A program made the position numbers and the translations under genes. The notes under the pieces were generated by a model. It did not search any database and was not told the DNA's origin. It saw nothing but the letters and a program-made list of their open reading frames with translations. Shown here piece after piece: positions 1 through 29,799 of a stretch of DNA of 29,799 nucleotides. The stretch comes from a virus. How positions within the stretch are numbered: position 1 is the stretch's first letter; every line of letters begins with the position of its first letter. Where the stretch lies: the IMG/VR virus record IMGVR_UViG_3300037117_000016, positions 1-29,799 of that record; one strand, written 5' to 3'.

Positions 1-385
1 CCACGGACACGGACCCTGCACCTACCAAGTTCAGTAGTAGCTGGTCTGCAACGGAGACTCCGTTTGCTTGCAGAATAAGTGACCCACCGCTACCGAATCC
101 GCCTACGGATTGGTCTGGGTACACCTGCTGTACGATCCCACCTAGAGCCACAACGACCGTATAAACCCCAGGCGTTGTGTAGAAGTCGTAGTGACCGAAG
201 CCATCCGTTATGATGGGCTGCGTGATCGGCACAAGTCCGTTGGGATCGGAGAAAATCATAGCCAGAGGAGAGGGCGGCACTGAAGCTATATTCGCTGGTT
301 GCGTACATACAAAGATTTGGGCACCGGGGATCGCTGGTCCTAACGAACTCTTGACCCACCCGTCTGTTCTAAAGTAGTTTGACAT
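1..385 (-). CDS. Tail/structural protein, N-terminal part (runs off left edge)
   Basis: The reading frame opens at ATG 385 (MSNYFRTDGWVKSSLGPAIP) and stays open to the window edge, so at least 128 residues are present and the C-terminus is missing. Residues about 15-90 (PGAQIFVCTQPA, then DGFGHYDFYTTPGVYTVVV) resemble the carboxypeptidase-regulatory/Ig-like beta-sandwich fold at the start of many phage tail or appendage proteins. A Gly-rich linker follows (GGFGSGGS). The gene follows the 35-aa zinc-ribbon ORF by 3 nt. The tail role is inferred from fold and position. Confidence 0.7.
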   Translation of the reverse strand, partial: MSNYFRTDGWVKSSLGPAIPGAQIFVCTQPANIASVPPSPLAMIFSDPNGLVPITQPIITDGFGHYDFYTTPGVYTVVVALGGIVQQVYPDQSVGGFGSGGSLILQANGVSVADQLLLNLVGAGSVSV

Positions 386-388
386 TTT

Positions 389-496
389 CTATCCCCATAA
401 CCAGCCACACGCACATTTCAGCGCTTCGGCTAAACTTGACTTGCGTAACTCTTTACCACAGACCGGACATTTGCGAACCCACATAGGTACACCCAT
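389..496 (-). CDS. 35-aa zinc-ribbon microprotein
   Basis: A short ORF begins at ATG 496 behind an excellent Shine-Dalgarno (AAAGGAG, 4 nt spacing). It encodes two Cys pairs, CPVCGKEL and later KCACGW, spaced like a small zinc ribbon. It sits between the connector-like gene and the partial tail gene, nearly touching both. The strong ribosome-binding site and tight packing support a real gene. Its function is unknown; metal binding is inferred from the Cys pattern. Confidence 0.6.
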   Translation of the reverse strand: MGVPMWVRKCPVCGKELRKSSLAEALKCACGWLWG

Positions 497-505
497 GGGA
501 CTCCT

Positions 506-1360
506 TTACCACGACAGGAACGAAAACTCGTTGTTCAAATCTCCGTCACTATTTCCAAAGGGAATGCGTGCAAAATCCTCGTGCTGCATTCTCCTAATGT
601 TCGCATTTTTGAGTTGGAACATGTGATCAGCAACTGATGCTTGTAGTGCTGCCAAGCCCGGAGAGCCAAGCATGGACGCATATAAAACAGCAACTTCAAA
701 AGCCAAGAAGTCCGTACAATCTAATACAGGCACATACGTAGAGTCGAAATCCAATGTTTGACTGAAGAACTGTGGCAATGCACAATAGTACCTCATGCGA
801 ATGTCCACGTTCTGCGTGGCTCCACGGAAGTTCAGGTTGTTGTTGCGCCATTCCCATTGTTTTAGAAACGGACCTTGCATAGCGCTAGGCAAGCCACCGG
901 ACGGTGCATCCATCCTATGGAAAACATCATTGCTTCCAGTTTGGCGCTCCCACAAGGATGTGGGGTACAACATATCCCCTGGCAGTTGGAAGTTGGGCCA
1001 CAACTGCGTGCCGTCGAAGTACCCAGACGTTGACAGTACAGTTTGCACAGCAGGGTCCACCGCTCCAAGTCCCTGCGTCGGGCTGTTGATAATCGGAAGT
1101 CCAGTGAGTATAATGTTGTCTTTTATCAAAACAGGCTCACCGACGTTTCTCAGCATTCGGTATAGTTTTCTAATTGCTGAATTCAAAAAAGGCTGCATGA
1201 ACGGAGCAACGGCGGGATTGTTCACGAGTATCTGGCCTTCTCCGGGAGTGTTTGTCAAACCTGCTTGCGTGTCATTGACAAGGCTACGTGCCAAATTTGC
1301 AATGGTAGCAAGGGACGTAGAACCACTCGCTTGTGGTAAATTAATAGTTGGAGAACTCAT
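506..1360 (-). CDS. Late structural protein, possible head-tail adaptor
   Basis: A 284-residue protein begins with MSSPTINLPQ. This start has an upstream GAGAGG and overlaps the stop of the HNH gene as ATGA, so it is preferred over a longer in-frame start. The N-terminal half is helical (AIRKLYRMLRNVGEPVLIKD). The middle has LPGDMLYPTSLWER and WEWRNNNLNFRGA followed by RMRYYCALP, a layout seen in phage connector/adaptor proteins. No catalytic motif is visible. The adaptor call rests on this pattern and on its place among late genes; another virion protein is possible. Confidence 0.6.
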   Translation of the reverse strand: MSSPTINLPQASGSTSLATIANLARSLVNDTQAGLTNTPGEGQILVNNPAVAPFMQPFLNSAIRKLYRMLRNVGEPVLIKDNIILTGLPIINSPTQGLGAVDPAVQTVLSTSGYFDGTQLWPNFQLPGDMLYPTSLWERQTGSNDVFHRMDAPSGGLPSAMQGPFLKQWEWRNNNLNFRGATQNVDIRMRYYCALPQFFSQTLDFDSTYVPVLDCTDFLAFEVAVLYASMLGSPGLAALQASVADHMFQLKNANIRRMQHEDFARIPFGNSDGDLNNEFSFLSW

Positions 1361-1941
1361 TTTGAAAACCTCTCTGTAATCTTTCTGCACAACTCGATGA
1401 AGTTCTCTTTAGAAAGCGCTTTCTTCATCATGTTTACTTCTCCACAGCATGCAACAGAGTTCTCTAAGGTATAACCTTTGGTGTTGTCCAAACGGTCTAT
1501 CCCGTTGTACGTATACACCTCTCCCGATTGTGCCTTAACAATGCTGCTAGGAACTGTTCCTGTGTAATAGCATGGAGAAGAAGTCAACTCTTTGAACTTT
1601 TCTGCTGTCAGTTCCCAAATAAAACCTCTAGTCTTTGCATTGTTCTTGTACATTGCTAACAAGTGACGAAATGCAGAGCCTTCCTTCACAGCCTTTGAGT
1701 GGGCAATTCCTATATTGGCTCTGGATGATGCTAACTTTGCACATCCACAACTATTGGTTTCTCCACTGGTAAGGTTGTGCGCTTTTATTAGTTTTTCTAC
1801 TCCACACTCACATCGGCACATCCAAAACCTACGCTCTCCTACCTCTCTAGTAAGAGTATAAAGTGCGGTCAGTTTTCCAAAAGTATTTCCAGTCAAATTT
1901 CTGTATTTATAACTTGCTGGTTTTCCATCTAATCGTCTCAT
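1357..1941 (-). CDS. Free-standing HNH-type homing endonuclease with zinc-binding N-terminus
   Basis: A 194-aa protein from MRRLDGKPASY; GAGGGG lies upstream and is part of the pseudoknot described at 1942-2016. Residues about 15-65 (LTGNTFGKLTAL, CRCECG, then SCGC) form the Cys-rich DNA-binding module common before phage HNH domains. Residues about 110-185 (CYYTG, YNGIDRLDNTKGYT, ENSVACC, VNMMKKA) match the HNH variant in which GIDR..N..GYT and CC..(C/V)N surround the metal site. It overlaps the next gene as ATGA, so ribosomes finishing here can restart on the structural gene. Homing activity is inferred from family and context. Confidence 0.85.
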   Translation of the reverse strand: MRRLDGKPASYKYRNLTGNTFGKLTALYTLTREVGERRFWMCRCECGVEKLIKAHNLTSGETNSCGCAKLASSRANIGIAHSKAVKEGSAFRHLLAMYKNNAKTRGFIWELTAEKFKELTSSPCYYTGTVPSSIVKAQSGEVYTYNGIDRLDNTKGYTLENSVACCGEVNMMKKALSKENFIELCRKITERFSK

Positions 1942-2016
1942 GGTAGTTCCCCTCGTAAAGGATTTGCGGGACCGATTACGAGTCGATCCCGCGCTGCTTG
2001 GTAATGAACCGAGCAG
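1942..2016 (-). promoter_or_regulatory. Homing-endonuclease leader pseudoknot (copy 1)
   Basis: The leader has hairpin 1 (CTGCT...AGCAG, about 1993-2016) and hairpin 2, a 10-bp stem (1983-1992 with 1966-1975) closing a 7-nt loop CTCGTAA (1976-1982). The loop is exactly complementary to TTACGAG (1952-1958), which abuts the Shine-Dalgarno of the 1357-1941 gene. The architecture is the same as in the other six copies although the primary sequence differs throughout. Sequestration of the ribosome-binding site is the inferred role. Confidence 0.75.
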
Positions 2017-2130
2017 GTACAAAATAAGCATAGGGGGAAGCGGAACAAAGTTGCGCCGTGGACTCAGATCACTGCGTTACTAGTTCACACTTCCCCCTAA
2101 GGTCGTAAGTGCTGAAATTACATGGCAAAC

Positions 2131-2256
2131 TTAAAAGCCCACAAATTCACTGGACTCAGAACAGCTACGCAAGGTAGGCTCTTTTGTTTGCCAAGATCGT
2201 GTTGCTAAAATGTGCGCGGCTGTGTTAACCCAAGACAGGTCTGGGATGGTCAACAC
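2131..2256 (-). CDS. Possible 41-aa protein
   Basis: In the 345-base gap between the 277-aa gene and the HNH gene, a GTG-started ORF (VLTIPDLSWVNTAAHILATR...) follows AGGTGG at about 7 nt. It resembles nothing recognised and has no motif. Part of the same stretch folds as an imperfect hairpin (GTGTTGACC with GGGTTAACAC). Downstream at 2029-2098 there is a 10-bp perfect inverted repeat (TAGGGGGAAG/CTTCCCCCTA) around a loop of about 50 nt. The ORF may be chance. Confidence 0.3.
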   Translation of the reverse strand: MLTIPDLSWVNTAAHILATRSWQTKEPTLRSCSESSEFVGF

Positions 2257-2287
2257 TATTATCCACCTGTTGGCCGCGACTTTGGCA

Positions 2288-3121
2288 TTACTCTTCCATA
2301 GGCAAACTTTTAGTTGCCTTTGGTTGTTTTGGTGCATACCGCTCGTCTTCTGTTGCTTCGTAAGCCTGTGCGCGACTGCGGACTCCAGACTTGATGGCTG
2401 CATCCCAATCTCCAATACACAGACCGCCGCCTTCCATCGGATGGAAAGGTGCTCCGACACGCGCTGGTGAACCGCAACGTGGGCAGTTCTCCAAGTGCAC
2501 TTCTTTCTTGTGCCAGTTGAACGTCTCGTGGAAGTAATCCGCTGCCGCATGCAGTGTTGGTGTAAGCACCGCAGGCAAAGCCTGTGGGTTTGATGTCTCT
2601 AGCGAACGCGCATCTGTCAATAGACTGCGATAATGCTTTTCCATGCGCCGCGTTGCTGCAGCCAACTCAGCCTCGGTTGGTTCCTCATTCAAGGACCAGA
2701 ACACGCCTAGATTACCCATGTTCTGTCCCACAGAGAAAGAACCTGTGATGACAGCATCCTGATCTAAGGATAGGTTATCTGGATTAACAATGTCCATCGC
2801 CATGCGCCGTCCGTCGAGGATAACGATGTCAATGTCATTGGAGTCTACATTGCCCTTAGGCATTTTGAAAGGAGATGGCAACTTGGTAACGCGAGCATAC
2901 TTCTCTCCCTCTTTACGAGCAGGGATGGTCATCTCTTTGATGATGGGCAGACGAGAAACTTTGTATTCCAGCTTTGCAATGTTGAATAAGTACACAAAAA
3001 AATCTGCTGGTCGGCTCAACATATAATCTGCTGTTGAGAAGTTCCAGTCGATGTTGTTTGCCTTAGTCATCGCCGCGCTGAGATCGCCACGGGTTGTGGG
3101 TGAACTGCATGTTGCGTCCAT
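2288..3121 (-). CDS. Conserved late phage protein with C-terminal zinc ribbon
   Basis: A 277-aa protein starting MDATCSSPTTRG, with AGAAGGACTCAAA before the ATG. The central part mixes beta strands and acidic helices. Around residue 213 a Cys pair (ENCPRCGSPARVG) followed by LCIGDWD suggests one metal site. It lies between the HNH insertion and the 244-aa gene in the late operon. I do not recognise the family. A virion or assembly role is inferred only from position. Confidence 0.7.
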   Translation of the reverse strand: MDATCSSPTTRGDLSAAMTKANNIDWNFSTADYMLSRPADFFVYLFNIAKLEYKVSRLPIIKEMTIPARKEGEKYARVTKLPSPFKMPKGNVDSNDIDIVILDGRRMAMDIVNPDNLSLDQDAVITGSFSVGQNMGNLGVFWSLNEEPTEAELAAATRRMEKHYRSLLTDARSLETSNPQALPAVLTPTLHAAADYFHETFNWHKKEVHLENCPRCGSPARVGAPFHPMEGGGLCIGDWDAAIKSGVRSRAQAYEATEDERYAPKQPKATKSLPMEE

Positions 3122-3165
3122 TTTGAGTCCTTCTGGCGCTGTGCGCCGTTCTGAGTTTTCTGAGC

Positions 3166-3900
3166 CTAAACTGTGGGATTTGCTGAGTGTGCGCTAAGCC
3201 CTCTCCCTAAGGACCGCGCATTGGTTACCATTTTATTCCAGTTCCGAGTCATGGCTTCAACCTTGCGGTCGATAATGCTAGTGCGACACCCTTGCCGTGC
3301 GTACGACACTGGACCTTTGAAAGCCATCTTAGCGTCTCGCATCACGTCCTCGATCATAGCCAAGTCTGCTGCATCGTCCTTGTCTTTTTGTTCCTTCAGT
3401 GCCGCCATGGTTTTCTCATAGGAGATTTCCTTGGACTGCATTATGATGGGTACTATAGTGTCCAGAACAAAGGAGTTCAGGGGCATTGCCTCGATACGCA
3501 TCTTGCCATTCTGCATGTCACGCCAGCACATGTTGTACAGCAGCGTGTACTTTCCTGAGTACGGATATTCCCCTAACGTCTGCAAAGAAGTATCCTCGTC
3601 CCAGTTCCCTACGTAGTAGGACTCTGGTGTGCCGTACGCTATGGCGTCTTGCCATTGCATCAGCATCCACGACGGTGTGCCACCTCCTATCAGAAGGTCT
3701 CTATAACCTCGATAGTTAGGCTGCCCTTCAACGCTCCAGTCACCGCCTGCGCGATACACGCATTCAGGTTCACCGCCCATTCCCCAACGCACAATAAAGT
3801 TGGGAGTATCATAGCGATTAGTCCCGCCAATACGTGTGAGTTCTTCTTGGAACCATTCGGGGCATTGATACTGCTTGTAACTATCCGTTGGGCTGGACAT
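3166..3900 (-). CDS. Late phage protein of unknown function
   Basis: A 244-aa protein from MSSPTDSYKQYQCPEWF. AAGAAGGACTCAG precedes the ATG, and the start lies inside the end of the 99-aa gene upstream (20-nt overlap). The N-terminal half is rich in Trp, Tyr and Gly (FIVRWGMGGEPECVYRAGG, WDEDTSLQTLGEYPYSG). The C-terminal third is charged and helical (ALKEQKDKDDAADLAMIEDV). No catalytic or binding motif is visible. It is probably a virion-associated protein, by context only. Confidence 0.7.
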   Translation of the reverse strand: MSSPTDSYKQYQCPEWFQEELTRIGGTNRYDTPNFIVRWGMGGEPECVYRAGGDWSVEGQPNYRGYRDLLIGGGTPSWMLMQWQDAIAYGTPESYYVGNWDEDTSLQTLGEYPYSGKYTLLYNMCWRDMQNGKMRIEAMPLNSFVLDTIVPIIMQSKEISYEKTMAALKEQKDKDDAADLAMIEDVMRDAKMAFKGPVSYARQGCRTSIIDRKVEAMTRNWNKMVTNARSLGRGLSAHSANPTV

Positions 3901-4180
3901 CTGAGTCCTTCTTCATTTGCTCGCGCTGGGCCGCCATCTGTGATTTCTTCAGTTCAACGTAATCGTCAACCTCTTTGCGATCCACGATAACTAGCTTCTT
4001 CTCCAAGATGAAATTAAGCAATAAGGCTGCAGTGTCTGCCATACCCATCAGTTCGTTGTCATTTGCTGCTAGTCTCATGAATAACTTATGAGCCTCACGC
4101 CTAGACATCGGCTTATCCCAGTATGGATCGAACGCTGGCTGGATCGGAGAATCATTTGCGTCAATGATTAGGTTAGACAT
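3881..4180 (-). CDS. 99-aa late protein, charged C-terminus
   Basis: The start MSNLIIDANDSP at 4180 is preferred because GTGGAGG lies 9 nt upstream, while an in-frame ATG at 4213 lacks this. The protein has an acidic N-terminus, a central helix (REAHKLFMRLAANDNELMGM) and a Lys/Gln-rich helical tail (ELKKSQMAAQREQMKKD). It overlaps the GroES-like gene by 8 nt and the 244-aa gene by 20 nt, indicating coupled translation. The function is unknown. Confidence 0.65.
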   Translation of the reverse strand: MSNLIIDANDSPIQPAFDPYWDKPMSRREAHKLFMRLAANDNELMGMADTAALLLNFILEKKLVIVDRKEVDDYVELKKSQMAAQREQMKKDSDVQPNG

Positions 4181-4784
4181 AATTGGTGACCTCCACTGGT
4201 TTGTAAACACCACGGATGTCCTGCACTCTAACTACGTCCAAGTCTTCGCTGGCTTCGAACTCTACGCCAATCGCATCGCACATCGCTTGGACTTGTGCAT
4301 CAGGAATCTTCAGCTTCTCGGCATTGTATTCTCCAAACAGAACCCTGTCCCCTGGCTTGATGATGTCCGATAGGGGAGTCTTGACTCCACCCATGACTAC
4401 GAAGTCACCAACCGCTAGGACTACCCCCACGTTTGAATGTTGTCTGTACTTCGCTGGTATGATGAACCCGGTGCGTTTGTCACGCATAGAGCCATCTTCC
4501 AACTGCTCCATGTTCTTGTCTTCTGCCACACGTTTGACTAGCACACGGTCAAGTATGGGTTGAAACGCTCCGTATTCCTTCTCTGGAAACTTAGGCTCTG
4601 CCTTCTTCACTGGTTCTGAGTCGAACCGCGAGCGGCGATCAATCACCGTGATTCCGCTGCCTAGTTCCTCTACTTCTGGTGCTACGTTCTTCAATTCGAT
4701 TGCATCGTTCACCGCACTGCCACCTGCTGAGAATTGGGCCGTGCGAGCGCCTGCTGCGAGTTGGTCTCCACCTCTGAGTGTCAT
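4173..4784 (-). CDS. GroES-like (Cpn10) co-chaperonin with long N-terminal extension
   Basis: A 203-aa protein. Residues about 74-160 follow the GroES fold: FQPILDRVLVKRV corresponds to the first strand. The segment at about 88-112 lies where the mobile loop would be. NVGVVLAVGD, KPGDRVLFGEYNAEKL and the final DLDVVRVQDIRGVY complete the barrel. An extension of about 70 residues precedes it and has no GroES counterpart. Phage co-chaperonins of this fold (T4 gp31 type) partner the host GroEL to fold the capsid protein, and this gene is two genes away from the capsid gene. The start has CAGGAG followed by the recurrent CTCAGA spacer. Confidence 0.82.
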   Translation of the reverse strand: MTLRGGDQLAAGARTAQFSAGGSAVNDAIELKNVAPEVEELGSGITVIDRRSRFDSEPVKKAEPKFPEKEYGAFQPILDRVLVKRVAEDKNMEQLEDGSMRDKRTGFIIPAKYRQHSNVGVVLAVGDFVVMGGVKTPLSDIIKPGDRVLFGEYNAEKLKIPDAQVQAMCDAIGVEFEASEDLDVVRVQDIRGVYKPVEVTNYV

Positions 4785-4966
4785 TCTGAGTTCTCCTGAG
4801 TCTTAGTTTAGTTACTCCCCGGCTCAACAGCCCCGTCCGTTTGCGCGAAAGGGCTGGGGGCCAAGGAAATCGCTCGCTCTAGCGCAAACTAGGCGAGACG
4901 AAGATCATGTAAAAACAAAAGGCACTGCTCAGTTAAGAGCAATGCCTTGGGTTAAAATCGAGTTGT
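4785..4966 (-). terminator. Intergenic region with rho-independent terminator
   Basis: Behind the Endonuclease VII-like gene, a 12-bp stem (4937-4948 with 4919-4930, loop TTAACT) is followed on the minus strand by TTGTTTTT. One pair is G-U only in the minus-strand RNA, so it is oriented for leftward transcription. The rest (4810-4905) is GC-rich with overlapping inverted repeats (GTTTGCGC/GCGCAAAC, CAGCCC/GGGCTG). No convincing promoter for the GroES-like gene was found there. Confidence 0.75.
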
Positions 4967-5455
4967 CTAAGCGTTTGGTCCGAGTCTAAAACTACGCCAA
5001 TACGCTAGGTAGTCCATTGCACGGGCTGTCCACGTATTCCACAAAGGTTTGAGTTCTCCTCTGGTGTCTTTCAGTACTTGTTCTAAGAATCCCACCATGC
5101 GGTTGCAGTCTGCACAGAGTATTCCACGGTTGCAATTGCCACAGGTTAATTCTTTGTCACAGCATTCGTGATCATGGTCCACCGCCATACGGCGCTTGTC
5201 ATCTCCCTGCCTTGCTGGGCAAAGAGCACAGTGGTCACCTTGCTCTTTCAACTGAGTGTCATATTGCTCAGGTGTCATCTTGTGGCGTCGTTCCAGTTGC
5301 TTCCTACGCCCATACTCAGGTGTGTACCATTTACCTGTTGGTAGTGTTGCTTCCCATGCTGCTGTCGCCTCTTGTGTCTTGCGGCGAAACTCTGGGTCTT
5401 CAGCGTAGCGTTTCCTGCTGTTTGTCCTTCGGTCTTCTTGGCTCTTGTACGGCAT
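4967..5455 (-). CDS. Endonuclease VII-like free-standing homing endonuclease
   Basis: A 162-aa protein from MPYKSQEDRRTNSRKRY. A basic helical N-terminus precedes an Endonuclease VII-type His-Me finger. Visible parts are GDHCALCPARQ, the catalytic-region AVDHDHECCD, then CGNCNRGILCADCNRMVGFLE with the paired zinc Cys residues. It sits just downstream of the intron-bearing capsid gene and is followed by a terminator. It has its own promoter (5548-5576) and pseudoknot leader. It could supply the nuclease for the ORF-less intron nearby; that is inference. Confidence 0.85.
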   Translation of the reverse strand: MPYKSQEDRRTNSRKRYAEDPEFRRKTQEATAAWEATLPTGKWYTPEYGRRKQLERRHKMTPEQYDTQLKEQGDHCALCPARQGDDKRRMAVDHDHECCDKELTCGNCNRGILCADCNRMVGFLEQVLKDTRGELKPLWNTWTARAMDYLAYWRSFRLGPNA

Positions 5456-5540
5456 TTGTATTCTCCTAGAAAGATCGCACGGCGAGTGTTCTAGGCACCC
5501 GCCGCGCTAGTGCTGGTTTATAAATCCAGCAATGTCTTAA
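5456..5540 (-). promoter_or_regulatory. Homing-endonuclease leader pseudoknot (copy 2)
   Basis: Hairpin 1 is TGCTGG/CCAGCA (5511-5531). Hairpin 2 has a 9-bp stem and 7-nt loop CCTAGAA (5489-5495). The loop is complementary to TTCTAGG (5465-5471), which runs into the Shine-Dalgarno AGGAG of the 4967-5455 gene. Relative to copies 3, 5 and 6 both pairing partners have changed together. The leader begins TAAGACATTG, like the copies that follow stop codons. Confidence 0.8.
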
Positions 5541-5547
5541 CTACAAC

Positions 5548-5576
5548 AGTATAGCACAAGATGTGTAGAGCATCAA
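5548..5576 (-). promoter_or_regulatory. Sigma70-type promoter for the 4967-5455 endonuclease
   Basis: TTGATG and TATACT are separated by 17 nt, with an extended -10 TGC. It lies in the gap between capsid exon 2 and the endonuclease leader. A transcript starting about 7 nt downstream would begin at the leader. No transcript evidence is available. Confidence 0.6.
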
Positions 5577-5652
5577 GTACTACACTGAGGGATGACAGGT
5601 CTCTACACCAAGTCATCGAACTTCTAATACTATCTAAGTGCTTTAGAATCAA

Positions 5653-7189
5653 TCAGATAGTAGGAACTGCTGCGTTTTGGATATATAAGCCAGCGCGTGG
5701 CGCAGCGTTTGCAAGATTGAAACAAGTGTTGTATGCAAACATCATTTTGTTACACGCATTGCGTGGTGCAGTCATTTCTGTTGCACTCTTACGGTTGTGT
5801 TCCCGTAATGTTCGGACTATTGCATCATCCTTTCGGATGTTTCTTCGCTTAGTCTCTCACGGTCCCTTTCGGGTTCCGCCTCGTTGGCATCTCAGCGTTC
5901 GAGTCAATCAGAAGAAATTTTACTCGCACATGTCGCTTTCACAGTTTATGCGAGGTCAAGTACGTACCGTTCGTGGTGTTCACGTCAGGCACTGGGGCCA
6001 CAACGTTGCCGCCGCCGAAATCATACAGTTCCAGAGGAGACAACTCACCGATGTACCAGTTCTCCATTAGGAGAAGGTCCATGCGGCTAGCAGTCGCGGT
6101 CGCGCTCTTGTGGTACTTGCGTCCACCGAACGTGTCCGAGAAGTAGCGCTTGGACATGTCCAGAGTCTTCTCGCCCTTGACTTCCTGAGCGTTGACGATC
6201 TGGACGTTGTACATCAGGTTGCTCTGTGCAAATGCCTGCTCAAGAGGACCATACCAGATTCCCGACTTCAGGGACTCTGCATCTGGACCCAATGCACGGG
6301 TCAATAGCACTTCGGCACGCTGCGCAATTCCTGGGGTGATTGCCGCGCCATTCAGGTTGATGGTCGGGGTGCTCAAACGTCCAGGGTACGCATTGCGGTT
6401 CAAACCACCGATGGTGCCGGTGTTCGAGTTCACGTCCCAAGCCTTGATGCCTAGGATGGAGTTGCCGCTGCCGTACGATGCACCAGCCACAACGATGTAG
6501 TCAGTAACAACTACGTCGGAGGGGAGAGGGGTGCTGAAGAACAGAGCGTTGCTAGGGCCGTCGGAGTACGAGATCGTTGCCGAAGTCGCTCCACCAGTAC
6601 GTTGCACACCACCCGTGCTGTAGAACTTCACAACCTGTTGGTCGGTGAAGGCCACGGCGACGTTGATGCCTGTGATGCTAGCGGTCTGGGCAGCGGGTGT
6701 TCCGCCGTTCAGAACGATGACCGCAGTTGCAGGAATCTGGTCAATCATGCCAGTACCATCGGCATTGATCAAGCCTTCAATTCCCTGCATTGCGCTGTCC
6801 AGCGAGTTCTTCATTTCCTGTGCCTTCACAGCAAAGAGACCCTTCTGCTTCGAGTCGGTGGAAGCCTGAGCTAGCCACGAAATCTCGCAGACGTTGAACA
6901 GGTATACTGGGGCCAGAGCGAAGGAAGCCCATTGACTTCCAGAGCCACGCAACATAGAATCTGCGTTGCCCGTGCCCTGTGTAATAGCCGCACCAGCCTG
7001 TACCCTGAAAGGTACACGGAAAGATGCGCGCTGTGTGCCGCCTGCGTTAGATTGATTGCTGACAGGAATCTTGGTCGCTTCTGCCTTAAACATAGAATAA
7101 GCAGTAGTGCCATGGAAAACCAGATCAGGAATCTCTTTGGCAAAGGCGTCTAGTTCGACTGCTTCAACAGCAGCCTCTAATAGTGCCAT
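5653..7189 (-). CDS. Major capsid protein (HK97-fold type), split by a group I intron
   Basis: Exon 1 is 7189-5948 (414 codons from MALLEAAVEAVELDAF, with AAGGA upstream). Exon 2 is 5742-5653, encoding MFAYNTCFNLANAAPRAG and ending in VPTI. Joined, they give 443 aa, typical of phage capsids. Without splicing the frame stops at TGA 5941-5939, inside the intron. Capsid-like features are the N-terminal LVFHGTTAYSMF region, the long mid-protein helix KGLFAVKAQEMKNSLDSAMQ and the C-terminal SRMDLLLMENWYIGEL, plus its position behind the scaffold gene. HK97 fold is inferred from these and synteny. Confidence 0.88.
5743..5947 (-). ncRNA. Group I self-splicing intron, 205 nt, no ORF
   Basis: On the minus strand, P1 pairs exon CTCGCAT with GTGCGAG, ending in the expected U-G at the 5' splice site. 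P3 pairs TTTCTTC with GAAGAAA. P6 is a GAAA-capped hairpin (CGGAACCCGAAAGGGACCG). P7 pairs GACTA with TAGTC. P8 is CATCC-GAAA-GGATG. P9-region hairpins include TTACGG/CCGTAA and GTGCA/TGCAC. The intron ends in G, and P10 pairs exon-2 ATGT with ACAT next to the guide. Both sites keep the capsid frame intact. Confidence 0.92.
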
Positions 7190-7309
7190 AAAATTATTTC
7201 CTTAAAACAATGTACGCCACGGACTCTGAGTTTCCGCCACGCCACGATGTAGTTCACCACACGTGCTGAGTTCTTGCTATTCCTTACCACGTCCTTTTCA
7301 GTACCACTA
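7190..7309 (-). other. Short intergenic region upstream of the capsid gene
   Basis: This leader contains the capsid Shine-Dalgarno (AAGGAA) and no further ORF. A small hairpin GGCG...CGCC straddles its left end (about 7312-7326) within the 33-aa ORF. No confident promoter is visible. Confidence 0.4.
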
Positions 7310-7411
7310 TTAATTACGGCGATTTACGCGCCGATACTGGAGGATAGTGTTTAGATCAAAGTCTAAAGTGTGAGCCGATTTGCACGGCTCTTCCCAGTGC
7401 GCTGGGTCCAT
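7310..7411 (-). CDS. Possible 33-aa protein
   Basis: ATG 7411 lies 4 nt after the stop of the 65-aa gene and opens MDPAHWEEPCKSAHTLDFDL. It then continues with a basic tail (QYRRVNRRN). There is no clear Shine-Dalgarno, so it would depend on re-initiation. Composition (one Trp, one Cys, two His) is protein-like, but the DNA also holds two hairpins (GAGCCG/CGGCTC, GGCG/CGCC). Real gene or structured leader cannot be decided here. Confidence 0.35.
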   Translation of the reverse strand: MDPAHWEEPCKSAHTLDFDLNTILQYRRVNRRN

Positions 7412-7415
7412 GTTC

Positions 7416-7613
7416 TTACAGCGTCTGCGTTGTTGCGCTGATGTCCTGCGCCTGGACCTGAACAGACAGCCCTGAACCCTGCAACTGCACAGTGATCAAA
7501 GTCGTTGGTCCGACATTGGTAGGCACTACAGTTACAAAAGCGGCGATGGTTGCTTGATCTGCAACGTTAATCGGCTTGCCATCTCGTGTGTTTGGTCCTG
7601 AATTTGTTGACAT
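7416..7613 (-). CDS. 65-aa small virion-type protein
   Basis: The start MSTNSGPNTRDG is chosen over an in-frame GTG six codons earlier because AAGAGA sits just upstream. The protein is rich in Thr, Val and Gln with alternating hydrophobics (VVPTNVGPTTLITVQLQGSG). This suggests a small beta-sheet protein. It lies between scaffold and capsid genes, where decoration or head-stabilising proteins often occur; that role is only suggested by position. Confidence 0.6.
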   Translation of the reverse strand: MSTNSGPNTRDGKPINVADQATIAAFVTVVPTNVGPTTLITVQLQGSGLSVQVQAQDISATTQTL

Positions 7614-7649
7614 GTATTTCTCTTTTCTCACCGACTAACGGTGCTTTGC

Positions 7650-9137
7650 TTACTTTCTCCACGTTACAAACTTAACAGACTTGCCATCTGTAGTCTTAAC
7701 AAATCCACGTCCCGTGATCTGCATAACTTGTAGATCAGAAGAGGAGTAATCCCTGCCGCCAACCTTGATGGGCTCGCGTACGAGGTTCGTAGGACGACTG
7801 GCAACATAGATCGGCTTGCCTGTGGCTACCGATTGCGTAGCTGCCTTCACTGCTGTCTCTTTCTTCACCACCGCAGCGGCTGCCTTGCCTGCGGCACTGC
7901 CGCCCTTGGCATAACCAGGGTAGCGGTTTTGGATAGTATTCCGCACGATGTCTGCGGCAATGTTCTTCAGCGTAGTTTGGTGATACGCTACGATCTTTGC
8001 CTTGTCTGGAGACTTTGCTCCCCAGAGGGCCTTCATCTGTATCTGATAGGCTTTATCGGCCTTCAGCGTAGAGTACAGACGGTCCTTGATCCCGTTGCCA
8101 AGGTCAACTTTTGTCTCGCGTGGGAAATCCTTGAAGAAAGGCATAGCCAAGAAAGGCTTCAGTGCTGCACCTAAAGTGGTGTTGTTGAATGTTTCGCACT
8201 CGGTGGCAATTCCCTCTTCAAATACTTTGGTCTTCTCTGCGGCTGCGGTTGTCTTTTCTTGTTCGAAGGCTTCTTTGTCTGCCAGGAACTTTTTATGTTC
8301 TGGCGTAACTTCAGGAACTTTCTTACGGTTGGCTTCATCGGTTTCCATGCCTTTGTACCAATCCGTCATGACCTTGGTAATGGCTTGGATCATCTTCACA
8401 TTGGGCGCTGGCTTGCCTTCGGCATCCTTCTCACCCAGTGCCGCGTTCAGTTGCTCTAACTTGACGTTCAACCCAGACTCTTGAAGTCCGTTTACGAAGT
8501 GTGGCATGATCTGAGCGTAATAGTCCTTCTCATTCACTTCTTTCAGGTGACCAAGGAAGTTTCCTACGACTTTACCATAGGCATCTTCTTTGCCCTGGGC
8601 CTTCATGTCTTCGTATACGTTCTTTGATAGTTGTGGGTCTCCTGCGTACAGAAGTTCGTCTGAGCCCTTTACAGCCTCCATGGCTTCTTGGCTCTTTTGA
8701 TAGCCTTCTTCGCCACCAATAGCTTCAATGAACGCCTTGGCTGCTTTCATTTCCTCGACACCCTTGGGGAACACTGTTTTAGCAGCGCTCCACCGCTCAT
8801 ACGCACCATGCAGTTCTTTCACTACATTTGCGTTGGCGGGTGAGGCGTCACGCAGACCCTTTAGGGCCTTGCGTACGTTCTGCGGTGTAGCCTCGGTGTC
8901 AATTGCTTTATCGGACTCAGCCTTTACTGCGGCTGACTTGAATGCTGTTTGCTCTTCTGCGGACTTCTCTGTGCCATCCGCATTGTGGGTTTCTGTTTCG
9001 GTACCTGCAGCGGGAGTCTCAACTTCCGTTGTCTGAGTTTCGGTGCCTTCAACGGGAGTCTCAACTTCCGTTGCCTGAGTTTCTACTTCTGCTGCCGCTG
9101 AGTCTAGGCTAGCGAAGTCGATCATTGCTTCTGACAT
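7650..9137 (-). CDS. Scaffolding-type protein with acidic repeats
   Basis: A 495-aa protein from MSEAMIDFASLDSAAAEVE, with AGAAGGACTCAAAA before the ATG. Residues about 15-52 carry imperfect repeats of TEVETPxxGTET. The middle is charged and helical (KKFLADKEAFEQEKTTAAAEK). The C-terminus is basic with Ala-rich and beta segments (GGSAAGKAAAAVVKKETA, IKVGGRDYSS). Lying between portal and capsid, with a long helical charged core, it fits a capsid scaffold. The repeat-rich N-terminus is unusual. No protease domain is evident. Confidence 0.7.
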   Translation of the reverse strand: MSEAMIDFASLDSAAAEVETQATEVETPVEGTETQTTEVETPAAGTETETHNADGTEKSAEEQTAFKSAAVKAESDKAIDTEATPQNVRKALKGLRDASPANANVVKELHGAYERWSAAKTVFPKGVEEMKAAKAFIEAIGGEEGYQKSQEAMEAVKGSDELLYAGDPQLSKNVYEDMKAQGKEDAYGKVVGNFLGHLKEVNEKDYYAQIMPHFVNGLQESGLNVKLEQLNAALGEKDAEGKPAPNVKMIQAITKVMTDWYKGMETDEANRKKVPEVTPEHKKFLADKEAFEQEKTTAAAEKTKVFEEGIATECETFNNTTLGAALKPFLAMPFFKDFPRETKVDLGNGIKDRLYSTLKADKAYQIQMKALWGAKSPDKAKIVAYHQTTLKNIAADIVRNTIQNRYPGYAKGGSAAGKAAAAVVKKETAVKAATQSVATGKPIYVASRPTNLVREPIKVGGRDYSSSDLQVMQITGRGFVKTTDGKSVKFVTWRK

Positions 9138-9149
9138 TTTTGAGTCCTT

Positions 9150-9620
9150 CTAGTTCTGAGTTTTCTGAGTCTGATATTTCTCGATGTAGTCTGCTGCTTT
9201 ACGGAGCAATTCTGGACTGTCTTTTAGATACCCTATAGCTCTGTTGCATGAACCACAAAGTAAACCTCTAGGATTCGGAGGCTCTACATGCTCATGATCA
9301 GCGGAAAGTTTTCTATCCACTTCTTCCTTGTCACATATAGCACACAACCCGTGTTGTTCTTCAAACTTTACATCGTAGGATTCCTGAGTCCAACCCGCTG
9401 CTACTAACCTACGAGCATGTGTTACAAGTATAACTTTTTCTGAGTTTTCTTTGTACCAATCTGCTGATTTCTTTTTCTGCTCTGCTTTGTGTGTGCGACG
9501 GTATTCTGCTTGTGCAGCCCGTGCAACTTCTGTGTTTCGATAGCACTGCATGCACAGTCCGTGACCGTAATGTTTACGCTCTGGGTGACATACACAGTCT
9601 TGTTTATATCCTCTTGCCAT
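9150..9620 (-). CDS. Endonuclease VII-like free-standing homing endonuclease
   Basis: The start MARGYKQDCVCHPERKHYGH at 9620 follows GATAGGAG. The N-terminus has a CxC...CMQC metal site. A basic helix follows, then the Endonuclease VII domain: HGLCAICDKEEVDRKLSADH, RGLLCGSCNRAIGYLKD, and the terminal helix LLRKAADYIEKY. Cys pairs and the DH.H catalytic region are intact. It sits between portal and scaffold genes, and its stop is 12 nt before the scaffold ATG. Its leader nearly matches that of the unrelated GIY-YIG gene at 15118-15711. Confidence 0.88.
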   Translation of the reverse strand: MARGYKQDCVCHPERKHYGHGLCMQCYRNTEVARAAQAEYRRTHKAEQKKKSADWYKENSEKVILVTHARRLVAAGWTQESYDVKFEEQHGLCAICDKEEVDRKLSADHEHVEPPNPRGLLCGSCNRAIGYLKDSPELLRKAADYIEKYQTQKTQN

Positions 9621-9701
9621 TTTATCTCCTATCAAGATCGAGAGGGAGGTGTGATAGGCACCTCCCAACTCTAACCCAAAGCCGCTAAGCCTTGAGATGT
9701 C
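9621..9701 (-). promoter_or_regulatory. Homing-endonuclease leader pseudoknot (copy 3)
   Basis: Starting directly at the portal stop codon, hairpin 1 is CTCAAGG/CTTTGGG around CTTAGCGG. Hairpin 2 is an 8-bp stem GGGAGGTG/CACCTCCC with loop CCTATCA (9652-9658). The loop is exactly complementary to TGATAGG (9628-9634), which includes the AGG of the endonuclease Shine-Dalgarno. Confidence 0.85.
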
Positions 9702-12299
9702 TTACTTCTGCGGTTGCTCTAAGGCGTGGGGTATAGCCTTTTTAGCCACAGCGTCGTTCAGTTGTGTAGCTGAGTGTTGAGTGAACATATCAGGAGTAGC
9801 ATTGATTTGGGCCTTTGCTAAAGCCTGCACTGCCACAGGAGGTGGCATTTTGCTCACATCTATGCTTATTGACTCAGAAGGTGGTTTATTCTGAGGAAGT
9901 TGGTTCGCCGCAGCAATTTTCTTAGCCATAGCGACGTGCTCGGTCCAGTGAAGCTTCAAGTTGGCAAAACATGCCTGTTGATCTGGAGCTCCAAATCTCA
10001 GCTTCTGCCCTTCAATCGAGTTCATTTTTTCAAAGCATTCCGACGCCTCTACGGCGTGATTTTCGCTTTCGTCTTGTGCTACCTGAACACTGCTGACTTG
10101 AGGCGGTACTGATTGCATCGCCTGTTTCAACTGCTCAACCATAGACCCTGCCTGTGGAGGAATCATTTGTCCTGTAGCCTGTGCGTTCTGCATACCTTCA
10201 TTAGCCTGATCCAACGCATCCTTCATTTTAAGGAACGCTGGGTTGTCTTGTGGAGGTTGCCGCAACAGCATCTCGAATTCATTCTGCTGTTTTGTAACTG
10301 ACGAAGCCCCTGGCACCTTGTAGTTCTTCATGCGCAGTGCGCTTGCAGTCTCAGCCAAATTGGATGGACTGAATACCCATTGTGCAAAAGGTGTGGCTGG
10401 GGCAGTAATGGCCTTGTCGATCATACCTACTATCTTCACTGCTTTTTGTTCTTCAGTTTCTGGGATAGATGGGTTGCTTTCTGCGTAGCATAGAACATTA
10501 CCACCAAGTAGATTGGCAGTATTGACTCTTATGTTTCCGTGTCCAGGGACATTCTGCGATAATTCTTTACCATCACGGCACTCTGCAGCGCATTTCACGG
10601 CCTGCCCTGCAGCGAGTGCGAATAAGTCCTGAATGTTATTCCATGGACAGCCCACACGCTGTAACGCTTGATCGCGCTGAATGACTGCGTTGCCTACTGT
10701 GTTCTCACCTGTAGCGTTGCCGAACAGGGAAGGCAGTGCACCCGAGATTTCCTCGGATAGAGTCGTGATAAACCATTTTATAAAGTCAGGCAGCGCAGGT
10801 TGATGCTGCGGAGTCGGCTCTACCATCATGTACTGTTCCATTGTTGTAAGCCCAGGTTGAGGCTGGAACGGCCCTATGCTTCCGGGCATATTGGGCTCAC
10901 TTTTGATCTTATCCATGTCGAACGCTTCGGCGTTCATCCACTTCTTAGGGATGGTGCGCTTGAAGAAATCATCCAGAAGATCAACCCAATCGTTGATGCG
11001 CTTCTGAACTGAGATTAGGGCTGTGCCCATCGCTCTGCGGTTCTGACCTTTGCCTGCTGTCGGGTGTCCGATGGCGATGTGGTCATCCATCTTCTCGTTG
11101 CGAGAAAAAGCATACTCTTGTCCTGCGCGAGCCAGTAGCACTCCGTCTGGGAATGCCTCTAGCAACTCTGCTTTGACTTCATCGCTAACGGCTTGGTCAA
11201 GGAACATTGAAGGTCGCATCCATGTGAACTTCACAGTGGTATGGCGACTCAATGAGTCTCCTGTCACGTACGCACCGAGTACTGCTTGGCGTACGTTTTC
11301 TCTAGCTATGCGATCAAGTTGTGTTGACGATTGTCCGTCAGTGCCGGGATTGATCTTGCTGGCAATCCACGGGAACATGCCGCGAACTAAAGCTACATCA
11401 TAGTCCAGCATCAACTGTACGAATGTCATTTCGGATACGTTATCAACGGAGATGGGAACCTTATGGTCCAGTTTCCCGTGAGCCGTGGTAACTTCCATGC
11501 CAAGAGGTTTCTTAGAGTTGTTTCCGACACCTGCTGAATTCAGCAGACCGTCGATGTCTCCTCCACTTTCGGACTCAGATTCAGTGACTTGTAAAAAATC
11601 CTCTTGTCCTTCTTGTCCAGTGGGGGTTCTATCGGGAGGGTTAAGTTCGTCCTCGGGTACAGTGGGAGTTCCTTGGTTTTCCTCGAATCCATACTTCTGA
11701 CCGTCGAGGTTGTAACGTGTCCACAAAAGGGCGCGATCTTCATTCCAGAAAATTCTAGCGCACTGAACTAAAAGTTCATGAAGGTTGTTGTTCCGTGCCC
11801 AGATGTCTTTGAAACGGTCAGCCTCTTCGGCTGCAATCTTATCTGGTCCCCACTCAGGGTTGCATGGGACAAACTCTACCTTTGGCACTTCGCGTGACAG
11901 CGCAGAGACGATTATGTCTCCCTTAGGGCCGTACACGTTCGTGTCATAAATACTGTTGTGGTTTCGTTCGTTGGCTTTCTTTCCCTGTCCACCACCGGGG
12001 AGTTCCCAGCCTCCGCGTTTTCCACGCAGCAAGTGCTGGTATCCTCTCTCGAAGTGTAGCGCTTCCCATGCCTGCTCAACTTCAAGCCTTCTGGCGGCTA
12101 CATCGGCTTTTGTGCAGATGTCATCAAGGGTAATCAACGTGCCACGTGCCTTATCGCTTAACTCCGCAAAGGGTTCTGGGCTGTAAGGAAAACTCGCATA
12201 AACCCCTAGAGGGCTGTCATTAGGAGACTCTGGTTGGTCGCCTTGCTTGTTAGAGCCTTCAGCCTCTACTCCTGTTGCTTCTGACACTACGTCTGGCAT
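9702..12299 (-). CDS. Portal protein (P22-type family)
   Basis: An 865-aa protein from MPDVVSEATGVEAEG, GGGAGA upstream. Its order fits large podovirus portals: an N-terminal charged region, the helical wing about residues 70-200 (NSIYDTNVYGPKGDIIVSAL, IFWNEDRALLWTRYNLDG), a mid segment TALISVQKRINDWVDLLDDF, NATGENTVGNAVIQRDQALQ, and a Gln/Pro-rich helical C-terminal barrel-like region. It lies between the small-protein cluster and the scaffold. The start overlaps the HNH gene by 41 nt. The ring role at the packaging vertex is family knowledge. Confidence 0.82.
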   Translation of the reverse strand: MPDVVSEATGVEAEGSNKQGDQPESPNDSPLGVYASFPYSPEPFAELSDKARGTLITLDDICTKADVAARRLEVEQAWEALHFERGYQHLLRGKRGGWELPGGGQGKKANERNHNSIYDTNVYGPKGDIIVSALSREVPKVEFVPCNPEWGPDKIAAEEADRFKDIWARNNNLHELLVQCARIFWNEDRALLWTRYNLDGQKYGFEENQGTPTVPEDELNPPDRTPTGQEGQEDFLQVTESESESGGDIDGLLNSAGVGNNSKKPLGMEVTTAHGKLDHKVPISVDNVSEMTFVQLMLDYDVALVRGMFPWIASKINPGTDGQSSTQLDRIARENVRQAVLGAYVTGDSLSRHTTVKFTWMRPSMFLDQAVSDEVKAELLEAFPDGVLLARAGQEYAFSRNEKMDDHIAIGHPTAGKGQNRRAMGTALISVQKRINDWVDLLDDFFKRTIPKKWMNAEAFDMDKIKSEPNMPGSIGPFQPQPGLTTMEQYMMVEPTPQHQPALPDFIKWFITTLSEEISGALPSLFGNATGENTVGNAVIQRDQALQRVGCPWNNIQDLFALAAGQAVKCAAECRDGKELSQNVPGHGNIRVNTANLLGGNVLCYAESNPSIPETEEQKAVKIVGMIDKAITAPATPFAQWVFSPSNLAETASALRMKNYKVPGASSVTKQQNEFEMLLRQPPQDNPAFLKMKDALDQANEGMQNAQATGQMIPPQAGSMVEQLKQAMQSVPPQVSSVQVAQDESENHAVEASECFEKMNSIEGQKLRFGAPDQQACFANLKLHWTEHVAMAKKIAAANQLPQNKPPSESISIDVSKMPPPVAVQALAKAQINATPDMFTQHSATQLNDAVAKKAIPHALEQPQK

Positions 12300-12840
12300 T
12301 GTTTATCTCCCGCCTGTAATCCATTGTCTTTGCTCCCTTGCTTGAATTACAGGGACCACAGAGAGGTTGGATATTGCTAATATCGCTGGTTCCACCTTTG
12401 GAAACAGGAACCACATGGTCTGGTGTCAATTTCTTTTTCTTACCGCAGCACAAACATTTATTGTGATACTTGTCACAAAGTGCAACCCATTGCTCATAAG
12501 TATAGGCACCGCCTGATTTGGCTTTAGCTGTGCGTCTTTTCTGAAGGATAGCAGAAACCTTTTCTGGGTTTTCTCTTTTCCATCTAGCAAGATTTTCTTT
12601 AACCAATTCAGTATTATCTGCCCTAAACTTTGCGCTGTACGCTAAAGCTGCTTCTCGGTTATTCTCGTAGTATGCCTTGCGGTTAGCCTTTACTTTGTCT
12701 GGGTTTTTCTTAGCCCACTTTGTATAAGAAGCACGAGACTTATTCCTATTTATTTTCTTCCACTCTCTACTTTGCAAAAGACTTTTTTCTTTATTAGCTA
12801 TGTAGTATGCGTGGCGCTCTTCTTTTGTCTTGTATGGCAT
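12259..12840 (-). CDS. HNH free-standing homing endonuclease
   Basis: A 193-aa protein starting MPYKTKEERHAYYIANKEKS. The first 120 residues are a Lys/Arg-rich helix with repeats of the WKKxNxxKxxA type. The last 75 form a classic HNH nuclease: CLCCGKKKKLTPDHVVPVSK, then SNIQPLCGPCNSSKG, with the two Cys pairs and the catalytic DH intact. It follows a pseudoknot leader and overlaps the portal start by 41 nt. The leader is almost identical to that of the different HNH gene at 19821-20201. Confidence 0.88.
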   Translation of the reverse strand: MPYKTKEERHAYYIANKEKSLLQSREWKKINRNKSRASYTKWAKKNPDKVKANRKAYYENNREAALAYSAKFRADNTELVKENLARWKRENPEKVSAILQKRRTAKAKSGGAYTYEQWVALCDKYHNKCLCCGKKKKLTPDHVVPVSKGGTSDISNIQPLCGPCNSSKGAKTMDYRREINNARRSVRSNRSRG

Positions 12841-12922
12841 TGTGTCCCTCCAAGGACGACTCAAGGAGGGTGTTGGAGCACCCTCCGAGTCTAGCCCACG
12901 CTGATCAAGGCGTGAGATGCTT
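12841..12922 (-). promoter_or_regulatory. Homing-endonuclease leader pseudoknot (copy 4)
   Basis: Begins at the stop codon of the 67-aa gene. Hairpin 1 is CTCACGC/GCGTGGG. Hairpin 2 is GGAGGGTG/CACCCTCC with loop CTCCAA (12873-12878), complementary to TTGGAG (12848-12853) at the Shine-Dalgarno. An outer GACTC/GAGTC stem extends hairpin 2 in this copy. Confidence 0.82.
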
Positions 12923-13126
12923 CTAATGTTTCATGGCCGCAAATCCGGCAGCGGATGCCTTCATTCTCTTAACGTGTTCGCTGTCACCAGCTTTTGGTTC
13001 CTTCTGGGATGCGCTTAACTTCTGTCCTTCGGGAACTCCTAGTGCGCGATGGAGTCCGCCCTTGTTCACATTGAAGGAGCCGTGTGAACCTAAGTCCACT
13101 TTGTGACTCTTGTGCCCGATTGCCAT
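12923..13126 (-). CDS. 67-aa basic small late protein
   Basis: Starts MAIGHKSHKVDLGSHGSFNV with AAGGGAG upstream. It is Lys/His-rich and ends AAGFAAMKH. It closes the cluster of tiny proteins upstream of portal and abuts the next gene (stop followed directly by the ATG). Its MAIG start loosely resembles the MIGIG/MSVGIG starts of its neighbours. The function is unknown. Confidence 0.65.
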   Translation of the reverse strand: MAIGHKSHKVDLGSHGSFNVNKGGLHRALGVPEGQKLSASQKEPKAGDSEHVKRMKASAAGFAAMKH

Positions 13127-13300
13127 TTAGTAAACTCCCTTGCCATTGTTCTTGTGCTGTCCCGTAGCAGAGGAATTGCTTCCCTTGCGAATTCCCATAG
13201 TCACTCGCTTGAACGAGGTAGGATTCTGATCCTTCGCAGACAATGGAGGTTGCTGCGGTGATGCGTCCAACCTGGTTCTTCGTCCAATTCCTACGCTCAT
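13127..13300 (-). CDS. 57-aa basic protein, MSVGIG start
   Basis: The chosen start MSVGIGRRTRLDASPQQP at 13300 follows AAGGGAAG and lies 1 nt after the stop of the 40-aa gene. A longer in-frame ATG (13414) would overlap that gene completely. The protein is basic, Ser/Asn/Gly-rich and probably disordered (GIRKGSNSSATGQHKNNGKG). It shares the Gly-Ile-Gly start with two neighbours. The function is unknown. Confidence 0.6.
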   Translation of the reverse strand: MSVGIGRRTRLDASPQQPPLSAKDQNPTSFKRVTMGIRKGSNSSATGQHKNNGKGVY

Positions 13301-13301
13301 A

Positions 13302-13424
13302 TTACTTCCCTTTGGCGCACGGTGCGCCCATGACTTCTGCCATGTAATCTTGTTTCCCTGTGTTCTTTGTGTTCTTAGATGGTTCAGGCAACTTTGACTT
13401 TGGTCTTTTTCCAAGCCCTATCAT
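13302..13424 (-). CDS. 40-aa basic protein, MIGLG start
   Basis: ATG 13424 overlaps the preceding stop as ATGA and opens MIGLGKRPKSKLPEPSKNTK, followed by a short helix and one Cys (MAEVMGAPCAKGK). The start sequence matches the neighbours MIGIGAPKKKP and MSVGIGRRTRL, which argues for a real gene and possible duplication. The function is unknown. Confidence 0.6.
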   Translation of the reverse strand: MIGLGKRPKSKLPEPSKNTKNTGKQDYMAEVMGAPCAKGK

Positions 13425-13600
13425 GCTGCCCTCATGCTTCCTTTTACTAGTTGCCCACCAGAATCAATCCTAGGCTTCTTCTTACGTGGCGCTGGCGTAG
13501 GGGCTTCCCCTTGTAGCCACGACGGTAACGGAGTAGAGTTCATCGAAGCAGTCTCCGCAGGTACTGCTGGTTTCTTCTTTGGAGCACCAATGCCAATCAT
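13421..13600 (-). CDS. 59-aa Pro/Lys-rich protein, MIGIG start
   Basis: The start MIGIGAPKKKPAVPAETASM at 13600 follows GGGAGAAG and overlaps the stop of the upstream Cys protein as ATGA. The body is Pro, Ala and Lys rich (APTPAPRKKKPRIDSGGQLV), likely disordered and basic. It overlaps the next gene by 4 nt. The function is unknown. Confidence 0.6.
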   Translation of the reverse strand: MIGIGAPKKKPAVPAETASMNSTPLPSWLQGEAPTPAPRKKKPRIDSGGQLVKGSMRAA

Positions 13601-13821
13601 AAGTTCTTCTCCCAGAATTTGCAATACGCGACCGCATGTACTTTCACATCGCCATTTTCAAGACGTGGCAACTTCGACAATTCCTTCATCTTCGGCCCAT
13701 TACACCCGTTCTCTGCTTTCACAAAGTGCTCGCAGTTGAAGCAATGCTCCGAACTGCCGGGGTGATGCGACTGGTACCCAGTCTTAGGTTCCTTCAGGAT
13801 TGAAAATGCAAACTTACCCAT
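13597..13821 (-). CDS. 74-aa four-Cys metal-binding protein
   Basis: The start MGKFAFSILKEPKTGYQSHH at 13821 follows GGGAGGAAG. Cys residues lie in HCFNCEHFVKAENGCNG and, near the C-terminus, AYCKFWEKN. This CxxC...C...C layout recurs in small phage and bacterial proteins with an iron-sulfur or zinc site. It overlaps both neighbours. Metal binding is inferred; the biological role is unknown. Confidence 0.68.
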   Translation of the reverse strand: MGKFAFSILKEPKTGYQSHHPGSSEHCFNCEHFVKAENGCNGPKMKELSKLPRLENGDVKVHAVAYCKFWEKNL

Positions 13822-13975
13822 TTTTCTTCCTCCCAAAACCTGGGGCCTTTTTCTTCTTCTCTGGCAGAGTTTTAAAATCGGTGGCGCTAGACCACTCAGC
13901 CAGCTTGCTCTTCCCGCCTACCTTCTCGGGATGAGCGTACAAAAATCTTTGTTGCGCCTTTGACTCGAACGGCAT
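13814..13975 (-). CDS. 53-aa conserved small phage protein
   Basis: ATG 13975 follows a strong AAGGAG at 5 nt. The protein starts MPFESKAQQRFLYAHPEKVG, continues AEWSSATDFKTLP, and ends in a Lys/Arg-rich tail (KKKKAPGFGRKKNG). This start and the later (A/S)TDF..LP pattern recur in small proteins of phage structural regions. The stop overlaps the next gene start. A nucleic-acid or virion role is guessed only from its basic tail and position. Confidence 0.7.
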   Translation of the reverse strand: MPFESKAQQRFLYAHPEKVGGKSKLAEWSSATDFKTLPEKKKKAPGFGRKKNG

Positions 13976-13984
13976 GCTAACTCC

Positions 13985-14521
13985 TTAGACTAAGTTTGGC
14001 ATGGCAAAGCCATCAGATTCTGACGGTGCGCCTTGCTGTCCTTGATCTTTGTGGTTGAAGCCAATCTTCTCTTCGTTGCCTTCTTTGCCAGCAGGTGGAA
14101 CACCAGCAAGATCGCTCGCTTCTTTGTGCGCGTCCGCTGCGTTCTCGTGTACGTTCGTGTGCATGTGACCATCTTTGTGATGACTCGTCACAGTGTGGCG
14201 TCCAGACTTCTCGTCGTGATGAACAACAACCTTGTGGGCAGGGCCGTGCTCTGCGACCACGGGGTGCTGCTCACCTTCATGCTCTTCTTTTCCGTTCTCT
14301 TCGTTCATCTCTCCGTTATGCTCGTCGCCCTCGTTCGCTTCGACGCCCTCATGCGCACCTTCGTGTTCACCAGCTTCAAACTCTGGGGATTCAGACGCTT
14401 CATGCTCAGGTGACTCTTTTGGTCCACCTTCGGAATGCATGCCATCAGGGGTGTGATCCTGATCATGCTTACGGCCAGCGAAGATACTGCCAAACTTTTT
14501 ACCACTTTTAGATGTGTACAT
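13985..14521 (-). CDS. 178-aa His/Glu-rich low-complexity protein
   Basis: Starts MYTSKSGKKFGSIFAGRKHD behind AGAGGAG. Residues 20-90 are a Glu/His/Gly-rich run (GEHEGAHEGVEANEGDEHNG). Residues about 95-130 are His-rich (HKVVVHHDEKSGRHTVTSHH). There is no hydrophobic core, so it is probably disordered and may bind divalent metals. The low-complexity composition also creates long open frames on the opposite strand that are not genes. The function is unknown. Confidence 0.65.
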   Translation of the reverse strand: MYTSKSGKKFGSIFAGRKHDQDHTPDGMHSEGGPKESPEHEASESPEFEAGEHEGAHEGVEANEGDEHNGEMNEENGKEEHEGEQHPVVAEHGPAHKVVVHHDEKSGRHTVTSHHKDGHMHTNVHENAADAHKEASDLAGVPPAGKEGNEEKIGFNHKDQGQQGAPSESDGFAMPNLV

Positions 14522-14546
14522 TTTGCTCCTCTTCGGCGTGGCCGAT

Positions 14547-14756
14547 TTATAGAACTTTCTTCAACCGTTCAATGACGGCTGCTTTGGTTTTCTCAACGTA
14601 ATCTTTGCACTCGCACATTGAGGGTGGTACCCAACCTTTGCGCTCCGATAGTGAAGGCTCATGGTCGTACTGGCAACTGATCTTATACCCGTTTTCCACA
14701 ACGCAGATTGCGACGTGGCATAATTCGCCAAGTTTCTCTTCTTTGTCTTCTGCCAT
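14547..14756 (-). CDS. 69-aa Cys-containing small late protein
   Basis: Starts MAEDKEEKLGELCHVAICVV behind AAGGTG. Two Val/Ile strands are followed by SCQYDHEPSLSERKGW, SMCECKDYVEKT and a basic helix at the C-terminus. Five Cys residues could hold a metal, but the spacing is not a standard ribbon. It starts 2 nt after the stop of the coiled-coil gene. The function is unknown. Confidence 0.62.
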   Translation of the reverse strand: MAEDKEEKLGELCHVAICVVENGYKISCQYDHEPSLSERKGWVPPSMCECKDYVEKTKAAVIERLKKVL

Positions 14757-14758
14757 GC

Positions 14759-15121
14759 TTACACCTTGGCGGCGGTTGCCGCTTCCTCTGCTAATTCGGC
14801 TTCAATGCGTGCGTCGTGCTCTTCTTGCTCTGCTTGCCACGCAGTTTTCACCTTGGGTGATGTGAAGCTGGCGAAGCTGGGCTTCTCTGCACGTTTTCTC
14901 GTGGGGTCAATACCTACACGGGCATTAATGTTTTGCTCGTACATTCCGACCTTGGCTTGCAACAGTGCTTTCTCTGCACGGAGGTCCGCAATAACTTCAT
15001 TCATATCCTGACGCAACTGTTGGTTCTCCATTTGCAAACGAAGAATCTCAGTCTGCATTACTTCTGCAAGGCGTGAGCCAAGCAAATCGCGTAGGAACTG
15101 ACGTATGCTTTTACCTGTCAT
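14759..15121 (-). CDS. 120-aa coiled-coil protein
   Basis: Starts MTGKSIRQFLRDLLGSRLAE. Residues 20-65 are a heptad-rich helix (LRLQMENQQLRQDMNEVIAD), followed by a basic stretch and an acidic helical tail. The ATG overlaps the GIY-YIG stop as ATGA. The gene keeps its own GGAGGACTCAGA initiation site, so it probably predates the endonuclease insertion. The function is unknown; a virion or assembly role is possible. Confidence 0.65.
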   Translation of the reverse strand: MTGKSIRQFLRDLLGSRLAEVMQTEILRLQMENQQLRQDMNEVIADLRAEKALLQAKVGMYEQNINARVGIDPTRKRAEKPSFASFTSPKVKTAWQAEQEEHDARIEAELAEEAATAAKV

Positions 15122-15711
15122 TCTGAGTCCTCCATTTTAATAAGCCTTCCCATAGAGTCCCTTTTACGATGCTTCACAAGCTCTTTTCTTAACAGAACCG
15201 TACTAGGGGCTTGTTTGGCTCCTAGATGTCCTTTTCGATTGGCTTCTATTTGTTCTAGGGTTGCTTTCTTACCTTTGTTCCACGCGGTTCTACCTTTTCC
15301 CCGCTCACTCATTTTTCTTCGTGATGCTTCTGAGTGTTTAAACCCCAAATGCATAGGCGGCATATTTTTAAGTCTTTGCCTACCTTTTTCTCGTGTTCTT
15401 TCGGACACTATACGGGAAGACATCGCTTTACTTATTCTATCCCGAGCATCTTTTGACATGTTTCTGGTGCCTTCTCCACCATCAGTGAAGTTCCTAAGGC
15501 ATCCCAATCCTAAATCTTTGCGCCCGTAATACCATATCAGGGCTATTTCGTTTTCAATTGCTTCGTCTTCGTCCTTGGCTATGTAGAAAATAATTCTTCC
15601 TAAAGGTGGTGCAACTCCAATCCTGTGCCGAGCATATGCTCTATCCTTTTTTCCTTTTCCAACATAGTAAGGTGTTCCATCTTCTCGCAGCCACATATAT
15701 GTATAGAACAT
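15118..15711 (-). CDS. GIY-YIG free-standing homing endonuclease
   Basis: A 197-aa protein starting MFYTYMWLREDGTPYYVGKG at 15711. The YTYMW...YYVGKG motif is the GIY-YIG core, and GIY-YIG domain residues continue through ENEIALIWYYGRKD and LRNFTDGGEG. The C-terminal half has the basic repeats typical of modular DNA-binding tails (GFKHSEASRRKMSERGKG, AWNKGKKATLEQIEANRKG). It is a paralogue of the plus-strand gene at 25277-25819. It sits between large terminase and the coiled-coil gene, with a pseudoknot leader. Confidence 0.88.
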   Translation of the reverse strand: MFYTYMWLREDGTPYYVGKGKKDRAYARHRIGVAPPLGRIIFYIAKDEDEAIENEIALIWYYGRKDLGLGCLRNFTDGGEGTRNMSKDARDRISKAMSSRIVSERTREKGRQRLKNMPPMHLGFKHSEASRRKMSERGKGRTAWNKGKKATLEQIEANRKGHLGAKQAPSTVLLRKELVKHRKRDSMGRLIKMEDSE

Positions 15712-15791
15712 TTTGTCTCCTATCAAGATCGAGCGGGAGGTGTGATAGGCACCTCCCAACTCTAACGCTGGGTAATTAGTCCAACGATGTC
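15712..15791 (-). promoter_or_regulatory. Homing-endonuclease leader pseudoknot (copy 5)
   Basis: Starts at the terminase stop codon. Hairpin 1 is CGTTGG/CCAGCG around ACTAATTAC. Hairpin 2 is GGGAGGTG/CACCTCCC with loop CCTATCA (15743-15749), complementary to TGATAGG (15719-15725) at the Shine-Dalgarno. Hairpin 2 and the downstream strand match copy 3, while hairpin 1 matches copy 6 in its loop. Confidence 0.85.
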
Positions 15792-17471
15792 TTATTGATT
15801 TTCATACTTGGATTGCCAAACTGGTTGCTCAGTTTGTTTAAACGAAGACGTGTGACTCTCTGCTTCTGCATCCAACTTCATGCGAAGGAAGTGGGCAGCT
15901 AGTGGGTCAGTCTTTTTCAACATTGCGACTCGTTCTGCTTCGATCTGTGCTTCAGGTTTCTTCTTTGCTCCAAGGTGTCCGTACAGTCCATATCGGAAGC
16001 CATCGTAACAATCATCGCCTTTGGCATCGACCTTCAGCACATCGTCCATCACTTTAGGGTCGCGCATCAACGACGGGATTGCAAGGATTATCTCCCTGCA
16101 AGTGTCGAGGATTACAATTTCGCCCTTCTTGATGCAGTTATACATCAGCGATGCAGAACCAATGCGGTCCTGTGTCGCTCGTGTAACTGGCGGTAAGCCC
16201 ACAAGTTTCAATGCTCGTGAGTACTCATTCGCAGGTGTGCGTTCGTCCATCTGTCTGTTGAACTTTTCGTGAGAAAAGTAAATTGCTTTGAGTGCGATTG
16301 GTTTTCCGTTTGGCAAGTGTGCTTTTGCTTTGATGATCGAGGCCAACTCGTCCATCGTCTTGCCGCCCGTTACAACAATCTCTTGAAAGCAAACAGTCTT
16401 GAGTCTGTAGTTGTCTCCAACTGAGTCCTTAACCAGCGCCTTCGTAAACAAATACGTGGCGTTGGCGTGCTGCATGCCCCAGTCTTCTCCGGCCCAGCAC
16501 GGTTGCCAGTCTTGCCAGATGATAGCCTCGGGGTCTTCTCGTAAATTTATTACGTGGTACGAAGGGTCGAAGCAGTCGAAGTACTGTCCTTCTGCTACAC
16601 CGTCATACCCGTATAGAACTTTGTCCCGCTTCGCCTTCGGCATTGACATCAAACGTGTAACGATGCCAGGGTCACGTGCGAGCAGTTCTGGGTTATCAAA
16701 AACTGTCGAGCGTTGGTAGGCGTACTCGTCTGGGTCGTAAATCTTGCTCCACTCCCCAGATTCCTTAGTCCACCATGTTCCATCCACGGGATCGCGCTTG
16801 GCTTCCTCGCCTGGATTCCATGGTTCCTTCTGAACAAACAGCGTGCGGTAGTATTCATAGTGTGGACCCAACGGGTTCGTACACCCTACGATGGTTGGTA
16901 TCGGGAGATTGTTGTGATCGTCCCGTTGGCAAGCTGGGTTGACGATGTTACGTTGGAACAGCATCATCCATGCATCCGGCGAGAACTGACCACATTCATC
17001 AACCAGAATAGCGGGGTAAGCCTGCCCTAGGTACTGCTCGATGTCTCGGTCTTTATTGTTCTGGCAGTGTCCGAAGACTACACGTGATCCATTTGTTAAT
17101 GTAGCAACGTGCTTCGTGGAGTCGTAGGTGTATAGTTCCTTCGGCATGAAGGTGCGAAAATCTGCAATGGCTCCGTTCTCCAGTTCTTTAAAATTTCTTC
17201 TCAGAACTAGAAGGTTGCACCCTTCCCATTGTAGGCAATAGTGCATCACAAAAAACATGAGCCATCCGCAAGTTTTACCTGAGCGGATACCCCCAGTGCT
17301 GAGACACTGGCCTGCGGCGGGTTGCAGGTAGACTTTGCCATTACGCATGACGTTCCGCATCAACTCCGTCTGCTTCGGCTGGAATCTGAATATCTTGTCG
17401 AAATTCAGTGTTCCATCTGTGTTTAAATATGGCTTTGTCTCTACTGCATCTACGATTTTTCTTCGGGGCAC
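15792..17471 (-). CDS. terL: Large terminase subunit (TerL)
   Basis: A 559-aa packaging motor protein. The ATPase has Walker A GGIRSGKT (residues 60-67) and Walker B AILVDECGQ (Asp158-Glu159 acidic pair). The nuclease half shows AGEDWGMQHA and a late DDCYDGFRYGLYG, consistent with the RNase H-like metal-binding acids. The start is GTG (MPRRKIVDAVE), with AGAGG and the CTCA spacer upstream. Length is normal for the family. It follows the putative small terminase by 10 nt and precedes a GIY-YIG insertion. Confidence 0.93.
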   Translation of the reverse strand: MPRRKIVDAVETKPYLNTDGTLNFDKIFRFQPKQTELMRNVMRNGKVYLQPAAGQCLSTGGIRSGKTCGWLMFFVMHYCLQWEGCNLLVLRRNFKELENGAIADFRTFMPKELYTYDSTKHVATLTNGSRVVFGHCQNNKDRDIEQYLGQAYPAILVDECGQFSPDAWMMLFQRNIVNPACQRDDHNNLPIPTIVGCTNPLGPHYEYYRTLFVQKEPWNPGEEAKRDPVDGTWWTKESGEWSKIYDPDEYAYQRSTVFDNPELLARDPGIVTRLMSMPKAKRDKVLYGYDGVAEGQYFDCFDPSYHVINLREDPEAIIWQDWQPCWAGEDWGMQHANATYLFTKALVKDSVGDNYRLKTVCFQEIVVTGGKTMDELASIIKAKAHLPNGKPIALKAIYFSHEKFNRQMDERTPANEYSRALKLVGLPPVTRATQDRIGSASLMYNCIKKGEIVILDTCREIILAIPSLMRDPKVMDDVLKVDAKGDDCYDGFRYGLYGHLGAKKKPEAQIEAERVAMLKKTDPLAAHFLRMKLDAEAESHTSSFKQTEQPVWQSKYENQ

Positions 17472-17481
17472 TGAGTTGCCT

Positions 17482-17997
17482 CTATTTCTTTTTCTCGTTC
17501 GTGACTACACCTAGTACCTCTGCAAAGGATGGCTGCTTGGGTTTTACAACCGCTTGATCTGCATCCACAACTTTGGGGTTCATTAAGTCTGGTGACACCA
17601 CGATGATTGTCTTCACAGGCTGAGTCGTAATCCTGTCTAAGTCTTGCTCTGATGACGCTTCTTTGCCCAGCGCACGTCTCATCACAATCTCGTACGCCTT
17701 CACCACCGCCATTGCTAACTTGGGGTCCGAGGTTTCGAGTTGCGAGATACGTAGGATGTTTCTAAAAGATACTTCGTGTTCTGTCATGCCCTCTTTATCT
17801 TTGTTGGGGCCATACAGAATCTTTCTTTCCTTACGGGTAAACTCTATGGTAGGGATAAGGGGCTTTGACTTCTTTACGAAGGTGCCCTTCTCGCTACGTA
17901 TCATTTCCCTTAGTCCACCCTCTTTGGTTCTTACGATTACCAACGACGTGCCTTCAGGAGGGTTTTGTGGTAAAGGCTTAGGTTCTGAATCTGCCAT
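17482..17997 (-). CDS. Putative small terminase subunit
   Basis: A 171-aa protein from MADSEPKPLPQNPPEG. The start is fused to the stop of the Endonuclease VII gene as TAATG. The N-terminus is Pro-rich. The middle is helical (SFRNILRISQLETSDPKLAM, VVKAYEIVMRRALGKEAS) and the C-terminus Val/Pro-rich. No DNA-binding motif is obvious. The small-terminase call rests on its place immediately before large terminase and on its size. Confidence 0.5.
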   Translation of the reverse strand: MADSEPKPLPQNPPEGTSLVIVRTKEGGLREMIRSEKGTFVKKSKPLIPTIEFTRKERKILYGPNKDKEGMTEHEVSFRNILRISQLETSDPKLAMAVVKAYEIVMRRALGKEASSEQDLDRITTQPVKTIIVVSPDLMNPKVVDADQAVVKPKQPSFAEVLGVVTNEKKK

Positions 17998-18476
17998 TAC
18001 TTTCCCCACTTTCTTAGATAAACTGCGGCAGCTTCACATAGTGTGGGACTTTCCTGTAGCATGCCTAGTGCTTGATTGCATGTACCGCAGAGAAGTTCTC
18101 TAGGAAGGTTTGTGAGGTGATCATGATCTGCATGTGGGGTTGCTTCAAAGGGTTTATTGCACAAAGCACAGCAGTTGTTCTGCTTCTCCCTAGTTTCCTC
18201 TACAGATTCTGGAGTCCATCCTAGTTTCTTCAACGCAGACTTGCGGGAGCGCTTTACTGATTTGGTACGAAATTCTGAATCGTTTTTGTAACGTTTCCTG
18301 CTTGCTTGCAATTGTTCTTCTTTGTTCTCAGAGTAATACTTCTTCATGTACTCTGAGTTTGGTTTACGCTTACCACGTTTTGCTTCATTCTTTAACTTCA
18401 AACACGCTATGCACGCCCCAATGTTATTCACATTGTCTGGCGTTCTTTCGTGTCCACGTTTGCAGTGTGTTTTCAT
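17997..18476 (-). CDS. Endonuclease VII-like free-standing homing endonuclease
   Basis: A 159-aa protein starting MKTHCKRGHERTPDNVNN, with CKRGH...CIAC as an N-terminal metal site. A long basic helix follows (KKYYSENKEEQLQASRKRYK). The nuclease domain shows NNCCALCNKPFEATPHADHD, ELLCGTCNQALGMLQESP and the final helix. The catalytic DHDH region and Cys pairs are intact. The stop overlaps the next ATG (TAATG). Preceded by pseudoknot leader copy 6. Confidence 0.88.
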   Translation of the reverse strand: MKTHCKRGHERTPDNVNNIGACIACLKLKNEAKRGKRKPNSEYMKKYYSENKEEQLQASRKRYKNDSEFRTKSVKRSRKSALKKLGWTPESVEETREKQNNCCALCNKPFEATPHADHDHLTNLPRELLCGTCNQALGMLQESPTLCEAAAVYLRKWGK

Positions 18477-18554
18477 TTTAACTCCTATATAGTTCGAACG
18501 GGGAGTGATATAGGCACTCCCCACTCTGCACTGGGTAATTAGTCCAGCGATTCT
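18477..18554 (-). promoter_or_regulatory. Homing-endonuclease leader pseudoknot (copy 6)
   Basis: Starts at the stop codon of the 106-aa gene. Hairpin 1 is CGCTGG/CCAGTG around ACTAATTAC. Hairpin 2 is GGGGAGTG/CACTCCCC with loop CCTATAT (18508-18514), complementary to ATATAGG (18484-18490). Compared with copies 3 and 5 both loop and Shine-Dalgarno strand changed in step. Confidence 0.85.
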
Positions 18555-18875
18555 TTAAAGTTTCTTAAAAGAGTTCACCACACCGTCAAATACATACTCG
18601 GCCTTGGTGACACCGTACTTCAAAAACAATTGCTCGACATACGTTGTATATTCCTTCGATTTGGCTTCAGCAATCTTGCTCAGACGCTGTATCTCCATCT
18701 GGCTTTTAAGGAATTCCAACTCTGCATTGCGGAGCACGAGTTGCTCCTCTGCTTTAATCTCCACAATCGCAGCCTTGATCTTCTCTTCAACCTTCGCCAC
18801 AACTGCTGCTGCAACAGTCTCTACCTTGGCTTCAACTGCTTTCACTTCACCTTCAATTACGGTTTCGATTGACAT
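18555..18875 (-). CDS. 106-aa helical Ala/Glu/Lys-rich protein
   Basis: Starts MSIETVIEGEVKAVEAKVET with CAGGAGACTCAGA upstream. The first 60 residues are heptad-like Ala/Val/Glu/Lys, forming a probable amphipathic helix. The C-terminal part (YTTYVEQLFLKYGVTKAEYV) looks globular. It sits between the SprT-like gene and the terminase region. The function is unknown. Confidence 0.62.
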   Translation of the reverse strand: MSIETVIEGEVKAVEAKVETVAAAVVAKVEEKIKAAIVEIKAEEQLVLRNAELEFLKSQMEIQRLSKIAEAKSKEYTTYVEQLFLKYGVTKAEYVFDGVVNSFKKL

Positions 18876-18906
18876 TCTGAGTCTCCTGAGTTTTTTTATT
18901 TGATGC

Positions 18907-19311
18907 CTAGAAAATCGTTAGACCTTTTAAGACGGCACCTTTCTTAAAAATCCCTCTATCCGAAATCCTTAGTCTCTGCTCTTCAAAAGCAGGTCCATGA
19001 TCATCGCGCTTCTTTGTGGCTACATGGCACATCTCGTGTGCCAGTGTTGCGAGTATTGCGGTATTTCCGGGGTTCTTACTCTTGCTAATTATGATGGTGT
19101 ACTCATGCCGGTAGTGATCTTCAGCAAATGCCTCTGGAGCATCACGTTTGTCCGATGTCCACGCAAAATACTTTTCCTCAAACTTTTCTATTTCCAATTC
19201 ACTGAGCCATCGCACGCACACGTTGTTTGGCAGTTCGTTGTTGAAGAACTTTTTGTTAATCTTTCTGTACCACCGCTTCAAGCGCTTATCGGATTGCACT
19301 GCATTCTCCAT
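18907..19311 (-). CDS. SprT-like zinc metalloprotease
   Basis: A 134-aa protein starting MENAVQSDKRLKRWYRKINK. The zinc site is LAHEMCHVATKKRDDHGPAF: His92-Glu93-x-x-His96 with a third His at 105, the arrangement of the SprT/Wss1-like family. The N-terminal helix and LPNNVCVRWLSE strand precede it as expected. The C-terminal zinc ribbon of bacterial SprT is absent. SprT-like proteases act on protein-DNA crosslinks in cells; the phage role is unknown. A weak GGCGAG is the only ribosome-binding site. Confidence 0.8.
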   Translation of the reverse strand: MENAVQSDKRLKRWYRKINKKFFNNELPNNVCVRWLSELEIEKFEEKYFAWTSDKRDAPEAFAEDHYRHEYTIIISKSKNPGNTAILATLAHEMCHVATKKRDDHGPAFEEQRLRISDRGIFKKGAVLKGLTIF

Positions 19312-19820
19312 GCTCGCCGCGCAGTCTGCGTTTTCGAGCGTAGAAACGTAGAAAGCCCCAACTCAGTTAAGAGTTGAGGCTTGGGTCCGTAGTTACTCAC
19401 TACGGAGATGTATTTGAAATGTTCCTGTTACCAGCCATGTTCGTGCATGGGCTTACGTAGTTCTGAGGGACAGGTTGCTCCTCTATACAACGTTCCCGAA
19501 CTCGTAAAGGAGCTACCTTGTGAGGATCGGGTGTCGCTGTGCGTTGATGTTGGCCTAGGTGCAACGCTTACACCCTATGCGGTTTCCGTACCCCGCGCCG
19601 TAGTCTGCGGCGGAAGCAGAGCGGACTGTGCATCTCGGGCAGGTTGCGCCTGACATGAAGCGTAGCTTATGCGCCTCTCCGAGTTGCTATGCGTCCACTA
19701 GGGACGACTTTCCGACAAGCCTGACCGAACGCGCTGTGCGTCAATCGTTATATGCCTCCCCTTCCAGTTAAGGGTTAGGGGAAGTCAGGAAACGTGTCGA
19801 AACTTTACTGCCTACTTCAT
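19312..19820. other. 509-base intergenic region with hairpins
   Basis: No convincing gene. At 19353-19382 a 12-bp hairpin with loop TTAACT (minus strand) matches the design of the terminator at 4919-4948 but has only a short TTTC tail. At 19386-19406 lies a perfect 8-bp repeat (TCCGTAGT/ACTACGGA). At about 19753-19783 a third, weaker GC-rich hairpin repeats the TTAACT loop. A 33-aa ORF at 19656-19555 with CPRC and CKRC pairs exists but has no ribosome-binding site. Confidence 0.5.
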
Positions 19821-20201
19821 TCAGCGAATGATGTCGCTGTGGAGTCCCAACGGCAGTTTAAATCTGAAAGGGTTTATGTATATGAGGCAGCACCTATGAG
19901 AACAAAATCTGTGGGGACTTCCATTCTCTCTGCATTCAATAGGCCCACCACACTGCTCACATACGCCTTTGAACATTTTCATCGGCTTTGCATGCAACTT
20001 GGTGTGTGCTGGTTTACTCATGCCTTCTAAGTTCTTAGGATTATTGTCTCTTTTATGTGTGTTCTCGTGATGCACAGTCTCAGGAAGATGACCGTTCTTT
20101 TTCCAAAACACTAAACGATGCTCATAGCAGTATCTTCCTCTGTACTTCTTACCCGGATAGTTCTCCGGTGCAACAACCAACGTGTATGGTCCGTTCTTCA
20201 T
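19821..20201 (-). CDS. HNH free-standing homing endonuclease (I-HmuI-like HNH subtype)
   Basis: A 126-aa protein from MKNGPYTLVVAPENYPG. The segment CYEHRLVFWKKNGHLP, then ETVHHENTHKRDNNPKNLEG, is the HNH core with His-His and Asn-Asn-Pro-x-Asn-Leu, as in phage HNH_3 proteins. After THTKLHAK-type residues a C4 cluster (CEQCGGPIECRENGSPHRFC) starts, but the protein ends soon after, so a DNA-binding tail may be shortened. It uses the leader sequence shared with the 12259-12840 gene. Confidence 0.8.
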   Translation of the reverse strand: MKNGPYTLVVAPENYPGKKYRGRYCYEHRLVFWKKNGHLPETVHHENTHKRDNNPKNLEGMSKPAHTKLHAKPMKMFKGVCEQCGGPIECRENGSPHRFCSHRCCLIYINPFRFKLPLGLHSDIIR

Positions 20202-20279
20202 TTGTCCCTCCAAGGACGACTCAAGGAGGGTGTTGGAGCACCCTCCGAGTCTAGCCCATAGCCGCTAAGCCATGAGATT
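20202..20279 (-). promoter_or_regulatory. Homing-endonuclease leader pseudoknot (copy 7)
   Basis: Starts at the stop of the 36-aa ORF. Hairpin 1 is CTCATGG/CTATGGG around CTTAGCGG, with an A-U to U-A exchange relative to copy 3. Hairpin 2 and the pairing strand (loop CTCCAA 20233-20238 with TTGGAG 20208-20213) are identical to copy 4, including the GACTC/GAGTC outer stem. Confidence 0.82.
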
Positions 20280-20390
20280 TTATCTTGTCCAGTTAGGCTG
20301 GATCACCCCGATTAACTTGGTGGGTATTGCGAGGGGCGCGTACGGCGTAGTCCCAGCCCAATGCTGGGTGCATGCCTCATTCTCTGCCAT
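20280..20390 (-). CDS. Possible 36-aa late protein
   Basis: ATG 20390 opens MAENEACTQHWAGTTPYAPL and continues AIPTKLIGVIQPNWTR to a TAA that coincides with the start of the endonuclease leader. Five other leaders also begin at or next to a stop codon. The ATG lies only 14 nt from the edge of the IS insertion, so its original 5' context may have been disrupted. There is no strong ribosome-binding site. The function is unknown. Confidence 0.45.
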   Translation of the reverse strand: MAENEACTQHWAGTTPYAPLAIPTKLIGVIQPNWTR

Positions 20391-20396
20391 CAACCC

Positions 20397-20404
20397 ATAA
20401 CTTT
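20397..20404. repeat. Target-site duplication, left copy (ATAACTTT)
   Basis: The 8-bp ATAACTTT directly abuts the outer end of the left inverted repeat and is repeated exactly at 21352-21359 outside the right one. Confidence 0.9.
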
Positions 20405-20438
20405 GGGAATTATATACTTGACTTCCGTGGGCCATAAA

Positions 20439-21008
20439 TCAGCCCCATTGCTCGGCGAATGCGGCGGCAATGCCGGGGTAAGTGATTGAACGCCGTTGCT
20501 GTCGGGTAAGACCGTTTTTGATTCCAGGAGATTCATAATGCACCCTCGGTACTCTTCCATCGACGATATTAGACGGCTGCAAGAGTGGAAGACCTTTCAA
20601 CCAAATACATGTTCCCTTGGTTTCGCCGTGCCCGAACTGCCAAGGCTGAATAATCTGGTCTGGCTTGCGCCAGTGGCTCGACATCAAGCCGATAGGGTTC
20701 TCGATAGCGATCTTTGGGATGTCGGCGTTGGCGAACAGCATGAACAGGTCTATCGCTTGTATCTGCTCTGCCTGCTTATCCTTCCACCATCGAGCACCGC
20801 TAACGGCGAGACGAGTGCAAGGCGGAAAAGCGATCATCATGTCCCACTGGTAGGTATAGGGCAGCAAAGCATCCCAAGCGTCACCTACGATATGGAACTG
20901 GCTCCCATCCGCTGCCGGGAGAATATCGAGGGACCAAGCATCATGTCCCCGCTCACGAAAAGCGCGTCTGACCGCGCCAGAAAACTCACACGCTATCAGG
21001 ATTTTCAA
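20439..21008 (-). CDS. DNA (cytosine-5) methyltransferase, compact phage type
   Basis: A 189-aa protein with preferred TTG start at 21008 giving the family-typical KILIACEFSGAVRRAF (SAM-binding motif I). AAAGAGAAG lies upstream. MIAFPPCTRLAVSGARWW contains the catalytic Pro-Cys motif IV. IAIENPIGLMSSHW is the motif VI region (ENP rather than ENV). It is much shorter than bacterial enzymes, so the target-recognition domain is minimal. It is cargo of the IS element, ending 8 nt inside the left repeat. It may protect phage DNA from restriction; activity is inferred. Confidence 0.82.
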   Translation of the reverse strand: MKILIACEFSGAVRRAFRERGHDAWSLDILPAADGSQFHIVGDAWDALLPYTYQWDMMIAFPPCTRLAVSGARWWKDKQAEQIQAIDLFMLFANADIPKIAIENPIGLMSSHWRKPDQIIQPWQFGHGETKGTCIWLKGLPLLQPSNIVDGRVPRVHYESPGIKNGLTRQQRRSITYPGIAAAFAEQWG

Positions 21009-21117
21009 GTTTCTTCTCTTTCCGCTTCCGTTTCTTGGCTGCTTTGCTCTTCGGTTTTGGCTTATAGGCCAGTACCACATCGGTTATCCTGTCCAACACT
21101 TCGGGCGCTTCTTTCAT
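20986..21117 (-). CDS. 43-aa Lys-rich protein in the IS cargo
   Basis: ATG 21117 overlaps the transposase-remnant stop as ATGA. It opens MKEAPEVLDRITDVVLAY and ends in a strongly basic tail (KSKAAKKRKRKEKKLENP), overlapping the methyltransferase start by 23 nt. This tight coupling suggests it is translated. The basic tail suggests nucleic-acid contact. No family is recognised. Confidence 0.55.
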   Translation of the reverse strand: MKEAPEVLDRITDVVLAYKPKPKSKAAKKRKRKEKKLENPDSV

Positions 21118-21299
21118 GCTGTCAGCCTCTTGTAAGTCAAACGCTGTCCGTCAACTGCGGAGATGAACGAGTCCAACCGGTCCAAGGTGTGATTGGCCAC
21201 GTTTCCAGCGTTAAGCCGGAAGGTGACTTCATTGACGTACCGCGCAACGTGCTTGGCGCTAACGTGGTGCCAGGTGGAACGTGCTGATTGTACTCTTGC
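21114..21299 (-). pseudogene. ISXO2-like transposase, C-terminal remnant
   Basis: An open frame of 61 codons, bounded upstream by TGA and with no start codon before the conserved part, reads WHHVSAKHVARYVNEVTFRL and then DGQRLTYKRLTA. This matches the end of IS1595/ISXO2 transposases (HHVS.KHL.RYV.EF.FR.N and GKRLTYK). About four fifths of a normal transposase is missing between it and the right inverted repeat. It is almost certainly non-functional. Confidence 0.78.
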
Positions 21300-21309
21300 T
21301 CATGAGTTA

Positions 21310-21338
21310 AAGATACTTGAGTTCCCCACGGAAGTCAA
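21310..21338 (-). promoter_or_regulatory. Promoter overlapping the right inverted repeat of the IS
   Basis: TTGACT (21333-21338, inside the repeat) and TATCTT (21310-21315) are 17 nt apart and point toward the methyltransferase. The left repeat has the same -35 but no -10, so transcription enters from one side only. Confidence 0.55.
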
Positions 21339-21351
21339 GTATATAATTCCC

Positions 21352-21359
21352 ATAACTTT
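21352..21359. repeat. Target-site duplication, right copy (ATAACTTT)
   Basis: Identical to 20397-20404 and directly outside the right inverted repeat. Confidence 0.9.
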
Positions 21360-21447
21360 TACAGGTGTCTTTACCGCGCAGTTCACACCTATTTACATGT
21401 CCCCAGTCCGAACTGGTCCGGCGATGCGCGACATGCTTGCAATTTGC

Positions 21448-21555
21448 GAGGGCGCTCTATCCAACTGAGCTACACTTCAGCGCCACGCCCGTCACTAGGA
21501 CTGTCTGCTATGGCGGCGTTACGAAGCGACAGGATTCGAACCTGTGGCCTCCCTC
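21448..21555 (-). tRNA. tRNA with permuted halves (3' half upstream of 5' half)
   Basis: On the minus strand 21555-21521 reads GAGGG AGGCC ACAGG TTCGAAT CCTGT CGCTTCG T: anticodon-stem 3' strand, variable loop, T arm, acceptor 3' strand. After 41 nt, 21479-21448 reads TGAAGTG TA GCTC AGTTGGATA GAGC G CCCTC: acceptor 5' strand, D arm, anticodon-stem 5' strand. Acceptor strands pair 7/7 (two G-U) and anticodon strands 5/5. U8, A14, G15-C48, G18G19, A21 and the T loop are canonical. The anticodon loop is interrupted, so the anticodon cannot be assigned. No CCA is encoded. Confidence 0.75.
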
Positions 21556-21626
21556 ATCCCTACCTTGGAAACTTACCTACCCGGTTAGCTCTTCTGTCCG
21601 GCGTCAGGCATCGGTTCTCCCGAGGC

Positions 21627-21821
21627 TTAAACTTTTCCAAACCTGTAATGGTTCTTCTTTGCTGCTTCGAGTTCTGCTACGCACTCGTATCGCACTTCCG
21701 CTGAGATGTACTGCGTGGCTGCGAACTCTATAAGGTCTGCCATGCGCTGGTCGAACTTTCCTGATTTTTCTGCATCCCTCAACTCAAAGAGGGGTTCATC
21801 CTGTGGGATGTCATCAGACAT
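21627..21821 (-). CDS. 64-aa acidic protein, first gene of the late block
   Basis: Starts MSDDIPQDEPLFELRDAEKS with TAAGGA upstream. An acidic N-terminus precedes a helix (FDQRMADLIEFAATQYISAE) and a short basic end. The same frame is open for about 30 codons upstream and looks protein-like but lacks a start codon. It lies between the leftward promoter and the permuted tRNA. The function is unknown. Confidence 0.6.
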   Translation of the reverse strand: MSDDIPQDEPLFELRDAEKSGKFDQRMADLIEFAATQYISAEVRYECVAELEAAKKNHYRFGKV

Positions 21822-22340
21822 AAAATCCTTAGTGAGCGGCGCGACTCCGTTGGCTTTAGGAGCCGCGCACTGCTCAGGTGCATCTTTGTCGTGTGCGTGT
21901 CTTTGGTTGCGCTAGACTGATGCAAGATTAAAGGGAAGGGCTGGTGTGGCACGATCCCTGTCACCAACAACTGTTGGCGTGGGTTATAAAGTCGATGGGC
22001 GGCGCGTTTGTTTCCGCGCCATTCCGTTAGAAACTAAAGCCCAATGTCTAGCCGAGGTCTCACTACCCTGAAAGGAGAAGACAGGGGAGACCTCGGCGTT
22101 TGCTGCGGCGTTGCACCGCGACTGAGGAACTTTTGCCGAATTTCGGCTACAGATCAAGTGTACACCCTCCCACCACCGTTGTCAAGGGAAATCGTTCTCA
22201 ACTTGAGACAGTTTCTCTCCATCGTGGAGAGAAACTATTTCTTTGCGGGGATGCTTTCGTTTCTAACATACATTTGTTTGCTATGACTTAGGAGAGGAAG
22301 GTATCTCGTAAGTCGCGTTTGCAAAGGACTTAACGACGGT
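21822..22340. promoter_or_regulatory. Divergent control region with tandem hairpins
   Basis: About 520 bases between the leftward and rightward transcription units. Inverted repeats include GGCGCG/CGCGCC (about 22000-22019), a perfect 11-bp pair GCCGAGGTCTC/GAGACCTCGGC (22051-22097) in the leftward leader, and a perfect 11-bp pair GTTTCTCTCCA/TGGAGAGAAAC (22211-22235) between the two promoters. None has a T-run typical of terminators. The last is well placed for an operator. No gene is evident. Confidence 0.5.
22157..22185 (-). promoter_or_regulatory. Sigma70-type promoter reading into the minus-strand block
   Basis: TTGACA (22180-22185) and TACACT (22157-22162) with a 17-nt spacer on the minus strand. 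It is the best leftward promoter seen and precedes the 64-aa gene, tRNA and late genes. Use by host RNA polymerase is inferred from consensus match. Confidence 0.7.
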
Positions 22341-22369
22341 TTGACACCTTGGGATTCCCATGCTATTCT
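22341..22369 (+). promoter_or_regulatory. Sigma70-type promoter reading into the replication block
   Basis: TTGACA (22341-22346), a 17-nt spacer and TATTCT (22364-22369). It is divergent from the promoter at 22157-22185. The leader of about 130 nt before the first gene contains several short overlapping inverted repeats around CTATGGTAATGAG and CATACCATGGG. Confidence 0.72.
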
Positions 22370-22502
22370 AATCCTGTACCCCTCCCCGGAAGGTATAGGA
22401 TATACATAGCAGGGGTATTACTATGGTAATGAGAGCCCATTTATATCAACAAGATAGCTCATACCATGGGTTGCTAAGCTATTGAAAGGAAAGACTATTT
22501 AT

Positions 22503-22748
22503 ATGTTGATATCGGCAAAGGCTAGGGCACACCGTAGCAAACTGCGGCAGGCCCTGAACTTAGAGCTAAACGTATGGCTCCAGCGCGAGAAGGATATGGA
22601 GGTTGCGCATGACCTGAGCGCCGAGGTCCGTGCTGAGAAGACGGTTTTCGTTCGGCAGGAACAGGCGAAGCTGCGGAAGGCCCTCCGCGCCCTCGATAGG
22701 GGCTTCGGGCGGCAACGCGCATGGTCACAAGGAAAGTTGAACTACTGA
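22503..22748 (+). CDS. 81-aa basic helical protein
   Basis: The start MLISAKARAHRSKLRQALNL at 22503 follows AAAGGAAAG. A TTG seven codons earlier is the alternative. The protein is Arg/Lys/Ala/Glu-rich and almost entirely helical (REKDMEVAHDLSAEVRAEKT). It is the first gene after the rightward promoter and ends 54 nt before the polymerase. Small basic first genes of phage operons often regulate, but no family is recognised. Confidence 0.5.
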   Translation: MLISAKARAHRSKLRQALNLELNVWLQREKDMEVAHDLSAEVRAEKTVFVRQEQAKLRKALRALDRGFGRQRAWSQGKLNY

Positions 22749-22802
22749 TCTGATCGCACTGTGCGATCACATTGTGCTACCAAGGAGGAGTATAATCGAA
22801 GC

Positions 22803-25280
22803 ATGCCCGAACTTGCGCAACAACTGCGACCGCTCGACCTGAGCGCTCTGCAGCCTCATCTCAAGGTGACTGTGATTCACGATGAGGCAGGACTTCTGCT
22901 GTTGAAAGATTATATCGCACGCAAGAGAGCCGCTGGGGACTTTTCCATTGGTCTCGACACGGAAACTAATATGTGCGATGACTTTTGGTTTCGCCGCTGC
23001 CGCTTAATTCAAATTGGGGACCGTGATGAGCAGTTTGTCATCGACCTCCTTTCCTTCGCTGGGTCCAAGGATAGACTCATTGCTACGCAGGGAGAATACG
23101 GCGCGAACTGCGATGGCGTCTACGACAAAATCTTTGAAGTACTGACGCCTGTGCTGTGCTCACGTGAGTTCTTGAAGGTGGGACAGAACCTTTCATTCGA
23201 ATACACCATCTTCTGGTGGAACTTCGGTGTGCGCATCTGGCACCTGTACTCTACAGACATGGCAGAGCGCGTGATTCAGGCCGGGACGATTGCACTGAAG
23301 AGGATGACCGAGTTCTCCATGGCAGCGATTGCTGCGCGTCACTTCCATTTGTTGGTTGATAAGAGCCTGCAAGAAACATTCGATCTGGAAACTCCGTTGA
23401 CTCAGGGACAGATTGACTACGCTGCATTTGATACGCGCTTTCCACATGCAATTAGGCAGGCGCAAGTCAACTTCATGACTAGGGATCAACTACTCACTAC
23501 AGCGCAGATTGAGAATGATGCCATAGGTACATTCACGGACATGCACCTGAACGGTCAGAACTTAGATGATGACCGTTGGATGCTGCGTATTCAGCACGTC
23601 ATGGAGCAGCGCGTGGGTGATTTGCATACCCTCGATGAAGGCTTCCTTCCTATTGTTGGAAAGAAGAACGAACAGATTGATGAAGCGGAGATAGAACGCC
23701 GCTACAAACATTGGCAGGAAGACTTCCAATTTCCAACGCAGCTTGAAACTGACTTAGCATTGCAAAAGCGCTTGGAGAAAGACAAAGAGAAGAAAACTGC
23801 TATTGGGGCTCTCTTGAAGGCAGAAGCCGCGAAACGCGCCGTGGCGAAAGCCGATGCTCGTGCTACTCACTCAGAACTTAGCAAACTACGCACTGTATGG
23901 AAGAACAAGTTAGAGGACTGTGAAGGTGATGCGTATATCAACTACGACTCACGCGACCAGTTGCTCGCGGCTCTGCAGCAGATGCCTGGGATGAGGATCA
24001 TAAAGGACACCACGGATGACACACTGCTGCGGTTCAACGACCGTCCGCTCATCCAGATTTTAAGAAGGTTCAAGAAGGGAAAGAAAGACACAGGAACTTA
24101 TGGTGCACAATGGACACAGCGTTGGATCACGAAGGCTTTGGCCAAAGAAGGATGGCGTCATCCAGTTGATGGAAGGCTACATTGTGTGTTTTCACAACTT
24201 GAAGCCGAGACTGGTCGCACATCTTCATCAAAACCCAACGCACAGAACTTGCCTAAGGATGATGAGGTACGTGCGTGCTTCATTGCTAGTCCTGCAGACA
24301 AAAATGAGCCAGATGGGTACTCTATAGTCACTGTAGATATGGAAGGTTGTGAACTTAGGATCATAGCAGAACTAGCAGATGCACAATCATGGATTACAGC
24401 CTTTGCAAAAGGACAAGATGTCCACAGTGTGTCTACCGAGATTTTGTACCCTGAGAAATGGCCTGCCTTGAAGGAAGAAGGCTGTGCATACTATGCACTC
24501 AATGAAAGAGGAGAACCTCAACGAAAAAAATGCAAATGCAAAGGACACTCTGAACTACGAGGGCACACCAAGGCAACAAACTTCCTTCTTGCTTATGGAG
24601 GCGGTCCATCGGCCTTGGCTGACGCTCTTGGTGTTACGGTAGACACAGCTAAGGAACTAATGCAACTGCACGAGTCTAGGTTTCCTGATATTTGGTCTTA
24701 CTTAGAGCGCAGTGGCAAACTCGCAAAGTCCATGCGAGAAGCCAGAGATATGTTTGGGCGACGTAGATCATTTCCAGTTCCTACAAGGGAGATGGCTAAG
24801 TTGTGGTGGCAAGATGAACACGAAGAAGATTTAGAACTGTCCGACGATGAAAAGAAAGCCAGCATCTTCAGGTTCAAATCTACACAGCTAAGAGAACCAA
24901 ACAAAACAGAACTGCAGCAACTAACGCATAGGAACCCTACTGAAAAAGAAATTGACAGGGCTCTATATGCACTAGCTGGAAGCGTGGAACGACGTGGTAA
25001 AAATCACTGTATTCAAGGAACAAACGCGAGCCTAATTAAGAGGGCTATGGGCTGTGGGGCAGACAAGGATGGAAAGTTTTATCTTTGGCACACACTTCCA
25101 CAATACAAAGCAAAGATAGTCAATATGGTCCACGACGAGTTGGTGCTTGAATGTCCAAAACGTTTTGGACAGGCAGTAGCTGAACTAGTAGAAGACGCCT
25201 TTGCCAGAGCAGCGGCAGAGGTAATGCACAAAGTAAAAATGACTGCGGACTATCACATAGCAGATCGGTGGATGAAGTGA
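22803..25280 (+). CDS. DNA polymerase, family A, with 3'-5' exonuclease
   Basis: An 825-aa replicative polymerase. Start MPELAQQLRPLDLS behind AAGGAGGAG (12-nt spacing); a GTG 14 codons earlier is less likely. The exonuclease shows IGLDTETN (Asp52, Glu54), GQNLSFEYTIFWW and YAAFDTRF (motif III). Polymerase motif A is VTVDMEGCELRIIAEL (about residue 510). Motif B is RGHTKATNFLLAYGGGP (about 585). Motif C is NMVHDELVLE (about 776). Between A and B lies a Cys-containing insertion (KKCKCKGH). Architecture is that of phage PolA/T7-type enzymes. The stop overlaps the GIY-YIG gene. Confidence 0.95.
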   Translation: MPELAQQLRPLDLSALQPHLKVTVIHDEAGLLLLKDYIARKRAAGDFSIGLDTETNMCDDFWFRRCRLIQIGDRDEQFVIDLLSFAGSKDRLIATQGEYGANCDGVYDKIFEVLTPVLCSREFLKVGQNLSFEYTIFWWNFGVRIWHLYSTDMAERVIQAGTIALKRMTEFSMAAIAARHFHLLVDKSLQETFDLETPLTQGQIDYAAFDTRFPHAIRQAQVNFMTRDQLLTTAQIENDAIGTFTDMHLNGQNLDDDRWMLRIQHVMEQRVGDLHTLDEGFLPIVGKKNEQIDEAEIERRYKHWQEDFQFPTQLETDLALQKRLEKDKEKKTAIGALLKAEAAKRAVAKADARATHSELSKLRTVWKNKLEDCEGDAYINYDSRDQLLAALQQMPGMRIIKDTTDDTLLRFNDRPLIQILRRFKKGKKDTGTYGAQWTQRWITKALAKEGWRHPVDGRLHCVFSQLEAETGRTSSSKPNAQNLPKDDEVRACFIASPADKNEPDGYSIVTVDMEGCELRIIAELADAQSWITAFAKGQDVHSVSTEILYPEKWPALKEEGCAYYALNERGEPQRKKCKCKGHSELRGHTKATNFLLAYGGGPSALADALGVTVDTAKELMQLHESRFPDIWSYLERSGKLAKSMREARDMFGRRRSFPVPTREMAKLWWQDEHEEDLELSDDEKKASIFRFKSTQLREPNKTELQQLTHRNPTEKEIDRALYALAGSVERRGKNHCIQGTNASLIKRAMGCGADKDGKFYLWHTLPQYKAKIVNMVHDELVLECPKRFGQAVAELVEDAFARAAAEVMHKVKMTADYHIADRWMK

Positions 25281-25819
25281 AAAACTTTTACACATACATG
25301 TGGCTTAGGGAAAACGGCACACCGTACTATGTGGGTAAGGGAAAAGGACGAAGAGCGTTCACAAGTAATGGACACAATGTTCTTCGTCCTGAGTATGATG
25401 CACGTATTTTTATTCAGTATTGGGAATCCGAAGAAAAAGCGTTTGAAATGGAGATGTGGCTTATCTCTTTGTATGGACGTAAAGACAATGGTACAGGGGT
25501 TCTTAGGAACCTCACAGACGGTGGAGAGAACCCTCCTAGGATGTTAGGTAACACACATGCCAAAGGTAAGAAACATTCAGCCGAGGCTAATGCTAGGAAA
25601 AGTGAAAGAGGAAAACTTAGAAAACAGTCAATAGAAACCAGAGAAAAACTCAGTCGTATAAAGAAAGGAAAAACCAATGGGTTGGAAGGCAGGCCAAAGA
25701 CTGAGGAAACTAAAAGGAAAATAAGAGAGGCGCACCTCGGAATGAAAGCATCTGAAGAATCTAGGAAGAAGATGAGTGAATCCGCAAAACATAGAAAGAA
25801 GAAACCATGTCCTATGTGA
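25277..25819 (+). CDS. GIY-YIG free-standing homing endonuclease
   Basis: A 180-aa protein; the GTG at 25277 overlaps the polymerase stop (GTGA) with GGTGG upstream. An in-frame GTG at 25268 is possible. NFYTYMWLRENGTPYYVGKG is the GIY-YIG core. EMEMWLISLYGRKD carries the conserved Glu, and FLRNLTDGGENPPR-like residues follow as in the paralogue at 15118-15711. The tail has repeated basic modules (HSAEANARKSERGKLRKQS). No pseudoknot leader precedes it; it relies on coupling to the polymerase gene. Confidence 0.85.
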   Translation: MKNFYTYMWLRENGTPYYVGKGKGRRAFTSNGHNVLRPEYDARIFIQYWESEEKAFEMEMWLISLYGRKDNGTGVLRNLTDGGENPPRMLGNTHAKGKKHSAEANARKSERGKLRKQSIETREKLSRIKKGKTNGLEGRPKTEETKRKIREAHLGMKASEESRKKMSESAKHRKKKPCPM

Positions 25820-25983
25820 ACTGTGCACTGTGCCCTTCCCAAGCATACTTGTATGGACATCATCACTACGCAGACGGGGATGCCTATGCAGAGTACCGTT
25901 GCTTATCAAAACACAAAACTTTTATAGAGGAGACTCATGGCGACGACCAAAGAAATAGCACTGATGCAAGAAGTAGCAGTTGA
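25807..25983 (+). CDS. 58-aa zinc-ribbon-like microprotein
   Basis: ATG 25807 lies inside the end of the GIY-YIG gene. It encodes MSYVNCALCPSQAYLYGHHH, then AEYRCLSKHKTF, giving CxxC, a His cluster and a third Cys. AAAGAAG is a modest ribosome-binding site. It overlaps the MazG-like gene by 47 nt in another frame, so the C-terminal third is Ser/Asp-rich and unconstrained. Metal binding is inferred. Confidence 0.5.
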   Translation: MSYVNCALCPSQAYLYGHHHYADGDAYAEYRCLSKHKTFIEETHGDDQRNSTDARSSS

Positions 25984-26215
25984 ACTCGAACGCGCACAGC
26001 ACTTGTTCAAACCAATTCACTCGCCGCACGAGGCGCTTGGCATTGTGCAGGAGGAGTTTGATGAGTTCAAAGAACAAGTCTATGCATTCAACATTGCAAA
26101 AGGACGGGACACTCGCCCAGAGATGAGAGAAGAGTTGATTCAGTTAGCCACCATGGCTCTGCGAACTATTCTCGATGCTCTGGAGTTTGACCCAAGGGAG
26201 AACCCCTACGAATGA
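25937..26215 (+). CDS. MazG-like nucleotide pyrophosphohydrolase-fold protein
   Basis: A 92-aa all-helical protein starting MATTKEIALMQEVAVELE behind GAGGAG. The segments GIVQEEFDEFKEQVYAF and MREELIQLATMALRTILDAL carry the ExxE...E(E/L)xxx-type acids of MazG-like NTP pyrophosphatases, which hydrolyse NTPs to NMP and pyrophosphate. The fourth metal acid is not certain. It overlaps RNase H as ATGA. Phage MazG-like proteins are thought to alter nucleotide or (p)ppGpp pools. Confidence 0.68.
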   Translation: MATTKEIALMQEVAVELERAQHLFKPIHSPHEALGIVQEEFDEFKEQVYAFNIAKGRDTRPEMREELIQLATMALRTILDALEFDPRENPYE

Positions 26216-26658
26216 TCAACGCATATTGTGATGGCGCGGTGCGTGTCTCTAACCCCGGCGTGGCTTCCTGTGCGTGGGTCATGTACAATGGTAAAGGTGA
26301 GCACCTGCATAGCGAATCCTATTACCTTGGCCCAGAACTGCGAAGCAACAACTATGCAGAGTACATGGGACTCATCCATCTGCTGGAGTGGCTCTACGCG
26401 CATCAGACTCGCAACGTAGTAATCCACAGCGATAGCAAGTTGGTTGTGAATCAAGTTATTCACAACTGGGAATGCAACGGAGACCTGAAACCACTTATGA
26501 GTAAGGCATATGGTCTCCTAGTGCAGGGGTGCCATATTCTGAAGCACATCAAAGGTCACGACGGAAACAAAGGCAACGAACGGGCCGATGGACTGTGCAA
26601 CGCTATGCTAGACGCACACAAGGAGGAGTATGAACTTTATCTTTTTGGCAAGAATTAA
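26212..26658 (+). CDS. rnhA: Ribonuclease H (type I fold)
   Basis: A 148-aa protein. Catalytic acids are visible in order: Asp in NAYCDGAVRV, Glu in NNYAEYMGLI, Asp in VIHSDSKLVV, and the final GHDGNKGNERADGLCN. It degrades RNA in RNA-DNA hybrids, consistent with primer removal next to DNA polymerase. It starts four nucleotides inside the MazG-like gene (ATGA) and overlaps the next ORF by 29 nt. Confidence 0.92.
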   Translation: MINAYCDGAVRVSNPGVASCAWVMYNGKGEHLHSESYYLGPELRSNNYAEYMGLIHLLEWLYAHQTRNVVIHSDSKLVVNQVIHNWECNGDLKPLMSKAYGLLVQGCHILKHIKGHDGNKGNERADGLCNAMLDAHKEEYELYLFGKN

Positions 26659-26842
26659 GATGTGGCTGCGCTGCAACTGGCTGGCGTTCTGCCGCGACTA
26701 CAGAGACGCCACCAGCACCTGCTATTCGTGTGGGCGCTACGGGGCCTCGGTAGTAAGCCTTGTGTACCCCAAGCGATTGTGTGATGCGTGTGCACGTTCT
26801 TTTTCACGGAGGTATCATACAACTATGGGGGATGCCAAGTGA
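26630..26842 (+). CDS. 70-aa zinc-ribbon protein
   Basis: ATG 26630 follows AAGGAGGAGT, a near-perfect ribosome-binding site, inside the end of RNase H. After a hydrophobic/basic N-terminus (MNFIFLARIKMWLRCNWLAF) come TCYSCGRYG and RLCDACARSF, two CxxC pairs about 20 residues apart: a zinc ribbon. The stop overlaps the HNH start. The function is unknown. Confidence 0.6.
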   Translation: MNFIFLARIKMWLRCNWLAFCRDYRDATSTCYSCGRYGASVVSLVYPKRLCDACARSFSRRYHTTMGDAK

Positions 26843-27294
26843 ACGATCCTGTGCACAAAAAAGAGTACGACAAAGCACGATACCAGAGATTGAAAAAGAA
26901 AATTAACAAAGTTAAATCTGCATGGTATGCAAAGCACAGAGAGCAAGTTATAGCTCAAACCTCTGCTTATCGTAAAGCACATCCTATACCGTGGATGCTG
27001 CGCCGTGCAAAGGAACGTGCGAAGAGGTTAGGAATAGAGTTTAATCTGACAGCGAGTGATTTGAGTCCTCTACCTACATACTGTCCAGTCCTTGGGATAA
27101 AGTTAATATACTTTCACAATGGGGTAGGAGGAAGGGATAACTCAGCAAGCCTAGATAGAGTGCTGCCGCATAGAGGATATGTCTCAGGGAACGTAGCAAT
27201 CATCTCTAACAAAGCCAACTGTATGAAAAGAGACAACACCCCAGAGACTTTGGATAGAATCCTTAAATATATTGAGAGGACAGCACATGCTTAA
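26839..27294 (+). CDS. HNH-type homing endonuclease
   Basis: A 151-aa protein; the GTG at 26839 overlaps the previous stop (GTGA) with GGGGG upstream. A basic N-terminal helix (KKEYDKARYQRLKKKINKVK) leads to the nuclease: TYCPVLGIKL, then SASLDRVLPHRGYVSGNVAI and SNKANCMKRD. This is the HNH variant with SLDR..P..GY..GN..(I/V)S..AN..K. It lacks the pseudoknot leader. It overlaps the next gene by 8 nt. Confidence 0.82.
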   Translation: MNDPVHKKEYDKARYQRLKKKINKVKSAWYAKHREQVIAQTSAYRKAHPIPWMLRRAKERAKRLGIEFNLTASDLSPLPTYCPVLGIKLIYFHNGVGGRDNSASLDRVLPHRGYVSGNVAIISNKANCMKRDNTPETLDRILKYIERTAHA

Positions 27295-27523
27295 ACCAAA
27301 AACTTTGAAGGGCTTGGTGCACACTGGGCTCGCTATCGGCGCTTTGATTGAGGCGTTGACCACTACATCAAAGCTACGCAAACTGCTAAGCGGTGCTGCG
27401 GCAGGGTACCACACGCACGCCACGATGTACCACTTCCTGTACGAGAAGGAAGAACCGACGTGGGAGGAGGGGACAATTGGCTTTGTTGAAGAGGACTGCA
27501 ACGAAGAGTACTGGGACACGTAA
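27287..27523 (+). CDS. 78-aa protein with hydrophobic N-terminal helix
   Basis: ATG 27287 (MLKPKTLKGLVHTGLAIGAL) follows GAGAGG. A TTG five codons earlier is the alternative. Residues about 8-26 could form a short membrane or amphipathic helix. The C-terminus is acidic (EEGTIGFVEEDCNEEYWD). It overlaps the next ORF in another frame. The function is unknown. Confidence 0.55.
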   Translation: MLKPKTLKGLVHTGLAIGALIEALTTTSKLRKLLSGAAAGYHTHATMYHFLYEKEEPTWEEGTIGFVEEDCNEEYWDT

Positions 27524-27737
27524 GAAGGTAGAAGCCCCAGAACCCGAGACACACACAGAGCAGGGTGCAACTAACACAGCGGAGAAGACTGAGCCACTGC
27601 TGGGCAAATGCATAAAGTGCAAAGTCATGCACTCGCACTCCGAAGTGGACCATCTCTGTTTAGCCTGTCGCAAAGAAGCCGCAGGCTTTGAGTTCAGCGA
27701 AGAGAAGTTGCGGTGGATAAAGAAAGGTAGAAAATAA
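27477..27737 (+). CDS. 86-aa zinc-ribbon protein, probable TTG start
   Basis: The proposed TTG 27477 lies behind GGAGGAGGGG; an upstream ATG (27393) would read antisense-like, Arg-rich sequence within the previous gene. After a Lys/Thr-rich and Glu/Pro linker, the C-terminal half has GKCIKCKVMHSHSEV and HLCLACRKEA, two CxxC pairs, then a basic tail. Zinc binding is inferred. It ends 1 nt before the next ATG. Confidence 0.55.
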   Translation: MALLKRTATKSTGTRKKVEAPEPETHTEQGATNTAEKTEPLLGKCIKCKVMHSHSEVDHLCLACRKEAAGFEFSEEKLRWIKKGRK

Positions 27738-27738
27738 C

Positions 27739-28146
27739 ATGTCTAACGGAACAGAACCATGGGAGTTTGGAAACACTGGGGGTGCAGGTGAGCCTGATCC
27801 TTTCCTAATGGAAAAGGAAGACAACATTCCCTGTCAGGAAGAGAAGCCCCACTACACTTTTCCTAATCACAAGACTGGGCCAGTAAAGACTGTGGTGTTT
27901 GATAACCACAATGAGTATTGTACGGCCAAACAAGAAGTAGAAGACAACCACACTGAGCCTGACCAAGATGCGCGGCCTCCGCTCACCGAGTTCGAGCGTG
28001 CCCTGAAAACCCTACTCAACAAGTACTCCATGGAGAACCGTAGCAGCACGCCGGACTTCATCCTTGCAGAGTACATGCACGCCTGTTTAGTCAGTTTCAA
28101 CATTGCCACCCGTGCGAGAGAGCACTGGTATGGCCGGAGGGTATAA
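27739..28146 (+). CDS. 135-aa conserved phage protein
   Basis: Starts MSNGTEPWEFGNTGGAGEPD behind AAAGG. The first 80 residues are acidic and likely disordered. The C-terminal domain (FERALKTLLNKYSMENRSST, then PDFILAEYMHACLVSFNIAT) matches a small helical module common in early regions of many phages, ending in R..WYG. No catalytic residues are evident. The function is unknown. Confidence 0.68.
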   Translation: MSNGTEPWEFGNTGGAGEPDPFLMEKEDNIPCQEEKPHYTFPNHKTGPVKTVVFDNHNEYCTAKQEVEDNHTEPDQDARPPLTEFERALKTLLNKYSMENRSSTPDFILAEYMHACLVSFNIATRAREHWYGRRV

Positions 28147-28195
28147 CCAAGATGGGTACTGCGCAGCATGCAATCCACAGAACCGCGTTAAGTAA
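28130..28195 (+). CDS. 21-aa CxxC micro-ORF
   Basis: ATG 28130, inside the end of the previous gene, encodes MAGGYNQDGYCAACNPQNR and stops at 28195. A weak GAGAGAG lies upstream. The CxxC pair and absence of rare codons are suggestive, but at this length it may be chance. Confidence 0.35.
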   Translation: MAGGYNQDGYCAACNPQNRVK

Positions 28196-28223
28196 AATTC
28201 AAATACCGAAAAGGAAACATGAG

Positions 28224-28457
28224 ATGGGAAACGACAACATGGTCACAAACCAAAAAGTGTTCATCCGCCTAGAGAAAGTTCTGGAACTCCAGCGGATACT
28301 GGTGCGCACTCAGGCAGAGTTCTACAGGCACAGTGCAATAGCCTCAAAAGACGACGTAAGAAACGAAGAGGCTTATTCAGCCATGCAGGGAAACAAGGAT
28401 CGTATGGATGCAATGAGAGATGTCATTGCTATGCTTGAACTGCCAATCACACTCTAA
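28224..28457 (+). CDS. 77-aa helical protein
   Basis: The start MGNDNMVTNQKVFIRLEKVL at 28224 follows AAAAGGAAA; an upstream in-frame ATG (28152) is possible. The protein is a helical bundle type (LELQRILVRTQAEFYRHSAI). It is followed by AAGGAG for the next gene. The function is unknown. Confidence 0.58.
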   Translation: MGNDNMVTNQKVFIRLEKVLELQRILVRTQAEFYRHSAIASKDDVRNEEAYSAMQGNKDRMDAMRDVIAMLELPITL

Positions 28458-28467
28458 GGAGAAATCA

Positions 28468-28590
28468 ATGGACCCAAAACTTAAAGAGATACTGCTAGAG
28501 TTCATAGGTGCTATGCGGTTGCTCACCGAAGAGGTGGCAAAGTTGAACCTGCGCGTATGGGCACTGGAAAACTCTAAGGAGAGTAAATGA
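28468..28590 (+). CDS. 40-aa coiled-coil microprotein
   Basis: ATG 28468 behind TAAGGAG encodes MDPKLKEILLEFIGAMRLLT followed by EEVAKLNLRVWALENSKES, a clear heptad pattern. It overlaps the next gene as ATGA. The same CTCTAAGGAGA initiation string precedes both this and the next gene. The function is unknown. Confidence 0.62.
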   Translation: MDPKLKEILLEFIGAMRLLTEEVAKLNLRVWALENSKESK

Positions 28591-28820
28591 ACCTGTCACG
28601 TGAAGACCTAATCATCCTCTCCGCAGCAACCGTTTATAGCAGCAGCACTAGTGTGGAGAATGCAGTGCGTAAAGCGCTGGAGATCGAAGAGGAAGTGATC
28701 AAGCAACGCAAGGCTCAGGCCACACGAGCTGCAACCATCGAAGAGTTCGTTGCGCAGTTACCGCCACCACTAGACGCAAGACACTGTGGCAACACCAACA
28801 CACCATATTGGAGTAAGTAA
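28587..28820 (+). CDS. 77-aa small early protein, last gene of the plus operon
   Basis: Starts MNLSREDLIILSAATVYSSS behind CTCTAAGGAGA. A helical, acidic middle (VRKALEIEEEVIKQRKAQAT) is followed by a Pro-rich end (LPPPLDARHCG). It is terminated just downstream. The function is unknown. Confidence 0.62.
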   Translation: MNLSREDLIILSAATVYSSSTSVENAVRKALEIEEEVIKQRKAQATRAATIEEFVAQLPPPLDARHCGNTNTPYWSK

Positions 28821-28826
28821 ACCATG

Positions 28827-28871
28827 CCCCACCACACGGAATTTTCCCGTGCGCGTGGGGTATTTTTTTTT
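28827..28871 (+). terminator. Rho-independent terminator of the plus-strand block
   Basis: The stem CCCCAC...CACGG pairs with CCGTG...GTGGGG (28827-28860), interrupted by a small internal loop. TATTTTTTTTT follows on the plus strand. Confidence 0.9.
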
Positions 28872-29140
28872 GTGCCCAATCGCCTTGGCGGATTGCTCCG
28901 CATTCTGCCGAGAGGCTTCCCGATTTTTTCCAACGATTCCCGCAATGAAGGGATACCTTAGCAGTGGCGCGGCTTATTAAAGGTTCACCACAAAGCAAAA
29001 AGCCCCGGCTTCCTCCTAAGAGGTTACCGGGGCAGTTTCGTGTGCAGCAGCCGAGACACCCACTTGGGCCATCTTGTCCCAGGAGCGACCTGGGGGATAG
29101 GCTTGCTGAGTGTGAGGGAGTCGAACCCTCCTGCACAATC
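28872..29140. other. Convergent intergenic region
   Basis: Contains the leftward terminator (29002-29033) and an isolated tRNA-type T arm at 29114-29130 (minus strand: GAGGG TTCGACT CCCTC). No matching tRNA 5' half was found nearby. No ORF with a ribosome-binding site is evident. Confidence 0.5.
28991..29033 (-). terminator. Rho-independent terminator of the 29141-29521 gene
   Basis: On the minus strand GCCCCGG (29033-29027) pairs with CCGGGGC (29008-29002), with an inner CCTC/GAGG hairpin. TTTTTGCTTTG follows. Confidence 0.85.
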
Positions 29141-29521
29141 TTAGTTTACGGTGAGGCCGAGGACCACAGCAGGAGTGACGCCTGAGTAGTGCACCTTCGG
29201 TGGGATGATACCGTAGAGTTTCTTGACGATCATGCCTAGCTCATAGGCTTTCCAAATGTGCTCGCGGTATTCCATGAGAAGTAGGGAACTTTCTGAGTGA
29301 TAGCCGCCGTCCACTTGCCAGTCGGGATATCTGGGCTCAGTCTGCGCATCTTGTGAGTGTAAGTCCTGCAGAGCCTTCAGGGTCTCGATTGGATTCAGTG
29401 TGCCATCGGGACCACGCAATGCCGTCTCCGACACTATAGCCGTGGGCGTGATGTTGACGAAACGTGAATCTGGTACTGTGTGTGGACCTGCATTTGCGAT
29501 TATGTGCTTTGTGATTTTCAT
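29141..29521 (-). CDS. 126-aa phage protein of unknown function
   Basis: Starts MKITKHIIANAGPHTVPDSR with TGGAG upstream. It has an N-terminal beta-rich segment, a helix (NPIETLKALQDLHSQDAQTE), an acidic/aromatic region (YPDWQVDGGYHSESSLLLME) and a hydrophobic end (VTPAVVLGLTVN). It is monocistronic, with promoter 29577-29605 and terminator 29002-29033. No family is recognised. Confidence 0.65.
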   Translation of the reverse strand: MKITKHIIANAGPHTVPDSRFVNITPTAIVSETALRGPDGTLNPIETLKALQDLHSQDAQTEPRYPDWQVDGGYHSESSLLLMEYREHIWKAYELGMIVKKLYGIIPPKVHYSGVTPAVVLGLTVN

Positions 29522-29576
29522 TGTGTTACTCCATGTGCCAACCCCTGAGGAGCGCGGCGGATTTAACCACGCCTAT

Positions 29577-29605
29577 AGTTTAGCACAAGTGATGACGTTT
29601 TGCAA
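29577..29605 (-). promoter_or_regulatory. Promoter of the 29141-29521 gene
   Basis: TTGCAA (29600-29605) and TAAACT (29577-29582), 17-nt spacer, extended -10 TGC on the minus strand. Confidence 0.6.
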
Positions 29606-29648
29606 CAGGCATTAAGAAAAACTACCCTACTTTTTCGCAACGCGGCGT

Positions 29649-29798
29649 TCAGGATTCCCTGACGTTCACGCGGCATGAACAGCGCGGGGGGGGGGGGGGG
29701 GGGGGGGGGGGCGGAAGGTTGTCGTTGCCACCTCCGCAAGCGCCCGCAAAGGGGACGCCGAGCGCGAGAACAAAGCCGATGACGAGCGTCTTGGTCGT
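29649..29798 (-). CDS. Lipoprotein-like fragment with polyproline tract (5' end off window)
   Basis: From the right edge the minus strand reads TTKTLVIGFVLALGVPFAG, then ACGGGNDN. This is a signal peptide with a lipobox (FAGAC) and a Gly-rich linker, as in bacterial lipoproteins. The 26-C tract then encodes most of a ten-proline run before SCRVNVRES and a stop. The start codon is beyond the edge. The GC-rich composition differs from the rest. It may be a chimeric contig end, not a phage gene. Confidence 0.3.
   Translation of the reverse strand, partial: TTKTLVIGFVLALGVPFAGACGGGNDNLPPPPPPPPPPRCSCRVNVRES
29686..29711. repeat. 26-nt poly-G tract
   Basis: An uninterrupted run of 26 G on the plus strand, the only such homopolymer in the window. 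It sits at the junction to sequence of different composition. A sequencing or assembly artefact is likely; a slippage-prone tract is the alternative. Confidence 0.95.
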
Positions 29799-29799
29799 G

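Follow-up and report, generated by a model that had tools for sequence, protein, structure and literature searches.

A candidate portable pseudoknot leader upstream of homing-endonuclease genes in uncultured phages

Leaders and nuclease genes in the window

The window, i.e., the whole stretch of 29,799 nt analysed here, is a phage contig from IMG/VR with seven leaders, each located before a free-standing homing-endonuclease gene (HEG). Each leader spans the gap from the upstream stop codon or intergenic region to the start codon of the HEG. The features are listed below with hairpins 1 and 2, the pairing strand on the Shine-Dalgarno (SD) side and the E-value obtained with covariance model R1 (leaders), or with the nuclease type and its support (genes).

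1942..2016 (-), leader copy 1: hairpin 1 1994-2016, hairpin 2 1966-1992 (loop 1976-1982), pairing strand 1952-1958; coordinates from the pseudoknot scan, missed by R1
1357..1941 (-), HEG 1: 194 aa, zinc-ribbon/HNH-like 'FGK'; family from motif and BLAST cluster, without Pfam match
5456..5531 (-), leader copy 2: hairpin 1 5511-5531, hairpin 2 5477-5507 (loop CCTAGAA 5489-5495), pairing strand 5465-5471; E=1e-17
4967..5455 (-), HEG 2: Endonuclease VII type (PF02945, 9e-14)
9621..9696 (-), leader copy 3: hairpin 1 9675-9696, hairpin 2 9640-9671 (loop CCTATCA 9652-9658), pairing strand 9628-9634, hairpin-3 frame ATCT/AGAT; E=7e-21
9150..9620 (-), HEG 3: Endonuclease VII type (PF02945, 8e-19)
12841..12917 (-), leader copy 4: hairpin 1 12895-12917, hairpin 2 12858-12891 (loop CTCCAA 12873-12878), pairing strand 12848-12853, hairpin-3 frame GTCC/GGAC; E=7e-12
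12259..12840 (-), HEG 4: HNH (PF01844/HNH_5; PF01844, 2e-14), 3' end overlapping the start of the portal gene
15712..15786 (-), leader copy 5: hairpin 1 15766-15786, hairpin 2 15731-15762 (loop CCTATCA 15743-15749), pairing strand 15719-15725; E=2e-21
15118..15711 (-), HEG 5: GIY-YIG/NUMOD3 (PF07460, 2e-8; fold match; empty site), inserted immediately 3' of the terminase stop codon
18477..18549 (-), leader copy 6: hairpin 1 18529-18549, hairpin 2 18496-18526 (loop CCTATAT 18508-18514), pairing strand 18484-18490, hairpin-3 frame AACT/AGTT; E=3e-16
17997..18476 (-), HEG 6: Endonuclease VII type (PF02945, 5e-14)
20202..20276 (-), leader copy 7: hairpin 1 20255-20276, hairpin 2 20218-20251 (loop CTCCAA 20233-20238), pairing strand 20208-20213, hairpin-3 frame GTCC/GGAC; E=6e-13
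19821..20201 (-), HEG 7: HNH_3 type (PF13392, 2.5e-8)

The GIY-YIG N-terminus of HEG 5 was missed by Pfam; among PDB entries, its model matched the GIY-YIG domains of UvrC (ranks 1-9, probability 0.93-0.99, E 0.04-0.15). We scanned the window without any sequence constraint, using only a stem and complementarity between its loop and the SD. Matches with pk of at least 6 were exactly the seven leaders, all before HEGs; the remaining matches reached pk=5 only and were no better than shuffles. The set includes copies 1 and 2 (1942-2016, 5456-5531), which were absent from the original prediction.

Distribution and insertion of the leader cassettes

About 40 viral records of uncultured phages yielded a total of about 100 distinct leaders. 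These were found before genes for Endonuclease VII, two GIY-YIG types, HNH, HNH_2, HNH_3, AP2-HNH and other nuclease-like proteins (Pfam domains PF02945, PF01844, PF13392, PF07460, PF01541 and PF00847). Pattern scans based on hairpin 1 alone retrieved 17 distinct leaders, of which 17/17 precede HEG-like genes and 17/17 present loop-SD pairing (three checked by eye). Two other pattern-scan loci, L016 and L021, were discarded as chance matches (stem 3, pk 4). Leaders standing alone or next to non-nuclease genes, which the original prediction had proposed to look for, were limited to a few solo scars at former sites (L191, L200) and one tail-chaperone gene (L042), for which no relatives were found; all others lie beside a nuclease gene.

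Searching isolated phages with two leaders (blastn) yielded only chance matches, as did plasmids, and neither a covariance-model match nor the pseudoknot was present in 12 HEG regions of isolated phages. Three pattern matches in bacterial genomes were judged to be chance, all lacking the stem. At the gathering threshold, Rfam matched no leader in the window, and relaxed thresholds gave no match in leader positions at E<=5; on 20 loci, Rfam returned only tRNAs and group I introns, none of them at a leader. We found no match to this leader in the literature, and it is apparently an undescribed structured RNA.

Comparison with empty sites indicates that leader and ORF enter as one cassette, from a stop codon to the SD of the next gene. 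The terminase site is occupied in the window and in L235, L246, L247, L261-L263, L265 and L266, and empty in L253, L238, L020 (whose terminase is 98% identical) and others. At least nine different leader-HEG cassettes were found at this site in relatives, and other junctions present a similar pattern. Judged by their domains, their intergenic positions and the occupied and empty sites, the ORFs fit free-standing phage HEG cassettes; there are no data on cleavage or super-Mendelian inheritance. An intron-encoded endonuclease of the group I type was rejected: no Rfam intron is found in the window, and the insertions lie between genes, not inside one. The leader is not free-living and joins new sites together with its nuclease gene.

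Leaders are confined to the strand opposite the DNA polymerase in 10/10 records. None of the 16 Endonuclease VII genes on the polymerase strand has a leader, compared to 17/25 on the other strand (Fisher test, 9e-6). The eight Endonuclease VII HEGs without a leader on this late strand count against the explanation that we favor below.

Leader exchange between nuclease families

The original prediction was that nearly identical leaders precede unrelated nucleases. This holds for copies 3 and 5, which share 97% identity over 58 nt (9618-9675, 15709-15766) before an Endonuclease VII-type and a GIY-YIG/NUMOD3 gene. Copies 4 and 7, predicted to be identical before different HNH types (PF01844 and PF13392), show 100% identity along a run of 56 nt (12843-12898, 20203-20258); the coordinates first given for copy 7 were off by 2 nt and the length of about 50 nt was slightly short. 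The loops of hairpin 1 follow another grouping, as predicted, with TTAGCG shared by copies 3 and 7 and ACTAATTA by copies 5 and 6. Assembly error can be excluded as the source of this identity, since two independent contigs (3300037340_000003 and 3300050011_000120; L004, L014) present the same arrangement and leaders with small differences.

We then considered 83 dereplicated leader-gene pairs from 41 records. The mean identity of the hairpin-2 module was 0.667 within nuclease families and 0.659 between families, and for 25/83 leaders the nearest one preceded a nuclease of the same family, shuffling giving 18.2 (p=0.053). Some unrelated nucleases on different contigs are preceded by modules that are 93-100% identical, an identity that stops at the start codon. 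Similarity of hairpin 1 is weakly linked to that of hairpin 2 (r=0.27): among pairs with a hairpin-2 identity of at least 0.88, 11/27 have a hairpin-1 identity below 0.65. Some co-inheritance remains, for hairpin 2 within Endonuclease VII (Mantel r=0.15, p=0.007), and the nearest neighbors of hairpin 1 are of the same family in 29/83 cases (p=0.004). The separability of leader and nuclease is thus supported by sequence comparison, and partly extends to the two hairpin halves, short of full independence: the leader hardly follows the nuclease family but retains some co-inheritance and does not occur as a free-living element. These results suggest one portable control element for many different mobile nucleases.

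RNA architecture and possible function

In 89/98 distinct leaders, with 58 loop sequences, the loop of hairpin 2 and the SD strand of the same leader are complementary over their full length (shuffled control: mean 3.1, maximum 11). A third small hairpin, absent from the original prediction, frames the SD-side pairing strand and reaches at least 4 bp in 57/95 leaders against 16.5 in shuffles (maximum 27). All five helices covary, with 87.6% of cells paired and 224 double-change cells against 80 in shuffled and 25-67 in slid controls. L3 measures 9-11 nt in 80/95 leaders, the length expected with an 8-bp stem 1, and the median distance from stop to start codon is 85 nt. The criteria of an H-type pseudoknot (loop-downstream pairing, covariation and feasible loop lengths) are met, although folding has not been probed. 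The nested minimum-energy fold omits loop-SD pairing by construction and cannot weigh it against hairpin 3. With only 0-2 nt between the hairpins, we considered full kissing of the hairpin-2 and hairpin-3 loops with all stems formed to be sterically unlikely. We also rejected a terminator/antiterminator, as no U-run follows the hairpins, and an omega-RNA-like guide of a nuclease, as the leader measures ~80 nt, varies strongly and is organized around the SD. Sigma70-like promoters were noticed, by eye only, upstream of hairpin 2 in some copies (L007, L018).

We propose, with a probability of roughly 0.7, that the leader is a portable translational-control pseudoknot of mobile HEG cassettes in late operons. 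Architecture, covariation, exchange, cassette boundaries and late-strand restriction are established from sequence; without expression data, the folding of the pseudoknot, repression, its timing and trigger, two-state behavior and the direction of the effect (repressor or activator) are inferred. The cassette would lie between two late genes, following the stop codon of the first and preceding the SD of the second. On the mRNA, hairpin 1 would lie right behind the upstream stop codon, followed by hairpin 2 and by a weak hairpin 3, whose loop would be the strand of 6-7 nt in which the SD of the HEG begins. The loop of hairpin 2 is the exact complement of this strand; it could then pair with it into an H-type pseudoknot at the SD and make translation of the HEG independent of the abundant mRNA of the late operon, most likely keeping it low or delayed (there are no reporter data). 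As the pseudoknot probably cannot coexist with the lower part of hairpin 2 and hairpin 3, the leader may switch between two states. Since its target is the ribosome site and not the nuclease, the leader would suit any ORF, which would have allowed recombination at its edges (stop codon, hairpin-1/hairpin-2 junction and start codon) to swap it between nuclease families. More tentatively, and with considerable doubt, the leader rather than the nuclease might be the constant part of the cassette: a self-contained bistable switch (hairpins 2 and 3 versus the SD pseudoknot) that makes any nuclease ORF safe in a late operon and is acquired by recombination at the start codon.

The pseudoknot could instead activate translation. 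Pseudoknot-based activation is known from plasmid repZ control. Hairpin 3 would mask the SD by default, and pairing of the loop with the SD strand would open it or recruit the 30S subunit, following slow refolding or upstream translation. Hairpin 3 and the pseudoknot do involve one and the same strand and both covary, and the upstream stop codon adjoins hairpin 1, so that terminating ribosomes could affect folding. Toxin mRNAs also offer precedents, the 5'UTR pseudoknots of timP and tisB activating translation (PMC11295053). However, the pairing strand itself includes the first half of the SD (overlap with the SD core of at least 3 nt in 63/92 leaders, hairpin 3 holding part of the remainder), and the pseudoknot would therefore hide rather than free it. 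We consider activation unlikely. Two further points count against the repressing pseudoknot that we favor: in most copies it covers just the 5' half of the SD, and its median duplex energy (-7.2 kcal/mol) does not exceed that of SD:anti-SD pairing (-8.9).

Slightly less likely still, the leader could be a sensor of the riboswitch or protein-binding kind, responding to a metabolite, a host factor or a phage protein that all these HEGs have in common. The nuclease itself is excluded as the ligand because identical leaders sit on unrelated nucleases. The conserved architecture, the discrete loop alleles of hairpin 1 and the near-invariant CT preceding the pairing strand (91% each) would fit a sensor, but CT is accounted for by hairpin-3 pairing, and few unpaired positions are conserved: in contrast to ligand pockets, loops and stems are free to change, and the changes are compensated. 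That the leader is a mere DNA homology arm for the recombination of HEG ORFs between sites, with incidental RNA folds, is very improbable. The 56-58 nt identities within one genome, the breakpoints at stop and start codons and the solo scars are compatible with such an arm; yet each of the 58 loop sequences has a matching change in the SD strand and the stems covary, and these compensated changes point to selection on RNA pairing, since homology would favor sameness. Covariation contradicts homology as the sole explanation; a homology arm may still act in addition. Finally, a private regulator co-evolving with each nuclease, with cross-family likeness due to coincidence or assembly error, finds only the weak Endonuclease VII correlation in its favor and is virtually ruled out by nearly equal identities within and between families, by leaders that are 100% identical before different families on independent contigs and by the same copies in independent assemblies.

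The proposed translational-control pseudoknot resembles several known systems. T4-type HEGs (I-TevI, I-TevII, I-TevIII, segB and mobE of Aeh1) possess RNA hairpins that mask the ribosome-binding site and presumably reduce or postpone translation from polycistronic mRNA (PMC2988022). In both cases, a structured RNA immediately precedes a phage homing-endonuclease gene and involves its SD, as the SD overlap and hairpin 3 indicate here. In T4, however, a simple hairpin per gene is tied to an internal late promoter, whereas our leader is multi-helix and pseudoknotted with covarying loop-SD pairing, lies within the late operon itself and is common to, and exchanged among, at least six nuclease types. 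The leader pseudoknot of T4 gene 32, described in a 2010 review as perhaps the sole viral pseudoknot in translational autoregulation (PMC3014915), likewise lies ahead of a start codon in a phage mRNA and has a translational role; there, its own protein gp32 binds about 67 nt upstream, whereas our pairing strand coincides in part with the SD, and our leader has no specificity for the gene product. As in timP and tisB, a small, potentially harmful protein would have its translation initiation controlled by a 5'UTR pseudoknot (PMC11295053). Those pseudoknots are activating, under antisense RNA control, and not known to be mobile or common to unrelated ORFs. In preQ1-type riboswitches, a short hairpin has a loop region that pairs with the SD as an H-type pseudoknot. 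The leader shares this arrangement with the SD-sequestering type, but it has no conserved ligand pocket and no Rfam match, and its loops and stems change freely with compensation.

These leaders provide about 100 distinct, strongly covarying examples of one structured RNA common to unrelated mobile nucleases, and suggest that the expression control of a selfish gene can be a separately exchanged part. Their natural variants constitute a ready set for studying how an SD pseudoknot sets translation, and the late-strand restriction makes a role in timing or dosage directly testable. The leader thereby offers an explanation for the persistence of HEGs inside structural operons.

Leader structure and recovery

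The minus strand of the window (a 29,799-base IMG/VR virus record) carries the structural genes, and the plus strand carries those for DNA polymerase and RNase H. All seven free-standing homing-endonuclease genes (HEGs) on the minus strand are directly preceded by a leader of one kind. Hairpin 1 has a stem of 6–9 bp in most leaders and a loop drawn from a limited set. Hairpin 2 comprises a lower stem of 3–5 bp, an upper stem of about 8 bp and a closing loop of 6–7 nt. A few nucleotides 3' of it lies a strand exactly complementary to this loop, which takes in the start of the Shine-Dalgarno (SD) sequence. Of 98 distinct leaders, 89 have a loop complementary to their own downstream strand (mean of 3.1 upon shuffling), and 58 loop sequences were found among these 98. 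Of the nine leaders without a match, G012:69502 (viral record and position) has no pairing strand, G020:24231 and G020:23819 are scars, and further ones, G006:75724 and G012:37187 among them, pair in an alternative register as read by eye. Nucleotides on either side of the pairing strand form a previously unnoticed hairpin 3, which reaches at least 4 bp in 57 of 95 leaders (16.5 by shuffling). Compensatory changes are present in all leader helices, and the covariation signal is lost when partners are slid by 1–3 columns. Because hairpins 2 and 3 are only 0–2 nt apart, we infer from geometry, not from data, that lower hairpin 2 plus hairpin 3 and the pseudoknot are mutually alternative folds.

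A search for the loop-and-SD pattern led to 20 viral loci, 18 of which precede HEGs or HEG remnants, and wider patterns yielded further leaders. Alignment A1 was built from 42 leaders; the covariance model R1, which omits the pseudoknot, matched 80 leaders spread over 26 of the 29 viral records scanned, and it matched additional leaders in relatives retrieved via portal and terminase proteins. Some of the leaders in the sample from which A1 was drawn had been found with patterns demanding partial loop-SD pairing; R1 does not use this pairing. Two scans based on hairpin 1 alone gave 17 distinct leaders, each of which stands before an HEG-like gene and shows loop-SD pairing (three pairings confirmed by eye). 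When a loop-and-SD pattern of the kind used on the viral records was run against 257 Gb of bacterial and archaeal genomes, it gave three chance matches only.

Several further features were observed. A few hairpin 1 loop alleles recur across all leaders (GTTGCT, TTAGCG, ACTAATTAC, CTTGATCA, CTCGAA and CTCATTA), several of them palindromic. At one locus the upstream gene is duplicated in tandem with two leader-HEG cassettes (L210:290 and L210:923); hairpin 1 and lower hairpin 2 are common to both, and the upper hairpin 2, loop and pairing strand are entirely different. A leader-like element without a nuclease (L042:4712-4799, G010:11296-11383; siphophage-type contig) has hairpin 2, a fully complementary loop, hairpin 3 and AGGAGG before a tail assembly chaperone-like gene. 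A search for relatives of this locus found none, so shared origin and convergence remain undecided for it. Features in the window are:

1994-2016, 9675-9696 and 15766-15786: examples of hairpin 1 loops
25268-25819, plus (early) strand: HEG-like gene without leader, overlapping the DNA polymerase gene at its end
26788-27294, plus (early) strand: HEG-like gene without leader
4918-4952 and 19352-19386: a hairpin-forming repeat with a CTCAGTTAAGAG core, present in two copies that are both intergenic within the structural operon

Exchange between nuclease families

The original prediction held that the leader, and even its parts, recombine independently of the nuclease. Identity is 97% between copies 3 and 5 (58 nt) and complete between copies 4 and 7 (56 nt), each pair preceding genes from different families; the different grouping proposed for hairpin 1 (copies 3 with 7, and 5 with 6) matches what is seen in the window. 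The claim was borne out in 83 leader-gene pairs from 41 records after dereplication, with family labels beyond Pfam matches taken from motifs and BLAST clusters. Leaders were nearly as similar between nuclease families (0.659) as within them (0.667), and linkage between hairpins 1 and 2 was weak (r=0.27). The nearest-neighbour leader had the same nuclease family in 25 cases, a slight excess over the 18.2 expected (p=0.053). The hairpin 2 module is 100% identical between G020 and G027 before an AP2-HNH and another HNH gene, where the junction is apparently the same and divergence begins exactly at the start codon. It is also 100% identical between G002 and G008, in unrelated contexts, and 95% identical between L223 and G026, in both cases before Endonuclease VII-type (EndoVII) and GIY-YIG genes. 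A residual leader-nuclease correlation persists within EndoVII and shows that exchange, though frequent, is not total.

Insertion sites

The upstream stop codon and the HEG start are 80–99 nt apart in 52 of 82 cases. At empty terminase sites in relatives (L020, L253), the next gene's SD directly follows the stop codon (TAGGAGGACTCAGCATG). In the window, the two are separated by the leader and HEG 5, whose final codons read through the retained SD; relatives present at least nine different cassettes at this site. Leader scars or decayed ORFs were found at L191 (before the portal gene), L200, L214, L157, L163 and L146. Empty and occupied sites, scars and decayed ORFs together indicate that leader and ORF arrive together and may be lost separately.

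Other arrangements were also observed. At L189 (G008:14017-15302) and from L242:1174 onward, an EndoVII HEG continues in frame without a stop into the next gene downstream, a homologue of window 18555-18875, which gives a predicted nuclease fusion protein. G007:20294-23282 and G014:19719-22431 each carry a two-piece DNA polymerase gene with an EndoVII-type gene between the pieces, as if split by a HEG, intron or intein. L266:4686-4903 is a group I intron (RF00028) near several tRNA genes, in a relative that also has a leader-HEG after terminase.

Proposed regulation and operon setting

Most likely, the leader would hold down or delay HEG translation. A known parallel is found in T4, whose HEGs have masked ribosome binding sites, like the role proposed here (PMC2988022). 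Our search of Rfam and the literature did not find a pseudoknot serving as such a mask in a module swapped among nuclease families. It is possible that the pseudoknot activates rather than represses translation, for which there is precedent (PMC11295053). The leader cannot be a nuclease-specific operator, because it is shared across unrelated proteins; its target must be either the ribosome or some shared factor.

Where a DNA polymerase could be recognised (ten records), each of the 35 leaders (window copy 1 included) sits on the strand opposite to it. EndoVII genes in these records carry a leader in 0 of 16 cases on the polymerase strand vs 17 of 25 on the other (p=9e-6), although the records are related phages and hence not fully independent. 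Several leaderless EndoVII genes have a sigma70-like promoter immediately before them or, alternatively, start within or adjoining the previous gene (both by eye). Without a measurement of late transcription, our inference is that the leader answers a need of HEGs residing within the late operon.

What the first reader, a model, noticed from the sequence alone, without database searches (positions are those of the whole stretch)
21448..21555. Circularly permuted tRNA gene in a phage
The 3' half (anticodon-stem 3' strand, variable loop, T arm, acceptor 3' strand; 21555-21521) lies upstream of the 5' half (acceptor 5' strand, D arm, anticodon-stem 5' strand; 21479-21448) on the same strand, 41 nt apart. 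The separated acceptor strands pair 7/7 and the anticodon strands 5/5, and all tertiary-contact positions that can be checked are canonical, which chance would hardly give. Permuted tRNAs are established in some algae and archaea. A phage case would need a circularisation route, for example a permuted self-splicing intron or ligase. Both flanks are structured, and CGATGC upstream is complementary to GCATCG downstream.
Basis: partly seen in the sequence, partly recalled or inferred. Interest (0 to 1): 0.95.

Follow-up and report, generated by a model that had tools for sequence, protein, structure and literature searches.

The report
Phage tRNA-mimic RNA, permuted order
A soil phage carries an evolutionarily maintained RNA whose parts fold like a tRNA read in shuffled order; it is most likely not a tRNA gene but a tRNA look-alike with the same layout as the tRNA-mimicking half of bacterial Y RNAs, lacking the stem that normally holds the Ro60 protein.

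Summary
At 21448-21555 (minus strand) a T arm, 7-bp acceptor and D arm, closed by a 5-bp anticodon-like stem, lie in permuted order. Six further modules in four related soil-phage contigs keep the fold with different bases (five long modules: 96% of cells paired, 12 of 25 pairs changed on both sides, 0/500 shuffles).

Permuted order closed at the acceptor end is the architecture of the tRNA-mimic domain of bacterial Y RNA YrlA (RF02553), the only Rfam match (30.2 bits, cut-off 69). A relative carries, in the same neighbourhood, a Ro60 gene with a YrlA just upstream. A model built from window-type modules also finds three Ro60-adjacent phage Y RNAs. No flank supplies an anticodon loop with U33 and purine 37 in 6 of 7 modules; no group I hit.

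Differences from YrlA: no Ro60-binding motif, no Ro60 in this contig or in a 104-kb module-bearing relative, a 42-nt structured acceptor extension, sometimes tandem modules. I call it a Ro60-free, YrlA-topology tRNA mimic: a new variant of a known kind. Function is inferred; maturation into a tRNA by ligation is possible but unlikely.

The parts
21448..21555 (-). whole permuted tRNA-like module (YrlA-effector topology)
   Evidence: cmscan RF02553 30.2 bits over 21449-21553; R1 model 114.7 bits, by construction; covariation
21551..21555 (-). closing (anticodon-like) stem, first strand GAGGG
   Evidence: pairs 5/5 with 21448-21452; 4 of 5 pairs change on both sides across relatives
21529..21545 (-). 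T arm ACAGG-TTCGAAT-CCTGT
   Evidence: 5/5 paired, canonical TTCGAAT loop
21522..21528 (-). acceptor-like stem, first strand CGCTTCG
   Evidence: 7/7 with 21473-21479; 5 of 7 pairs change on both sides across relatives
21480..21521 (-). 42-nt structured acceptor extension (linker): stem CGCC 21515-21512 / GGCG 21484-21481 and conserved loop AGCAGAC..CCTAGTG..GGCG
   Evidence: linker motif shared with L042, L003 and L043; no module outside this clade found by pattern in viral contigs, none in genome contigs; stem covaries
21473..21479 (-). acceptor-like stem, second strand TGAAGTG
21454..21470 (-). D arm GCTC-AGTTGGATA-GAGC with GG in the loop
   Evidence: 4/4 paired; invariant stem in relatives
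21448..21452 (-). closing (anticodon-like) stem, second strand CCCTC

Best explanation
It is a phage-encoded tRNA mimic built like the effector domain of the bacterial Y RNA YrlA: T arm, then an acceptor stem closed by an extension, then D arm, all held by a short stem where a tRNA would have its anticodon arm. It has lost, or never had, the Ro60-binding stem. It probably works as a folded RNA in its own right, transcribed within a cluster of tRNAs and other non-coding RNAs, by presenting a tRNA elbow to tRNA-binding proteins (tRNA-modification enzymes, PNPase or other nucleases, or host tRNA-targeting effectors). It does not need to be circularised or to decode. Shown: permuted fold, its conservation by compensatory change, shared topology with Ro60-linked Y RNAs of related phages, absence of a Ro60 motif and of a usable anticodon loop. 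Inferred: transcription, absence of ligation, and the bound partner.
For: Only Rfam match is YrlA RF02553, E 1.6e-4, spanning the tRNA-like core 23-86 of 114. Seven modules in five phage lineages with covarying acceptor, closing and extension stems. A relative (L038/G006, terminase 61% identical) has in the same neighbourhood a Ro60 gene (465 aa, TROVE plus vWA) with a full-length YrlA match ending about 30 nt upstream. Two further Ro60-bearing viral contigs (L072, L073) have YrlA beside the Ro60 gene; in a third (L071) cmscan finds none there. Model R1, built without any Y RNA, finds the three Ro60-linked Y RNAs at 42-55 bits and the two held-out short modules at 56-60, against at most 38 for tandem normal tRNAs. 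Two modules have acceptors closed by short loops (L042:7278-7343, L003:155-228), as in YrlA. No U33/R37 loop can be made from the flanks in 6 of 7 modules.
Against: YrlA score is below the Rfam cut-off (30.2 vs 69), though the Ro60-linked phage Y RNAs also miss it (35-48.5). No Ro60 in the contig or in 104-kb relative G002, which carries a module. The 5-bp closing stem is more tRNA-like than in the Ro60-linked RNAs. The L006 module resembles that phage's own tRNA-Gly and keeps a TCCA after the acceptor, suggesting tRNA ancestry. The gap between the weakest Ro60-linked Y RNA (41.8 bits) and the best tandem-tRNA false match (38.3) is small. No expression or binding data.
Confidence: 0.64

Rival explanations
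1. A true circularly permuted tRNA gene: the transcript is trimmed and its ends are ligated at the anticodon (for example by phage RtcB or an Rnl-type ligase), after which RNase P and a 3' nuclease cut out the linker and a working tRNA results.
For: Complete tRNA body including 5-bp anticodon stem; halves swapped back are called tRNA; L006 module keeps TCCA after the acceptor and its phage G002 encodes both RtcB and an ATP-dependent RNA ligase.
Against: No U33/R37 loop in 6 of 7 modules; no CCA-like end in the other long modules; no group I match; a conserved, covarying linker would not be expected of discarded sequence; only AAAA separates the tandem modules of L042; ligases also occur in G001, where only a weak match (15.4 bits) and no module was found.
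Confidence: 0.13
2. Remnant of tandemly duplicated tRNA genes: the 3' half of one copy and the 5' half of the next survive and decay without function. Two copies of one tRNA automatically give pairing acceptor strands.
For: Tandem tRNA-Val genes in G019 give the best false match, 38.3 bits; the cluster contains normal tRNA genes in relatives.
Against: The four modules that share the linker must be orthologous, yet 11 of 25 pairs differ on both sides while pairing is kept; outer halves are absent throughout; the extension stem covaries too.
Confidence: 0.13
3. A genuine YrlA used with a Ro60 encoded elsewhere in this phage or by the host.
For: Topology, synteny with a Ro60-plus-YrlA locus in L038; the contig is a 29.8-kb fragment.
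Against: The motif shared by the Ro60-linked phage Y RNAs (GTTACTTC upstream, TTGTTCC downstream) is not near the module; no long stem brackets it; no TROVE protein in the 104-kb module-bearing relative.
Confidence: 0.07
4. A permuted group I intron-exon arrangement producing a circular tRNA.
For: Order of the halves, structured flanks and a genome rich in homing-endonuclease-type ORFs.
Against: No group I match up to E 10; the flanking structured element stands alone without the module in L008 and the module occurs without it in L042.
Confidence: 0.03

Closest known systems
YrlA bacterial Y RNA (Rfam RF02553), tRNA-mimic domain
   Same: Permuted order T arm, acceptor hairpin, D arm; canonical T and D loops; found next to Ro60 in related phages; YrlA is reported from mycobacteriophages (Chen et al. 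2014 as cited in PMC12282133) and other phages (PMC7765460)
   Different: No Ro60-binding stem or motif, 5-bp anticodon-like closing stem, 42-nt conserved acceptor extension, tandem modules in some relatives, no Ro60 gene beside it, score below the family cut-off
Circularly permuted tRNA genes of algae and archaea (review PMC3978253)
   Same: 3' half upstream of 5' half with a linker joining the acceptor strands
   Different: No usable anticodon loop at the junction in 6 of 7 modules, CCA-like end in only one long module, conserved structured linker, tandem repeats, no splicing element found
Permuted intron-exon group I constructs
   Same: Order of exon halves
   Different: No group I core detected

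Membership tests
YrlA (RF02553) | tRNA-like domain in order T arm, closed acceptor, D arm | tested here: met
YrlA (RF02553) | Score at or above the Rfam gathering threshold | tested here: not met
   30.2 vs 69 bits; Ro60-linked phage Y RNAs score 35-48.5
YrlA (RF02553) | Ro60-binding stem formed by the 5' and 3' ends with conserved motif | tested here: not met
   No GTTACTTC/TTGTTCC motif near the module on its strand; flanks do not pair in a conserved way
YrlA (RF02553) | Ro60/Rsr gene nearby | tested here: inconclusive
   Absent from the 29.8-kb window and from G002; present in syntenic position in L038
YrlA (RF02553) | Binds Ro60 and PNPase; modified by TruB and DusA | not testable with these tools
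   needs biochemistry; known for YrlA from PMC8394870
Circularly permuted tRNA gene | 3' half before 5' half, all stems pair | tested here: met
Circularly permuted tRNA gene | Junction gives an anticodon loop with U33 and purine 37 | tested here: not met
   0 possible 7-nt loops in the window; only L003_2 of seven has any
Circularly permuted tRNA gene | CCA-ready acceptor end | tested here: inconclusive
   Window TAA, L042 ACA, L006 TCCA; CCA can be added enzymatically
Circularly permuted tRNA gene | Circular intermediate and mature charged tRNA | not testable with these tools
   needs RNA from infected cells
Permuted group I intron | Group I core split across the flanks | tested here: not met
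   No match up to E 10 in 601 nt; a split core could escape the model

The most novel reading that the evidence does not exclude
The module is a real circularly permuted tRNA gene of a bacterial virus, matured by RNA ligation at an unusual anticodon loop (phage RtcB or Rnl) instead of splicing; to my knowledge it would be the first of its kind in bacteria or their phages.
Probability: 0.12. Interest if true: 0.92.

Novelty: new variant of a known kind. Interest (0 to 1): 0.55.

Why it matters
The tRNA-mimic part of Y RNAs has been described together with a Ro60-binding stem. A family of modules that keeps only the mimic, sometimes in tandem, would show that the mimic has a job of its own, and it sits in phages where Ro60, RtcB and RNA ligases come and go. 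It also gives a caution: permuted tRNA order in bacteria or phages can be a Y-RNA-type mimic and should not be read at once as a permuted tRNA gene.

Tried and rejected
Permuted group I intron: no Rfam hit up to E 10. Flanking helix CGATGC/GCATCG: not conserved; GCATCG belongs to a separate element present without the upstream partner. Normal-order tRNA reading in tandem loci: acceptor strands pair only 2/7 and 4/7. Extra YrlA-like hits in G002 near 51 kb and in L038 6.8 kb: tandem normal tRNAs. Best false match of R1, G019:55400: tandem tRNA-Val genes. Phage database BLAST: only short matches, mostly to tRNA arms. Two linker patterns in viral contigs and one in genome contigs: no module outside this clade. 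tmRNA considered: ARAGORN reports none. Folding energy: not informative.

Full report
The observation. The minus strand of the window reads, from 21555 to 21448: GAGGG, AGGCC, a T arm (ACAGG TTCGAAT CCTGT), CGCTTCG, a 42-nt linker, TGAAGTG, TA, a D arm (GCTC AGTTGGATA GAGC), G, CCCTC. ARAGORN reports no tRNA and Rfam at its own cut-offs reports nothing.

What the family libraries say. A sensitive Rfam scan of 601 nt gives a single match on either strand: YrlA, the bacterial Y RNA, 21553-21449, 30.2 bits, E 1.6e-4, covering the tRNA-like core of the model and not its outer stem. The alignment shows why. In YrlA the tRNA mimic is itself in permuted order (T arm, acceptor stem closed by a loop, D arm) because the RNA enters and leaves through what would be the anticodon arm. 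The literature describes YrlA as a modular RNA with a basal stem that holds the Ro60-like protein Rsr and a tRNA-like domain that binds PNPase and is modified by DusA and TruB (PMC8394870). YrlA has been reported from mycobacteriophages and other phages (PMC12282133, PMC7765460), and TROVE proteins from jumbo phages (PMC7824862).

Relatives. The terminase and DNA polymerase of the window find about 50 loci of related phages in IMG/VR, contigs up to 104 kb. In the same neighbourhood, several relatives have a cluster of RNA genes including normal tRNA-Ala and tRNA-Asn. A structural descriptor, plus reading by eye for two that it missed, gives the same permuted module in L006, in L043, twice in L042 and twice in L003. 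With strict settings it gives none in the other relatives, among them L030 with 11 normal tRNAs; besides the modules it picks up only the Ro60-linked Y RNA of L072. With looser settings it gives no convincing module in 537 kb of unrelated viral DNA.

Selection on the fold. Acceptor and closing stems differ in sequence among the modules yet pair within each (acceptor 6-7 of 7, closing stem 4-5 of 5). Of all 5040 ways to re-assign the strands among modules, none pairs better than the true one for either stem. On the alignment of the five long modules, 96% of cells are paired against 40-50% when strands are slid, 12 of 25 pairs change on both sides, and no shuffle of 500 reaches this. Because tandem copies of one tRNA would pair automatically, I repeated the count on the four modules that share the linker sequence and so descend from one permuted ancestor: 96% paired, 11 of 25 pairs changed on both sides. 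The fold has therefore been maintained in permuted form. Folding energy alone does not show it.

Link to Ro60. One relative, G006 (L038; terminase 61% identical), encodes a 465-aa Ro60 protein with TROVE and vWA domains in the same stretch upstream of the terminase, with a full-length YrlA match ending about 30 nt before it, including a terminal stem TGTCGA...TCGACA. Ro60 genes of three more viral contigs were fetched; two of them have YrlA beside the gene, and in the third (L071) cmscan finds none there. A covariance model made only from window-type modules scores these three Ro60-linked Y RNAs 54.8, 42.2 and 41.8 bits and the two short modules that were held out 60.3 and 55.6 bits. Tandem normal tRNAs reach at most 38.3. 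The structural kinship is thus supported, with a narrow margin for the weakest.

What it lacks. The motifs that I see shared by the Ro60-linked phage RNAs (GTTACTTC before, TTGTTCC after the tRNA-like part) are not near the module on its strand, and no long stem brackets it. Ro60 is absent from the window and from the 104-kb relative G002, which carries a module. The window is a 29.8-kb fragment, so the rest of this phage is unknown.

Can it become a tRNA? If the ends were joined, the anticodon loop must come from the flanks. No 7-nt combination gives U33 with a purine at 37 in six of seven modules, the window included. Only one long module (L006, TCCA) keeps a CCA-like end. Swapping the halves back and supplying a loop and ACCA makes ARAGORN call a tRNA in all seven, but also in the Ro60-linked Y RNA of L072, so this does not decide. 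The module-bearing phage G002 encodes RtcB and an ATP-dependent RNA ligase, which keeps a ligation route conceivable. G001 has both ligases without a convincing module.

Mechanism. The best reading is a free-standing tRNA mimic with the layout of a Y-RNA effector domain, working as folded RNA through its elbow. Shown: sequence, fold, conservation and kinship in architecture. Inferred: transcription, lack of ligation, and the partner. I do not file it as YrlA, because the Ro60-binding stem and the score threshold were tested and not met; it works like the YrlA effector domain. Direction of descent is open: the L006 module is close to that phage's tRNA-Gly, so the modules may have arisen from tRNA duplication and converged on YrlA topology.

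Verdict. Real, conserved and unusual, but its most exciting reading is not supported. New variant of a known kind.

Noticed in passing
window 20404-21352: Perfect 28-nt inverted repeats (TGGGAATTATATACTTGACTTCCGTGGG) bound a segment with a DNA-methyltransferase-like ORF (20439-21080, phrog_757); AAGTTA is repeated outside both ends and relative L042 has the uninterrupted site, so it looks like a terminal-inverted-repeat insertion without a transposase.
   Followed up: partly
window 19321-19825, minus strand: About 500 nt of conserved non-coding sequence beside the tRNA-like cluster (77% over 324 nt in L037; pieces in L005, L008, L010, L042, L043), no convincing Rfam match; a candidate large structured RNA comparable in setting to ROOL or GOLLD (comparison from memory, not tested).
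   Followed up: partly
window 20310-20400, minus strand: Conserved element of tRNA size ending in TACCCACCA without a canonical T loop, 93% identical in L042 and 78% in L005; not called by ARAGORN or Rfam.
   Followed up: no
window 21355-21445, minus strand: Conserved structured element (GCATGTCGCGCATCG..CCAGTTCGGACTGG..GACATGT..AGGTGTGAACTGCGCGG) present also in L008 without the permuted module; possible pseudoknot CGCGCA/TGCGCG in the window and L043.
   Followed up: partly
L038:4724-6277, L072:650-2095, L073:3792-5419: Phage Ro60 genes with adjacent YrlA RNAs below the Rfam cut-off; further Y-like hairpins without a tRNA part lie upstream in L071 and L073.
   Followed up: partly
window 4967-5455, 9150-9668, 12259-12864, 15118-15759, 17997-18524, 19821-20213, 25268-25819: Many homing-endonuclease-type ORFs (Endonuclease_7, HNH, NUMOD3); two (9150-9668, 15118-15759) share the leader LGGAYHTS.SILIGDKM and a third (17997-18524) has a related one.
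   Followed up: no
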